64,000 nucleotides of DNA. It comes from Rhodoferax sediminis (lineage in GTDB: Bacteria; Pseudomonadota; Gammaproteobacteria; Burkholderiales; Burkholderiaceae_C). The notes beneath the pieces were generated by a model that saw only the letters and a list, made by a program, of their open reading frames with translations, did no database searches and was not told the DNA's origin. Shown in pieces: positions 1-64,000 of this stretch (position 1 is its first letter; each line of letters begins with the position of its first letter). Location: the NCBI RefSeq assembly GCF_006970865.1, contig NZ_CP035503.1:1377001-1441000 (forward strand). The letters are read 5' to 3'. The position numbers and the translations under genes were made by a program.

Positions 1-33
1 TGCTTTGCCCCGGCGTTTCACGATGTGGTCGGG

Positions 34-49
34 GGCCGCCTCTGCGGCC
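34..49 (-). terminator. Possible weak hairpin terminator after modC
   Basis: A 6-bp perfect stem (GGCCGC / GCGGCC, 4-nt loop) begins at the stop codon of modC on the reverse strand. There is no clear U-tract after it, so this may be only a 3'-end stabilising hairpin. Confidence 0.25.
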
Positions 50-1140
50 TATCCCAGAATGGCCACGCCCTTGATCTGCGCAAATACCGTCTGACCCACC
101 GCCAGCGCCAGCGCGTCGGCCGACTTGAGGGTGATGCGGGCCAGCAGCGGGCTGCCACCCGCATCGAGCCGCACCATGACCTGGCCGGGACTGTCGCTGG
201 CAAGCGCCATGATGGTGGCTGGCAGGATATTGAGAACGCTGGTGCCCGATTGCCGCTGCAGCGTGAGGCTGACGTCGCGCGCCTGAATGCGAACCCGGAT
301 GGCGTGTCCCACATGGATCGTTTGCTGGGGCAGGCTGAGCTGTCCACCAGAGAATTCGGCCAGCGTCAGGTGATAGCCGGCCTCGTGGCGGGCAACGGTG
401 GCGCTGATCACGGCGCCGGCGCTGTCGCCGTGGGCCAGCGGCAGGTCCAGCCGCGTCATCAGATCAAAGGTGGCACCGCTGGCGACCATTTTGCCTGCGT
501 CCAGCAGCACCATGTGATCGGCCAACCGGGCAACTTCGTCCGGCGCATGGCTGACGTACAGCACGGGAATATCGAGTTCGCCGTGCAGCCGTTCCAGATA
601 GGGCAGGATTTCGGCCTTGCGTTTGGCATCCAGTGCAGCCAGCGGCTCGTCCATCAGCAAGATGCGCGGACTGGTGGCCAGTGCCCTGGCAATGGCCACG
701 CGCTGGCGCTCGCCGCCCGACAGTGTGGCCGGCGAGCGCTGCATCAGGGGCCCCATGCCCAGCAGTTCCACCGCTTGTGCCAGCGACACGCGCCGCTGTG
801 CCGGGGGCACCCGTTTCATGCCGTACGCCATGTTCTGGGCCACCGTGAGGTGTGCAAACAGGCTGGGCTCCTGGAACACATAACCCAGCGCGCGCTGGTG
901 CGTGGGCACGAACAGGCCGCGCGCATCGTCCTGCCAGACCTCGCCATTGACTTCCACATAGCCGCCCCGGGCGCGCTCCAGCCCCGCGATGGCGCGCAGG
1001 CAGGTGGTTTTGCCCGAACCGGAGGGGCCGAACAGGGCGCTGACCTTGCGTCCCGGCAGGGCAAGATCGACGTCGAGCGCAAAGCCGGCGTAGTTCAGTT
1101 GCAGGCGCGCCAGCACCGCGGGATGGCCGTCGGTGCTCAC
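49..1140 (-). CDS. modC: Molybdate ABC transporter ATP-binding protein ModC
   Basis: Cytoplasmic ATPase that powers molybdate import through ModB. The 363-residue protein has the full ABC set: Walker [10 protein letters not shown] (about residue 40), signature LSGGERQRV, Walker B RILLMDEP followed by the D-loop. A C-terminal Mop/TOBE oxyanion-binding domain (about residues 295-360) separates ModC from other ABC ATPases. Length is normal for the family. Its start overlaps the modB stop by 4 nt, so the two are translationally coupled, and it is the last gene of modABC. The locus lies close to modE and a molybdenum hydroxylase, consistent with local molybdenum supply. Confidence 0.96.
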
Positions 1141-1838
1141 CGGCTCAATCCGGTTTTACGCTGTCCTGTGGGGTTCAGCGTGTACAGGGCCAGCAGCACG
1201 GCAAACGAAAATGCCACCATGCCGGCCGACAGCCAGTGCGCCTGCGTGAATTCCAGTGCTTCGACATGGTCGTAGATTTGCACCGACACCACGCGCGTCT
1301 TGTCGGGGATGTTGCCGCCGATCATCAGCACCACGCCAAACTCGCCCACGGTGTGTGCGAAGCCCATCACGGTGGCCGTCAGGTAGCCCGGTCTGGCCAG
1401 CGGCAGCACGACGCTGAAAAACGTGTCGAGTTTTGAGGCGCGCAGCGTGGCCGCGACCTCCAGCGGCCGCTCGCCGATCGCCTCGAACGCGTTCTGGATC
1501 GGCTGCACCACGAATGGCATGGAATAGAGCACCGAGCCCACCACCAGGCCGGCAAAGGTGAACGGCAGCACGCCCAGCCCGAGCGACTGGGTCAGCTGGC
1601 CGAGCGGCCCGTTCGGCCCCAGCGTCACCAGCAGATAAAAACCGAGCACACTGGGTGGCAGCACCAGGGGCAGCGCCACCAGCGCACCCGCCGGACCCTT
1701 CCACCAGGAACGCGTGCGTGCCAGCCACCAGGCCAGCGGCGTGCCCAGTACCAGCAGGATGAGCGTGGTCAGCCCCGCCAGTTCCAGCGTCAGCCTGACG
1801 GCGCTCCAGGCGGCGTGACCCAGCGCATCAGCGGGCAA
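1137..1838 (-). CDS. modB: Molybdate ABC transporter permease ModB
   Basis: Inner-membrane permease of the molybdate importer, 233 residues with several hydrophobic helices. The EAA loop that contacts the ATPase is visible ([14 protein letters not shown]...LPLARPG, about residues 143-172). It sits 38 nt after modA and overlaps modC by 4 nt, so it belongs to the modABC operon. An internal start a few codons in cannot be excluded because the first dozen residues are not typical of the family. Confidence 0.95.
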
Positions 1839-1876
1839 GTGCGCCTCCCCGCCGTTGGGCTTGCGGGGCAGAGCGC

Positions 1877-2674
<798 letters not shown>

Positions 2675-2753
2675 CTAGCAACCGGATAGTTAGGGAAAAC
2701 CCTATACTGTCTCGGCACTCATTCGGTATCGCGCCGGTCACAAAGGAATTCGT

Positions 2754-3842
2754 TTGACCCAAAACAGACAAACGCCCCACCGCTCCGCCGCCACGAGGCC
2801 ATCAGGCCTGAGCCTGTTCAGGCGCCTGATGGGCACGTCGCCGGCCCGGCTCAATCTTGCACTGCAAGGCGGCGGCGCGCACGGGGCCTTCACCTGGGGC
2901 GTCCTGGATGCGCTGCTCGACGATCCGCGCATCCAGTTCGAGGGACTGAGCGGCAGCAGCGCCGGCGCCATGAACGCCGTGGTTTTTGCCGATGGCTGGA
3001 TGAAGGGCGGGCGCGAGGGTGCGCGCCAGGGCCTGCTCGATTTCTGGACGCAGACCGGCAAGCAGATACCTTGGGGGATGATGACCCAGGGCGAGGGCGA
3101 CGCGATCAGCCTGTCGCCGGCCGCCAGGCTGCTGACAAGCTGGGCCGGCTACTTCTCTCCATCGCAACTCAACCCATTGGGCCTGGACCCGTTGCGCGAT
3201 CTGCTCAACGCCCAGGTCGACTTCGAGCGCTTGCGCACCCACAGTCCGTTCAAGCTGTTCGTCGGCACCACGCAGGCGAACACCGGAAAACTGCGGGTGT
3301 TTCGGGAGAGCGAACTCAGCGTCGACGTGCTGCTCGCCTCCGCCTGCCTGCCCAAGATCCATCATCCGGTGGAGATCGATGGCGAGCCGTATTGGGACGG
3401 CGGCTATTCGGCCAATCCCGCGGTGTTTCCACTGTTCTACGACTGCGATTCGCGCGATGTGCTGCTGGTGCTGCTGAGTCCGCTCGAGCATGAAGGCACG
3501 CCGCGTACGGCCCCGGAGATCGAGGCGCGCATCGTCGAGCTGGCGTTCAGTGCCCACTTCATGCGCGAAATGCGGATGGTCGCCCGGGCCATCGAATTCT
3601 CGGGCCCGACATTCCTGACGCTCGGACGGCTCGAGCGGCGGCTGCACAAGACGCGGTTTCACATGATCGATTCCGCCCATCTGGCGAGTCTGCAGCGCAC
3701 CGAGACCAAGCTGCTGACCTACGGCCCGTTCCTCGACCTGCTGCGGGGGCAGGGGCGCGAGCGTGCTTGCAACTGGCTCGCGGATCACGGCGACGCCGTT
3801 GGACGGCGATCGACGGTCGATGTGAAGAAGTGGTTCGCCTGA
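2754..3842 (+). CDS. Patatin-like phospholipase family protein
   Basis: Predicted serine acyl hydrolase of 362 residues. The patatin features are in order: oxyanion loop GGGAHGAF near residue 40, nucleophile elbow GSSAG (G-x-S-x-G) near residue 66, and the DGG motif with the catalytic Asp (WDGGYSANP) near residue 210. No signal peptide or membrane segment is obvious. The start is TTG, chosen because an AAGGAA ribosome site precedes it by about 6 nt and no ATG gives the N-terminus. It is divergent from modABC. Substrate is unknown; a second patatin-like gene lies 0.9 kb away beyond a CDGSH gene. Confidence 0.85.
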   Translation: MTQNRQTPHRSAATRPSGLSLFRRLMGTSPARLNLALQGGGAHGAFTWGVLDALLDDPRIQFEGLSGSSAGAMNAVVFADGWMKGGREGARQGLLDFWTQTGKQIPWGMMTQGEGDAISLSPAARLLTSWAGYFSPSQLNPLGLDPLRDLLNAQVDFERLRTHSPFKLFVGTTQANTGKLRVFRESELSVDVLLASACLPKIHHPVEIDGEPYWDGGYSANPAVFPLFYDCDSRDVLLVLLSPLEHEGTPRTAPEIEARIVELAFSAHFMREMRMVARAIEFSGPTFLTLGRLERRLHKTRFHMIDSAHLASLQRTETKLLTYGPFLDLLRGQGRERACNWLADHGDAVGRRSTVDVKKWFA

Positions 3843-3858
3843 GAGCGGCGTGGCCCGC

Positions 3859-4557
3859 TCAGCGCTCGTCGCTGAACCCGATCGACACATGCGTGCCGTC
3901 GCAAAACGGCTTGTTCTTCGAGGCGCCGCAGCGGCACAACGTCATGCGGTTGCGCACTTCGTATTCGAAGCCGTCAGCGCCGACCAGTTGCACACCGCCG
4001 CGCACCGCGAGGGGCCCGGAGCAATTTTTGGCGGGGTCTTCGATCAGGCGTACCGAGGGCTCGTATTTCGGCTCGATGGGCTGGCCCGTCGCGTTGTCCC
4101 ACGCCACCAGCCGCCCTGACGGGCAGTCACAGGTCTGGTGCACGAAATGCTCGCGCGCGGCCGGCTTATCCGTTTCGTTCACGAGACTCCAGACTTTCCC
4201 ATGCGGGTCGCAAAAGCGCGCAAATGCGCACAGGCTCTCGGCATCCGTCAGCGACATCGTCGGGCCCCGAATCACCCGGGCTTGCTCCAGATAGGGCTGG
4301 CGGCTCGCGGTCTCGGTGCCGTCAAATCCGACCTTCGCGTGGGTGCCGTCGCAAAACGGTTTGTGGGAGCTGTGGCCGCAGCGGCACAGCGCGTATTGCG
4401 CCTGGGCTGGGTAAGTCGGCCCCGGTTCCCATTTGATCGACTCGCCATCGTCGTTGGTGCCAATGACCTCCTTGCCGAGCGAAACGCCGCCCGAGATGAG
4501 ATACGGGCCGTTCTTCGTGATCTTGATTTTCGCGCCTGCGGGTTTTTGCGGATCCAT
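3859..4557 (-). CDS. CDGSH iron-sulfur domain-containing protein (two CDGSH motifs)
   Basis: Predicted 2Fe-2S protein of 232 residues with two C-terminal-type CDGSH units, CRCGHSSHKPFCDGTH (about residues 60-75) and CRCGASKNKPFCDGTH (about 210-225). Each has the three Cys and one His that coordinate a mitoNEET-type cluster. The middle part contains further cysteines (FCDPHGKVW, CDCPSGRLV). The start at 4557 is preferred over an upstream in-frame ATG because GGAGG lies 6 nt before it. Convergent with the patatin-like gene at 2754. Redox or Fe-S transfer roles are known for the family; no specific partner can be named. Confidence 0.85.
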   Translation of the reverse strand: MDPQKPAGAKIKITKNGPYLISGGVSLGKEVIGTNDDGESIKWEPGPTYPAQAQYALCRCGHSSHKPFCDGTHAKVGFDGTETASRQPYLEQARVIRGPTMSLTDAESLCAFARFCDPHGKVWSLVNETDKPAAREHFVHQTCDCPSGRLVAWDNATGQPIEPKYEPSVRLIEDPAKNCSGPLAVRGGVQLVGADGFEYEVRNRMTLCRCGASKNKPFCDGTHVSIGFSDER

Positions 4558-4720
4558 CGGAGGCCTCCAGTTGGCGAGCGTGCGATGACGCATTTCGCAC
4601 AATGCGTTACTGTAGCGAATCACGGCGTCGGCGCAAGGCCCTGCAAACCATTTGCAGGCATGGCGGCAGGCGATGCCGATCTGGAGTTTTCAATGCCGAT
4701 CCGACTGCACGAGACCATCC

Positions 4721-5596
4721 ATGGTTGATACAACGCCCAAGCCGACCGCATGGGTTCTTGCCGGCGGAGGCAGTTTTGGCGCCATACAGGTCGGCATGCT
4801 GCGCGCGCTTGTCGCGCACGGCCTGTTGCCCGATCTGGTGGTCGGATCATCGGTGGGGGCAATCAATGGTGCTTACTTTGCCGGCGCGCCGAATGCGGCC
4901 GGCATCGCGCAACTCGAAGCCATCTGGTGCGGCCTGCATCGCAGCACGGTTTTCCCCATTGCATGGCGCAGTATGCTGGGACTCGGCGCCAGCGGCGGGT
5001 TTGCGGTCGACCCATCCGGGCTGCGCGGCCTGCTCGAGCAGTGCCTGCCATATCAGACGCTGGAGCAGGCCAGCGTGCCCGTGCATGTCGTCGCCACCGA
5101 TCAGCTCAGCGGCGGCACGGTGGCGGTTTCCAGTGGCCCGGCTGTGGATGCCGTGCTGGCGAGTTGCGCCGTTCCCGCGGTCTTTCCGCCGGTGCACCTT
5201 GGGGAGCGCTTCCTGATCGACGGGGCGATTGCCAGCAATACGCCGATCAGCGTCGCCGTCGAACTGGGCGCCAGGCGCGTGATCGTGCTGCCCACGGGCT
5301 TTGCCTGCGCCCTCGACGCGCCGCCGCGCGGCGCCATCGGCAACGCCCTGCATGCGGTCACCCTGCTCATCGCGCATCAGCTGGCCAGCGAGTTTGAGCA
5401 ATACCACGCAGCGGCCGAGATCATCATGGTGCCGCCGCTGTGTCCATTGACGGCATCGCCCTACGACTTTTCCCACGCCGGGGAGTTGATCCAGCGCGCG
5501 GCCGAGCAGACGCAGCGCTGGCTTGAGAACGACGGCCTCACGCGCGAGCAGGTTCCCCTGGCGTTGCTGGCGCACGGCCATTCGCACAGCCATTGA
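4721..5596 (+). CDS. Patatin-like phospholipase family protein (RssA-like)
   Basis: Predicted serine acyl hydrolase, 291 residues from the ATG at 4721, which is followed directly by the conserved AGGGSFGAIQVGML. The nucleophile motif GSSVG is near residue 45 and the Asp motif DGAIASNTP near residue 167. An earlier in-frame ATG at 4652 would add 23 residues not expected in the family. The C-terminus is His-rich (HGHSHSH). Substrate unknown. It is a different subfamily from the patatin-like protein at 2754, so this is not a recent duplication. Confidence 0.83.
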   Translation: MVDTTPKPTAWVLAGGGSFGAIQVGMLRALVAHGLLPDLVVGSSVGAINGAYFAGAPNAAGIAQLEAIWCGLHRSTVFPIAWRSMLGLGASGGFAVDPSGLRGLLEQCLPYQTLEQASVPVHVVATDQLSGGTVAVSSGPAVDAVLASCAVPAVFPPVHLGERFLIDGAIASNTPISVAVELGARRVIVLPTGFACALDAPPRGAIGNALHAVTLLIAHQLASEFEQYHAAAEIIMVPPLCPLTASPYDFSHAGELIQRAAEQTQRWLENDGLTREQVPLALLAHGHSHSH

Positions 5597-5676
5597 GAGA
5601 GGCAACCGCGGCGTTGACCTGGCATGCGCGGGTGCAGCCCACGGTGCGCATGCCTGCCGCTGGTTGAAAATACCCC

Positions 5677-6465
5677 ATGCCCAAACCCCGTGCTCCCGCC
5701 GTCTCGTACGGCACCGCCCTCGGCCACGCGTCTGCCGACAAGCGCATCGAAATCCTGCGCCTGATCGGGCGCAGCGGTTCCATCTCGCAGGCGGGGCGCG
5801 AGGCGGGCGTCAGCTACAAGGCCGCCTGGCAGGCCATTGACACGCTGACCAACCTGGCCGGGGTGGCCCTGGTCGAGCGGCTGGTGGGCGGGGCGGGCGG
5901 TGGCGGTGCCAGTGTCACGGCGGCGGGCCGGCATTTGCTGACGGTGGCCGACGCACTGGAGCAGGCGCGCGTCCAGGTGCTGGCTCGCATTCAGCAGCAG
6001 GGCGATTCGCAAGCTGCCGGCATGCCGCCCGCGCTGACGCAACTCCCGGTGCGCACCAGCATGCGCAACCAGCTGCCCTGCAAGGTCCAGGCGCTGGATT
6101 TGCAGGGCCAGATTGTGCGGGTATGGCTGCAACTGGCCGGTGGCGCGGCGCTGGTGTCACGCATCACGGTGGAGAGCGCCGAGCTGCTCGGCCTGCGCGA
6201 AGCACTGCCGGTGCTGGCACTGTGCAAGGCCACGGCGGTCTCGGTCGGCCGCACGGCCGACGCCCCAATTCTGCACACGGCAAATGTGCTGCCGGGGCGT
6301 GCCAGCCGTGTGGCGCGCGGCCCCACCGGTGATGAAGTCGCCGCCCAGCTCGATGGAGGCTTGCAAATGGTCGGGTTTGCAGCGCCGGCCAGTGGTTTGC
6401 GCCCGGGCAGCCGCGTGGCGATGACGGTCGAGGAGTCGGCACTCGTGATTGCCCTCATCGACTGA
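5677..6465 (+). CDS. modE: Molybdate-responsive transcriptional regulator ModE
   Basis: Cytoplasmic one-component regulator, 262 residues. An N-terminal LysR-like winged helix-turn-helix (about residues 20-85, with GSISQAGREAGVSYKAAWQAI) is followed by two tandem Mop/TOBE domains (about 127-190 and 200-262) that bind molybdate. This is full ModE architecture. Known ModE proteins repress modABC and can activate molybdoenzyme genes. A palindromic candidate operator lies upstream of modA. Whether ModE also acts on the adjacent hydroxylase operon is not shown by the sequence. Confidence 0.95.
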   Translation: MPKPRAPAVSYGTALGHASADKRIEILRLIGRSGSISQAGREAGVSYKAAWQAIDTLTNLAGVALVERLVGGAGGGGASVTAAGRHLLTVADALEQARVQVLARIQQQGDSQAAGMPPALTQLPVRTSMRNQLPCKVQALDLQGQIVRVWLQLAGGAALVSRITVESAELLGLREALPVLALCKATAVSVGRTADAPILHTANVLPGRASRVARGPTGDEVAAQLDGGLQMVGFAAPASGLRPGSRVAMTVEESALVIALID

Positions 6466-6471
6466 GGCTTC

Positions 6472-6488
6472 GCTACCAAAATAATAGC
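6472..6488. repeat. 17-nt GCTA...TAGC palindrome, copy 1
   Basis: GCTACCAAAATAATAGC lies just after modE, in the gap to the convergent regulator. It is one of five 17-nt elements of the same pattern in this window (others at 14086, 39947, 52678 and 60866). Confidence 0.55.
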
Positions 6489-6511
6489 ATCTTGCGAAGG
6501 CGTGGCATGGG

Positions 6512-7633
6512 CTAGTGGCGTTTTCCGTTGCCAAGTTTGCGGTACACCGTGGCGCGGCTGATGCCCAGCAGGCGCGCGGCCCGGGCCACGTTGCCGCGGG
6601 CGTCATCCACGGCTTTGCGGATCAGTGCGGTTTCCACGTCTTTCAATGGCCTGTTGCCGTTGCCGAGAATATCCACGCCAGCCTCCATGTGGTTCACCGC
6701 ATCGGCGGGCGCCATCGGCAGCGCGTTCAGGCGCAGGCCACTCCACAGGGGGACTTCCATCGTCGGGTCCTGCCGCAGCACTGCATCAAACAGGATCTGG
6801 TAGGGCAAGCCCAAAACATCTCCGATATGCACGGGCGCCGGCGTGGCAAGTTGCGACGCCATCTGGCGTGCAATCTGGTTGGCGCCGACCACCCAGCCAT
6901 CGTCATCCAGGCAAACCATGCCATCGGCATCGAAGCCCAGGGGGTGGCCCGGCCAGTTCAGCCGCACCAGCAACCGGTGGGGCTGGCTGAGCAGCAGGGC
7001 GTTTTCGATGCGGCAGGCCGACTGGGCCGCCAGATGCTTGAGTTCGGGGCGTTCCATCGCCTCAATTCCGGTCAGGTCGAGCATGCCCACGCAGCGCCCG
7101 TCGGGTCCGAACAAGGGCGCGCCCGCGCAGCTGTAAAACGAAGTGGCCGAGAAAAAGTGCTCGCCCCGGTGCAGCCAGACCGGGCGCAGTTCGCCCAGAG
7201 CGGCACCAATGGCCGAAGTGCCGATACTGCGCTCGGACAGATCCACGCCGATGCGGGCGATCGCATCGGCGCGGCGATCACTGCGGTCGATCGCGCCGCT
7301 GACATCCACCACCACGCCCTGCGCGTTGGTCAGGATGACGAAATAGCGCGTATCCACGATAGCCCGCCCCAGCTTTTCCAGCACCGGGCGGGCGGCTTGC
7401 ACGAGGCTGTGGTTGGCCTCTTCGGTGTGCCGCTGGAGCTGCGGGGGGACCACATCAAATCCCACCCCCTGCTCGGGCCGCAGGCCGCTCGACAGGCAGC
7501 GCCGCCATGAGCGCTCGATCCACGACGCCGACAATGCCTCGTGCGGCGGTCGACTCTCGTCCAGCACGGCGTGGCGGGCCCGATCAATCTGCTGGAGGCG
7601 TTGTTCAGGAGACCGTGTCAGGGCTTGCTGCAT
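6512..7633 (-). CDS. GAF / Fis-type HTH regulator, AcoR-like but without AAA+ domain
   Basis: Predicted transcription factor, 373 residues from the ATG at 7633, chosen because GGAG lies 6 nt before it; an ATG at 7645 lacks a ribosome site. The N-terminal half resembles the sensor (GAF) region of AcoR-type activators (SERSIGTSAIGAAL, SFYSCAGAPLFGPDG). A PAS-like stretch follows (DDDGWVVGANQIARQM). The C-terminus is a Fis-type helix-turn-helix (ALIRKAVDDARGNVARAARL then RATVYRKL). The central AAA+ ATPase that contacts sigma-54 is absent. It is divergent from the Mo-hydroxylase operon and its start abuts the conserved promoter box at 7648, so it is the natural candidate regulator. Confidence 0.85.
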   Translation of the reverse strand: MQQALTRSPEQRLQQIDRARHAVLDESRPPHEALSASWIERSWRRCLSSGLRPEQGVGFDVVPPQLQRHTEEANHSLVQAARPVLEKLGRAIVDTRYFVILTNAQGVVVDVSGAIDRSDRRADAIARIGVDLSERSIGTSAIGAALGELRPVWLHRGEHFFSATSFYSCAGAPLFGPDGRCVGMLDLTGIEAMERPELKHLAAQSACRIENALLLSQPHRLLVRLNWPGHPLGFDADGMVCLDDDGWVVGANQIARQMASQLATPAPVHIGDVLGLPYQILFDAVLRQDPTMEVPLWSGLRLNALPMAPADAVNHMEAGVDILGNGNRPLKDVETALIRKAVDDARGNVARAARLLGISRATVYRKLGNGKRH

Positions 7634-7647
7634 GGGGTGCTCCATGT

Positions 7648-7704
7648 TGTTTCATTTTGAGAATTTCATGTTGATCTTGACATGAAGCTAGGGTTTAGCC
7701 TAGG
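7648..7704 (+). promoter_or_regulatory. Shared two-part promoter element, copy 1 (Mo-hydroxylase operon)
   Basis: TGTTTCATTTTGAGAATTT (7648-7666) and, 39 nt start to start, GCTAGGGTTTAGCCTAGG (7687-7704) are repeated base for base upstream of the PQQ dehydrogenase gene at 16700 and 16738. The second block is an imperfect palindrome (CTAGG...CCTAG). TTTCAT and ATGAA arms flank the spacer. The element ends 75 nt before the small-subunit start. A TTGACA at 7677 could be a -35 hexamer, but it is not conserved in the other copy. Function as activator site plus promoter is inferred. Confidence 0.8.
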
Positions 7705-7779
7705 GTGACTCCTGGGTTTCGCTTGAACAATGTACTGGCATCGAACAAACTACTTCCTTGCTAACAGGAGATAAGTCTT

Positions 7780-8247
7780 ATGCAAGTTCAACTCAAAGTC
7801 AACGGAAAGAGCTCCACCCTTGACCTGGCCCCCAACACGCTGCTGGTACAGGTGCTGCGCGAGCATCTCAAGCTCACGGGCACCCACGTCGGCTGCGACA
7901 CTGCCCAGTGCGGCGCCTGTACGGTGATCATGAACGGGCACGCCGTCAAGTCATGCAACATGCTGGCGGCGCAGGCCAGCGGGGCCGACATCACCACCAT
8001 CGAGGGGCTGGCGCAGCCGGACGGCACCATGCACCCGATGCAGGCGGCGTTCAAGGAATGCCATGGCCTGCAATGCGGGTTCTGCACGCCCGGCATGGTG
8101 ATGAGCGCGATCGACTTGTGCCAGCAGCATCCCAAGGCCACCGAGTCCGAAATCCGTGAACTGCTCGAGGGCAACATCTGCCGCTGTACGGGTTACCAGA
8201 ACATCGTCAAGGCCGTGCAGCAGGGCGCTGCGGCCATGGCGGCCTGA
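7780..8247 (+). CDS. Molybdenum hydroxylase small subunit, two 2Fe-2S clusters (CoxS-like)
   Basis: Electron-transfer subunit of a xanthine oxidase-family Mo enzyme, 155 residues. The plant-ferredoxin-type cluster uses Cys39, Cys44, Cys47 and Cys59 ([10 protein letters not shown]); the second cluster uses Cys99, Cys102, Cys134 and Cys136 (CGFC and NICRCTGY). The AGGAG ribosome site lies about 8 nt before ATG. It is the first gene of an S-L-M operon; CoxS in carbon monoxide dehydrogenase and the matching subunits of aldehyde or isoquinoline oxidoreductases share this layout, so substrate cannot be read from this subunit. Confidence 0.93.
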
Positions 8248-8280
8248 TTCACTGCCTGAACTATCTAAGGAGTACAGAAC

Positions 8281-10653
<2,373 letters not shown>

Positions 10654-10664
10654 GGAGAATCACG

Positions 10665-11456
10665 ATGTACGCATTCACGCTGGAGCGCCCCTCCACCATT
10701 GCAGACGCCGCCAAACTCGCCGCCGCTGGCGCCAAGGTGCTGGCCGGCGGGCAAACCCTGCTGGCCTCGATGAAGCTGCGCCTGTCCGACCCCGGGCAAC
10801 TGGTCGATCTGGCCAATATCAAGGAACTGGCCGGGATCAAGCGCGAGGGCAACGCCTTCGTGATTGGCGCCATGACGCGCCACGCCGATGTGGCCGCCAG
10901 CGCCGAACTCAAGGCGGCCCTTCCTGTGCTGGCCGATCTGGCCGCGCACATTGGCGACCGCCAGGTGCGCGCCATGGGCACGCTGGGCGGCTCGGTGGCC
11001 AACAACGACCCTGCCGCGGACTACCCCGCGGCCGTGCTGGGCCTGGGTGCCACCGTCGTGACCACGCAGCGCAAGATTGCGGCCGACGACTTTTTTACCG
11101 GCATGTTTTCCACAGCGCTGAATGACGGTGAATTGATCACGGCCATCAGCTTTCCCATCCCCAAGCGCGCCGCCTATATGAAGTTCGTGCAACCGGCCTC
11201 GCGTTTTGCGCTGACCGGTGTGTTTGTGGCCCAGGGTGACTCTGGTGTGCGCGTGGCCGTGACGGGTGCGGGGAACGGCGTGTTCCGCCACAAGGGACTG
11301 GAAGATGCCTTGAACAAGAGCTTTACGGCGCAGGCCGCGGCGGCGGTCAAGATCGATGCGACCGACCTGAACGCCGACATTCACGCCACGGCGGCCTACC
11401 GCGCCAACCTGATCAGCGTGCAAACCCAGCGGGCGGTCGCCAGGGCGCTGGGCTAG
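10665..11456 (+). CDS. Molybdenum hydroxylase medium FAD subunit (CoxM-like)
   Basis: FAD-binding subunit of 263 residues that passes electrons from the FeS subunit to the acceptor. The FAD motifs are visible: AGGQTLLASMK near residue 28 and the second glycine-rich motif TLGGSVANNDPAAD near 106. The start at 10665 is set by AAGGAG 8 nt upstream; the reading frame is open further 5' but runs into the large subunit gene. It lies 11 nt after the large subunit, completing an S-L-M set, followed within 7 nt by a MoxR-type ATPase. Confidence 0.93.
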   Translation: MYAFTLERPSTIADAAKLAAAGAKVLAGGQTLLASMKLRLSDPGQLVDLANIKELAGIKREGNAFVIGAMTRHADVAASAELKAALPVLADLAAHIGDRQVRAMGTLGGSVANNDPAADYPAAVLGLGATVVTTQRKIAADDFFTGMFSTALNDGELITAISFPIPKRAAYMKFVQPASRFALTGVFVAQGDSGVRVAVTGAGNGVFRHKGLEDALNKSFTAQAAAAVKIDATDLNADIHATAAYRANLISVQTQRAVARALG

Positions 11457-11463
11457 AGACGAC

Positions 11464-12378
11464 GTGTTTGCAACGATTGATGCACTGATCAAGGCGCTGG
11501 AGGAGGCCGGCTACTACGCCGATCGCAGGCTGGCCACCGCCGTGTTTCTGGCGCTCAAGCTGCAGCGCCCACTGTTGCTGGAGGGCGAGCCGGGCGTTGG
11601 CAAGACCGAGCTGGCCAAGGCGTTGGCCGTGGCCTTGCAGCGCGCGCTGATCCGCCTGCAGTGCTACGACGGGCTGGAGTTACGCGAAGCCCTGTACGAG
11701 TGGAACTACGCGGCCCAGCTGTTGCACATGCGCGCCGCCGAATTGCGCCATGAGGGCCAGAGTGACACCGCGCAGGTCGAGCGCGAGGTCTACCAGGACC
11801 GCTACCTGATTCGCCGCCCCCTGCTGCAGGCGCTGCAGACCCCCGCGCCGGGCGCCGTGCTGCTGATCGACGAGGTGGACCGCGCAGACGAGCCGTTCGA
11901 GGCCTTCCTGCTCGAATACCTGGGCGAGTACCAGGTCAGTATTCCCGAGATCGGCACGGTAAGCGCTGTCAGCAGCCCTGTGACCATCCTCACCAGCAAC
12001 CGCACGCGCGAACTGCACGATGCGGTCAAGCGGCGTTGCCTGTACCACTGGCTCGACTATCCCGAACGTGAGCGCGAACTGGCGATTGTGCGGGCCCAGG
12101 TGCCGCAGGCCAGCCCGGCGCTGTCGGCGCAGGTGGCCGAGTTCGTCGGGCGTTTACGCAGTGCGCCGTTTGCCAACGCGTTCCAGCGGGCGCCGGGCAT
12201 TGCCGAGAGTGTGGAGTGGGCCCGGGCGCTGGTCGCACTCGATACGCTGGTGATGGACCCCGAAGTCGTGACCGGCACCGCCGGCATCCTGTTCAAGCAG
12301 CGCGAAGACGTGGCGGCCCTGACGCGCGACCTGGCCGCGGAACTGCTGGCTCCGGAAGACGCGCCGCAAGCTGCCTAG
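11464..12378 (+). CDS. MoxR-family AAA+ ATPase (CoxD-like)
   Basis: Predicted maturation chaperone of 304 residues. Walker A GEPGVGKTE is at residues 41-49, Walker B VLLIDEVDRAD near 136-146, and the sensor region TSNRTRELHDAVKRRC near 177-192. CoxD of Oligotropha carboxidovorans is a known relative that works with CoxE in building the active site of CO dehydrogenase. The start is GTG, 7 nt after the FAD subunit gene. Its presence beside a form II enzyme without the Cu-binding Cys suggests a more general role in Mo-enzyme activation. Confidence 0.9.
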   Translation: MFATIDALIKALEEAGYYADRRLATAVFLALKLQRPLLLEGEPGVGKTELAKALAVALQRALIRLQCYDGLELREALYEWNYAAQLLHMRAAELRHEGQSDTAQVEREVYQDRYLIRRPLLQALQTPAPGAVLLIDEVDRADEPFEAFLLEYLGEYQVSIPEIGTVSAVSSPVTILTSNRTRELHDAVKRRCLYHWLDYPERERELAIVRAQVPQASPALSAQVAEFVGRLRSAPFANAFQRAPGIAESVEWARALVALDTLVMDPEVVTGTAGILFKQREDVAALTRDLAAELLAPEDAPQAA

Positions 12379-12404
12379 ACGCATCGCGGTTTGAAGGAGC
12401 CTTC

Positions 12405-13589
12405 ATGCAGCTTGGCGACGCACGCACCGGGAAACTCGCCGACAACATCACCGGTTTTGGCCGCGCCTTGCGCCGCGCCGGCGTGCGCGTTGACAGTTCG
12501 CGCATTGCGCTGGCGCAGGACGCGGCGCTGGCTGTCGGCGTCGGCGCCAAGGCGGACCTGAGCGCCGCACTGGAGGCCGTGATGATCAGCCGCGAGCAGG
12601 ACCGGCTGGTGTTTCGCGAACTGTTCGATGCCTACTTTCGCAACCCCGAAATAGCCAGGAAGCTGCTGGCGCAATTGCTGCCCAGTGCCGAGGGCTCGGC
12701 CGAGCCCAGCAAACGCCGTCCGCGTGTGCGCGAGGCGCTGTCGCCGCAACAGACCTATGGCCACCAGGCCAAACCCAAACAGGAAGACCAGAAGGTGGAG
12801 TTCGACGCGGCCATGACGGCCAGCGACCTGCAGCGTCTCAAGCACGCCGACTTCAATGCGCTCTCGGGCACGGAGTACCGGCTGGTCGAGCGACTCGCGC
12901 GCGACGTGCGCCTGCCGCTGCCGAACTTTGCCTCACGCCGCACCTGTCCGGCCGGCTCGGGCGCGCGATTGCACTGGCCCGGCGTCATGCTCCAGGCCTC
13001 GCGCACCGGCGGCGAGCTGATGCACCTGCCGCGGCTCAAGCGGCGCGAGCAGCCGCTGCCGCTGCTGGTGCTGGTGGATGTATCGGGCTCGATGGAGCGC
13101 TATGCGCGCTTGCTGCTGGCTTTTTTGCATGCGGCCACCCGGCGCCACCCGCGGCGCGACGTGTTTGCGTTTGGCACCCAGCTGACCGACCTGACACCGG
13201 CCTTTCGCATTGCCGATACCGACGAAATGCTGGCAGTGGCCAGCGCCGCGATCGAAGACTTTGCCGGCGGCACCCAGCTGGGCGCGTCGCTGGCCAGCCT
13301 GCGCCTGCATCATGCGCGCCGGCTGGTCGGGCGGCGCACACTGGTGCTCATCATCACCGACGGACTGGATACCGGCGAGCCGCAGGATCTGGCACCGGAG
13401 CTGGCATGGCTGCGCCGCGCCAGCCGCCGGCTGCTCTGGCTCAACCCGCTCTTGCGTTTTGACGGCTATGCGCCCAGCGCGCGCGGTGCCGCAGTGCTGC
13501 ACGCTTATGCGCACGGCATGCTGGCGGTGCACGACCTGAGCCGTCTGGAAGATCTGGCGGCCAGCCTGGCGGCCTTGATGAAGCGTTGA
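12405..13589 (+). CDS. von Willebrand factor A domain protein (CoxE-like)
   Basis: Partner of the MoxR ATPase, 394 residues from the ATG at 12405 (GAAGGAG 6 nt before it). The C-terminal vWA domain has an intact MIDAS: DVSGS at Asp225, Ser227 and Ser229, the downstream GGTQLG with its Thr, and the TDGLD Asp. The N-terminal half is the CoxE-type charged region with KRRPRVREALSPQQ. MoxR/vWA pairs act as metal-dependent assembly chaperones. It follows the ATPase by 26 nt and precedes coxG. Confidence 0.9.
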   Translation: MQLGDARTGKLADNITGFGRALRRAGVRVDSSRIALAQDAALAVGVGAKADLSAALEAVMISREQDRLVFRELFDAYFRNPEIARKLLAQLLPSAEGSAEPSKRRPRVREALSPQQTYGHQAKPKQEDQKVEFDAAMTASDLQRLKHADFNALSGTEYRLVERLARDVRLPLPNFASRRTCPAGSGARLHWPGVMLQASRTGGELMHLPRLKRREQPLPLLVLVDVSGSMERYARLLLAFLHAATRRHPRRDVFAFGTQLTDLTPAFRIADTDEMLAVASAAIEDFAGGTQLGASLASLRLHHARRLVGRRTLVLIITDGLDTGEPQDLAPELAWLRRASRRLLWLNPLLRFDGYAPSARGAAVLHAYAHGMLAVHDLSRLEDLAASLAALMKR

Positions 13590-13629
13590 ACAGCCCCCCC
13601 AATAACCACCAGAAATAGAGGAAAAAACA

Positions 13630-14214
13630 ATGGACATGCAAGCCAACCGCCAACTGGCCGTGACACAGCAACAGGCCTGGGAGGCGCTGAACGACCCCGT
13701 GGTCCTCAAAGCCTGTATTCCGGGTTGCGACAAGGTCGAAGCGACGGGCGAGAACCAATATGCCATCGGCCTGGCGCTCAAGATCGGCCCGGTTGCAGCC
13801 AAATTTGCCGGAAAAATCAACCTTAGCGACATCAAGCCGCCCAATAGCTACAACATTGCTTTTGAGGGGCAGGGCGGCGTGGCGGGGTTTGGCAAAGGCA
13901 ACGCCCAGGTCACACTGACGCCCAACGATGCGGGCTGTGACCTGGCCTACGTTGTTCATGCGTCGGTCGGTGGCAAGGTGGCGCAACTGGGACAGCGCCT
14001 GATCGATGGCGCCGCCAAATCCATGGCCGAAGACTTCTTCAAACGCTTCGACGATGAGATGCAGCGCCGCTTCCCCGAGGCCTATGCTTCAAAAGTGATA
14101 GCTGGAGGCCAAGAAGTGGCGCTGGCGAAGGGCACAAAAGGCTCGAAGATTCCGGTCTGGGTTTGGATTGCGGGGGTTGTGGTGGTGCTGGCCCTCATCT
14201 GGTGGCTGCGCTAG
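13630..14214 (+). CDS. CoxG-like SRPBCC protein with C-terminal membrane anchor
   Basis: Protein of 194 residues. The N-terminal SRPBCC/START-like fold covers about residues 1-145 (typical opening ANRQLAVTQQQAWEALNDP). The C-terminus is a single hydrophobic helix (about 174-193) ending WWLR. CoxG of CO dehydrogenase clusters is thought to anchor the enzyme at the cytoplasmic membrane, and the same role is inferred here. The GAGGAAAAAAC leader gives a ribosome site. The gene carries a 17-nt repeat at 14086 in frame, in the linker before the membrane helix. Its 3' end overlaps the start of a TonB receptor gene. Confidence 0.88.
   Translation: MDMQANRQLAVTQQQAWEALNDPVVLKACIPGCDKVEATGENQYAIGLALKIGPVAAKFAGKINLSDIKPPNSYNIAFEGQGGVAGFGKGNAQVTLTPNDAGCDLAYVVHASVGGKVAQLGQRLIDGAAKSMAEDFFKRFDDEMQRRFPEAYASKVIAGGQEVALAKGTKGSKIPVWVWIAGVVVVLALIWWLR
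14086..14102. repeat. 17-nt GCT...TAGC palindrome, copy 2 (inside coxG)
   Basis: GCTTCAAAAGTGATAGC lies in frame in the coxG linker and encodes A-S-K-V-I-A. It has the same length and pattern as the copies at 6472, 39947, 52678 and 60866. Confidence 0.5.
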
Positions 14215-16489
14215 GGCGCGGCCAAAGGGCAGCCACGACCCTCAGCCTGGCGCTCTGCTGTGCAGTTTGCCAGGCCCAGGGAAACAAGGCAGAGTCCCTC
14301 GAGTTGCCCACGGTCACCGTGGTCGGCACCAGCCCCTTGCCGGGACTGGGTGTCCCTCTGGACGATGTGCCGGCCAATGTCCAGATGATCAAGGGCAGCT
14401 CGCTCGGCGACCAGCACGACACAAGGGTGACGGATTTTCTGGAGCGCAACGTCACCAGCGTCAACATCAATTCCGAGCAGGGTAATGCGGACCAGCAAAG
14501 CGTGACGTTCCGGGGCTTTTATGCTTCGCCCATTCTGGGGGTGCCGCAGGGCCTGTCCGTTTTTCAGGACGGGGTTCGCATCAACGAAACCTTTGGCGAT
14601 GTCGTCAATTGGGATTTGATTGCGCCCACCGCGATCTCCAGCATGCAGTTGGTTCCCGGCTCCAATCCGCTGTATGGGTTGAACACGCTGGGGGGGCGCT
14701 GGCCGTCTATACCAAGAGTGGCAAGCAATACCCTGGATTCAGCGTTGGTACGAGTGTGGGCTCGTTCGGCAGAAAGCAGATGGACGTCGAATACGGTGGC
14801 TTCAAGGACAACTGGGACTACTTCCTGACCTACAACGCCGCCAACAGCCAGGGCTACGCAGCGCAGAATGCGAGCCAGGTGCGGCAGTTCTTCGGCAAGT
14901 TGGGCTGGCAGGACAGCATGACCGATTTTGATGTGTCGCTGACCCTGGCGGACAACCATTTCACTGGCAATCAGACCTTGCCATTGAGCATGCTGGATGA
15001 TCTTCGACAGTCCTACACCTACCCGGACACCAACAGGAATCAACTGTCGTTCTTGACCGTCAAGGGCAGCCACTTCCTCAGTGACGACTGGCTGATTGGC
15101 GGCACCGCCTACTTCCGCAGCTCGGACAATTCCGGCGCCAACAGCAATACCCAGGGTGGTCCCTACAACACACCGACCTGCGCGACGGATCGGGGGCCTG
15201 CAGACGCCAACGGCAACCCTACCGCTCCCGACGGCAGCAACTGCTCGGGTAGCAATGTGTTTCAGCGTTTGAATCAAGACACCTACGGACTTGGCCTGCA
15301 GCTGACATCCACCCAAAAACTGATGGGTTTCGACAATCAGATGATTCTCGGTTTCACGGCCGATCTGGGCAGGGGCACGTTCAGCCAGTCGGCGCAGGAC
15401 GGTTACTTCACCAGCAACCGCAACACCGTCGGTGTTGACGATGCATCGCAGAACGTGCTGTTGAAAACGGCCAACCGCTACTACGGTGTGTTTATATCGG
15501 ACAGCCTGCAACTGGGTCCCAAGTGGACGTTGACCGGTTCCGCGCGTTACAACATGGATCGCGTGACGATGGCGGACCAGTTGGGCACCGCGCTCAATGG
15601 CGACCATAGCTTCGCCCACCTGAGTCCGGCGCTGGGTCTGAATTTCAAACCCAACCCGACTGTGGTGAGTTACATCGGCTACACCGAAGGCATGCGCGTT
15701 CCCTCGCCGATAGAACTGAGCTGCGCCGACCCGCAGGCGCCCTGTTCGCTGCCCAACGCATTTTCGTCCGACCCGGCCCTGCAGATGGTGGTGACGCACA
15801 CCTGGGAGATCGGTGCCCGCATCAGGGTGAGTGCGCAAACCCGGCTCCAGGTGGCGGCCTATCAGACCCTCTCGGACAACGACATCAACTTCGCCGCCGA
15901 TGCCAACTCGCCCACCCAGGGGTATTTCGCGAATGTGGGAACGACGCGTCGGCGCGGCATCGAAATTTCATCGCAGAGCACCTTTGATCACTGGGGTCTG
16001 CAGACAGCCTACAGCTATACCCAAGCCACCTACCAGAGCGCCTTTGCCCTGAACAGTCCGGACAACAGCAGCGCGGATGCCAATGGCGTCATTCAGGTGT
16101 CGCCGGGAAACCGCTTGGCCAACGTGCCCAGCCAGCTCCTGAAGATCCGCCTGGAGTACTCGCCCGACGCGACCTGGAAGTTCGGCGCTAACATGAACTA
16201 CTCGGGCCGGATCTACTCACGAGGCAACGAAAACAATCTCGATCCGAATGGAAGGGTGGGTGGCTACACGGTTTTCAATCTGGACGCCTCCATGCATGTG
16301 AACAAGCAACTGGAAGTGTTTGCACGCATCAATAACCTGCTGAACCGGCAGTACGCCAACTTCGGCGTTCTGGGTGCCAACTATTTCTCGGGACCGGGCA
16401 ACAGCTACAACGCCGCTGGCATGCCATCACAGTTTGTCGGCGTCGGTCAACCCATCGGCGCGTGGGTCGGAGCGCGCTACAACTTCTAA
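14202..16489 (+). pseudogene. TonB-dependent receptor, frameshifted at a G7 tract
   Basis: Outer-membrane receptor gene in two frames. The first part, from a likely GTG at 14202 that overlaps the coxG end by 13 nt, encodes a signal peptide (cleavage near CQAQG) and a plug domain. After the plug motif NPLYGLNTLGG the frame breaks at seven G (14690-14696). The barrel continues in the next frame (GGALAVYTKSG onward) to a proper C-terminal Phe at 16489. One extra G restores a protein of about 760 residues. The cause may be a real mutation, slippage-based phase variation or a sequencing error. Substrate is not readable; the neighbourhood suggests a cofactor or metal chelate. Confidence 0.85.
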
Positions 16490-16699
16490 CCCCGTTGAGG
16501 GCAAGTGCCGCGCCATCACGGGCTCTTCAGAGAAGCAATGTTTTGTGCGCCATGACTGCACCATGAGTCGCATCATTGTCGTTAGAGATCAACTACAAAG
16601 TGTTGCGAATGAAATGCTGTACTTACGTGTATTGGTTCGGCTATGAAGTCGCGTCGTCATGCGCACAATGGCACTCGCGGTGCGGACAGGATGCGACGC
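16490..16699. other. Gene-free stretch before the PQQ dehydrogenase promoter
   Basis: The whole gap to the next gene is 334 nt. Apart from the promoter element at 16700-16755 I see no hairpin terminator, repeat or credible small gene in it. Confidence 0.5.
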
Positions 16700-16755
16700 T
16701 GTTTCATTTTGAGAATTTGATGAGCGGCCCAATGAAAGCTAGGGTTTAGCCTAGG
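16700..16755 (+). promoter_or_regulatory. Shared two-part promoter element, copy 2 (PQQ dehydrogenase)
   Basis: TGTTTCATTTTGAGAATTT (16700-16718) and GCTAGGGTTTAGCCTAGG (16738-16755) are identical to the blocks upstream of the Mo-hydroxylase operon, with start-to-start spacing of 38 instead of 39 nt. It ends 68 nt before the dehydrogenase start, against 75 nt in the other copy. Conserved sequence, spacing and distance to the gene argue for one shared regulator and promoter. Confidence 0.8.
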
Positions 16756-16823
16756 AATCTCTGAAAAGAACGGTCCAACAATGGCGTCGCCTGACAGGCA
16801 AACTCAACACCAGGAGACCCTTC

Positions 16824-18503
16824 ATGAAACGTCTTTTCCCATCCGTGGCATTCGCCGTGATGCTGGGCATTGCCTCCACCGCCAGCGCCCAGAACTGGCC
16901 GGTGTACGGTGGCGATGCCGGCAATACCCGGTTCAGCCAGTCCACCGAGATCAATACCTCGAACGTCAACAAGCTAAAGGTCAAATGGGCCTTGCAACTG
17001 GGCAGCTTGCGCTCGCAGGAGTCGACGCCCATTCTGGTCGGCGACACGCTCTACGTGAGCTCATCGTTTGGTCCCAAGAACACGTTTGCACTGGACGCCA
17101 GGACCGGTCAAATCAGGTGGCAATATTCGCCGGACGTTCCAAAGGGGATTGATCAGTACGCCTGCTGCGACGTGGATAACCGTGGCGTGGCCTACAACGA
17201 CGGAAAGATTTTTGTCGGCCGACTCGATGCCAATGTGGCTGCGCTCGATGCCAAGACCGGCAAGGAACTGTGGGTCACGAAGATCGTCGACTACACCCAG
17301 GGCTCGGTCATCACCTCGCCCCCGACGCTGGTCAAGAACCTCGTGATCACCGGCTACGGTGGTGGTGAATATGGCGCGCGCGGCGCTCTGGTGGCACTCG
17401 ACCAGGCCACCGGCAAGGAGGTGTGGCGCACGTACACCACGCCGCTGCCGGGTGAAAAGAACAGCGACACCTGGAAGGGCGACAGCGGCAAGCTCGGTGG
17501 GGGCGCTGCCTGGTTTGTCGGCTCCTACGATCCGAAGTTGAACCTGGTCTATTACGGCACCAGCAACCCCTCGCCATGGGCTGCAATTGTTCGCGGCAGT
17601 GACAGCTCGGACATTGGCCCGTACACCAATCTCTACACCTCGTCGGTCATTGCACTCAATCCCGAAACCGGCAATATCGTATGGCACTACCAGTTCACGC
17701 CGCACGATGCCTGGGACTACGATGGCGTCAACGAGCTGGTCTTTGCTGACCTTCCGGTGCAAGGCAAGAAGACGCCCGTCATCATGACGGCCAACCGCAA
17801 CGGCTTTTTCTATGTGCTCGACCGTGCCAACGGCAAGCTGATCTCCGCCAAGCAGTTCATTGACGGAGTCAATTGGGCCACCGGCATCGACATGAAAACC
17901 GGCATGCCGATCGAGGCGGCGGACAACGCCAAGCGGCCAGGCGCGAAGCGTAAGGCGACAAACATTTGCCCGGCCCTGCTCGGCGGCAAGAACTGGATGC
18001 CGATGAGCTACGACCATGTCACCGGTCTGGTCTACATTCCTACCTTGAACATGTGCATGGACGAGGTAGGCGAGGTTGCCAACTACACGCGCGGCGCCTT
18101 CTACCTCGGCGTCAACTTCAACATGCACGAAGCCGGGGACAGTGGTTACCTGGGAGGCGTCAAGGCCTGGGATCCGGTCGCGCAGAAGACGGTCTGGTTC
18201 AACAAGGACAAACTGCCTTGGGCCGGCGGCATGCTGAGCACGGCAGGCGGCCTGGTCTTCCATGGCGACATCGAGGGATGGTTCAAGGCGCTGGATGCTA
18301 AAACCGGTAAGACGCTGTGGAAGTTCAACGCCGGCTCCGGCATTAGCGCCGCGCCGATGACCTACACCCTGGACGGCAAGCAGTACGTCGCCGTCGTGGC
18401 CGGCCGCACTGAGTCCATCCCGGCGTTCGCGGCTGCCATCGGCGAGAAAATGGTCGCTGCCAGTCCCGAAGGCGGAGCGCTGTATGTGTTCACGCTGAAC
18501 TGA
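16824..18503 (+). CDS. PQQ-dependent alcohol dehydrogenase, lanthanide-type (XoxF/ExaF-like)
   Basis: Periplasmic quinoprotein of 559 residues with a signal peptide cleaved near TASA-QNW. It shows beta-propeller repeats (ALDAKTGKELW, ALDQATGKEVW, ALNPETGNIVW, ALDAKTGKTLW) and the vicinal disulfide Cys114-Cys115 that packs on PQQ. The catalytic Asp298 is followed by Tyr299 and Asp300 (HDAWDYDGVNE). The second Asp is the family marker of lanthanide-dependent enzymes; Ca-dependent MxaF has Ala there. No cytochrome domain is fused. The product is shorter than typical 600-620 residue relatives. The alcohol substrate is unknown. It has its own promoter element and is followed within 16 nt by its likely electron acceptor. 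Confidence 0.93.
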   Translation: MKRLFPSVAFAVMLGIASTASAQNWPVYGGDAGNTRFSQSTEINTSNVNKLKVKWALQLGSLRSQESTPILVGDTLYVSSSFGPKNTFALDARTGQIRWQYSPDVPKGIDQYACCDVDNRGVAYNDGKIFVGRLDANVAALDAKTGKELWVTKIVDYTQGSVITSPPTLVKNLVITGYGGGEYGARGALVALDQATGKEVWRTYTTPLPGEKNSDTWKGDSGKLGGGAAWFVGSYDPKLNLVYYGTSNPSPWAAIVRGSDSSDIGPYTNLYTSSVIALNPETGNIVWHYQFTPHDAWDYDGVNELVFADLPVQGKKTPVIMTANRNGFFYVLDRANGKLISAKQFIDGVNWATGIDMKTGMPIEAADNAKRPGAKRKATNICPALLGGKNWMPMSYDHVTGLVYIPTLNMCMDEVGEVANYTRGAFYLGVNFNMHEAGDSGYLGGVKAWDPVAQKTVWFNKDKLPWAGGMLSTAGGLVFHGDIEGWFKALDAKTGKTLWKFNAGSGISAAPMTYTLDGKQYVAVVAGRTESIPAFAAAIGEKMVAASPEGGALYVFTLN

Positions 18504-18519
18504 CAGGAAGGACAGACCC

Positions 18520-19683
18520 ATGACAACACGCGGAAAGATCAGGCAATATCTGATCGGTGCCGCGTGTGCCGCCGGTGCGCTGATGGCGCCTGAGGCACAC
18601 GCGGCAGGGGTGCTGCGGGTGTGCGCCGATCCGGACAACCTGCCTTTCAGCAAGGCGGACGGACCCGAGCACGGCCTGTACGTGGAACTGGCCAATATGG
18701 TGGCCCGGCGCATGGGCGATACGGCGCAGTATGTCTGGTGGCTGTCATTCAGCGAGAAGAAGGCGCTGCGCAACACTCTTCTCAATGACAAGTGCGACGC
18801 CTACTTTGCCCTGCCGGCGGACCCCGAGTACAAGGCTCCTGGCGTCCAGCGGACGCAGGCCTTTCTCGACATGAGCTACGCCATCGTCGCGCCGGCCGAA
18901 GACAAAATCAACGGCCTGGCCGACCTCAGGGGCAAGCGGGTCGCCGTATTGAGCGGCTCGGCGCCGCATATTTTGCTGGCCAGCCAGAAGGGCTACACCA
19001 CCAGCAGTTTCGTCCTCAACGAGGACGCGATGAATGCGCTGGACAAAGGCGAAGTTGACGCCGCCATTTTGTGGGGCCCGAGCGCCGGCTATGAAAACCT
19101 GACGCGGTTTCACAGCCGCTGGCGTGTGACTCCCGTCAGCGGCGAGGGGATGTCCGGGCGGATGGCGGTCGCGGTACGCTGGGGCAACGATGCTCTGGCG
19201 GCCGACATCAACCAGGCGCTGATCGACCTGCGGCCCGACATCGTGGCACTGGCCGACAAATACGGTTTCCCGCGCGGCAAGCCCGTACGACTGGCGAGCG
19301 CATCGGATGGTTCGCGCAGCATGCATGGGTCCGGTGCTAACGGGCCTGCCGATTCTCTCGTGCAGGCGAGGGTGGTGCGCGCTGGCTTCATCAAAACTGC
19401 CGACACGACGCAGCCGGCCGCTGCCACCGGTGGCGACGCGAAAGCCGGGCGCGAATTCTTCAACAGTACCTGCGCGCATTGCCACAGCACTGATGGGGCC
19501 AGCCCTATCAGTGCGCGCGACTTGCGGCGCCTTAAATCACGCTACAAGGACCAGTGGCCTGAGACGGCTGAAACCACCATCAAAAATGGCAGGCCGGATG
19601 CCGGCATGCCAACTTGGGCAGGCATTCTGAGCCAAAAGGACATCGATGACATCGTCAGTTTCCTGACGACGATCCAAAAATAG
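18520..19683 (+). CDS. MoxJ/XoxJ-like periplasmic binding protein fused to cytochrome c domain
   Basis: Periplasmic protein of 387 residues. After a signal peptide ending near AHA-AG comes a solute-binding domain of the quinoprotein-associated type (about 28-260, opening VLRVCADPDNLPFSKADG). A linker of about 50 residues follows, then a class I cytochrome c domain (about 305-387) with haem motif Cys318-x-x-Cys321-His322 and probable axial Met363 (DAGMPTW). In methylotrophs these are normally two proteins, MoxJ/XoxJ and MoxG/XoxG. It lies 16 nt after the PQQ dehydrogenase, so it is probably its assembly partner and electron acceptor in one chain. Confidence 0.88.
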   Translation: MTTRGKIRQYLIGAACAAGALMAPEAHAAGVLRVCADPDNLPFSKADGPEHGLYVELANMVARRMGDTAQYVWWLSFSEKKALRNTLLNDKCDAYFALPADPEYKAPGVQRTQAFLDMSYAIVAPAEDKINGLADLRGKRVAVLSGSAPHILLASQKGYTTSSFVLNEDAMNALDKGEVDAAILWGPSAGYENLTRFHSRWRVTPVSGEGMSGRMAVAVRWGNDALAADINQALIDLRPDIVALADKYGFPRGKPVRLASASDGSRSMHGSGANGPADSLVQARVVRAGFIKTADTTQPAAATGGDAKAGREFFNSTCAHCHSTDGASPISARDLRRLKSRYKDQWPETAETTIKNGRPDAGMPTWAGILSQKDIDDIVSFLTTIQK

Positions 19684-19790
19684 CGCATGGGGCGGCGGCA
19701 GGTGAGTTCGTCGCCCCTCACGCACAAGTGGTCGCGTGCGTTTCGATTCCCGTCCGCGTCCGGGTTCCATGAGCGTTTTCTGGAGATCCA

Positions 19791-21986
19791 TTGAAGTGCC
19801 AATTTATATTCGTTGATTGCGGCCTGCCGGCTGGGCGTCCGCGGCGGATCGCAGCCGGCCATGCACTGGCTTTCCTGATCGCATCGGGCTGCACTCTACA
19901 AGCGCTGGGACAAACCGCATCAGAGCCGGCTGGTGAACGTTCCCTCAGTCCGGTTGTGGTGACGGTGACGCACGGCGTGGAGCAATCTGCATTCGATGCG
20001 CCGGCTTCGGTCGATGTCATTGACGCATCAACCATTCAAAATGCGGGGCCAGAGGTCAATCTGTCCGAGGTGCTGGTCCGGGTTCCCGGCGTGGTTGCGC
20101 AAAATCGCCAGAACTATGCGCAGGACATTCAGATTTCTTCGCGGGGATTTGGCGCGCGTTCCACCTTCGGTGTTCGGGGCCTGAGGCTCTACGCCGACGG
20201 CATCCCTGCGAGCTTCCCGGACGGGCAGGGGCAGGTGTCGAATTTCGATCTGGCGTCTGCTTCCAGGATCGAAGTTTTGCGCGGGCCATTTTCGGTGCTG
20301 TACGGCAACTCCTCTGGCGGCGTGATCAGCCTGTTTACCGCCGACGGCGGCCCGCAAACTATTGCTGACATATCCACCACTTGGGGTAGCAACGGCGTGC
20401 AGCGCACTGGCGTGAAATTGAGTGGCACGGAAGGTGCAGCGCAGTACAACATCAGCGCCGCCAAGTTCAGCACGGATGGTTATCGCGAGCACAGTGCTGC
20501 GACCCGGGAAAATTTCAACGGCAAGTTGAAGTACACCGTCAGCGATGACACTCACTGGACATTCGTACTCAACAACGTGAACATGCCCGGCGTTCAGGAT
20601 CCTCTCGGGCTGACGCGAGCGGAAATGCTCGCCAATCCGCGCCAGGCGACGCCCAGTGCCTACACATTCAATACGCGCAAATCGGTGAGCCAGCTTCAGG
20701 GCGGTATCGTGTTTGATCAACGCCTGGGTGCTGGGCAGTCGTTCCAGATTACCACCTACTACGGCACGCGCAGTACCGAGCAGTTCCAGTCGATTCCCGT
20801 GGCCACCCAGAGACCGTTAACACAGCCGGGCGGCGTGATCGATTTGAGCAGCCGCTACCGGGGACTGGACGCACGCTGGATTGATAAATCCCGGTTGCTG
20901 GGCAAGCCGTTGACACTGACCGCTGGCGTGTCGACGGATCAGCTGAGCCAGGCGAGACTTGGTTTCCAGAACTTTGTAGGCACCACGCTCGGGGTGCAGG
21001 GAGCCCTGCGACGTGACGAGCTCGATACGGTTAACGCGTTCGATCAATACGTGCAGGGGCAATGGGAAGTGGCTGAGCGATGGAGTGTTTCTGCAGGTTT
21101 GCGTCATTCGCGCGTGTCGTTCGGCTCGCAAGACCACTACATTGTTGCCGGTAACGGCGACGACAGCGGCTCCGTCAGCTATCAGGCCACAACGCCAGCA
21201 CTCGGTGTGGTGTTCCATGTCACCGACGCCTTGAACCTCTACGCTTCAGCGGGGCGCGGTTTTGAGACGCCGACCCTCAATGAATTGGCCTATCGTGCCG
21301 ATGGGGGGACGGGCTTGAATTTTGACTTGCACAGTGCAACCAGCCGGCAATGGGAAGTCGGGATGAAAACCGAGTTCATGTCGAACTGGCGCTTGAATGC
21401 GGCCTATTTTCGGGCGAATACGGCCAATGAGACGGTGGTGCTGAGTAACTTTGGTGGTCGCAGCACCTACCAAAATGCCGGGATGACCCAGCGCGACGGC
21501 GTTGAGGCCGCGCTGTCCGGACACTGGGGTAAGGGCTGGTCGACGTACCTGGCCGCGACGTATCTGAATGCTACGTACGGCAGTAGTTTCCTGACTTGTG
21601 TTGCCGCACCGTGCACCACACCGAACACACTGATTGCCGCGGGAAACCGGATCCCCGGCATTCCCCGCGCCAGCCTTTTTGGTGAACTAGCCTGGCAGCA
21701 CCAGGCCTGGGGTCTGGAAACCGCTCTGGAATGGCGTCACGTGGGGAAAATCTATGTGGATGATCGCAATAGCGACGCTGCGTCGCAGGTGAGTCTGATT
21801 AACTTGAGGGCTTCGCTGACACAGAAATTGGGCCACTGGGCAGTCAGGGAATTTGTTCGCGTCGACAATCTGACCAATCGCAACTATTCGGGCTCGGTCA
21901 TTGTCAATGAAAGTACCAGCCGCTTCTTCGAGCCTGCACCGGGCCGCAACTGGCTGGCTGGTTTGGGCGCAGCATATACGTTCTAG
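19791..21986 (+). CDS. pqqU: TonB-dependent receptor, PqqU (YncD)-like PQQ importer
   Basis: Outer-membrane receptor of 731 residues with plug (about 45-170) and 22-strand barrel ending in Phe. Several stretches match what I recall of E. coli YncD/PqqU: VPGVVAQNRQNYAQDIQIS, RGFGARSTFGVRGLRLY, the GNGDDSG loop, GRGFETPTLNELAYRADG and GSVIVNES. PqqU takes up pyrroloquinoline quinone in E. coli. The start is TTG, backed by TGGAG five nt upstream and by the signal peptide. Its place directly after a PQQ enzyme makes cofactor import the obvious role. No PQQ biosynthesis gene is seen in the window. Confidence 0.85.
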   Translation: MKCQFIFVDCGLPAGRPRRIAAGHALAFLIASGCTLQALGQTASEPAGERSLSPVVVTVTHGVEQSAFDAPASVDVIDASTIQNAGPEVNLSEVLVRVPGVVAQNRQNYAQDIQISSRGFGARSTFGVRGLRLYADGIPASFPDGQGQVSNFDLASASRIEVLRGPFSVLYGNSSGGVISLFTADGGPQTIADISTTWGSNGVQRTGVKLSGTEGAAQYNISAAKFSTDGYREHSAATRENFNGKLKYTVSDDTHWTFVLNNVNMPGVQDPLGLTRAEMLANPRQATPSAYTFNTRKSVSQLQGGIVFDQRLGAGQSFQITTYYGTRSTEQFQSIPVATQRPLTQPGGVIDLSSRYRGLDARWIDKSRLLGKPLTLTAGVSTDQLSQARLGFQNFVGTTLGVQGALRRDELDTVNAFDQYVQGQWEVAERWSVSAGLRHSRVSFGSQDHYIVAGNGDDSGSVSYQATTPALGVVFHVTDALNLYASAGRGFETPTLNELAYRADGGTGLNFDLHSATSRQWEVGMKTEFMSNWRLNAAYFRANTANETVVLSNFGGRSTYQNAGMTQRDGVEAALSGHWGKGWSTYLAATYLNATYGSSFLTCVAAPCTTPNTLIAAGNRIPGIPRASLFGELAWQHQAWGLETALEWRHVGKIYVDDRNSDAASQVSLINLRASLTQKLGHWAVREFVRVDNLTNRNYSGSVIVNESTSRFFEPAPGRNWLAGLGAAYTF

Positions 21987-22044
21987 ACAGTGCTTCGAAT
22001 ACGCCTTGGTGCGGGCGGCTTGAATTTGATGAAAGGGGAATGGT

Positions 22045-23115
22045 ATGGAAAACCTCGATGTGATGGTGCTGCGCACCCTGCGCGACTGGCGCACGTCCGG
22101 CAAGCGCGCCTTGCTGGCCACCGTGGTGCGCACCTGGGGCTCCTCGCCGCGGCCCGTGGGCTCGATCATGGCGCTGTGCGAAGACGGCCTGGTCGTGGGC
22201 TCTGTGTCGGGTGGCTGCATCGAAGACGACCTGATCTATCGCCACACGCAGGCTTATTCAGGCAAGGATTCGGGCAACCAGATTCCCATGGGTGCGCCCG
22301 GTTTCGTCAAATACGGTGTCACGGCCGACGAGGCGCACCGCTTCGGCCTGCCCTGCGGCGGCACGCTCGAGTTGCTGCTGGAATACGACCCGGACGCCGC
22401 CAGCCTGTCCACGCTGGTCAACGCCCTGGACGCGGGCCAGTCGATGCAGCGTACCGTGCGCCTCGCTGACGGCAGCGTGTCGCTCACGCCGGCTACGGCG
22501 CCGGCAGAACTGGACTTGTCACAGACCGAACTGGTGAATACCTTTGGCCCTGAGTACCGCATGCTGGTAATCGGCGCGGGCCAGTTGAGTGAATATCTCG
22601 CGACCATGGCCCTGTTCAGTGGCTTTGCCGTGACGGTGTGCGATCCGCGCGAAGAGTACCGCAGTGGCTGGTCGGTGGCCGGCGCCAAGGTGGTCAGCGA
22701 GATGCCCGACGACGTGGTGGCGGCCTTCAGGGCGGATCGGCGCAGCTGTGTCGTGGCCCTCACGCACGATCCCAAGCTGGACGACCTGGCGCTGCTGGAG
22801 GCGCTCAAGACCGACGCCTTCTACGTGGGTGCCATTGGTTCGCGCCGCAACAACGGTGCGCGCAAGCAGCGCATGATCGAGCACTTCGAGCAGACCGAGG
22901 CCAGCCTGGCGCGCCTGCGCGGGCCGATTGGCATCTACATCGGCAGCAAGACGCCGCCGGAAATTGCGGTCAGCGTGATGGCCGAGATCCTCGCCGTCAA
23001 AAACGGCGTCACCTTGCCGCGCGACATGGACGTGGCCCGGGCCAAGGACGAGCTTGCCATCGTCGCCAATGATCCCGGCGAGCTGGTGTGCGCCATGCCG
23101 CGCAGCTACGCTTGA
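22045..23115 (+). CDS. XdhC/CoxI family molybdoenzyme maturation protein
   Basis: Cytoplasmic Mo-cofactor chaperone of 356 residues. The N-terminal XdhC_CoxI domain shows RTWGSSPRPVGS and SGGCIEDDL (about residues 29-62). The C-terminal Rossmann domain starts around residue 170 with MLVIGAGQLSEYLA and contains AIGSRRN. XdhC binds and helps sulfurate the Mo cofactor before insertion into xanthine oxidase-family enzymes. The gene is 8 kb from the hydroxylase genes but in the same strand and island. It follows the PqqU-like gene by 58 nt; GAAAGGGG precedes the ATG. Confidence 0.92.
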   Translation: MENLDVMVLRTLRDWRTSGKRALLATVVRTWGSSPRPVGSIMALCEDGLVVGSVSGGCIEDDLIYRHTQAYSGKDSGNQIPMGAPGFVKYGVTADEAHRFGLPCGGTLELLLEYDPDAASLSTLVNALDAGQSMQRTVRLADGSVSLTPATAPAELDLSQTELVNTFGPEYRMLVIGAGQLSEYLATMALFSGFAVTVCDPREEYRSGWSVAGAKVVSEMPDDVVAAFRADRRSCVVALTHDPKLDDLALLEALKTDAFYVGAIGSRRNNGARKQRMIEHFEQTEASLARLRGPIGIYIGSKTPPEIAVSVMAEILAVKNGVTLPRDMDVARAKDELAIVANDPGELVCAMPRSYA

Positions 23116-23249
23116 GCGTGCGCGCGACCGCGTAACAAAGTGCATACGAACGTACCGGCCGCACCTTAACGGAATAGACTGCCTCCTGTCCATCGGCCCC
23201 GTTCCCGTCACGTGGATGCCTGGCCGACCGTGGATTGAGGGGGTGTCAA

Positions 23250-23933
23250 TTGAATCCGAATGATCATGTCCGCGTACTGATCGTCGACGACGAGGCGCAA
23301 TATTTGCAGCGCTGCACCGCTGCCGTGCTGGCCGACCCGAGCCTGCGCCTGACCGGGGCGGTGACCAGCGGCGCCGCTGCCATCGCGCTGCTGGATCATT
23401 GCCCGCCCGATGTGATGCTGATCGATCCGGGCCTGCCCGACATGCTCGGCATCGAAGTGATCCGCCACGCAGTCAGGCACTGTTCGCACACGCATATTCT
23501 GGTGGTGGCCGCGTCGGCGGATGCCGGTCATGTGCCGGCCTGTGTCGATGCGGGCGCGACGGGCTACCTGCTCAAGGATGTACCGGCGCCGCGCATCTGC
23601 GTCAGTATTCATGAGCTGCACGACGGCGGCGCATCGATCGGCCCCGGCATGGCCCGCCATGTTCTCGAGTGCTTCCGGCAGACCCCGGCTGCGGCGGCAC
23701 CTGTGGCCCCGGTGAATGGGGCCGTACGCAACGGAAGTCCCGTGTTGCTGTCGCAGCGCGAGTCGGACATCCTGCGACTCGTGGCCAAGGGCATGGCCTT
23801 CGCCGAGGTTGGTGCGCTGCTCTCCATCTCGCCGCATACGGTGGTGACGCACGTCAAGAAAATCTACCGCAAGCTGGCGGTTCATTCGCGCGGGGAGGCC
23901 GTTTTCGAGGCCAGCCAGATGGGGCTGCTGTAA
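23250..23933 (+). CDS. LuxR/NarL-family response regulator (orphan)
   Basis: Two-component regulator, 227 residues from the TTG at 23250 (GAGGGGG about 7 nt upstream; a second TTG at 23235 is possible). The receiver domain has the acidic pair VDDE and phosphoacceptor Asp in MLIDPGLPD (about residue 58). The C-terminal NarL-type helix-turn-helix is intact (LSQRESDILRLVAKG then SPHTVVTHVKKIYRKL). No sensor kinase gene is next to it. Such orphan regulators occur near PQQ dehydrogenase genes in other bacteria, but the target here is not shown. Confidence 0.88.
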   Translation: MNPNDHVRVLIVDDEAQYLQRCTAAVLADPSLRLTGAVTSGAAAIALLDHCPPDVMLIDPGLPDMLGIEVIRHAVRHCSHTHILVVAASADAGHVPACVDAGATGYLLKDVPAPRICVSIHELHDGGASIGPGMARHVLECFRQTPAAAAPVAPVNGAVRNGSPVLLSQRESDILRLVAKGMAFAEVGALLSISPHTVVTHVKKIYRKLAVHSRGEAVFEASQMGLL

Positions 23934-24123
23934 GAAGGGCGTCCGCGTGCGCCCCGGGCAGCGTCGTGCCTGCCGCTGGTCGGTGGTCGCATACCGTGTT
24001 CGGGTGATTCTCCCTTTGCCGAAACGCCTGTTTGTGGTATTGGCGCGGGCGGCGCTGCTTTCTATATTGACTGATCTATGCCATGGCCGTGGCGCTAAAC
24101 GGCGCCTGCAAGGAGGAGTCAGT

Positions 24124-24405
24124 ATGAATCACCATTCCGGTCGTTCCCTGCCATCGCACCGAAAAGGCGGAGGCTTTGGGCGCTGGGCGAGCCTCGTGCT
24201 GGGGCTGGCGCTGGCTATCGTCGGATTGCTGCTGGTGGGCGGCAGGGCTGGCGGCAGCGGACGGATGCTCGACGACATCACCACGCCGGCTGGGGCGCCT
24301 TCGCCGGCCGGCTATGCCGGCAGCCGCGACCCGTCGGTCCCGGCGGCGGAAACCGTGCATTTCACCGCACAAGACAGCGATACCGCGCCCGTTGCTACTT
24401 TCTGA
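24124..24405 (+). CDS. Hypothetical small membrane protein, 93 aa
   Basis: A short reading frame with a strong ribosome site (AAGGAGG, 6 nt before the ATG). It encodes a basic His/Arg-rich N-terminus, one hydrophobic helix (about residues 21-41, LVLGLALAIVGLLLVGG) and a polar Pro/Ala/Ser-rich tail. I do not recognise a family. It stands alone between the response regulator and the hydantoinase gene. The topology suggests a single-pass inner-membrane protein with its tail in the periplasm. Confidence 0.6.
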   Translation: MNHHSGRSLPSHRKGGGFGRWASLVLGLALAIVGLLLVGGRAGGSGRMLDDITTPAGAPSPAGYAGSRDPSVPAAETVHFTAQDSDTAPVATF

Positions 24406-24707
24406 GCAGCCGGTCCTGCCGTGTGCCGCGGCGCACGCGGGCCATCAAAAATGCGGCCGCTCGCATGCCCGCGATGATCGGTTGCGTGCCGGACAGGCAC
24501 GAGCCCGCAATTCCCAAGGTCAGTGTGTAGCGCTCCTGCTGCAGCATCTCCAGCGTGCCAGCCAGGCGGCGATGGCAGGCCTGTGCGCGATTATCTTTTC
24601 CGAAACGGTGTTGAAATGCGGCAACGTATGGGGAGAAGGGCAAATTCCATGGCCATGGTCCCAGGTTTTTCCGCGAATTGACCTCCTGACCCTATAACCT
24701 CCACACC
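24406..24707. other. Gene-free stretch of about 300 nt
   Basis: No credible gene, repeat or clear terminator is seen. It presumably contains the promoter of the hydantoinase gene. Confidence 0.4.
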
Positions 24708-28439
<3,732 letters not shown>

Positions 28440-28464
28440 AACGGCGCATCTTCGGATTGTGCAT

Positions 28465-28510
28465 CAAATGTGGCTGTAGCCCTTGTCCGGTATGCGCTGC
28501 ATGCTATCAA
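28465..28510. repeat. 46-nt interspersed repeat, copy A
   Basis: This segment aligns without gaps to 60828-60873, with 32 of 46 identical bases by my hand count, including the shared core TATGCGC and TGCTAT. It fills most of the gap between the hydantoinase gene and the DinB-family gene. Confidence 0.45.
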
Positions 28511-28523
28511 TTAAGGAGTTTTG

Positions 28524-29060
28524 ATGACAACAAACGCCTTTTCAGATAACTACCGTTTTCTCGCTCGCTACAACCGCTGGTTCAACGGGCGGCTGTACGA
28601 CGCCTGCGAAAAACTTGACGATGTGGAGCGCAAGCGTGATCGCGGCGCTTTCTTTGGCTCCATCCACCATACGCTCACTCATCTGGTGCTGGCCGACAAG
28701 ATGTGGCTGCAACGCTTTGCGCGCCAGGCCGTGGCATTCGAGGCGTTCCCGCCCGAGCTGCTGACCCTGCCCGAAGGCTCGGACTACACCAGCGATTTGC
28801 ATCCGGATTGGCACGATCTCAAACGCACGCGCGAGGCGCTGGACGCCGCCATCGAAGCCTGGGTCGCCGAAATGCCCGATGACTTTTTGACGCGCACCAT
28901 GCGCTACAGCAACACCAAGGGTGTGCAGCGCGCGCACCCGATGTGGCAGGCCATGACGCATTTTTTCAATCACCAGACGCACCACCGCGGGCAGGTGACC
29001 ACGTTGCTCATGCAGGCCGGCGTGGACGTGGGGGTGACGGACTTGATTGCGCTGGTGTAG
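28524..29060 (+). CDS. DinB family protein
   Basis: Four-helix bundle protein of 178 residues with the DinB/YfiT metal-binding His pattern: HHTLTHLVLADKMW near residue 50 and FFNHQTHHRGQV near 150. Family members are metal-dependent, thiol-linked enzymes; the substrate is not known here. AAGGAG lies 5 nt before the ATG at 28524. Its last 53 nt overlap the 3' end of the convergent LysR gene. Confidence 0.88.
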   Translation: MTTNAFSDNYRFLARYNRWFNGRLYDACEKLDDVERKRDRGAFFGSIHHTLTHLVLADKMWLQRFARQAVAFEAFPPELLTLPEGSDYTSDLHPDWHDLKRTREALDAAIEAWVAEMPDDFLTRTMRYSNTKGVQRAHPMWQAMTHFFNHQTHHRGQVTTLLMQAGVDVGVTDLIALV

Positions 29061-29931
29061 CCCGGAACACGTCCAGGAGTGCAGGCAATGCCGTCGGCAG
29101 GCGCCGCTCCTGCCAGACGCAATGGACCTCGGAGCGGTACTTGGAGTCGCTCAAGGGCACGAACCGCGCGCCGGCGATGCCGGCCTCGCGCAGCGCATTC
29201 GGAACCACGGCGACGCCCACGCCTTTGGCCACCAGCGAGACCACGCTCAACCAATGCCGTACTTCGTGCTTGACCAGCGGCTGCAAACCCTGCTCGGCGC
29301 ACAGGGCGAGGATGCGCTCAAAGTAGTCAGGGGAGGCGCCGCGCGAGAACAGGATGAAGGCGTCGCTGGACAGCTCACGCAGTTCAACGCTGGCCTGGCG
29401 CGCGGCCGGATGGGACTGGGGCAGGCAGCAGACAAAGGGCTCGGACATGTACATGAAGCGCTTCATGTCGGCCGGTATGCGGCTGGTGTGGACAAAGCCG
29501 ACATCGAGTTGCCGGCGCCCTATCGCCTCCACCTGCTCGGCCGAGTTCAACTCGGTCAACTGGACCTGGACCAGCGGATGGGCTTCCTGAAAGCTGCGCA
29601 GTCGCTCGGGCAGGCCGCGGAAGATCATCGACCCTACAAAGCCCACCCGCAGCTTGCTGGTGGTGCCCGCCGCCACCTGCCGCGCCAGGGTTTGCGCCTG
29701 CTCGGCCTCGGCCAGCAGCCGCAGCGCCGATTCGCAAAAGCTGTCGCCGGCCGGCGTCAGCTTGACGCCCTTGCTGCTGCGCTCGAACAGCGTGACGCCC
29801 AGCGACGCCTCCAGCTGCTTGATGTTGAAGCTCAGCGGTGGCTGCGTCATGGCCAGGCGCTGGGCGGCCCGGCCAAAGTGCAACTCATCGGCCAGCACGA
29901 CAAAGTAACGCAGGTGTCGAAGTTCCATCAT
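29008..29931 (-). CDS. LysR-family transcriptional regulator
   Basis: Regulator of 307 residues. The N-terminal winged helix-turn-helix (about 1-60) reads LRHLRYFVVLADELHFGRAA and PPLSFNIKQLEASLGVTLFER; the periplasmic-binding-like effector domain covers about 90-295. It is divergent from the acyl-CoA dehydrogenase / Bug / CoA-transferase genes, the usual place for their regulator. Two adjacent ATG codons give alternative starts. The last codons overlap the dinB-family gene on the other strand. Confidence 0.92.
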   Translation of the reverse strand: MMELRHLRYFVVLADELHFGRAAQRLAMTQPPLSFNIKQLEASLGVTLFERSSKGVKLTPAGDSFCESALRLLAEAEQAQTLARQVAAGTTSKLRVGFVGSMIFRGLPERLRSFQEAHPLVQVQLTELNSAEQVEAIGRRQLDVGFVHTSRIPADMKRFMYMSEPFVCCLPQSHPAARQASVELRELSSDAFILFSRGASPDYFERILALCAEQGLQPLVKHEVRHWLSVVSLVAKGVGVAVVPNALREAGIAGARFVPLSDSKYRSEVHCVWQERRLPTALPALLDVFRATPAQSSPSPPRPRRPA

Positions 29932-29958
29932 GATTCAAGATTTGTATTGAACAAGTGA

Positions 29959-29995
29959 TATTCGGTATTGGAAATTAGATCACAGGCGCCGAATA
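29959..29995. promoter_or_regulatory. Inverted repeat in the LysR / acyl-CoA dehydrogenase gap
   Basis: TATTCGG and CCGAATA arms (7 bp, 23-nt spacer) lie in the 94-nt divergent gap. LysR regulators commonly bind such a dyad (often T-N11-A) between themselves and their target. The match to the consensus is loose. Confidence 0.3.
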
Positions 29996-30025
29996 ATCAA
30001 TCCATACCACCAATGGAGACAGACT

Positions 30026-31771
30026 ATGGGCCAGCGATTTGCGAACGCCGCCAATGCCACACTTGCGATTCCCGATCGCAGCGGCACGAACCTGTTCGAT
30101 GACGACGCCGAGCTGCAGTCGCTGCTGGGGCTCTACCTGCCGGAGCCGCTGCATGCCCACTTGCTGCCCCATTTCAAGCGGCTTGGCGCGCTGGCCGGCG
30201 GCCCGCTGGATGAACTCGCCAACACCGCGGACCACAACGCGCCGACCCTGGAGCACCGCTCGCGCACGGGCGTGGACGCCCAGCGCATCGTCAAGCATCC
30301 GGCCTATGTCGAGATGGAGCGCCTGGCGTTCTCGGAGTTCGGACTGGCCGCCATGTCGCACCGCGCCGGTGTTTTTGACTGGCCGCAGACGCTGCCTGCC
30401 GCTGCCAAATATGCGCTGACGTTTCTCTTCGTGCAGGCCGAGTTCGGCCTGTGCTGCCCGCTGTCCATGACCGATTCGCTGGCCCGCACGCTGCGCAAGT
30501 TTGGCGAGCCGGCCCTGGTGGCCCGCTACCTGCCCGCGCTGATCTCGCAGGATGTCGAGACGCTGGCGCAGGGCGCCATGTTCATGACCGAGCAGGGCGC
30601 GGGCTCCGACGTGGCCGCCACCGCTACGCTGGCCGAACGTAGTGGTGATGGCGAGGGCGATGCCTGGCGCTTGAGCGGCGACAAATGGTTCTGCTCCAAC
30701 CCGGATGCCGAACTGGCCATGGTGCTGGCGCGCACCGGGGAGGCCGCAGCGGGCATTCGTGGAGTCTCGCTGTTTTTGCTGCCCCGCCATCGGCCGGACG
30801 GCTCGTTGAATGCCTATCGCATCGTCCGCCTCAAAGACAAGATGGGCACGCGCTCCATGGCCAGCGGCGAAATCCGGCTCGACGGGGCGCTGGCATATCT
30901 GGTCGGCCAGGAAGGGCGCGGCTTTGTGCAAATGGCCGACATGGTGAACAACTCGCGCCTGTCGAACGGCGTGCGCGCCGCTGGCCTCATGCGCCGCGCG
31001 GTGGGCGAGGCGTTCTTCATCGCGCGCCATCGCGAAGCCTTCGGCCGCAAATTGATCGATCTGCCGTTGATGCGCCGCCAACTGGTGAAGCTGCTGCTGC
31101 CCAGCGAGCAGGCGCGCACCATGATGTTCCAGACCGCCGAGGCCCTGCGCCGCGCCGACGCGGGCGATGCCACGGCCTACCAGCTGGTGCGCATTCTGAC
31201 GCCGCTGATCAAGTTCCGCGCTTGCCGGGATGCGCGCAAGGTCACGGGCGATGCCATGGAAGTGCGTGGCGGCTGCGGCTACATCGAGGAGTGGAGCGAT
31301 CCGCGCCTGGTGCGCGATGCGCATCTGGGTTCCATCTGGGAGGGCACCAGCAACATCGTGGCGCTGGACGTCATCCGCGCCATCCGGCGTGAAGACTCGC
31401 TCACGGCGCTGGTGGCTTATCTGGAAGGTCTTTTGAGCGAGGCCAAGCTGGACCAGGGGTTGCGCGAGCGGTTTGCTGCCACGCTGGTTCGCGTCACGGC
31501 GCTGGCGAATGTGGCGGTTGGCGATGGCGGGGAGGCGCTGGCGCGGCGCGCGGCCTCGGCGCTGTACCACCTGACCACGTCGGTGGCGATGGCCTGGGAG
31601 GCCAGCCAAACGGGTTCGCTCGCCAGAATGCGGCTGGCTGGGCTGGTGCTTCAACACCGGCTGTTGCCGAACGATCCGCTCACCGCGGATCTGGATCACG
31701 CCGACGATCTGGCGGCGCTGTTTGGTACGGCGGCGCAGGCGAAATCCGGCGCAGGGACTGCTGTGGCCTAA
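30026..31771 (+). CDS. Acyl-CoA dehydrogenase (AidB-like subfamily)
   Basis: FAD-dependent acyl-CoA dehydrogenase of 581 residues, longer than the usual 380-400. It has an AidB-like N-terminal extension (HPAYVEMERLAFSEFG about residues 92-107). Core motifs: FMTEQGAGSDV (about 189-199), DKWFCSN in the substrate/FAD region, and IWEGTSNIVALD near 438-449 carrying the Glu at the usual catalytic place. The extra C-terminal helical part is typical of this group. It is the first gene of a set with a Bug protein and a CoA-transferase, divergent from a LysR regulator, so a role in carboxylic acid catabolism is likely. Confidence 0.88.
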   Translation: MGQRFANAANATLAIPDRSGTNLFDDDAELQSLLGLYLPEPLHAHLLPHFKRLGALAGGPLDELANTADHNAPTLEHRSRTGVDAQRIVKHPAYVEMERLAFSEFGLAAMSHRAGVFDWPQTLPAAAKYALTFLFVQAEFGLCCPLSMTDSLARTLRKFGEPALVARYLPALISQDVETLAQGAMFMTEQGAGSDVAATATLAERSGDGEGDAWRLSGDKWFCSNPDAELAMVLARTGEAAAGIRGVSLFLLPRHRPDGSLNAYRIVRLKDKMGTRSMASGEIRLDGALAYLVGQEGRGFVQMADMVNNSRLSNGVRAAGLMRRAVGEAFFIARHREAFGRKLIDLPLMRRQLVKLLLPSEQARTMMFQTAEALRRADAGDATAYQLVRILTPLIKFRACRDARKVTGDAMEVRGGCGYIEEWSDPRLVRDAHLGSIWEGTSNIVALDVIRAIRREDSLTALVAYLEGLLSEAKLDQGLRERFAATLVRVTALANVAVGDGGEALARRAASALYHLTTSVAMAWEASQTGSLARMRLAGLVLQHRLLPNDPLTADLDHADDLAALFGTAAQAKSGAGTAVA

Positions 31772-31857
31772 ATAGCCGGGCAGGTCTTGGCCATCTTTTC
31801 ATTCATCCATTTTTCATCGCCGCGCGCTGTGCCGGCTTACTCAATCAAAGGACAAAC

Positions 31858-32832
31858 ATGAATATCCGCAGAATTATTTTGGGGCTCGGTCTCGGCCTGA
31901 TGGTGAGCGCTGCAGCGCTGGCGCAGAAGGATTTTCCGAGCAAGCCGCTGACGCTGGTGGTGCCATTCGCCGCCGGTGGGCCCACCGATGCCATGGCCCG
32001 TACCTTGGCCCACGCGCTCGGCCCAGTACTCGGGCAGCCCATGATCGTGGACAACCGGCCCGGCGCCGGTGGCAACATCGGCGCGGACTATGTGGCGCGC
32101 GCCCAGCCCGATGGCTACACGTTGCTGTTTGGAACCTCCGGCCCGCTTGCCATCAACGTGAGCCTGTACGGCAAAATCACCTACGACCCGATCAAGAGCT
32201 TCGCGCCCGTCATCCAGATCGGGCATCTGCCCAATGTGCTGGTGGTCAACCCCAGTGTGCCGGCCCACAACGTCAAGGAACTGATTGCCTACGCCAAGGC
32301 CAATCCGGGCAAACTCTCCTTTGCCTCTTCCGGCAACGGTGCGTCATCCCATCTGGCGGGCGTGATGTTCAATTCGATGGCGGGCACCGATGTTCAGCAC
32401 ATTCCCTACAAAGGAACGGGGCCTGCACTGAACGATCTGCTCGGCGGGCAGGTCGCCATGGCATTCACCGACGTGCTGACGGCGTTGCCGCACATCAAGG
32501 CCGGCAAGCTGCGCGTCCTGGGCGTGACCACGGCCACACGCTCGCAAGTCCTCCCCGATGTGCCGACGCTCGCGGAGCAGGGCTTGAAGGGATTCGATGT
32601 GAGCGTGTTCTTCGGCATCGTGGCCCCTGCGGGGACGCAGCAGGAAACCATCACGCGCCTGAATGCCGCCTTCGTCAAAGCGTTGGCCCAGCCGGATGTG
32701 CGCAAGACCCTGACGGCACAAGGCCTGGAGCCGGCGCCTGCCACCACCCCGGCCCAGCTGGCGACCTTCATGCGCAGCGAAGTGGTCAAGTGGCGCGATG
32801 TGGTCAAGACCTCAGGTGCGAAGCTCGACTGA
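31858..32832 (+). CDS. Bug-family periplasmic substrate-binding protein (TctC-like)
   Basis: Secreted binding protein of 324 residues with a signal peptide cleaved near ALA-QKD. Typical Bug features: FPSKPLTLVVPFAAGGPTD at the start of the mature protein, the ligand-loop DNRPGAGGNIGADYVA, and HIPYKGTGPALNDLLGGQV. Bug proteins bind carboxylates or aromatic acids and are greatly expanded in Burkholderiales, often without TctAB partners, as here. Genes on both sides use CoA thioesters, so the ligand is probably an organic acid. Confidence 0.92.
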   Translation: MNIRRIILGLGLGLMVSAAALAQKDFPSKPLTLVVPFAAGGPTDAMARTLAHALGPVLGQPMIVDNRPGAGGNIGADYVARAQPDGYTLLFGTSGPLAINVSLYGKITYDPIKSFAPVIQIGHLPNVLVVNPSVPAHNVKELIAYAKANPGKLSFASSGNGASSHLAGVMFNSMAGTDVQHIPYKGTGPALNDLLGGQVAMAFTDVLTALPHIKAGKLRVLGVTTATRSQVLPDVPTLAEQGLKGFDVSVFFGIVAPAGTQQETITRLNAAFVKALAQPDVRKTLTAQGLEPAPATTPAQLATFMRSEVVKWRDVVKTSGAKLD

Positions 32833-32871
32833 GCATCGGCAACGACCCACCCACACCCAATGGAGTCCGTG

Positions 32872-33990
32872 ATGGCAGATAGTTCCAAGCCCGGCGCGCT
32901 GGCCGGCATCCGGGTGATTGACGTGTCGCGCATTCTGGGCGGCCCGTACTGCGGCCAGATCCTGGGTGACCATGGCGCCGACGTGCTCAAGGTCGAGCCG
33001 CCTCAGGGCGACGACACGCGCGCCTGGGGGCCTCCGTTCCAGAACGGCGTGGCGTCTTATTACATGGGTCTGAACCGCAACAAGCTCGGCACGCAGCTCG
33101 ACCTGGCCAGCGAGCGTGGGCAAAGCATGCTGTTGGGGCTGCTCGAAGGCGCGGATGTGTTGATCGAGAACTTCAAGACGGGAACCCTGGAGAAATGGGG
33201 CCTGGGCTACGAGGCCCTGGCGCAGCGGTTTCCGCGTCTGATCCATTGCCGCGTAAGCGGGTTCGGCGCCGACGGCCCGCTCGGTGGTCTGGCGGGTTAT
33301 GACGCCGCGGTGCAGGCGCTCACCGGCATCATGAGCGTCAACGGCGAAGTGGGCGGCGAGCCGCTGCGGGTCGGACTGCCAGTGGTGGATCTGGTCACCG
33401 GATTGAACGCGGCTCTGGGCGTGCTGCTGGCGCTACAAGAACGAGAGCGCAGTGGCCGCGGGCAGTTTGTCGAGGCCAGCCTGTTCGATTGCGGCCTGTC
33501 CTTGCTGCACCCGCACGCGGCGAACTGGTTTGCGGACGGCCAAAAGCCGAAACTCACGGGCAACGCACACCCCAACATCTACCCCTACGACGCGTTTGCG
33601 ACGCACACCGTGCCTATTTTTCTGGCCGTCGGCAATGACCGGCAATTCGAACTGCTGTGCCGGCACCTCGGGACACCGGAGCTGGCGCAGGACGAGCGTT
33701 TTGTCAAGACGTATTCGCGATCGCAGCATCGCGCCGTGCTGCGCCAGCTGTTAGAGACCGAGCTGTCCCGGCATGACGGCGCGGCGCTGGCCGAGGCGCT
33801 GATGCAAATCGGCGTGCCGTGCGCCCCCATCCTGACGGTGGACGCGGCTCTGCAACACCCCCACACCGCCCATCGGGAAATGGTCGTGCGCATCGGCGAC
33901 AACTACACTGGTGTGGCGTCGCCCATCAAGCTGAGCCGCACGCCGGCCACCTACCGGCACGCCCCGCCCGTGGAGCTATCGGGCAGTTGA
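32872..33990 (+). CDS. Family III CoA-transferase (CaiB/BaiF)
   Basis: CoA-transferase of 372 residues from the ATG at 32872, preferred over one at 32860 because GGAG lies 6 nt before it. Family motifs: GALAGIRVIDVSRILGGPYCGQILGDHGADVLKVEPP at the N-terminus, shown here in shorter parts as RVIDVSRILGGPYC and ADVLKVEPP; NRNKLGTQLDL; and the catalytic Asp in GLPVVDLVTG near residue 171. It transfers CoA between acyl-CoA and a free carboxylate. It probably activates the acid that the neighbouring acyl-CoA dehydrogenase oxidises. It is followed by a bidirectional terminator. Confidence 0.92.
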   Translation: MADSSKPGALAGIRVIDVSRILGGPYCGQILGDHGADVLKVEPPQGDDTRAWGPPFQNGVASYYMGLNRNKLGTQLDLASERGQSMLLGLLEGADVLIENFKTGTLEKWGLGYEALAQRFPRLIHCRVSGFGADGPLGGLAGYDAAVQALTGIMSVNGEVGGEPLRVGLPVVDLVTGLNAALGVLLALQERERSGRGQFVEASLFDCGLSLLHPHAANWFADGQKPKLTGNAHPNIYPYDAFATHTVPIFLAVGNDRQFELLCRHLGTPELAQDERFVKTYSRSQHRAVLRQLLETELSRHDGAALAEALMQIGVPCAPILTVDAALQHPHTAHREMVVRIGDNYTGVASPIKLSRTPATYRHAPPVELSGS

Positions 33991-34072
33991 AGGTCTGGAA
34001 ATCTTCGCTCGTGCTGTCCGCGTTTCCTGAGCAATAGAGGGCGGCCCATCGCCGGAGAGAGTGGGACAAATA

Positions 34073-34098
34073 AAAAAACCCGCCGAAGCGGGTTTTTT
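34073..34098. terminator. Bidirectional Rho-independent terminator
   Basis: A-tract, GC stem and T-tract form an 11-bp stem with CGAA loop (AAAAAACCCGC / GCGGGTTTTTT). It can end transcription from the CoA-transferase gene on the plus strand. It was probably also the terminator of the comEA-like gene on the minus strand before an IS element separated them. Confidence 0.85.
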
Positions 34099-34112
34099 CA
34101 CGGGATCGCCTG

Positions 34113-34118
34113 GAATTA
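34113..34118. repeat. Target-site duplication, left copy
   Basis: GAATTA flanks the IS directly on the left and is repeated at 35623-35628 on the right. The true duplication could be shorter. Confidence 0.6.
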
Positions 34119-35622
34119 GTCGTCCCTGAGAAACTCGTTTTTTCAAGGAACCGCAGGTCTCGCGCGAATGGCATAAGCGCTGGCCGCGCTCAATAGTTGT
34201 CGCAGCGTGATACCCCACTGGGCACAAAGAAGCCGCAGCTTCTTGAGGATCTTGCGCATGTTGTGCCCAGCACCGCACAGCAGTGCATTCATCGCATCAC
34301 CTTCGATGCCCTTGAGGAAGTTTCTCGCCAGTCTGCCATCCGACTTCATGTGACCGATTACCGGCTCCACCGCATTCCTGCGCTTGAGCTTTCTATGGAT
34401 TGCGGCCGTCACCCCGCGCTTGGCCCCGGCAATCCAGACTTTGAGCGTGCCGCTGTTGCAGCCGTGGCCCCGATACCCTCGATCCGTGTAAGCCTCTTTG
34501 GCCTTGAAACCTGAGACGCGCTCAGCCTGCTCAATACACGCCTGCAGCGTGTGCCCGTCATACGGATTGCCCGACAACGACTTGGCGCCGACGACGAACG
34601 ACTCCTTGCTGGTCGAGACGATGCCTACCTTCACGCCGAATTCGTACTGTTTGTGGATCTTGCCTTTGGCAATGCATTCGACTTCCGGGGCATGCACGCT
34701 GTACAGCTTGGGTGGATCGCCCTCGCTGCGCCGTCTAGGCTGGCTGTGGATGCGCGCTGCGATCTCCAGCAACTTGTCCATCCGCCCGGTGCGCGTGTCA
34801 TCGCTTTGCGTCTTGCGCTCAATGTCCCGAATGACGCGGCCAAGGTAGGTGCGCAGCTTTCTGTTCTGGGCCTTGGCCCGGTTCATCTGGCGGGCATGGG
34901 CGTAGCGCTGCGAGCGCACGAAGGCTGCCTGGCCGACCCGTTCGTAGCTTTGGCGCAGGTTGATGCCGAGTTTCCTGGCCTGGCGCACCAGCGCCACGCG
35001 CGCCTTGTGCAGCAGTCGGGCATCGGTGGGAAAGGCCACGGCCTTGTCTTGCACCGTGGTGTCCACATTGACCACAGCCAGCGAGGTCTTGACAACTGTC
35101 TTGGTGGCCAGACCTGCTTGCACTGTCAGGCCCAGGATGAACTCACAGCCGGGCTCGCCAATGCGCTTGCGAAACCCGGTCATGAGACTGGGGTCAATGG
35201 GCAGGTCATGGCGAAAGTACTGCTCGCCGCAGAAGTGCTGCCAGTACGGGTTCTCTACCCACACCGCCACGACTTCTTCATCCGACAGGTTGCTGGTGTG
35301 CTTGAGCAGTTGCAGAGCGACCATCAGACGGATGGGATGGCCGGGGCGGCCAATGCCGGCTTTGTACAGGCCGCCAAAGCGCTGCTCGCAAGATTGCCAA
35401 TCGATCTTCTGGGCCAGTTGCACCAGCGGGTGGCGCAGGTTGATGAGATTGGCCAGTTCCTGGCGAAACAGATCTGTTTCAGCCGAATGTTGGGTCTCGC
35501 GCAGTGCCATGAGTTTGCAAGGTTTGGGGCTTTGATAGCCTCAATTCTGGCAACCTGCGGGCCACTTCAACACCTCACTAACCCGCATCAATGCTCGATT
35601 CTTGGAGTTTCTCAGGGGCGAC
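34119..35622 (-). mobile_element. IS5-superfamily insertion sequence, about 1.5 kb
   Basis: Terminal inverted repeats match in 17 of the first 18 positions: GTCGTCCCTGAGAAACTC on the left and GTCGCCCCTGAGAAACTC reading inwards from the right. Both ends are flanked by GAATTA. The element encodes one complete transposase on the minus strand and looks intact. Its insertion point is exactly at the stop codon of the comEA-like gene. Assignment to a named IS needs a database search. Confidence 0.85.
34143..35510 (-). CDS. IS5-superfamily transposase
   Basis: DDE transposase of 455 residues, full length. The N-terminal DUF772-type domain (about 40-125) contains GRPGHPIRLMVALQLLKHTSN and YWQHFCGEQYFRHDLP in parts. 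The catalytic residues are expected in VNVDTTVQDK (first Asp), AYTDRGYRGHG (second Asp) and NAVEPVIGHMK (Glu). It lies 24 nt from the left inverted repeat and 112 nt from the right one. No frameshift, so the element may be active. Confidence 0.93.
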   Translation of the reverse strand: MALRETQHSAETDLFRQELANLINLRHPLVQLAQKIDWQSCEQRFGGLYKAGIGRPGHPIRLMVALQLLKHTSNLSDEEVVAVWVENPYWQHFCGEQYFRHDLPIDPSLMTGFRKRIGEPGCEFILGLTVQAGLATKTVVKTSLAVVNVDTTVQDKAVAFPTDARLLHKARVALVRQARKLGINLRQSYERVGQAAFVRSQRYAHARQMNRAKAQNRKLRTYLGRVIRDIERKTQSDDTRTGRMDKLLEIAARIHSQPRRRSEGDPPKLYSVHAPEVECIAKGKIHKQYEFGVKVGIVSTSKESFVVGAKSLSGNPYDGHTLQACIEQAERVSGFKAKEAYTDRGYRGHGCNSGTLKVWIAGAKRGVTAAIHRKLKRRNAVEPVIGHMKSDGRLARNFLKGIEGDAMNALLCGAGHNMRKILKKLRLLCAQWGITLRQLLSAASAYAIRARPAVP

Positions 35623-35628
35623 GAATTA
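35623..35628. repeat. Target-site duplication, right copy
   Basis: GAATTA next to the right inverted repeat. It includes the TAA stop codon (minus strand, 35626-35628) of the comEA-like gene. Confidence 0.6.
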
Positions 35629-36165
35629 ATTCTTGGCAGCGCTGGCCGCCGGTTTGGCGGCATCGGCTTTGGCGGCCTTGGCTGCTTTGGCCGCTTTGGC
35701 GTCATCAGCCTTCTTTTTCTTGGCATCGGCTTTGGCGGCCTTGTCTACGGCTTTCTTGGCTTTGGCGTCAGCCTTCGCATCGCCAGCCGCTGCGGGGGCG
35801 GCCGTTGCAGCCGTGGGCGCAGCAGCGGTCGGTGCAGCGGAAGCCGGCTTGGCGTCGGCTTTCTTCTGGCTTGTTTTTGCGGCGGGCGCGGCCGCTGCAC
35901 CATTGAAGGGCGCGCCGTTGACCGTCATGCCTTCAGAGGAAAATGTGGCAGCGTTTTTTTCACCGACGCCCTTGACGCGCCCGATGAAGTCATTCCAGTC
36001 CTTGAAGTCGCCTTTCTTGCGCTCATCGACGATCCTGCTGGAGATGCCGGGGCCGATGCCTTTGAGGCCATCGAGTTCGGCCGCGGTGGCCTTGTTCACA
36101 TCGACAGCAGCGAAAGACGCAACTGCGTACAGCATGGCCACAATGGCGAGGATTTTCTTCAACAT
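35626..36165 (-). CDS. ComEA-like helix-hairpin-helix DNA-binding protein with Ala/Lys-rich tail
   Basis: Exported protein of 179 residues. A signal peptide (cleavage near SFA-AVD) is followed by the ComEA helix-hairpin-helix domain (about 20-85: VDVNKATAAELDGLKGIGP and IGRVKGVGEKNAATF). The rest is low-complexity Ala/Lys/Pro (residues 90-179). ComEA domains bind DNA in the periplasm during natural transformation. The basic tail is far longer than in small ComEA proteins and might add non-specific DNA binding. The IS to its left reaches the stop codon but leaves it intact. Confidence 0.85.
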   Translation of the reverse strand: MLKKILAIVAMLYAVASFAAVDVNKATAAELDGLKGIGPGISSRIVDERKKGDFKDWNDFIGRVKGVGEKNAATFSSEGMTVNGAPFNGAAAAPAAKTSQKKADAKPASAAPTAAAPTAATAAPAAAGDAKADAKAKKAVDKAAKADAKKKKADDAKAAKAAKAAKADAAKPAASAAKN

Positions 36166-36183
36166 TGACGGAACTCCTGGTAG

Positions 36184-36213
36184 TAAAAGAAACCCGGCAG
36201 AAAAGCCGCCGGG
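36184..36213 (-). terminator. Rho-independent terminator after lapB
   Basis: Read on the minus strand, a CCCGGC / GCCGGG stem is followed by TTTCTTTT. It lies between lapB and the comEA-like gene, which therefore probably has its own promoter. Confidence 0.65.
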
Positions 36214-36324
36214 ACTGCCTGGTTATAACGGCGTCAGACTCCCGTTCGTTGACCTCCAGGTGTCACAAGAGTTGGTGAATACCCTGATGCCCGGCGCGGC
36301 AGGGCAACTTGAAGGGCGTCGCTA

Positions 36325-37488
36325 CTAGAGTTCTTCGACCCGGCGTGCCGGGTAGCTGTCCCATGCCTGGCAGCCGGGACATTGCCAGAAGTGCTGTGTG
36401 GCTTCAAAGCCGCAGGCAGCGCAGCGGTAGCGCATGAGCGGGCGCGCAGCGTGGTCCAGCGCACGCTGCACCTGGGGGTGGAACTGCTCGTGCTCCAGCT
36501 TTTCGCCCGCAATCCATTTGGCTGCCGCGATCAGTGACGGCTCGCGTTCAAGGTGCTTGAGATACCAGTCGCGGCCACCTTGCACCTCCTGTGCGGGTTC
36601 GCCAGCTGCCGTCAGGGTCACGATAGCGTCCAGCACGTCGAGGCTGGGGTCCTGCGCGTAACTGGTTTTCAGAAGACTCAAGGCCTGCGCCGAGTGCCCA
36701 CAGGCCATTGCGGCTTCGCACAGCGTGTGCGCCACCAGCGGCAGCGAAAGAGGCGCCACGTCGAGCAACGCCTGCAGGCTCTCGAACGCGGCGTCGGCTT
36801 CACCGAGCCGCAGATGCAAGGCGGCCAGATCGATGCGCGGACGGGGCGCATGGGGCGCCGTCGTCAGAGCCTGGTCGAGCAGCCGGTGGGTGGCAGCGTT
36901 GTTGCCTTCGGCGGTTTGGGCTGCCGCCTGCTCGCACAGGTAATGCGCCTGCCGCGCGCTGAAGCTGCCCTGGCCGGCGTCTTCGAGTTTTTGCGCAATC
37001 CGCGCCGCCTGCGGCCAGTCGCGTGAGCGCTCGAAGATGGCCAGCAAAGCCAGGCTGGCCTGCGTTTCGAACGGTGTGCCTTCGAGCTTGCGCAGGGCCT
37101 CTTCGGCGCGGTCGAGCAGGCCCGCCTTCAGGAAATCCAGCGCCAGCGCATGCTGGGCGCGTTCGCGGTCGGCGCGGCTCAGGTCGCCCCGCGAGAGCAG
37201 ATGCTCGTGCACGCGCACGGCCCGTTCGTACTCGCCGCGGCGCCGGAACAGGTTGCCCAGCGCGAAGTGCAATTCAGACGTGTCCGGGTCGTTTTGCACG
37301 GCCTCGATGAAGGCGTCGATGGCCTGGTCCTGCTGCTCGTTCAGCAGAAAGTTCAAGCCCTTGAAGTACGCCTTGGGCGCCTGCCGGTTTTCCATGCGCA
37401 ACTGGCGCAGGTCGAACCGCGACGCGGCCCATCCCAGGATGAATGCAATGGGCAGACCCAGCAGAATCCAGCTCAGGTCAAAGTCCAT
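36325..37488 (-). CDS. lapB: Lipopolysaccharide assembly protein LapB
   Basis: Inner-membrane anchored regulator of LPS synthesis, 387 residues from the ATG at 37488. It has one N-terminal membrane helix (WILLGLPIAFILGWAAS), a set of TPR repeats (about 35-345) and a C-terminal rubredoxin-like zinc domain with two CxxC pairs (CAACGF, CPGCQ). In E. coli LapB acts with FtsH to control LpxC. The start overlaps the lapA stop by 11 nt. The order ihfB-lapA-lapB after rpsA is the usual one in betaproteobacteria. Confidence 0.93.
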   Translation of the reverse strand: MDFDLSWILLGLPIAFILGWAASRFDLRQLRMENRQAPKAYFKGLNFLLNEQQDQAIDAFIEAVQNDPDTSELHFALGNLFRRRGEYERAVRVHEHLLSRGDLSRADRERAQHALALDFLKAGLLDRAEEALRKLEGTPFETQASLALLAIFERSRDWPQAARIAQKLEDAGQGSFSARQAHYLCEQAAAQTAEGNNAATHRLLDQALTTAPHAPRPRIDLAALHLRLGEADAAFESLQALLDVAPLSLPLVAHTLCEAAMACGHSAQALSLLKTSYAQDPSLDVLDAIVTLTAAGEPAQEVQGGRDWYLKHLEREPSLIAAAKWIAGEKLEHEQFHPQVQRALDHAARPLMRYRCAACGFEATQHFWQCPGCQAWDSYPARRVEEL

Positions 37489-37768
37489 CGTGGATGCCGG
37501 CGCTGACCGAGTCGGTGGGATGGGACGCCGATGCGGCGCCCTGCCGGGCCTTTTTGGCGGCAACGCGGTGCTTCCACCAGCGCGGCACCATGCCCAGCAC
37601 GCCCAGCACGACGCCGGCCGCAAAAGCTGCCAGCACCACCAGCACCAGCGGCGCGCGCCATTGCGTGCCAAAGAAAAAATGCACGATGGTGTCCTGCTGA
37701 TTGTTCAGCGCGAAAGCGAACAGGGTAAAAAAAATGGCTGCCTTGAGCAGCCACATGAGGTATTTCAT
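37478..37768 (-). CDS. lapA: LapA family protein (DUF1049)
   Basis: Small inner-membrane protein of 96 residues with two hydrophobic helices (about 8-20 and 38-60), matching LapA/YciS. It partners LapB in LPS assembly. It lies directly upstream of lapB with overlapping ends and 45 nt after ihfB. The C-terminal tail is polar and variable. Confidence 0.87.
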   Translation of the reverse strand: MKYLMWLLKAAIFFTLFAFALNNQQDTIVHFFFGTQWRAPLVLVVLAAFAAGVVLGVLGMVPRWWKHRVAAKKARQGAASASHPTDSVSAGIHDGL

Positions 37769-37813
37769 GAATCGTCCTCAGTGACGAGGAGATTCTACCG
37801 ACGGATTCAACCG

Positions 37814-38128
37814 TCAAGCCTTGCTGGCTGCTGCCTCGAGCTCCTGCGTGCGTTTGTCCACCGCCTCACGCAGCGCCTTGCCGGGCTTGAAATGCGGGAC
37901 GCGTTTCTCCGGAATGGCCACGCTTTCGCCCGAACGCGGGTTGCGACCCATGCGGGGCGAGCGCCGGTTGATCGAGAAACTGCCGAAGCCACGGATTTCG
38001 ATGCGGTGCCCGCGCACCAGGGCGTCGCTCATGGCGTCGAGAATCGTCTTGACGGCATATTCGGCGTCGCGGTGCGTAAGCTGACTAAAGCGGGCAGCCA
38101 GTTCTTCAACGAGGTCGGAGCGGGTCAT
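37814..38128 (-). CDS. ihfB: Integration host factor subunit beta
   Basis: DNA-bending nucleoid protein, 104 residues from the ATG at 38128 (conserved start [11 protein letters not shown]). The DNA-binding arm [20 protein letters not shown] in the second half is typical, with the intercalating Pro in NPRSG. Pairs with IhfA encoded elsewhere. An upstream in-frame start would add an unconserved Trp/Pro-rich stretch and was rejected. Located after rpsA as in most proteobacteria. Confidence 0.95.
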
Positions 38129-38215
38129 CTGGAAACGAAGGCAGGGGGCCCAAGCGGGCGTCCAGCCACCCCGCAAAGGGTGGTGTGACGCGCGGCTTCG
38201 CCCCCGTCCGGCGGC

Positions 38216-39901
38216 TTAGTTATTGTTGTTGTCCAGCTTGGCGCGCAAGAGCGCACCCAGGCTGGTCGTACCGGCGTTTTCACGCGCGGATTGCTGGCTC
38301 AGGCTTGACATGGCTTCCTGCTGGTCGGCCATGTCCTTGGCCTTGATGGACAGCTGGATGTTGCGCGTCTTGCGGTCCACGTTGACCACCACGGCGGTGA
38401 CTTCGTCGCCTTCTTTCAGCACGTTGCGCGCATCTTCCACGCGGTCGCGGCTGATCTCGGAAGCACGCAGGTAACCGATGATGTCTTCACCCAGGTCGAT
38501 TTCAGCGCCACGGGCGTCCACGGTCTTGACCTTGCCGGTCACGATCTGGCCCTTGTCGTTGATGGTGGTGAAGGTGGTGAACGGATCGCTGTCGAGCTGC
38601 TTGATGCCCAGCGAGATGCGTTCGCGGTCCACATCCACGGCCAGCACGATGGCTTCGACTTCCTGGCCCTTCTTGTAGTTGCGCACGGCGGCTTCACCAG
38701 GCTCGTTCCAGGACAGGTCGGACAAGTGCACCAGGCCGTCGATGCCGGCAGCCAGGCCCACGAACACGCCGAAGTCGGTGATCGACTTGATCGGACCCTT
38801 GACGCGGTCGCCGCGCTTGGTGTCCTGCGCAAACTCCTGCCAGGGATTGGCCTTGCACTGCTTCATCCCGAGGCTGATGCGGCGCTTGTCTTCGTCGATT
38901 TCGAGGACCATGACTTCGACTTCGTCGCCCAGCGACACGATCTTGCTCGGCGCCACGTTCTTGTTGGTCCAGTCCATCTCGGACACGTGGACCAGGCCTT
39001 CGATGCCGGGTTCGAGTTCCACAAACGCGCCGTAGTCGGCGATGTTGGTGATCTTGCCGAACATGCGCGTGCCTTGCGGGTAGCGGCGGCTCACGCCCAT
39101 CCAGGGGTCGTCGCCCATTTGCTTCAGGCCCAGCGACACGCGGTTCTTCTCGGTGTCGAACTTGAGGATCTTGGCGGTGATTTCCTGGCCGGCTGTCACC
39201 ACTTCGCTCGGGTGACGCACACGGCGCCAGGCCATGTCGGTGATGTGCAGCAAACCGTCGATGCCGCCCAGGTCCACAAACGCACCGTACTCGGTGATGT
39301 TCTTGACCACGCCATGCACCACGGCGCCTTCCTTCAGGGTTTCCATCAGCTTGGCGCGTTCTTCGCCCATGCTGGCCTCGACCACGGCGCGGCGCGACAA
39401 CACGACGTTGTTGCGCTTGCGGTCGAGCTTGATGACCTTGAATTCCATGGTCTTGTTTTCGTACGGGGACAAGTCCTTGATGGGTCGGGTGTCGATCAGC
39501 GAACCTGGCAGGAAGGCGCGGATGCCGTTGACCAAGACGGTCAGGCCGCCCTTGACCTTGCCGCTGGTGGTGCCGGTGACGAATTCGCCGGATTCCAGGG
39601 CTTTTTCGAGCGCCATCCAGGACGCCAGGCGCTTGGCCTTGTCGCGCGACAGGATGGTGTCGCCATAGCCGTTTTCGATGGCGTCGATGGCCACCGAGAC
39701 GAAGTCGCCGACCTGGACTTCGAGTTCGCCCTTGTCGTTCTTGAATTCTTCGATGGGCACATAGGCTTCGGATTTGAGGCCAGCGTTGACCACCACGAAG
39801 CTGTGCTCGATACGCACGACTTCAGCGGTGACCACTTCACCCATGCGCATTTCAGAGCGTTGCAGTGATTCTTCAAACAGGGCGGCGAAAGATTCAGACA
39901 T
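38216..39901 (-). CDS. rpsA: 30S ribosomal protein S1
   Basis: Ribosomal mRNA-binding protein of 561 residues, the standard length, with six S1 repeats. Examples of S1 domain cores visible are [40 protein letters not shown] and [20 protein letters not shown]. It starts directly with the conserved [13 protein letters not shown]. The 178-nt leader to aroA/cmk contains a 17-nt palindrome at 39947. RpsA represses its own translation in E. coli; no specific leader structure was worked out here. Confidence 0.97.
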
Positions 39902-39946
39902 TGAGTTTCCTTGGGCTACACAGACAGGGTTGACGAGCGCGGGATT

Positions 39947-39963
39947 GCTATCGTTTCTATAGC
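39947..39963. repeat. 17-nt GCTAT...ATAGC palindrome, copy 3 (rpsA leader)
   Basis: GCTATCGTTTCTATAGC has 5-bp perfect arms and lies 46 nt upstream of the rpsA start codon. It is of the same type as the copies at 6472, 14086, 52678 and 60866. Confidence 0.55.
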
Positions 39964-40079
39964 TGACTGTGGCAGTTTCTTGCGGCCAGACAAGCGATAA
40001 GGCCGCGGGTTAAGTTGACAAACCACACGGCCGATCCGCCCGGTGGGCGCGATGCGGGCCGTATGGGCCTGATGGCTGC

Positions 40080-42089
40080 TCAGGAGGTCCCGAACGGCTG
40101 CTTGCCCCGCCACCAGCCCAACACCTGATTGACAGATTCTTCAATCGTCAAATCCGAGTTGTCCAGCAGCAAGGCATCTCCGGCAGGTTTGAGAGGCGCA
40201 ACGCTGCGGGATGAATCCCTCGCGTCGCGCGCTTCCAAGTCCGTCCGAAGATTGTCAAGTATAGCTGGAAAACCCTTTGAAATCAATTGCTTATAGCGCC
40301 GCTCCGCCCGGTGCCCGGCGCTCGCCGTGAGGTAGATCTTGAGCAGCGCGTCGGGAAAAATGACGGTGCCCATGTCGCGTCCGTCGGCCACCAGCCCGGG
40401 CAGCTGGCGAAAGCTGTGCTGCAGTGTGATCAGGGCGGTGCGCACGGCGGGCAGGGCCGACACTTTGGAGGCGTTCATGCCGGCCTCCTCGGTGCGGATG
40501 GCGTCGGTGACGTCGGCGCCATCGAGCCAGACCTGGTCGCCGACAAAGCGCACGGGCAGGCGTTGCGCCAGCGCGGCAATGGCGACTTCATGGGCTGCGT
40601 CCAGCGCCAGGCCGGCGCGCCCGGCGGCCAGTGCCGTGATCCGGTACAGCGCCCCGGAGTCCAGGTAGTGGTAACCGAGCCGGTGCGCCAGCGTGGCGGC
40701 CAGCGTGCCCTTGCCCGAGGCGGTGGGGCCGTCCACGCAAATCACGGGAATGCGGGCGGCGAACGTGTGGGCCAGCGCAAACAGGGCCTCGAAGTAGTCC
40801 GGGAAGGTTTTGGCGACGCACTTCGGGTCTTCGATGCGAACCGGCAGACCCGCCGGATTGAAGGCCGCCAGCGAGAAACACATGGCGACCCGGTGGTCGT
40901 CGTAGGTGTGAATGCTGGCCGCGCGCCAATGGGCCGGCGAGGCTGGTGGCGTGACACGCAGGAAGTCGGCACCTTCTTCCACCATCGCGCCGAGTTTGCG
41001 CAGCTCGGCGGCCATGGCGGTGAGGCGGTCGGTCTCCTTGACGCGCCAGCTCGCGATGTTGCGCAGCAGGCTCGGGCCGTCGGCAAACAGAGCCATAATC
41101 GCCAGCGTCATTGCGGCATCGGGGATGTGGTTGCAGTCGAGATCGATGGCGTGCAGCGGCCAGGCGCCGCGCGAGACTTCAAGCCAGTTCGGGCCGCTGA
41201 CGATCTGCGCGCCCATTAAGCGCGCTGCTTCAATGAAACGGATGTCGCCCTGAATGGAATCTGCGCCGACGCCTTCAATTCTTACGTCTTTTTGGCCTGA
41301 AGTTCCCGCCGTGATTGCGCCGAGCGCTATGAAATAGCTAGCAGACGAGGCGTCGGCCTCGATGTGGATCGCGCCCGGCGACTGGTAGCGGCTGCCCGCC
41401 GGAATGGTGAAGCGTTGCCAGCTGTCGCGCCGCACGGCAATGCCGAAGTGCGCGAGCAGATTGAGCGTGATCTCGATATAGGGCTTGGAGATCAGCTCGC
41501 CCACGACCTCGATCACCACATCCTGGGCTGCTGCTGTCAGTGGCAGCGCCATCAGCAGCGCCGTCAGGAACTGGCTGGATACGTCGCCGCGCACCCGGAT
41601 CGGCGCGCCCGGCTGCAAGGCGGGCGCGCCCACGCGCAGCGGCGGATAACCTTCCTGGCCCAGGTAGTCGATGCGGCACCCCAATTGGCGCAGCGCGTCG
41701 ACCAGATCGCCGATCGGGCGCTCGTGCATGCGGGCCACGCCGCTGAGCTCAAAGTCGCCGCCCAGCAGCGCCAGCGCCGCAGTCAGCGGGCGCATGGCGG
41801 TTCCGGCGTTACCCAGGAACAGTTGGGCTCGGGCATTTTTGAGCCGGCCGCCCAAGCCTTCGATGGCAACGCAGCCTTCGCTGCGCACGATGTCGCAGCC
41901 AAGCTGTTGCAGCGCACCCAACATGACCCGTGTGTCGTCGGAGTCGAGCAGGTCGTGCACGGTGGTGGTGCCGGCACTGAGCGCGGCCAGCAGCAGCACC
42001 CGGTTGGAAATGCTCTTGGAGCCGGGCAGCACCACCGTGCCGCCCGCCGCCTGCAACGGCGGAATATCCAGAAATTCGGTCGCGAACAT
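40080..42089 (-). CDS. aroA-cmk: Bifunctional EPSP synthase / cytidylate kinase
   Basis: A 669-residue fusion. Residues 1 to about 442 are 3-phosphoshikimate 1-carboxyvinyltransferase (shikimate pathway), with [15 protein letters not shown] at 23-37 and NAGTAMRPL near 92. From about 446 the protein is cytidylate kinase (CMP to CDP), with P-loop GPTASGKGT, the [13 protein letters not shown] region and [10 protein letters not shown]. In most bacteria aroA and cmk are adjacent; the fusion is known in Burkholderiales. It starts 1 nt after the tyrA stop. GCTAT-type repeats fall inside both halves, at 41326 and near 40261, in frame. Confidence 0.94.
41326..41338. repeat. Short GCTAT...ATAGC palindrome inside aroA
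   Basis: GCTATGAAATAGC is a 13-nt shorter version of the repeat family and lies in frame (part of SYFIALG on the minus strand). Confidence 0.35.
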
Positions 42090-42968
42090 TTACTTGCCCG
42101 ATTTACCGGAGGTCATGCGCCAGTGGGCTCGCGTCTGGCTGGCTTGCCCGATCTGCTGTTCCAGTGCGTCGGCGTTACCGCTGGCAATCAGCGCCTCCAT
42201 GGCCTGCAGCGATCGCTGAAAAATCTGGGATTGCGCGAGCAGCTCTTCGCGGTTGGCGACCATGATGTCGCGCCACATGTGCGGGTCGCTCGCGGCGATG
42301 CGCGTGAAGTCGCGAAACCCCGGGCCTGCGAGCGATAAATACTCCTGCCCGCCAGCCTGGCCGGTGATTCCGTTCATCAGCGCAAATGCAATCAGGTGCG
42401 GCAGATGGCTGACCGCCGCGAATGCCGCGTCGTGCGCCTCGGGCGCCATCTTCTGCACATGGCAACCCAGTGCGGTCCAGACCTCGATCGCCTTTTGCAG
42501 GTGCGCCGTCAGGGTGCGCTCGATCGGGGTCAGGATCACCTGCTTGCCCATATAGAGATCGGCATCCGCATGCTCCACGCCCGAGACTTCCCGGCCGGTG
42601 ATCGGATGCGCCGGCACGAATGAGCCGACCTGTTCGCGCAGCACCCGCCGCGCGGCATCGACCACGTCGCGCTTGGTGGAGCCCACATCCATGACCAGCG
42701 TCTGCGGCGTGAGCAGGTGTTTGATGGCCTTGAAAGTGGCCTCGGTGGCGGCCACTGGAATCGCCAGCAGCACGATGTCGGCGCCCGATACGGCCAGCAG
42801 CGCCGACGGCGCTTCCAGGTCGATCACGCCCATCTGGCGCGCGCGCTCGGTGGTGGAAGGCGATTTGCTGTAACCGACCACGCGCTTGACCAGCCCCGCG
42901 CGCTTGAGCGCGAGCGCGAACGAGCCACCCATGAGGCCGCAGCCAATCAGTCCGAGTTGCTCAAACAT
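42090..42968 (-). CDS. tyrA: Prephenate dehydrogenase
   Basis: NAD(P)-dependent oxidative decarboxylation of prephenate to 4-hydroxyphenylpyruvate in tyrosine synthesis. The 292-residue protein starts with the Rossmann motif GLIGCGLMGGSFA. It also has the substrate-side HPITGREVSGVEHAD (His conserved) and the LPHLIAF helix. No chorismate mutase domain is fused; that function is on PheA. It lies 27 nt after pheA and abuts aroA/cmk. Confidence 0.95.
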   Translation of the reverse strand: MFEQLGLIGCGLMGGSFALALKRAGLVKRVVGYSKSPSTTERARQMGVIDLEAPSALLAVSGADIVLLAIPVAATEATFKAIKHLLTPQTLVMDVGSTKRDVVDAARRVLREQVGSFVPAHPITGREVSGVEHADADLYMGKQVILTPIERTLTAHLQKAIEVWTALGCHVQKMAPEAHDAAFAAVSHLPHLIAFALMNGITGQAGGQEYLSLAGPGFRDFTRIAASDPHMWRDIMVANREELLAQSQIFQRSLQAMEALIASGNADALEQQIGQASQTRAHWRMTSGKSGK

Positions 42969-42995
42969 CGGTGTGCACCATGTAGCCCGCCATGG

Positions 42996-44078
42996 TCAGT
43001 CGCCCACCGGATAGGTGCCCAGCACCTTGTAGAACGCACACAGCCCTTGAAGATCCTTCAAGGCGGCGGCGACATTTGGCTGCGAGGGGTGGCCCTGGAT
43101 GTCAACGTAGAAAAAATATTCCCACTGGCCCGAGCGCGCAGGGCGTGACTCGAAGCGCGTCATCGATACGCCGTGGGTCTTGAGCGGCACCAGCAGGTCG
43201 TGCACCGCGCCTGGCTTGTTGGGCACCGAGACGATCAGGCTCACACAGTCCCGGCCGGAGGCTTGCGGCGCCTGCAGCGTCTGCGGCAGGCAGATCACGG
43301 CAAACCGGGTGCGATTGAAGGCATCGTCCTGGATCGCGTGCGCGGCGACGTGCAGGCCGAATTCGCTGCCGGCGCGCTCACTCGCGATAGCGGCCCAAGC
43401 CGGATGTGTCGCTGCCAGCCGGGCGCCTTCGGCGTTGCTGGAGACGGCGCGGCGCTCCACATCCGGCAGATGGGTGTTGAGCCAGCCCTGGCACTGGGCC
43501 AGGGCCTGTGGATGCGCCAGCACGACCTCTATATCTTCGAGCGAATTGCTCTGGCGCAGCAGGTTGTGGCGCACCAGCAGGCTGGTTTCGCCCACGATAT
43601 GCAACGGCGAGTTCAGGAACAGATCGAGCGAACGCGCCACCACACCTTCGGTGGAGTTCTCCACCGGAACCACGCCAAATTCGGCCGTGCCTGCCGCCGT
43701 GGCGCGGAACACCTCGTCGAAGTTGACGCAGGGCACATGCTCGATGCTGGTACCGAAGAACCGCAGTGCGGCCTCTTCGCTGAAGGTGCCCGCGGGGCCC
43801 AGGTAGGCGACCCGCTGCGGCGCTTCGAGCGCACGGCAGGCCGACATGATTTCGCGCCAGATGCTGGCCACGTTACCCGGCTTGAGCGGCCCCGGATTGG
43901 AAGACTGCAGTCCGTGAATCACCTCGGCTTCGCGTTCCGGCCGGAACACCGGGGAGCCTTCGGCGCGCTTGATCTCGCCCACCTCATTGGCGAGCTCGGC
44001 GCGGCGGTTGAGCAGCGCCAGCAGTTCACGGTCGGCGGCGTCGATCTGAGTGCGCAGTTGTGCGAGGGTCTTGGCCAT
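42996..44078 (-). CDS. pheA: Chorismate mutase / prephenate dehydratase
   Basis: Bifunctional P-protein of phenylalanine synthesis, 360 residues. The N-terminal AroQ chorismate mutase helix bundle covers about 1-85 (LAQLRTQIDAADRELLALLN). The dehydratase domain covers about 92-270 with AYLGPAGTFSEEAA and ENSTEGVV. The C-terminal ACT domain, about 280-355, has the effector motif ESRPARSGQWEYFFYVD (usually ESRP). Feedback inhibition by phenylalanine is therefore expected. It lies 3 nt after serC. Confidence 0.96.
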   Translation of the reverse strand: MAKTLAQLRTQIDAADRELLALLNRRAELANEVGEIKRAEGSPVFRPEREAEVIHGLQSSNPGPLKPGNVASIWREIMSACRALEAPQRVAYLGPAGTFSEEAALRFFGTSIEHVPCVNFDEVFRATAAGTAEFGVVPVENSTEGVVARSLDLFLNSPLHIVGETSLLVRHNLLRQSNSLEDIEVVLAHPQALAQCQGWLNTHLPDVERRAVSSNAEGARLAATHPAWAAIASERAGSEFGLHVAAHAIQDDAFNRTRFAVICLPQTLQAPQASGRDCVSLIVSVPNKPGAVHDLLVPLKTHGVSMTRFESRPARSGQWEYFFYVDIQGHPSQPNVAAALKDLQGLCAFYKVLGTYPVGD

Positions 44079-44081
44079 GGG

Positions 44082-45188
44082 TCAGCTCTGGGTTCTCTCA
44101 AATTCTTGCATATAGTTCACCAGCGCCTGCACGCCCGCGATCGGCATTGCGTTGTAAATACTGGCACGCATGCCCCCGACCGATTTGTGGCCCTTGAGCT
44201 GGAGCAGGCCACGGTCTTTGGCGCCGGCCAGAAAGGCCTCGTTGCGCGACTCGTCGCGCAGAAAGAATGGCACGTTCATGCGCGAGCGGCAACTGGGCGC
44301 CACCCTGTTGGCATAGAACTGCGACCGATCGATGAAGTCGTAGAGCAGTTGGGCTTTGGCGATGTTGCGCTGTTCCATGGCCGCAATGCCACCCTGCTTT
44401 TTAAGCCACTGGAAGGTCAGTCCGGCAACGTAGATGGCCCAGGTCGGCGGCGTGTTGTACATCGAGTGGCTGTCCGCCACGGTTTTGTAGTCGAACGCGC
44501 TGGGACAGGCGGGCAGGGCGTGGCCCAGCAAATCCTCGCGAACCACCACCAGCGTGACGCCGGCCGGCCCCAGGTTTTTCTGCGCACCGCCAAACGCCAA
44601 CCCGACGCGGCTCCAGTCGACGGCGCGGGACGCCACATGGGATGAGAAGTCGATCACCAGCGGCGCCTTGCTGCCCAGCGCCTTCAGGTCGGGCAATATC
44701 TGGAACTCCACGCCATGGATGGTCTCGTTGGTGCAGATATGCACGTAGGCGGCGTTGTCGGCAAGCTGCCAGCCGGCCGGGTCGGGCAGCGTGGTGTAGC
44801 CGTCGGCCTCGGTGCTGGCTGCGACGTGCACCGTGCAGTACTTGCGCGCTTCCTTGAGCGACTTCTGGCTCCAGCTGCCAGTGACCACGAAATCGGCGCT
44901 CGTGCCGCCTGACAGGTTCAGCGGAACAATCGCGTTTTCAGCCAGTCCGCCGCCCTGCATGAACAGGATCCTGAAATGCGGCGGGACGGCCAGCAACTCA
45001 CGCAAATCGGCCTCGGCCCGTTCATAGATCGAGATGAATTCCTTGCCCCGATGACTCATCTCCATCACGCTCATGCCGCTGCCATGCCAGTCCAGCATGT
45101 CGGCAGCGGCCAGGCGCAAGACCTCCTCGGGAATGGCCGCGGGGCCTGCGGAAAAGTTGTACGGGCGCGTACTCGCCGGCGTTGTCAC
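44082..45188 (-). CDS. serC: Phosphoserine aminotransferase
   Basis: PLP enzyme of 368 residues that makes 3-phosphoserine (serine synthesis) and 4-phosphohydroxythreonine (pyridoxal phosphate synthesis). N-terminal [15 protein letters not shown] and the PLP-lysine region [16 protein letters not shown] (about 198-213) are conserved. Substrate-binding GKEFISI and HGVEF are present. It overlaps the DUF2059 gene start by 4 nt and is followed by pheA; the order gyrA-serC-pheA-tyrA is classic for this class. Confidence 0.96.
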
Positions 45189-45750
45189 TTCTTGGCGGGG
45201 GCGGGGGCCTTGGCCGGTGCCGCGGGAGGCGGTGCGCCCAGCGCCTTGGCCACCGCGGGGCCGAGCAGACTCAGCTTCGGCTCGATACTCGCACGCGTCT
45301 CGGCCACCACCTTCTCACCCAGGGCGGTCTGCAATTTTGGATTCAAGTCCTGGTATTTTTTGGCCAGCGGCGAACTGATCCATGCCACCAGCTGGCGCAA
45401 CTCATCCTCGCTGAGGTTTTGCTCAAGAATTGGGCCCAGCGCGGCAGGTGCGACCTGCACGGCTTTGTCTCGGACGATGGGATAGGCCCCGTCGAAGTAT
45501 TTTTTGAGCTCGGCATCGGCGGCCTTGGCGGCTGCCTCACGCTTTTCGGGCGGCACCTGGGTTTGCAGGTATTGAGAGCCTGCCTGCGCGATGGACGCGC
45601 TGGACTGCTGAACCAGCCCGCGTGCCAGGGATTCGATGCCGGGGCGCTGCAAGTCGATGAATTGCTTGATGAGAGCAGCCTTGCCGTCCTGGGCCATGGC
45701 GATGGAACTGGTTGCCAATGCGGCCGCCAGAAGGGCGAGTTTGAAACTTT

Positions 45751-45754
<4 letters not shown>
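45185..45754 (-). CDS. DUF2059 domain-containing exported protein
   Basis: Exported protein of 189 residues with a signal peptide (cleavage near SIAMA-QDG), the helical DUF2059 domain (about 95-160) and an Ala/Pro/Lys tail. Function unknown. Its start overlaps the gyrA stop by 4 nt (ATGA) and its end overlaps the serC start, so it is translated as part of the gyrA-serC operon. It is often found here in Burkholderiales. Confidence 0.87.
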
Positions 45755-48396
<2,642 letters not shown>

Positions 48397-48551
48397 GGGG
48401 AGGGATTCTCGGCAAGTGAAGTCTGATTTTACGGGCAAGGGGCTGTCGCTAAGTCGCAACACATCGGCCTAATTGCGGTTTTGTCCTACGGTACGCGGCC
48501 CGATTTACCCCTGAACGTATGGGGACGTGTGGCACAATTGCCAGAACGTTT
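48397..48551. other. Divergent promoter region of gyrA and ompA
   Basis: The gap of 223 nt between the two divergent start codons must hold promoters for both. I could not fix convincing -35/-10 pairs by eye. The ompA-proximal part carries two hairpins, listed separately. Confidence 0.4.
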
Positions 48552-48603
48552 TGAGTGATGGTCACTCAGATCGTCCTGTTTCGCAGCGCGGCTGCGGCTT
48601 TTT
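48552..48603 (+). promoter_or_regulatory. Two-hairpin leader of ompA
   Basis: A perfect dyad TGAGTGA-TGG-TCACTCA (48552-48568) is followed by CGCAGC-GCG-GCTGCG (48582-48596) and then GCTTTTT, directly before the AAGAGGAG ribosome site (48608). The second hairpin plus T-run looks like a small terminator or an mRNA 5'-stabilising stem. The regulation is inferred. Confidence 0.5.
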
Positions 48604-48619
48604 CCCCAAGAGGAGAACC

Positions 48620-49252
48620 ATGAAGAAATTGAATAAAGTGGCGATGTTGATTGCCTCCGCAGCGCTTGTCACTGCCGCTGGTGCCCAAACTGTGGATAAC
48701 TGGCGTAATGGCACTTCCGAACTCGTTTGGAAGAACGGCACCAATGAGCTGTGCTGGCGCGATGCCAACTGGACCCCGGCGACTGCCGCGGCCACTTGCG
48801 ATGGCGCCATCGTCCCCGTGGCCGCACCGGCCCCTGCTGTAGTTGCTCCGGCTGCTCCCGCACCCGCTCCTGCTCCTGCCGCCGCTCCCGCTGCCACCAA
48901 GGTGACGTACGCTGCCGATGCTTTCTTCAACTTCGACAAATCCGTCCTGAAGCCCGAAGGCAAAGCCAAGCTGGACGACCTGATCGGCAAGATCAAGGAC
49001 ATCAACCTGGAAGTTATCATCGCCGTGGGTCACACCGACTCCATCGGTAGCGTTGCCTACAACCAGAAGCTGTCGGTTCGCCGCGCTGAAGCCGTCAAGG
49101 CCTATCTGGTGTCCAAGGGCATCGAGAAAAACCGTGTGTACACCGAAGGCAAGGGCAAGTCCCAGCCTGTGGCTGACAACAAGACTGCCGAAGGCCGCGC
49201 GAAGAACCGTCGCGTGGAAATCGAAGTCGTCGGCACCCGCGCCGGCAAGTAA
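48620..49252 (+). CDS. ompA: OmpA family outer-membrane protein
   Basis: Peptidoglycan-binding envelope protein, 210 residues from the ATG at 48620 (AAGAGGAG 5 nt upstream). Signal peptide cleaved near AGA-QTV. A short N-terminal part with repeated NGT-ELVWKN-type units is followed by an Ala/Pro linker (about 66-92) and a C-terminal OmpA domain (about 95-205: FFNFDKSVLKPEGKAKLDDL, GHTDSIGS, NRRVEIEV). The usual eight-strand barrel is missing, so it is a short OmpA-like protein, as common in Burkholderiales. It ends in a strong terminator. Confidence 0.92.
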   Translation: MKKLNKVAMLIASAALVTAAGAQTVDNWRNGTSELVWKNGTNELCWRDANWTPATAAATCDGAIVPVAAPAPAVVAPAAPAPAPAPAAAPAATKVTYAADAFFNFDKSVLKPEGKAKLDDLIGKIKDINLEVIIAVGHTDSIGSVAYNQKLSVRRAEAVKAYLVSKGIEKNRVYTEGKGKSQPVADNKTAEGRAKNRRVEIEVVGTRAGK

Positions 49253-49269
49253 TCCGCAAAGTTTGCTTC

Positions 49270-49306
49270 AAAAAGCCCCGCAAGCTCAGGCTTGCGGGGC
49301 TTTTTT
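49270..49306. terminator. Rho-independent terminator after ompA
   Basis: A 16-bp stem (AAAAAGCCCCGCAAGC paired with its complement, TCAG loop) ends in six T. The A-tract on the left makes it usable from both sides. The ubiG start codon is only 25 nt further on, so the ubiG promoter must overlap or lie upstream of it. Confidence 0.9.
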
Positions 49307-49330
49307 CATGAGTTCGAGGACAATTGGCGT

Positions 49331-50047
49331 ATGAGTGACCCCGTGAATGCCGACCCGGCCGAGCTGGCCAAATTTTCTGACCTGGCGCACCGCTGGTGGG
49401 ATAAGGACAGTGAATTCCGCCCCTTGCACCAGATCAATCCCCTGCGTCTGGACTGGATCAACAGCGTGTCCGGCGTCTCGGGCTTGCAGGTGCTCGATGT
49501 CGGCTGCGGCGGCGGCATCCTGGCTGACGCCATGGCCCGCAAGGGCGCCCAGGTGCTTGGTATCGACTTGGCCGCCAAGGCGCTCAAGGTTGCGCAACTG
49601 CATGCGCTCGAGGCGCAAACACCCAACGTGCTGTACCGTGAAATCAGCGCGGAAGCACTCGCAATGGAGCAGCCGGGGAGCTTTGACGTGGTCACGTGCA
49701 TGGAGATGCTCGAACACGTTCCTGATCCCGCCTCCGTTGTGGCGGCGTGCGCGGCGCTGGTCAAACCGGGGGGATGGGTGTTTTTCTCAACCATCAACCG
49801 CAATCCGAAGTCATTTTTACTGGCGATTGTCGGCGCCGAGTACGTTCTGAACATGCTGCCGCGCGGCACCCACGAATACGCGAAGTTGATTCGTCCCGCT
49901 GAATTGGCGAGTTATTGCCGCGCTGCCGGGCTGGAATTGAGCCATACACGCGGTATGGAATACAACCCCCTGACGCAGCGCTACTGGCTCAGTAGCGACA
50001 CCAGCGTGAATTACCTGTTCGCAACGCAAAAGGGTGGAGGTGTCTGA
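49331..50047 (+). CDS. ubiG: Ubiquinone biosynthesis O-methyltransferase UbiG
   Basis: SAM-dependent methyltransferase for both O-methylation steps of ubiquinone synthesis, 238 residues from the ATG at 49331. Conserved: [20 protein letters not shown] in parts, SAM motif VLDVGCGGG near residue 57, [16 protein letters not shown], and the C-terminal [21 protein letters not shown]. Only 3 nt separate it from gph, and the ompA-ubiG-gph order is conserved in Burkholderiales. Confidence 0.96.
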
Positions 50048-50050
50048 CGC

Positions 50051-50734
50051 ATGTTTACGGATATAGGAGCCGTGCTGTTCGATCTGGACGGCACCCTGAT
50101 TGACAGTGCGCCGGACCTTGGCGCTGCCGCAGACAAAATGAGGACCGACCGGGGCCTGGCCTCGTTGCCGCTGGCGCTGTATCGGCCCATGACCGGCTCC
50201 GGCGCCCGGGGCATGCTCGGCGTTGCCTTCGGCGTGACCCCGGAGCACCCCGATTTCCCGGTACTGCGGGAAGAGTTCTTTACCAATTACGAAGCTTGCA
50301 TGACGCGGCGCACCTTTGCCTTTGATGAAGTGGCCGAGCTGATTCAAGCGCTTTTGGCGCGTCGGCTGGCCTGGGGCGTGGTCACCAACAAAGCCTCCCG
50401 CTTCACCGACCCCCTGACCCGCTCCATGCCGCTGTTTGCCACGGCGAGCGCGGTCATCAGCGGCGATACCACACCCCATTCCAAGCCGCACCCCGAGCCC
50501 TTGCTGGAGGCGGCACGGCGCTTGCGGCTGGCGCCGGAAAAATGCGTGTATGTGGGTGATGACGAGCGCGACGTGGTTGCGGGATTAGCCGCCGGCATGG
50601 GCACCGTGGCGGCAACATATGGCTATTTGGGCAATCGGACGGATACCGCGCAGTGGGGCGCACACGCTGCAATAGCGTCCCCGCTGCAGCTATTGCAATT
50701 ACTGCAGGGCTTGCAATCGCCGGCAATGACCTAA
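50051..50734 (+). CDS. gph: Phosphoglycolate phosphatase (HAD family)
   Basis: HAD hydrolase of 227 residues that dephosphorylates 2-phosphoglycolate or a similar phosphate ester. Motif I FDLDGTLIDSAPDL (Asp nucleophile at residue 9), motif II VVTNKA, motif III with Lys and motif IV GDDERDVVAG are intact. It lies 3 nt after ubiG and is probably cotranscribed. An inverted repeat covers its last codons. The paralogue MupP or another HAD substrate cannot be excluded. Confidence 0.88.
   Translation: MFTDIGAVLFDLDGTLIDSAPDLGAAADKMRTDRGLASLPLALYRPMTGSGARGMLGVAFGVTPEHPDFPVLREEFFTNYEACMTRRTFAFDEVAELIQALLARRLAWGVVTNKASRFTDPLTRSMPLFATASAVISGDTTPHSKPHPEPLLEAARRLRLAPEKCVYVGDDERDVVAGLAAGMGTVAATYGYLGNRTDTAQWGAHAAIASPLQLLQLLQGLQSPAMT
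50668..50697. repeat. Inverted repeat at the gph 3' end
   Basis: GCAATAGC and GCTATTGC are perfect 8-bp arms around a 14-nt loop within the last codons of gph. It resembles the GCTAT/ATAGC repeat family and could also act as a weak terminator before ssrA. Confidence 0.45.
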
Positions 50735-50737
50735 AAT
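50711..50737 (+). promoter_or_regulatory. Probable sigma-70 promoter of ssrA
   Basis: TTGCAA (50711-50716) and TAAAAT (50732-50737) with a 15-nt spacer end 9 nt before the first base of mature tmRNA. The -10 position fits well; the spacer is short and the promoter overlaps the gph 3' end. Confidence 0.5.
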
Positions 50738-50746
50738 ACCGATCGA

Positions 50747-51125
50747 GGGGCTGCACTGGTTTCGACGTGGGTACGGAATCGCTGTGGTGCATGTCGAGCT
50801 TGAGTAACGCTCGTAAAAATCGACTCAACAAACTAACTGCAAACGACGAACGTTTCGCACTCGCTGCTTAATAACCAGTGAGCCTTACAACAGCAGGCCG
50901 ATGGGCTGGGCAAGGGTGCCGCAAGGCGTCCAGGCTGTAAGGTTATTCACATCGGCTGGCTTCGGACCGGGTACCTTGGTTCAGAGCGAGACAATAGGGT
51001 GCTGGCGTCCTGTGTAGCGTGCGACTGCGCGACACAGGTGGCGAGACTCAAATCAGACCGCTAAACATGTAGATCTGCGCGAAGAAGGCTTGCGGACGGG
51101 GGTTCGAATCCCCCCAGCTCCACCA
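50747..51125 (+). ncRNA. ssrA: tmRNA
   Basis: Transfer-messenger RNA of about 379 nt that rescues stalled ribosomes. The 5' end GGGGCTG pairs with CAGCTCC before the 3' ACCA, forming the tRNA-Ala-like acceptor stem. The T-arm GGTTCGAATCC lies near 51101. The tag frame (resume codon GCA at 50839) encodes ANDERFALAA and stops at TAA 50869. This tag is typical of Burkholderiales. No integrase or duplicated 3' end is seen, so no island is inserted here. Confidence 0.97.
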
Positions 51126-51132
51126 TAAAAGT

Positions 51133-51168
51133 AAACCTGCGCCAATGCAAAATCATTGGCGCAGGTTT
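51133..51168 (+). terminator. Hairpin terminator after tmRNA
   Basis: A 15-bp perfect stem (AAACCTGCGCCAATG with its complement, 6-nt loop) lies 8 nt after ssrA. The T-run is only three bases, so it may depend on stem strength. Confidence 0.7.
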
Positions 51169-51265
51169 CCATAAACCATTATCAATGGCGTTCATCGAAT
51201 GACGGGCGGTAAAAGTGCGCATCTCGCGGCATACTTGCAGCATTATTTCCAACAGGAGCCCGTTA

Positions 51266-51610
51266 ATGATCAAAACTGCACTGTTTCTTCGAACCATTCC
51301 AGCCGTGCTGGTTATGAGTGCAGCGGCGTATGGATTGACGGCGCATGCGCAAACCCAGTCCGGCACGAACGAGGGGGCCAGCTCGTCTTCCAGTAACGGC
51401 GTCGTCCAGAAGGTTGAAAAGGCCACCAAAAAGGCCGTAAACGCAACCGAGCGAACTGCCAAAAAGGTCGGTCGGGCCACCAGCAAGACGGCCAGCCGCG
51501 CTGCCGGTGCGGTGCGGCATACGGGTGAAAAAATTGGTAAGAAATTACCCAAAGGCAGCGCTAGGCCGCCGGTTGATGAGCAGGGAAGGCCCGGCAACAA
51601 GGCGCCTTGA
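51266..51610 (+). CDS. Hypothetical exported Lys/Ala-rich protein, 114 aa
   Basis: Small secreted protein from the ATG at 51266 (AGGAG 7 nt upstream). Signal peptide cleaved near AHA-QTQ. The mature part is a Ser-rich stretch followed by basic, helix-prone repeats (KVEKATKKAVNATERTAKKV, TSKTASRAAGAV). No family recognised. The charge pattern would suit an amphipathic, perhaps DNA- or membrane-associated, periplasmic protein. Confidence 0.65.
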   Translation: MIKTALFLRTIPAVLVMSAAAYGLTAHAQTQSGTNEGASSSSSNGVVQKVEKATKKAVNATERTAKKVGRATSKTASRAAGAVRHTGEKIGKKLPKGSARPPVDEQGRPGNKAP

Positions 51611-51683
51611 GGGTCCTGACATGAATGCAGAGGCCGCTTTGGCGGGATTTTTGCGTGGAGCCGGACGAGGCGCCTGAGAAAAC

Positions 51684-52415
51684 TCAGCTCAAGCCTGCTT
51701 CCCGGCTATCCAGCGGGGTCAGAAAAGAATTGGGCTGCAATTCTCCTGAGAGCGTGGTGAAACTGCTGCGCAGGCCACCGCTTGCGGAGTCTGGTGTGGG
51801 ACTCAGCGGGCTGAGGTCGCTGTTGCGGGTCTCGCGCTGGCGAACCAGTGCTTCGCGCAAACTCGCCCTGGCGGCAGACATTGCGCTTTCACTGCGCTCG
51901 CGATCCATGCTCATGGATGCCATCTCGCCGAGAAATTCGGTGCGGATTTCACTCAAGGTCGGCAGCTTGTCGGGTTCGACCAAGGCATAGGCGATGCCGC
52001 ATTGGCTCAGCAGTCTGCGCTTCAGACGCTGGTTTTTTTCGGCCAGTCCCAAACGCCCTGGGACATCCACGCAGCCGATGACGTTGCCGTCCGCACGACA
52101 TATGGTGAACGTGCAATACACCCCCGTTAGCAATTTGTACCAGTGCAGGCCCTGTTCCTTGTTGCGCGGCATGGTGAACCGCGTGACCGGAATTTTGATC
52201 ATCACGTGGTGACCAACAAAAGCCCGGGTCAGCCAGCGCCATACCTGACGCTCCCGGCTGTTGGCTAGCGGCCGCGGGCTCAGTGGCCACCGCTTCGGGA
52301 CGCGACGGCGCTTGTGGGCTTGCCGGTGCAGCCACCAGGCGTGAACAGCCGCGCCAAACACCAGGCTGGCCAGCAATGCCAATCCGATTGAAAGCCCTCC
52401 TGTGAATTTGTCCAT
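51684..52415 (-). CDS. DUF2726 domain-containing membrane-anchored protein
   Basis: Protein of 243 residues from the ATG at 52415. One N-terminal membrane helix (IGLALLASLVFGAAVHAWWL) is followed by a DUF2726 domain (about 55-165) with RERQVWRWLTRAF, HVMIKIPVTRF, GVYCTFTICRADGNVIGCVD and the LLSQCGIAY segment. DUF2726 resembles restriction-endonuclease-like folds, but the catalytic set is not certain here. The Ser-rich C-terminus looks disordered. Convergent with the small gene at 51266. Function unknown. Confidence 0.82.
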   Translation of the reverse strand: MDKFTGGLSIGLALLASLVFGAAVHAWWLHRQAHKRRRVPKRWPLSPRPLANSRERQVWRWLTRAFVGHHVMIKIPVTRFTMPRNKEQGLHWYKLLTGVYCTFTICRADGNVIGCVDVPGRLGLAEKNQRLKRRLLSQCGIAYALVEPDKLPTLSEIRTEFLGEMASMSMDRERSESAMSAARASLREALVRQRETRNSDLSPLSPTPDSASGGLRSSFTTLSGELQPNSFLTPLDSREAGLS

Positions 52416-52566
52416 TTTTTGGTGTTTCCGTGAGTCATTTTGAGTGTAACTAAAGTTAACAAATGAAGTCCATAGCGTGGGGCGGTAAAAAATCACGGAA
52501 ACGCCTTCGGCGTGCGCTCATTCGTGCCTGATGGGTCTGCTGCATCACAATGAGGCCATGCACACC

Positions 52567-53289
52567 ATGTCATTGCAGGACATTCTTTTTACACAGGGAT
52601 TCGGGACACGTCGTGTCTGCGCCGGTCTGATTCAACAGGGATTTGTGTCGGTAGCCCAGCAGCTGTCTACCGATACAGCTATGGAATTTGTAGCAGAAGG
52701 GTTGCGTTTCACGGTCCAGGGAGCGGCGTGGGAGTACCACGCGCTGGCATACCTGATGTTGCACAAGCCGGCCGGCACCGAGTGCTCGCAAAAGCCCTCG
52801 ACCTGGCCGAGCATCTACACGCTGCTGCCGTCGCCGCTGCGCCAGCGGCCGCAGAAAGGAGCGGTGCAGGGCGTGCAGGCGGTCGGCCGGCTCGACCAGG
52901 ACACGACGGGACTGCTGCTGCTGACCGACGACGGCAAATTCATCCACCGCATGAGTTCGCCCCGGCATCATGTGCCCAAGGTGTACGAGGTCACTACCAA
53001 ACACCCGCTCGACGACAAACAGGTGCAAAAGCTGCTGGAGGGCGTGGTGCTGGAAGATGACCCGAAGCCGGTTCGTGCCAGTGCCTGCGAAGCGGTGGCG
53101 CCGCACCACTTGCGCCTGACGCTGACCGAGGGCAAGTACCATCAGGTCAAGCGCATGGTGGCCGCCGTGGGCAACCGGGTCGAGGCCCTGCACCGCTCGC
53201 AGATCGGCGGCCTGGCCCTGCCCGGTGACTTGGCGCCAGGCCAGTGGCGCTGGCTCGGGGCCGACGATCTCGCACGGATCGCCGGCTGA
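52567..53289 (+). CDS. RsuA-family 16S rRNA pseudouridine synthase
   Basis: Cytoplasmic rRNA modification enzyme of 240 residues. It has an N-terminal S4-like region (LQDILFTQGFGTRRVCAGLI) and the catalytic motif GRLDQDTTGLLLLTDDG with its Asp near residue 112, then the KVYEV and EGKYHQVKRM motifs. RsuA in E. coli modifies U516 of 16S rRNA. The start is at 52567 or 52558; a GAGG at 52552 fits the former better. A 17-nt repeat at 52678 lies in frame between the S4 part and the catalytic domain. Confidence 0.87.
   Translation: MSLQDILFTQGFGTRRVCAGLIQQGFVSVAQQLSTDTAMEFVAEGLRFTVQGAAWEYHALAYLMLHKPAGTECSQKPSTWPSIYTLLPSPLRQRPQKGAVQGVQAVGRLDQDTTGLLLLTDDGKFIHRMSSPRHHVPKVYEVTTKHPLDDKQVQKLLEGVVLEDDPKPVRASACEAVAPHHLRLTLTEGKYHQVKRMVAAVGNRVEALHRSQIGGLALPGDLAPGQWRWLGADDLARIAG
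52678..52694. repeat. 17-nt GCTAT...TAGC palindrome, copy 4 (inside the pseudouridine synthase gene)
   Basis: GCTATGGAATTTGTAGC encodes A-M-E-F-V-A in the linker of the RsuA-like protein. Same length and pattern as the other four 17-nt copies. Confidence 0.5.
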
Positions 53290-53296
53290 CCGCCGC

Positions 53297-54100
53297 CTAT
53301 TCCATGGGGGCGAGGAAATCGGCAATCAGTTGCGTGGTCAGGGCCGTTTGATCGCGGTGCGGCGAATGTCCGCATTGCTGCAGTTTTTGTAGCACACAGT
53401 GCTTGCCGGTCGTGCGGATCTGGTCGATTTGCTGCATGGTGCCGTAGGCATCATCAACCCCCTGAATGGCCAGCACCGGTGCGCGGATGCGCTGGCAGTC
53501 GCCGCGGATATCGAAGCGCCGGAACGCCTCGTCCAGCCAGATGTCGTTCCACTGCCAGAAGGCGCAGTCCACGTCGGCGTGGTAGCGCGCCAGCCGTTTG
53601 CGCAGATCGCCGCTTTCATAGGCCGTGCGGGCCTGCGCAATCGAGCGCACCGAGATGTCTTCGACCATCACATGCGGGGCCAGCACGATGCAGGCCTGCA
53701 CCGGATAGCGGCTCGCGTACAGCAGCGCAATGCTGGCGCCATCGGAATGACCGAGCAGCACGGGCTTGTCGATCTGCAGCACACGAAGCAGTTCGGGCAG
53801 CACCTCCCACGCCTCCAGGTGCATGTAGTCCGGCTGCAAGCGTCCCACACGCAAGCCATCGCGCCCGGAAGATGCGCCGCGTACGTCGGGCACCGGATCG
53901 GACTGGCCGTAGCCGCGGCGCGAATACACCATGCCGGCGCGCCCGGTGGCCAGACACACTTGGTCGGGCCAGTCGCGCCACATCGCGACCGAACCCAAAC
54001 CCTCATGCAGAAAAACGATGGGAGCGCGGCGCTGCTCGCCGGCCGCCGCCTCAATCTGGCGCACTTCCAGTTGCACGCCATGGATGCGAATCAAGCTCAT
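53297..54100 (-). CDS. Alpha/beta hydrolase
   Basis: Predicted esterase-type hydrolase of 267 residues from the ATG at 54100. HEGLGSVAMWRDWP provides the oxyanion region (about 29-42), GHSDGAS holds the nucleophile Ser (G-x-S-x-G, near residue 118), QGVDDAYGT carries the acid and CGHSPHRDQ the His near the C-terminus. The family contains MhpC-like and other acyl hydrolases; no substrate can be named. It is convergent with the pseudouridine synthase gene, 7 nt apart, and divergent from the EI24 gene. Confidence 0.88.
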   Translation of the reverse strand: MSLIRIHGVQLEVRQIEAAAGEQRRAPIVFLHEGLGSVAMWRDWPDQVCLATGRAGMVYSRRGYGQSDPVPDVRGASSGRDGLRVGRLQPDYMHLEAWEVLPELLRVLQIDKPVLLGHSDGASIALLYASRYPVQACIVLAPHVMVEDISVRSIAQARTAYESGDLRKRLARYHADVDCAFWQWNDIWLDEAFRRFDIRGDCQRIRAPVLAIQGVDDAYGTMQQIDQIRTTGKHCVLQKLQQCGHSPHRDQTALTTQLIADFLAPME

Positions 54101-54165
54101 CAGGGAATGGTAAGGGATGTGCGCCACGGCTGCCCGGCCGGCGCCGCCGCGGTATGCTTCAGGCC

Positions 54166-55056
54166 ATGGCCCTATTTCTCGATTCGTTCTGGCGCGCGGT
54201 GGCGTATTGCCTTCGCCCGCGCGTGATTGCGCTGTCATTCCTGCCATTGGTCATCATGGTCGGGCTCTCCCTGGGGTTGGGCTATTTTTTCTGGACGCCC
54301 GCGCTCGATTGGGTGCGCGGCATGCTGGACGCCTCCGTCTGGCTCACCCACCTGTGGTCGTGGCTGGAAGGGGTTGGCGCGGGCAACCTCAAGACCGTGG
54401 CGGCCCCGCTGATCGTGATCTTCACCGTCACGCCGCTGCTGGTGATCGTGTCGCTGCTGATCGTGGCCGCCCTGATGACGCCCGCGCTGGTGGGGCTGGT
54501 CGCCGAGCGCCGTTTCCCCACTCTGGAGCGCAAGAAGGGCGGCTCTGTGCTGGTCAGCATCCTCTGGTCGCTCGGCTCCACCTTGCTTGCCGCGATCGCA
54601 CTGGTGATCTCGATTCCGCTGTGGCTGGTGCCGCCCCTGATTCTGATCCTGCCGCCGCTGATCTGGGGCTGGCTGACGTATCGCGTCATGGCTTTCGATG
54701 CCCTGTCCAGCCATGCCAGCCGCGATGAGCGGCGCGAGATCTTCCGCCGCCATCGGGGCTGGCTGTTGGGCATTGGCGTTCTCTCGGGCTACCTGGGCGC
54801 CGCGCCCAGCATCGTATGGGCCTCGGGCGCGCTGTTTGCGGCCGCGTTTGTGATCCTGGTGCCGGTGGCGATCTGGATCTACACCCTGATCTTTGCATTC
54901 TCGTCGCTGTGGTTCTCGCACTATTGCCTCACGGCCCTGGAAAACCTGCGCGCACAGAATACTGCTTTGGTGCCGCCCGCCCCGATTGCCCCTGCTGCCT
55001 TGCCCCATGACCTCCATCCAGACCCCGCCACAACCCCTCAAACACCCGCATCCTGA
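54166..55056 (+). CDS. EI24 domain-containing membrane protein (CysZ-like)
   Basis: Inner-membrane protein of 296 residues with about six hydrophobic segments (for example VIALSFLPLVIMVGLSLGLG, TVAAPLIVIFTVTPLLVIVS and ALVISIPLWLVPPLILILPP). The EI24 family includes the sulfate transporter CysZ, but specific function is not clear in this subgroup. The start at 54166 gives the usual MALFLDSFWRAV; an ATG four codons earlier is possible. Its last 50 nt overlap the next gene. Confidence 0.85.
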   Translation: MALFLDSFWRAVAYCLRPRVIALSFLPLVIMVGLSLGLGYFFWTPALDWVRGMLDASVWLTHLWSWLEGVGAGNLKTVAAPLIVIFTVTPLLVIVSLLIVAALMTPALVGLVAERRFPTLERKKGGSVLVSILWSLGSTLLAAIALVISIPLWLVPPLILILPPLIWGWLTYRVMAFDALSSHASRDERREIFRRHRGWLLGIGVLSGYLGAAPSIVWASGALFAAAFVILVPVAIWIYTLIFAFSSLWFSHYCLTALENLRAQNTALVPPAPIAPAALPHDLHPDPATTPQTPAS

Positions 55057-55879
55057 AGAGCGGCCCCATTTCGGGCTCATCATCGTCGGTGACGAGATCC
55101 TCTCGGGCAAGCGTGCCGACAAGCACATGCCCCGGGTCATCGAATTGCTGGGCGAGCGCGGCCTGCAGCTCGACTACGCCGAGTGCCTTGGCGATGTGCC
55201 CGAACGCATCACAGCCACGCTGCGCCGCGCCTTCGCCTCGGGCGATGCGGCGTTTTGCTGTGGCGGCATCGGCGCCACACCCGACGACCATACGCGCCAA
55301 TGCGCAGCCAGGGCGCTTGGCGTGCCTCTTGAATTGCACCCGCAAGCCGAGCGCCTGATTCGCGAGCGCATGCAGGATATCGCCAGGGAGCAGGGCACGA
55401 CCTACGAACCGGATCGGCCGGATAACATCCACCGCCTCAACATGGGCGTCTTTCCCCAAGGCGCACAGCTGATTCCCAATCCCTACAACAAGATTCCGGG
55501 CTTCAGCTGTGCCGGCCCGGGCGGTGGCGCGGTGCATTTCGTGCCGGGCTTTCCCGTCATGGCCTGGCCCATGATCGAGTGGGTGCTCGAGCACCATTAC
55601 GCGCACCTGTTCCGGCAAGCCGCTTACGAGGAAAAATCGGTCATCGTGTTTGGCTCCATGGAAGCGGCGCTCACGCCCTTGATGGAAGAAATCGAGCGAG
55701 TGCATGCGGGCGTCAAGGTATTCAGCCTGCCCAGCGTGGATCACCCCGAATATGGCCGCCATATAGAGCTTGGCGTGAAGGGTGATCCGGCCGCGGTGGC
55801 TGCCGCCTACCCGGTCTTGCTGGCAGGGCTGCACGGTTTTAACGCGCAATTAGGCCCCGAATTGGTGCGTAAAACTTGA
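55007..55879 (+). CDS. CinA N-terminal-type molybdopterin-binding domain protein
   Basis: Protein of 290 residues with a MoCF_biosynth (MoaB/Mog-like) domain, about 20-190: FGLIIVGDEILSGKRADKH and GGIGATPDDHTRQCAA. The C-terminal nicotinamide-nucleotide amidase domain of full CinA is missing, so it matches the short competence/damage-inducible protein A group. Biochemical role unproven. It overlaps the EI24 gene by 50 nt, a coupling often seen in Burkholderiales. The end of the gene is next to the first NtrC site of glnA. Confidence 0.87.
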   Translation: MTSIQTPPQPLKHPHPEERPHFGLIIVGDEILSGKRADKHMPRVIELLGERGLQLDYAECLGDVPERITATLRRAFASGDAAFCCGGIGATPDDHTRQCAARALGVPLELHPQAERLIRERMQDIAREQGTTYEPDRPDNIHRLNMGVFPQGAQLIPNPYNKIPGFSCAGPGGGAVHFVPGFPVMAWPMIEWVLEHHYAHLFRQAAYEEKSVIVFGSMEAALTPLMEEIERVHAGVKVFSLPSVDHPEYGRHIELGVKGDPAAVAAAYPVLLAGLHGFNAQLGPELVRKT

Positions 55880-55922
55880 TGCACCAATAAGGTTCGGCGA
55901 TACAGCGTACCAATATGGTGCA
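55880..55922 (+). promoter_or_regulatory. Two NtrC-type enhancer sites upstream of glnA
   Basis: TGCACCAATAAGGTTCG (55880-55896) and CGTACCAATATGGTGCA (55906-55922) each match one good half and one weaker half of the known NtrC dyad TGCACC-N5-GGTGCA. They are 26 nt apart centre to centre and about 100 nt upstream of the sigma-54 promoter, the normal enhancer distance. Confidence 0.75.
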
Positions 55923-56021
55923 TTCCAAAACCCGCTGGGCCAAAAAAGCGGGCGCGAGTCGGCGACAACGTACCGCCTCAAGGCAGAATACGAGGCTCGG
56001 CCCAAAACAGACGCGTCGGCT

Positions 56022-56038
56022 TTGGCACAGAAACTGCA
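56022..56038 (+). promoter_or_regulatory. Sigma-54 promoter of glnA
   Basis: TTGGCACAGAAACTGCA fits the -24/-12 consensus with the invariant GG and GC 12 nt apart. It lies 53 nt upstream of the glnA start codon, and ntrC is encoded downstream. Confidence 0.85.
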
Positions 56039-56090
56039 TTAGCTTGCCGTTCCCAGAATTTTTTAACCAACTTCCAACCAGGAGAAACTG

Positions 56091-57506
56091 ATGGCAAAGA
56101 CCGTCGCAGACGTGATGAAAATGGTGAAGGAAAACGAAGTCAAGTTTGTCGACTTCCGTTTCACCGATACCCGCGGCAAAGAGCAGCACGTCACCGTTCC
56201 CGCTTCACATTTCGATGAAGATAAATTCAGCGCCGGGCACGCGTTCGATGGTTCATCCATTGGCGGCTGGAAGGGCATCGAAGCCTCCGACATGCTGCTG
56301 ATGCCGGACGCCAATACCGCCAACATCGACCCGTTTTACGAAGAAACCACGCTGTTCATGAGTTGCGACGTGCTCGAGCCCGGTGACGGCAAGGCCTATG
56401 ACCGCGACCCGCGCTCGATCGCCAAGCGCGCCGAGGCCTACCTCAAGGCCTCCGGCATTGGCGACACCGCCTTTTTCGGCCCGGAGCCCGAATTCTTCAT
56501 CTTCGACGACGTGCGCTGGAACACCGACATGTCGGGTACTTTCTTCAAGATCGAAGAATACGAAGCGCCCTGGAACAGCGGCAAAAAGCTCGAAGGCGGA
56601 AACCGCGGCCACCGTCCCACCGTCAAGGGTGGCTACTTTCCCGTGCCACCGGTCGACAGCACGCAGGACATGCGCGCTGAAATATCCCTGGTTCTCGAGT
56701 CGCTGGGCGTGCCCGTGGAAGTGTTCCACCACGAAGTGGGCGGCGCCGGCCAGAACGAAATCGGCACCAGGTTCAGCACGCTGGTCGAGCGTGCCGACTG
56801 GACCCAGATCCTCAAATACGTGGTCTGGAACGTGGCCAACGCCTATGGCAAAACCGCCACCTTCATGCCCAAGCCCATCGTCGGCGACAACGGCTCGGGC
56901 ATGCACGTGCACCAGTCGGTCTGGAAAGACGGCAAGAACCTGTTTGCGGGCGACGGCTACGCCGGCCTGTCGGATTTTGCGCTGTACTACATCGGCGGCA
57001 TCATCAAGCACGCGCGCGCGCTCAATGCCATCACGAATCCCGGCACCAACAGCTACAAGCGCCTGGTGCCCGGCTACGAAGCCCCGGTGAAGCTGGCCTA
57101 CTCGGCCAAAAACCGTTCTGCCTCGATCCGCATTCCGTATGTGGCCAACCCCAAGGGCCGCCGCGTCGAAGCGCGCTTCCCCGATCCGCTGATGAACCCG
57201 TACCTCGGTTTTGCAGCACTGCTGATGGCGGGGCTGGATGGCGTCGAAAACAAGATCCATCCTGGCGAAGCCGCGACCAAGGACCTGTACCACCTGCCGC
57301 CCGAGGAAGATGCGAAAGTGCCAACCGTCTGCCACAGCCTGGACCAGGCGCTGGACCACCTGGATGCCGAGCGCGGCTTCCTGACCAAGGGCGGCGTGTT
57401 TTCCGACAGCATGCTGGACGCCTACATCGAGCTGAAGATGGGTGAAGTCACGCGCTTGCGCATGGCCACGCACCCCATTGAGTTCGACATGTATTACTCG
57501 CTGTAA
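56091..57506 (+). CDS. glnA: Glutamine synthetase, type I
   Basis: Dodecameric enzyme that makes glutamine from glutamate and ammonia, 471 residues, the standard length. Active-site motifs: [16 protein letters not shown] in the N-terminal part, [20 protein letters not shown] (near residue 220), [10 protein letters not shown] and NRSASIRIP. The adenylylation site is Tyr400 in [10 protein letters not shown], so GlnE control is expected. Transcription from a sigma-54 promoter with two NtrC sites is visible upstream. AGGAG lies 7 nt before the ATG. Confidence 0.98.
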
Positions 57507-57520
57507 TCGCGAGGAAGCTG

Positions 57521-57548
57521 AAAAAAGGCGGCCTGTGCCGCCTTTTTT
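57521..57548 (+). terminator. Rho-independent terminator after glnA
   Basis: A 12-bp stem (AAAAAAGGCGGC with its complement, CTGT loop) ends in six T, 15 nt after the glnA stop. It separates glnA from the downstream glnL/glnG genes and may let glnA be expressed at higher level. Confidence 0.9.
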
Positions 57549-57667
57549 ATGGGCGGCCGATCCGTACTGGCGAGCCGTCGGCGCCTGGTGCTGGGCAAAT
57601 TTTGCGTTCGAAGTTGATTGGGCGATACTTCAATGAACTTCCCTGGCGTGTCATGCTCGGAAACTGT

Positions 57668-58168
57668 ATGAAAAAAGCACTATTGATCTCACTTCTTCCG
57701 TTCGCCAGCGTCCTTCTCGCCGCCAGCAGCTTTGCCCAGAGCCAAATCTACCGCTGCGGCAACGAATACACCAACAATGCCTCGGACGCCAAGGCCCGTG
57801 GCTGCAAGCCCTTTGCGGGAGGCAACATCACCATCGTGCCGGGCACCCGGCCCAGCACGGCCGCGGCACCCGCGCGTGCCGGCGCTGCCCCGCAGCCGCG
57901 GGTGGGCGCTGCCGACCAGCGGGCCCGCGATGCGGACGCACGCGCCATCCTGGAGTCGGAGCTGAGCAAGGCCCAGGCCCGGCAGACCGACCTGCTCGCG
58001 CAGTACAACAATGGCCAGCCCGAAATGCTGGGCCCCGAGCACCGCAACCACCAGAAATACCTCGATCGCGTGGCGGAACTCAAGGCCAGTATCGATCGCA
58101 ACCAGAGCGATATTGATGGTATCCAGCGCGAGTTGAGCCGCCTTCCTGCGCCAGCTGCAGCACAATAG
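57668..58168 (+). CDS. Hypothetical exported protein in the gln locus
   Basis: Secreted protein of 166 residues from the ATG at 57668. A signal peptide (cleavage near SFA-QSQ) is followed by a short Cys-containing motif (IYRCGNEYTN...GCKPF) that resembles DUF4124, an Ala/Pro linker, and a coiled-coil-like C-terminal half (about 95-160) rich in Arg/Gln/Glu. No enzymatic motif seen. It lies between glnA and glnL, only 5 nt before glnL, so it is probably cotranscribed with the nitrogen two-component system. Confidence 0.75.
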   Translation: MKKALLISLLPFASVLLAASSFAQSQIYRCGNEYTNNASDAKARGCKPFAGGNITIVPGTRPSTAAAPARAGAAPQPRVGAADQRARDADARAILESELSKAQARQTDLLAQYNNGQPEMLGPEHRNHQKYLDRVAELKASIDRNQSDIDGIQRELSRLPAPAAAQ

Positions 58169-58173
58169 ACGGC

Positions 58174-59247
58174 TTGAGCAAGCCCGCCCCTACTGCCGCC
58201 TCGCGTTTCCAGGCGTTTGACCTGCTGGCGACGCTGGTCGCCGTGGTGCACACCGACGGCACGGTGCTGTTTGCCAATGCGGCGCTTGAAGACGCCATCG
58301 GTGCCTCGCGCCGCACCATCGAAGGCTCGCAGTTTCCGGGCTTTTTCACTGAACCCCACATCCTGTCTAACGCCCTGAGCGGCGCCGGCAGCAACGAGTT
58401 TGCCGCGCTGCGCTATGACGCATGGCTGAACCGCCTGAATCACGATCCCATTCCCGTGCATGTGATCGTGGCGCAGACCGAGAGGCCGAACGAGATCATT
58501 GTGGAATTGCTGCCGCTGGAGCAGCAGGCCCGGCAGGATCGCGAGGAGCGGCTGATCGACCAGGCGCAGGCCAACAAGGAGCTGATCCGCAACCTGGCGC
58601 ACGAGATCAAGAATCCACTCGGTGGCATCCGCGGCGCGGCGCAGCTGCTGGAGATGGAGATCGACTCGCGCGAGCTGACCGAATACACCCAGGTCATCAT
58701 CCACGAGGCCGATCGCCTGCAAACCCTGGTGGACCGGCTGCTGGCGCCGCACCGCAAGCCGCATGTGGTGGGCGACGTGAATATCCACGAGGTGTGCGAA
58801 CGCGTGCGCGCGCTGGTGCAGGCGGAATTCCCCAAGGGACTGCAGGTGGTTCAGGACTACGACATCTCGATCCCCGAGTTCCGCGGCGACCGCGAGCAGC
58901 TGATCCAGGCGCTGCTCAACGTCGTCCACAACGCCGCGCAGGCGTTGGCCGAGCGCATCAAGGCGGGCGATGCGCAAATCATTTTCCGCACCCGCATTGC
59001 GCGGCAGGTCACGTTTGGCAAACAGCGCTATCGGTTGGCACTGGAATTGCATGTCATCGACAATGGGCCCGGCGTGCCGGACTCGATCAAGGACCGCATT
59101 TTCTTCCCGCTGGTGTCGGGCCGGGATGGCGGCTCCGGACTGGGGCTGACGCTGGCGCAAACCTTTGTGCAGCAACACCACGGCTTGATCGAGTGCGACA
59201 GCGTGCCCGGCCGGACGGATTTCAAGATACTGATTCCGCTGCCCTGA
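58174..59247 (+). CDS. glnL: Nitrogen regulation sensor kinase NtrB
   Basis: Histidine kinase that phosphorylates NtrC when nitrogen is short, 357 residues. An N-terminal PAS domain (about 12-100), the H-box NLAHEIKNPLGG with His143, and the HATPase domain (N-box NVVHNAAQAL, G-boxes DNGPGVP and GSGLGLTLAQ). It lacks membrane segments, as expected of a PII-controlled kinase. The start is TTG; no ATG is available before the PAS domain. It lies 28 nt before ntrC. Confidence 0.93.
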   Translation: MSKPAPTAASRFQAFDLLATLVAVVHTDGTVLFANAALEDAIGASRRTIEGSQFPGFFTEPHILSNALSGAGSNEFAALRYDAWLNRLNHDPIPVHVIVAQTERPNEIIVELLPLEQQARQDREERLIDQAQANKELIRNLAHEIKNPLGGIRGAAQLLEMEIDSRELTEYTQVIIHEADRLQTLVDRLLAPHRKPHVVGDVNIHEVCERVRALVQAEFPKGLQVVQDYDISIPEFRGDREQLIQALLNVVHNAAQALAERIKAGDAQIIFRTRIARQVTFGKQRYRLALELHVIDNGPGVPDSIKDRIFFPLVSGRDGGSGLGLTLAQTFVQQHHGLIECDSVPGRTDFKILIPLP

Positions 59248-59275
59248 CTGTTTGACCTGAGGTGACAACCAAAAC

Positions 59276-60829
59276 ATGAAGCCGATCTGGATAGTTGATG
59301 ATGACCAGTCGATCCGCTTCGTGCTGGAAAAGGCACTGCTGCGCGAAGACCTGCCCACGCGCAGCTTCACGAACCCGCGCGACGTGCTGGCGGCCCTGGA
59401 CGAGAATGGGGGCGAAGGCCCCCAGGTGCTGGTGAGCGACATCCGCATGCCGGGCGGCTCGGGCCTGGATCTGCTGGAGAAGGTCAAGGCCAGGCACCCC
59501 GGCCTGCCGGTCATCATCATGACGGCGTTCTCGGACCTGGACAGTGCCGTCTCGGCGTTCCAGGGCGGCGCCTTCGAATACCTGCCCAAGCCGTTCGACC
59601 TGCCCAAGGCGGTGGAGCTGATCCGCCGCGCGGTCGAGGAGAGCCAGCGTGAAGAGGTGGCGGAAGAACGCATGGCCGATGCGCCCGAAATGCTGGGCCA
59701 GGCGCCCGCCATGCAGGACGTGTTTCGCGCCATCGGGCGCCTGTCCCAGAGCAACGTCACGGTCATGATCACGGGTGAATCGGGCTCCGGCAAGGAACTG
59801 GTCGCGCGCGCGCTGCACAAGCATTCGCCGCGCGGCGACGCCGGCAACAACGGCCCGTTCGTGGCCATCAACACCGCCGCCATCCCGAAAGACCTGCTGG
59901 AGTCCGAGCTGTTCGGCCATGAGCGCGGCGCCTTCACCGGCGCGCAAACCATGCGCCGCGGGCGCTTCGAGCAGGCCGAGGGCGGCACGCTGTTCCTCGA
60001 CGAAATCGGCGACATGCCGTTTGACTTGCAGACGCGCCTGCTGCGCGTGCTCTCCGACGGGCACTTCTACCGGGTCGGCGGCCACACGGCGGTCAAGGCC
60101 AACGTGCGCGTGATTGCCGCCACGCACCAGGATCTGGAGCAGCGCGTCAAGGACGGCGCTTTCCGCGAGGATTTGTTCCACCGCCTGAACGTGATCCGGC
60201 TGCGCCTGCCCGCGCTGCGCGAGCGCCGTGAAGACATTCCCACGCTGACGCGCCACTTCCTGCAGCAAAGCGCCAAGCAGCTCGGCATCGAGCCCAAACG
60301 CATCTCCGACGCGGCGCTGGCCCGCTTGAGCGCGTTCAGCTTTCCCGGCAATGTGCGCCAGCTGGAGAACATCTGCCACTGGCTGACCGTGATGGCGCCC
60401 GCGCAGGTCATCGAGCCCAAGGATCTGCCGCCCGAGGTCCTGCTGGCAACGCCGGGCGATGCCGTGGCGCCGGCGCCTGCCGCCGCTGCGGCACCGGCCG
60501 AGCCGCAGGGGGGCACTGCGGCTACCGGCGGTGACACCGCAGCCACGGGACTGCCTGCGGAACCATTGGCCGGTGCGCCAACCCCCGTGGGCACGGCTCT
60601 GCTTTCTGCGCCGGCAGGCGCCTGGGAGCGTGGGCTCGAAGTCGAGGCGCAGATGCTGCTGGCTGCAGGACGCCTCGATGTGTGGGACGAGTTGACGCGC
60701 CGCTTCGAGTCCCGGCTGATCCTCACGGCGCTGGCCGCTACGCGCGGCCGGCGCATCGAGGCGGCACACAAGCTGGGCATCGGCCGCAACACCATCACAC
60801 GCAAGATCCAGGAGCTGGGTCTTGAATGA
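59276..60829 (+). CDS. glnG: Nitrogen regulation response regulator NtrC
   Basis: Sigma-54 activator of 517 residues. Receiver domain with phosphoacceptor Asp55 (SDIRMPGG); AAA+ domain (about 142-380) with Walker A GESGSGKE, the sigma-54-contact loop GAFTGA and Walker B LFLDEIGDMP; an Ala/Pro-rich linker (about 395-450) longer than in E. coli; and a Fis-type helix-turn-helix at the end (RIEAAHKLGIGRNTITRKIQ). It presumably binds the two sites upstream of glnA. It is convergent with xth. Confidence 0.96.
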   Translation: MKPIWIVDDDQSIRFVLEKALLREDLPTRSFTNPRDVLAALDENGGEGPQVLVSDIRMPGGSGLDLLEKVKARHPGLPVIIMTAFSDLDSAVSAFQGGAFEYLPKPFDLPKAVELIRRAVEESQREEVAEERMADAPEMLGQAPAMQDVFRAIGRLSQSNVTVMITGESGSGKELVARALHKHSPRGDAGNNGPFVAINTAAIPKDLLESELFGHERGAFTGAQTMRRGRFEQAEGGTLFLDEIGDMPFDLQTRLLRVLSDGHFYRVGGHTAVKANVRVIAATHQDLEQRVKDGAFREDLFHRLNVIRLRLPALRERREDIPTLTRHFLQQSAKQLGIEPKRISDAALARLSAFSFPGNVRQLENICHWLTVMAPAQVIEPKDLPPEVLLATPGDAVAPAPAAAAAPAEPQGGTAATGGDTAATGLPAEPLAGAPTPVGTALLSAPAGAWERGLEVEAQMLLAAGRLDVWDELTRRFESRLILTALAATRGRRIEAAHKLGIGRNTITRKIQELGLE

Positions 60830-60873
60830 AATCGGCCGCTAGTCCTTATCTGATATGCGCAGTTTGCTATTAA
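60828..60873. repeat. 46-nt interspersed repeat, copy B
   Basis: Aligns without gaps to 28465-28510 (32 of 46 identical by hand count). It lies in the gap between the convergent ntrC and xth genes and starts at the ntrC stop codon. Confidence 0.45.
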
Positions 60874-60882
60874 AATTATAGT
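60866..60882. repeat. 17-nt GCTAT...ATAGT palindrome, copy 5
   Basis: GCTATTAAAATTATAGT overlaps the end of the 46-nt repeat and lies in the ntrC-xth gap, where it could serve as a hairpin for both ends. Confidence 0.5.
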
Positions 60883-61646
60883 AACTGTAGATCGATGACG
60901 ACTGGTGCATGGTCGCTGGGGCGCTCGTTTTTGCGCGGCGCCTTGTCGATCACGCAGCTCTGCACCGCGGGCTTGAGCGCGGCGCTGACCAGGATGTGGT
61001 CGATGCGCAGGCCGTGGTTGCGCCGGAACGCGAAATCGCGATAGTCCCACCAGCTGTAGCTTTTTTCGGGCTGCGCAAACAGCCGGTGGGCATCCATCAG
61101 GCCCAGCGCAACCAGCGCGCGCAGGTGGTAGCGCTCTTCTTCCGTGCAGTGAATCTGGTCCTTCAGGCCCACTGGGTCCCACACATCGGCGTCGTCGAAG
61201 GTGATGTTGTAGTCGCCCATCAGCACCAGCTTCGGATGCGTCGCCAGCTCCTCGCGCACCCAGTCGCGTAGCGCGCGCAGCCAGTGCATCTTGTACTCGA
61301 ACTTCTCGGTGCCAGGCGCCTGCCCGTTCGGGAAATAGGCCCCGATCACGCGCACGCCGTCCACCGTGCCGCACAGCACGCGCGATTGCTCGTCGCTGAA
61401 GCCGGGGATGTTCTTGATCACGTCCGCAGCGGGGGTGCGCGACAGCAGCGCCACACCGTTGTAGGTTTTCTGGCCGAACCATTGGGCCTGGTAGCCCGCC
61501 TCCAGGAATGCCGCGGCGGGGAATTTGTCGTCCGTTATCTTCAGTTCCTGCAGCGCCAGCACATCCACCGGATTCGCGGTCAGCCAGTCCAGCACCTGCG
61601 GCAGTCGCACGGTGAGCGAGTTGATGTTCCAGGTCGCGAGTTTCAT
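60876..61646 (-). CDS. xth: Exodeoxyribonuclease III
   Basis: AP endonuclease / 3'-5' exonuclease of base excision repair, 256 residues. Metal and catalytic residues are in LALQELKI (Glu), MGDYNITFDDADVWDP (Asp, Asn) and the C-terminal SDHAPVVIDL (Asp-His). The start MKLATWNINSLTVRLPQ is conserved. It is divergent from the phasin gene across 181 nt. Confidence 0.95.
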   Translation of the reverse strand: MKLATWNINSLTVRLPQVLDWLTANPVDVLALQELKITDDKFPAAAFLEAGYQAQWFGQKTYNGVALLSRTPAADVIKNIPGFSDEQSRVLCGTVDGVRVIGAYFPNGQAPGTEKFEYKMHWLRALRDWVREELATHPKLVLMGDYNITFDDADVWDPVGLKDQIHCTEEERYHLRALVALGLMDAHRLFAQPEKSYSWWDYRDFAFRRNHGLRIDHILVSAALKPAVQSCVIDKAPRKNERPSDHAPVVIDLQLL

Positions 61647-61827
61647 GAGCTTGTTAACCTATTGATTCAGATAGAGAATTTTGACTGGAATGGCACAGGA
61701 TACGGGGAGTGAAGATACCCGTCGGCAACGCCTGATTGTCCCTCAGCGCGCCGCGTCCGCAACTGCGGCTGCAGGGGTGATAATTGAAATTCGTACCCTT
61801 ACCAACCACCCGATGAGGAGATATGCC

Positions 61828-62247
61828 ATGACCAAGGATTCCAACCCGTTTGGCGACGTGACGAAGATGATCGAGCAGTTCAAGCTGCCCGGCGTCGACC
61901 TGCCGGCCATCATCGAGGCGCGGCGCAAGGACATCGAGGCGCTGGTCGCGGCCAACAAGGCGGCCTATGAGTCGATGCAGGCGCTGGCGCACAAGCAGAC
62001 CGAGATGCTGACGCAGGCGATGCAGGGGATTCAGGAGGCGGTCAAAGAGGCGGCCTCGGGCAAGGGCGGATTGCCGGACCCGAAAAAACAGACCGAGATG
62101 GCGCGCGATGCCTGGAAGAAGACGCTTGCCGACATGAAGGATCTGGCCGAGATGGCTCGCAAGGCGCAGGCCGATGCGATGGTCGGCCTCACGGCGCGCG
62201 CGACGCAAAGCGTGCAGGAAATCAAGAAGATGATGCAGCCCAAGTAG
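61828..62247 (+). CDS. Phasin family protein
   Basis: Small amphipathic helical protein of 139 residues that coats polyhydroxyalkanoate granules. The pattern is typical of the phasin group found in Burkholderiales: FKLPGVDLPAIIEARRKDIEALVAANKAAYE (in parts), then Gln/Lys-rich helices ending IKKMMQPK. GAGGAG lies 9 nt before the ATG at 61828. A BktB-like thiolase follows at 80 nt, which supports a link to PHA metabolism. Confidence 0.88.
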   Translation: MTKDSNPFGDVTKMIEQFKLPGVDLPAIIEARRKDIEALVAANKAAYESMQALAHKQTEMLTQAMQGIQEAVKEAASGKGGLPDPKKQTEMARDAWKKTLADMKDLAEMARKAQADAMVGLTARATQSVQEIKKMMQPK

Positions 62248-62327
62248 GCGGCGACTGAGTATGGAGTGATTCGCCGGCCCCGCGGCGAGTCCAATTTTTC
62301 TGAATTTGGTTCTCAAGGAGATAGAGC

Positions 62328-63512
62328 ATGAGCAAGCGTGATGTGGTGGTGCTGGGCGCGGCCCGCTCGGCCATCGGTACCTTCGGCGGCTCGCTGGCCG
62401 ACACCGAGCCCGCCGAGCTGGCCGGCATCGTGATGAAGGAAGCGGTCAAGCGCTCCGGCGTCGACCCGAAGGCGATCAACTACGTGACGGTGGGCAACAC
62501 CATCCCCACCGACAGCCGTTTCGCCTACGTGGCGCGCGTCGCGTCCATTCAGGCCGGGCTGCCGATGGAGTCGGTAGCGATGGCGGTGAACCGGCTGTGT
62601 TCGTCGGGCCTGCAGGGCATCGTGACGACGGCGCAGAACATCCTGCTCGGTGACTGCGACTACGGCGTCGGCGGCGGCGTCGAGGTGATGAGCCGCGGCG
62701 GCTACCTGTCCACCGCGATGCGCAGCGGCGCGCGCATGGGCGACAGCAAGATGATCGACACCATGGTCGCGACATTGACCGACCCCTTCGGCGTCGGCCA
62801 CATGGGCATCACGGCCGAGAACCTGGTGACCAAGTGGGGCATCACGCGCGAGGAGCAGGACGCGCTCGCGGTCGAGTCGCACCGCCGTGCCGCGGCGGCG
62901 ATCAAAGAGGGCCGCTTCAAGTCGCAGATCGTGCCCATCGTGAAGCAGACGCGCAAGGGCGAGGTCACTTTCGATACCGATGAGCACGTCAAGCCCAACA
63001 CCACGATGGAAACGCTCGCCAAGATGAAACCGGCCTTCAAGAAGGACGGCTCGGTCACGGCCGGCAACGCCTCGGGCATCAATGACGGCGCGGCCTTCTT
63101 CGTGCTGGCCGATGCGGCGGTGGCCGCCGCCGCCGGCCACAAACCGATGGCGCGACTCGTGTCCTACGCGGTGGCCGGCGTGCCCAACGAGATCATGGGC
63201 GAGGGTCCGATCCCGGCCACCAGGCTGGCGCTCAAGAAGGGCGGCCTCACGCTCGACCAGATGGATGTGATCGAGTCCAACGAAGCCTTCGCGGCGCAGG
63301 CCATTGCGGTGTCGCGCGCGCTCGAACTCGACATGAAGAAGACCAACCCGAACGGCGGCGCGATCGCGCTGGGCCATCCCATCGGCTGCTCGGGCGCCTT
63401 CCTCGCGACCAAGGCGGTGTACGAGCTGCACCGCACCGGCGGCCGTTACGCGCTGGTCACGATGTGCATCGGCGGCGGGCAGGGCATCGCGGCAGTGTTC
63501 GAGCGGCTTTGA
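62328..63512 (+). CDS. Acetyl-CoA C-acetyltransferase (BktB-like beta-ketothiolase)
   Basis: Thiolase of 394 residues. Nucleophile Cys in NRLCSSGLQ (near residue 90), catalytic His in GHPIG (near 350) and second Cys in MCIGGGQG (near 380). N-terminal RSAIGTFGGSLAD and the DPFGVGHMGITAEN region recall BktB of Cupriavidus necator. It condenses acyl-CoA with acetyl-CoA or cleaves 3-ketoacyl-CoA. Next to a phasin gene, so a role in PHA precursor supply is likely, though fatty acid breakdown is possible. CAAGGAGA precedes the ATG. Confidence 0.92.
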   Translation: MSKRDVVVLGAARSAIGTFGGSLADTEPAELAGIVMKEAVKRSGVDPKAINYVTVGNTIPTDSRFAYVARVASIQAGLPMESVAMAVNRLCSSGLQGIVTTAQNILLGDCDYGVGGGVEVMSRGGYLSTAMRSGARMGDSKMIDTMVATLTDPFGVGHMGITAENLVTKWGITREEQDALAVESHRRAAAAIKEGRFKSQIVPIVKQTRKGEVTFDTDEHVKPNTTMETLAKMKPAFKKDGSVTAGNASGINDGAAFFVLADAAVAAAAGHKPMARLVSYAVAGVPNEIMGEGPIPATRLALKKGGLTLDQMDVIESNEAFAAQAIAVSRALELDMKKTNPNGGAIALGHPIGCSGAFLATKAVYELHRTGGRYALVTMCIGGGQGIAAVFERL

Positions 63513-63527
63513 AGCGCGCGTCCCGGC

Positions 63528-64000
63528 TCAGGCGCGATCGAGGGTGATGAAGCTGTAGGCCAGGCCCGAACTGGCCACATGCGACTCACGCGCCGTCTCG
63601 TGCCACTCGGGGCCGAAGGCCGGCGCGAAAGCGTCGCCCTCGAAGTCCTGCGCGATTTCGGTGATCACCGCGCGCCGCGCCAGCGGCAGGGCTTGCGCAT
63701 AAAGTTGCGCGCCGCCGATGACCCACACCTCTTCGAAGTGCTCACAAAAGCGGAGCGCACCGTCCAGGCTGGCAAAGGGCTTAGCGCCGTTTTCATGCCA
63801 ATCCGGCTGGCGCGTGATGACGATGTTGACGCGCCCGGGGAGCGGGCGGAACTTCGGCGGCAGCGAGTCCCAGGTCTTGCGTCCCATGATCACCGGGCAG
63901 CCCAGCGTGGTGCGCTTGAAGTGCACCAGGTCCTCCGGCAGGTGCCAGGGCAGGGTGCCATGGGCGCCGATCACGCCATTGGCCGCGCGCGCAAAGATCA
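63528..64000 (-). CDS. folA: Dihydrofolate reductase (partial, start beyond window)
   Basis: Enzyme of tetrahydrofolate recycling and the trimethoprim target. The visible part covers all but the first few residues: IGAHGTLPWHLPEDLVHFKR (conserved Trp and substrate-binding acid, in parts), GRKTWDSLP and WVIGGAQLYAQAL. The reading frame stays open to the right edge (ANGVIGAHG), so the start codon lies outside. Convergent with the thiolase gene, 15 nt apart. Confidence 0.93.
   Translation of the reverse strand, partial: IFARAANGVIGAHGTLPWHLPEDLVHFKRTTLGCPVIMGRKTWDSLPPKFRPLPGRVNIVITRQPDWHENGAKPFASLDGALRFCEHFEEVWVIGGAQLYAQALPLARRAVITEIAQDFEGDAFAPAFGPEWHETARESHVASSGLAYSFITLDRA

Follow-up and report, generated by a model that had tools for sequence, protein, structure and literature searches.

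The window, the whole 64-kb stretch of Rhodoferax sediminis DNA analysed here, carries the same promoter element twice, which raises the question of which regulator acts on it and which reactions it connects. Block 1, TGTTTCATTTTGAGAATTT, and block 2, GCTAGGGTTTAGCCTAGG, each occur twice on the + strand with 0 mismatches between the copies, and the spacers and flanking DNA of the two copies are unlike. The start-to-start spacing of the blocks is 39 nt in copy 1 and 38 nt in copy 2. The gap from block 2 to the start codon is 75 nt (start 7780) and 68 nt (start 16824). An earlier sequence-only reading had described the identical blocks, their spacings, their distances to the start codons and their dissimilar surroundings, and all of these were reproduced. 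It had also called the element two-part; the promoter has three parts, and the one that was missed is AACAAT, which in each copy begins 22 nt after block 2 ends. The elements are as follows.

7648 to 7666, + strand: block 1, copy 1, proposed operator of the GAF-Fis regulator
7687 to 7704, + strand: block 2, copy 1, resembling a palindrome (CTAGG-N6-CCTAG) and predicted to be centred at about -42 relative to the transcription start
7726 to 7731, + strand: AACAAT, copy 1, proposed -10 element
16700 to 16718, + strand: block 1, copy 2
16738 to 16755, + strand: block 2, copy 2
16777 to 16782, + strand: AACAAT, copy 2, the third element

The regulator gene and the genes behind the two promoters are listed below.

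6512 to 7645, - strand: regulator with a GAF domain (PF01590) and a Fis-type HTH_8 domain (PF02954), without AAA+, 377 aa from the first ATG
7780 to 8247, + strand: coxS-like [2Fe-2S] subunit
8281 to 10653, + strand: coxL-like Mo subunit with the form II motif AYRGAGR in its translation
10665 to 11456, + strand: coxM-like FAD subunit
11464 to 12378, + strand: AAA ATPase of the operon, MoxR-type by position (Pfam AAA_5, AAA_3)
12216 to 13589, + strand: CoxE-like VWA protein, real start probably later
13630 to 14214, + strand: CoxG-like protein
14163 to 16489, + strand: TonB-dependent receptor 1, in two frames with a break near 14690
16824 to 18503, + strand: PQQ-dependent alcohol dehydrogenase (PQQ-ADH; TIGR03075, 647.1 bits, above the cut-off of 480.05)
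18520 to 19683, + strand: MoxJ-like periplasmic binding domain fused to cytochrome c
19791 to 21986, + strand: TonB-dependent receptor 2, PqqU-like, possible PQQ importer
22045 to 23115, + strand: XdhC-like maturation factor of Mo hydroxylases

The first ATG of the regulator gene is at 7645, and the start given earlier, 7633, is the next Met. The second receptor scored 701.4 bits against the PqqU profile NF041535, below the cut-off of 1200, with profile positions 2-675 of 676 covered.

Within the window, each block matched exactly 2 places when up to 3 mismatches were allowed, and 100 shuffles gave 0. The exact pair occurs 2 times in the 4.39 Mb genome (reversed control, 0). The 17-base block 2 core, with up to 3 mismatches allowed, was found at the same two places only in the whole genome (reversed control, 3), as was the degenerate block 1, TGTNNCANNTTGAGAA. 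A longer version of block 1 at up to 2 mismatches gave 5 extra weak genome matches, against 1 in the reversed control. The search was extended to the relatives, and a degenerate pair was found at 54 places, which lie in 51 of the 399 family genomes searched (reversed control, 0). The element is not a dispersed repeat, a possibility that the earlier reading had raised against itself. The GAF-Fis regulator gene was present in 148 of the 399 genomes, namely in 50 of the 51 with the pair versus 98 of the 348 without it (Fisher p ~2e-23, indicative only, as the genomes share ancestry). These counts strongly support the shared regulatory module proposed from the window.

The geometry of the element is also conserved. 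The block 2 core starts 39-40 nt after the block 1 core, or 28-29 nt in a few genomes, and 91 of 111 sites carry an AACAAT-like core at a single offset. At loci without an adjacent regulator, the element still precedes aldehyde oxidoreductase (AOR), coxSL or IorAB-like genes. Some matches lie elsewhere: no target gene was seen at 11 of 30 loci around block 1 matches or at 4 of 8 loci with non-adjacent relaxed-pair matches (L333, L335-L337), and the strict pair matches L083 and L110 had none of the sought genes. Loci L115 and L121 had no motif by either of the two patterns used. The 48 training sites excluded L083, L110, L116-L120 and L122. Block 2 alone was rejected as a regulon marker. It was found in 35 of 299 genomes when up to 2 mismatches were allowed, some matches resembling unrelated palindromes, and 12 of 30 block 2 loci (L005, L007, L009, L012, L017, L021, L026, L028, L031-L034) contained none of the seven genes looked for from the window; therefore, block 2 by itself is unspecific.

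The regulator had been described as AcoR-like, which holds for its sensory part and its Fis-type HTH and fails for the AAA+ domain. Like the AcoR/DhaR-type activators, which comprise a sensory part, AAA+ and a Fis-type HTH, it has a GAF domain and a Fis-type HTH and is divergent to its target operon. Unlike them, it lacks the AAA+ sigma-54 interaction domain (PF00158), which was found in 0 of 32 regulator homologs at E 0.001. HTH_8 was found in 32 of 32 homologs and GAF in 29 of 32, the window protein included, and the recognition-helix sequence GxSRATxYR is invariant in all 32. The best matches of the AlphaFold model (pLDDT 83.5, pTM 0.78) were three PDB entries of DhaR(N) from E. coli (Foldseek E 3e-13 to 2e-12), and NCBIfam aligned regulator residues 39-261 with DhaR 19-241. 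Acetoin and dihydroxyacetone are small carbonyl compounds. A sigma-54 promoter was set aside, as the regulator homologs are without the AAA+ domain; a -24/-12 site was not seen by eye in either window promoter. Because the regulator has no AAA+ ATPase, we infer activation of the sigma-70 type.

Which reactions does the promoter serve in other genomes? Form II 'CO dehydrogenase' operons follow it at 74 of 145 compiled sites and tungsten AOR operons at 51, and the rest precede a third Mo enzyme (IorAB-like, 8), PQQ-ADH (6) or others (6). The -10-like core at the usual offset was found in 0 of the 8 IorAB-like sites. Like AorABC of Aromatoleum aromaticum, the AOR operons behind the promoter contain FeS and AOR genes, with the FAD gene too in L075 and L089; AOR lies behind neither window copy. 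The AOR protein aligns over 1-615 to 8c0z, which we take to be the Aromatoleum aldehyde oxidoreductase. The words 'regulator' and 'promoter' appear 0 times in the accessible part of the AORAa paper (PMC6365974). On a tree of 57 regulators, the AOR label changed at least 3 times, and most simply 7 times. The regulon suggested by the sequence-only reading is supported here, since a regulator-linked promoter heads aldehyde and alcohol enzymes and its partner enzyme has been swapped. The proposed path from alcohol through aldehyde to acid is supported indirectly, because the same promoter precedes the tungsten enzyme in other genomes.

A wider reading, for and against which we hold the chances about equal, is that a GAF-Fis regulator that lost AAA+ drives a nearly invariant, three-element sigma-70-type promoter in front of interchangeable aldehyde-oxidising enzymes, with PQQ-ADH recruited as a feeder. 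The exchangeable enzymes would be the form II 'CO dehydrogenase' (Mo), AorABC (W) and the IorAB-like Mo enzyme. If this is true, these bacteria use their form II CO dehydrogenases as aldehyde dehydrogenases. The repeated swap with the tungsten enzyme gives form II enzymes a specific, testable function and provides a list of candidate genomes, and the module, a regulator devoid of the ATPase domain with its likely operator, is a candidate aldehyde or alcohol sensor. A description of the element or of the regulator was not found at title and abstract level, most subscription papers being beyond the search, and of 207 papers matching the literal block sequences, the 12 listed were all unrelated by title.

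The substrate of the form II Mo enzyme could instead be CO or an N-heterocycle rather than an aldehyde, with AOR and PQQ-ADH co-regulated otherwise, for example by a redox or starvation signal. We regard this as rather doubtful. The nearest PDB neighbours of CoxL are CO dehydrogenases, followed by quinoline 2-oxidoreductase, and NCBIfam scored both CO dehydrogenase (TIGR02416, 660.6 bits, cut-off 991.15) and glyceraldehyde dehydrogenase (648.5 bits), each below its cut-off. The window operon shares with form II 'CO dehydrogenase' the subunits, CoxE, CoxG, the AAA ATPase, XdhC and the motif AYRGAGR, and the form I motif (A/S)YRCS(F/L)R is absent from CoxL. A 2026 survey gives AYRGAGR as the form II motif and calls the activity of these enzymes unresolved (PMC13240472), and CO is doubted as their substrate in another paper (PMC6794299). 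The promoter data point to aldehydes, and the repeated exchange of the partner enzyme for an aldehyde oxidoreductase argues against the alternative.

We consider it likely, from sequence comparison, that the element works as a composite promoter, dependent on an activator, for a small regulon of aldehyde and alcohol oxidation. The GAF-Fis regulator would bind block 1 as a dimer near -82, detect an aldehyde or alcohol (or a signal related to them) through its DhaR-like sensory part, and work with a sigma-70-type RNA polymerase. Block 2, at about -42, would replace the -35 box and be occupied by a second dimer or a second activator, and AACAAT would serve as the -10 box. The window would use this arrangement at two places, ahead of the form II Mo-hydroxylase operon and ahead of the genes of PQQ-ADH, the cytochrome, the PqqU-like receptor and XdhC. 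Alcohol oxidation by the quinoprotein would take place in the periplasm, and the Mo enzyme would then oxidise the aldehyde formed. It is improbable that the regulator is instead a repressor or autorepressor, with blocks 1 and 2 serving as operators where transcription is shut off. In copy 1, just 2 nt separate block 1 from the earliest possible start codon of the divergent regulator gene, so a bound protein could silence the regulator gene too. However, in neither promoter region did a simple scan find a sigma-70 promoter with both hexamers, and block 2 sits at the -35 position, which together suggest activator dependence. GAF-Fis proteins are usually activators.

Block 1 follows the GAF-Fis regulator more closely than block 2 does. 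Among 91 further regulator promoters, block 1 was above the 1% null in 75 and block 2 in 42, and they exceeded the largest of 1820 shuffles in 70 and 21, respectively; 16 of the 91 were without block 1 above the 1% null. This set excluded the regulator-bearing G166, G321, G112, G292, G281, G234, G379, G279 and G324, and L116 and L117 were treated apart. When 80 genomes were tested, block 1 was nearly limited to the regulator-bearing ones (16 of 22, versus 1 of 58 regulator-less genomes; 31 versus 1 places; reversed control, 5 versus 7). The suggestion that the regulator is the binder is supported for block 1 by these sequence counts, and block 2 stands outside that support. The converse, that block 2 is the operator of the regulator and block 1 serves another factor, is quite improbable. 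It would suit L116 and L117, where a regulator homolog and block 2 are present and block 1 is missing from -400..+200 (best score <= -12 bits), and a position near -42 is classic for an activator. Besides the counts above, it is opposed by the HTH core, which is invariant in 32 of 32, as is the TGAGA core, whereas block 2 varies.

The PQQ-ADH branch is restricted to a few lineages, and an orthologous enzyme (>70% identity) was found in 12 of 399 genomes. Nine of these genomes bear the regulator, and 6 of the 9 have block 1 upstream in the same orientation. Near PQQ-ADH, block 1 was weak in G110 (7.6 bits) and in opposite orientation in G319 and G176; the regulator-less G092 scored 7.5 bits there, close to G110. 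G176, of the same genus, has coxSLM-moxR-coxE-coxG-xdhC without the insert, and in G335 a TonB receptor and PQQ-ADH-cytochrome-PqqU-like genes lie next to a second copy of the regulator. The gene order fits an ancestral cox operon into which a PQQ-ADH cassette was inserted, between coxG and xdhC. That insertion and the identity of the blocks inside one genome would also suit a passive recent duplicate of copy 1, carried by rearrangement without common regulation, which is very unlikely because the spacers and flanks differ, because both blocks precede PQQ-ADH in other genera (G019, G381) on contigs other than that of the cox promoter, and because block 1 and a weak block 2 do so in G335, of another genus, again on a contig apart from the cox promoter.

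Elsewhere, PQQ-ADH is controlled by LuxR-type response regulators. The ExaDE/ErbR and PedR regulons likewise control PQQ-ADH and use such regulators, whereas a GAF-Fis regulator is proposed here. The window has a LuxR-type response regulator gene at 23235-23933; it was set aside as the binder, as the elements track the GAF-Fis gene. ModE was rejected as the binder of block 2, which is presumably dissimilar to the ModE site. A ModE gene lies at 5677-6465 in the window, and ModE is found near the regulator in several loci.

The sequence-only reading held that two blocks recur base for base ahead of a molybdenum hydroxylase operon and a PQQ alcohol dehydrogenase. Both were found where it placed them, and the copies are identical.

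6512-7645, minus strand, regulator gene (GAF and Fis-HTH protein), divergent to the cox operon
7648-7666, plus strand, block 1 of copy 1
7687-7704, plus strand, block 2 of copy 1
16700-16718, plus strand, block 1 of copy 2
16738-16755, plus strand, block 2 of copy 2

Each block matched the window exactly twice at up to 3 mismatches, and 100 shuffles gave none. The exact pair occurred twice in the 4,387,497 bases of the whole genome (reversed control, 0). Allowing up to 3 mismatches, a search with the 17-base block 2 core returned only the same two places (reversed control, 3). Spacer and flanks differ between the copies. Side-by-side reading showed AACAAT as a third common element (7726-7731 and 16777-16782), 22 nt beyond the final base of block 2 in each copy. 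Copy 1 lies between the regulator and the operon coxS, coxL, coxM, AAA ATPase, CoxE and CoxG. The translation of CoxL contains AYRGAGR, given as the form II motif in an excerpt of PMC13240472. Copy 2 precedes a PQQ alcohol dehydrogenase (PQQ-ADH) exceeding the TIGR03075 cut-off, a MoxJ-like/cytochrome c fusion, a PqqU-like TonB receptor and XdhC.

The degenerate pair (TGAGA, 20-40 nt, TAGGGTTNNNCCTAG) was searched in 399 family genomes and found at 54 places in 51 of them, with none for the reversed control. The regulator gene (E up to 1e-40) was present in 148 of the 399, including 50 of the 51 pair-bearing genomes (Fisher p about 2e-23, the genomes being related to each other). At the locus of the sole exception (L110 in G371), as at L083 in G300, none of the sought genes was present. 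The logos of 48 sites were TGTYNCATTTTGAGAAT[T/A]TC for block 1 and CTAGGGTT[T]NNCCTAG(G) for block 2, and the distance from TGAGA to TAGGG was 30, 31 or 32 in 47 sites and 41 in one. In an order-wide draw of 220 genomes, the regulator (E up to 1e-50) occurred in five, three inside the family; in the other two (G558 and G569) it stands beside FeS and tungsten aldehyde oxidoreductase (AOR) genes with block 1.

Homologs of the regulator carried HTH_8 in 32 of 32 cases and GAF in 29. The sigma-54 interaction domain (AAA+) was found in none of the 32, the window regulator among them. A model built from the homolog alignment (pLDDT 83.5) had the sensory region of E. coli DhaR as its three best PDB matches; the modelled protein therefore resembles a DhaR-like sensor fused to an HTH and lacking the ATPase.

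A further 91 regions next to the regulator gene lack the strict pair. Of these, 75 had block 1 above the 1% null, 42 had block 2 and 40 had both; above the largest of 1820 shuffles, the counts were 70 for block 1 and 21 for block 2. Block 2-like sequence began 39-40 nt past the start of block 1, or at a few loci 28-29 nt, a spacing shorter by roughly one helical turn. Searching with a fixed block 1 pattern, TGTNNCANNTTGAGAA, gave hits in 16 of the 22 genomes with the regulator, the majority of which had been picked for a regulator without adjacent block 1, versus 1 of 58 regulator-less genomes (31 places versus 1; reversed control, 5 versus 7). A target gene was near block 1 at 19 loci and absent at 11 (30 of the 32 places viewed). 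Four of eight fetched relaxed-pair matches away from the regulator precede coxSL, AOR or IorA-like genes, and four precede none. Two loci with regulator homologs, L116 and L117, count against a simple link of block 1 to the regulator: block 1 is absent and block 2 stands directly ahead of xdhC. From these counts and searches, and from the recognition-helix motif GxSRATxYR, invariant in 32 homologs, we assign block 1 to the regulator as its putative operator. Block 2 may serve a factor with a broader range of targets, as a similar palindrome, CTAGGGCTTACCCTAG, occurs in two genomes from another genus (L032 and L033). By eye, this palindrome adjoins a gene resembling enoyl-CoA hydratase, and at L033 a -10-like TAGAAT lies some 21 nt from it. 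A possible -10, ATAATC, was also seen by eye about 45 nt, not 22 nt, past block 2 at L116/L117, as read from L018 and L019.

Promoter geometry was read from 131 cox, AOR and PQQ-ADH sites. Block 2 stood at 36-43 nt in 111, and among these the core A-N-(A/C/G)-A-T fell at one single offset in 91 and one base later in 12. If AACAAT is the -10, block 2 would span roughly -50 to -35, centred near -42, and block 1 would lie near -82. A simple promoter scan of both regions gave no site with both hexamers. We infer a promoter dependent on an activator at the -35 position.

Different enzymes are exchanged behind this promoter. The 145 compiled sites (48 training, 75 of the 91, 15 fetched by searching with block 1 or the pair, both copies in the window and five further PQQ-ADH sites) precede cox in 74 cases, AOR in 51, IorAB-like genes in 8, PQQ-ADH in 6, TonB receptors in 2, xdhC in 1 and none in 3. 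The IorAB-like class comprises a [2Fe-2S] protein and a Mo-binding protein whose N-terminus bears a twin-arginine motif. Both AFOR domains are present in the AOR protein, which matches 8c0z along its whole length; the FeS, AOR and FAD genes correspond to AorABC, three subunits according to an excerpt of PMC6365974. A tree built from 57 regulators requires 7 changes of the AOR label, and well-supported branches force at least 3 of these. The most interesting consequence is that in this group the form II "CO dehydrogenases", whose activity an excerpt of PMC13240472 calls unresolved, would be aldehyde dehydrogenases. Reading by eye about 4.9-8 kb downstream of the motif at one AOR locus (L087) showed repeated CSGQSSYPNRLD units in translation, an open frame resembling Cas1 and a fragment containing an HNH stretch like that of Cas9; these point to a CRISPR-Cas locus close to the AOR genes.

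A PQQ-ADH ortholog over 70% identity occurred in 12 genomes, nine with the regulator. Block 1 precedes it in the same orientation in six of the nine (G000, G070, G377, G019, G381 and G335, the last with a weak block 2), is weak in G110 (7.6 bits) and lies in opposite orientation in G319 and G176. The regulator-less G275, G092 and G196 had no convincing block 1 there (G092, 7.5 bits, like G110). The cox operon of G176, of the same genus, runs coxSLM-moxR-coxE-coxG-xdhC with no insert. Between coxG and xdhC, the window and G070 hold TonB receptor 1, copy 2, PQQ-ADH, the cytochrome fusion and a second TonB receptor; G377 lacks only the last. A second regulator copy in G335 (L396) adjoins a TonB receptor and PQQ-ADH-cytochrome-TonB receptor 2 (PqqU-like), and block 1 precedes both. 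The proposed pairing of alcohol and aldehyde oxidation is supported by this branch, in some lineages only. Overall, the sequence-only observation was confirmed and its reading as a regulon supported, with amendments needed. Regulons that combine a transcription factor and a composite promoter are already known in kind; the literature searches made did not bring up the AAA+-less regulator, the third element or the exchange of Mo and W enzymes behind a shared promoter.

TonB receptor 1 (14163-16489) is broken between two frames at a G-run near 14690, and reads through as a single frame in two relatives (L106, L108); the split may be a pseudogene, a recent change or a sequencing error. The TonB receptor of the PQQ-ADH operon (19791-21986) is PqqU-like at 701.4 bits, under the cut-off. 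No pqqE over the cut-off was found in the strain's own genome or in G070, G319, G110 and G092, and 7 of the 12 PQQ-ADH genomes have one. The strain may scavenge PQQ.
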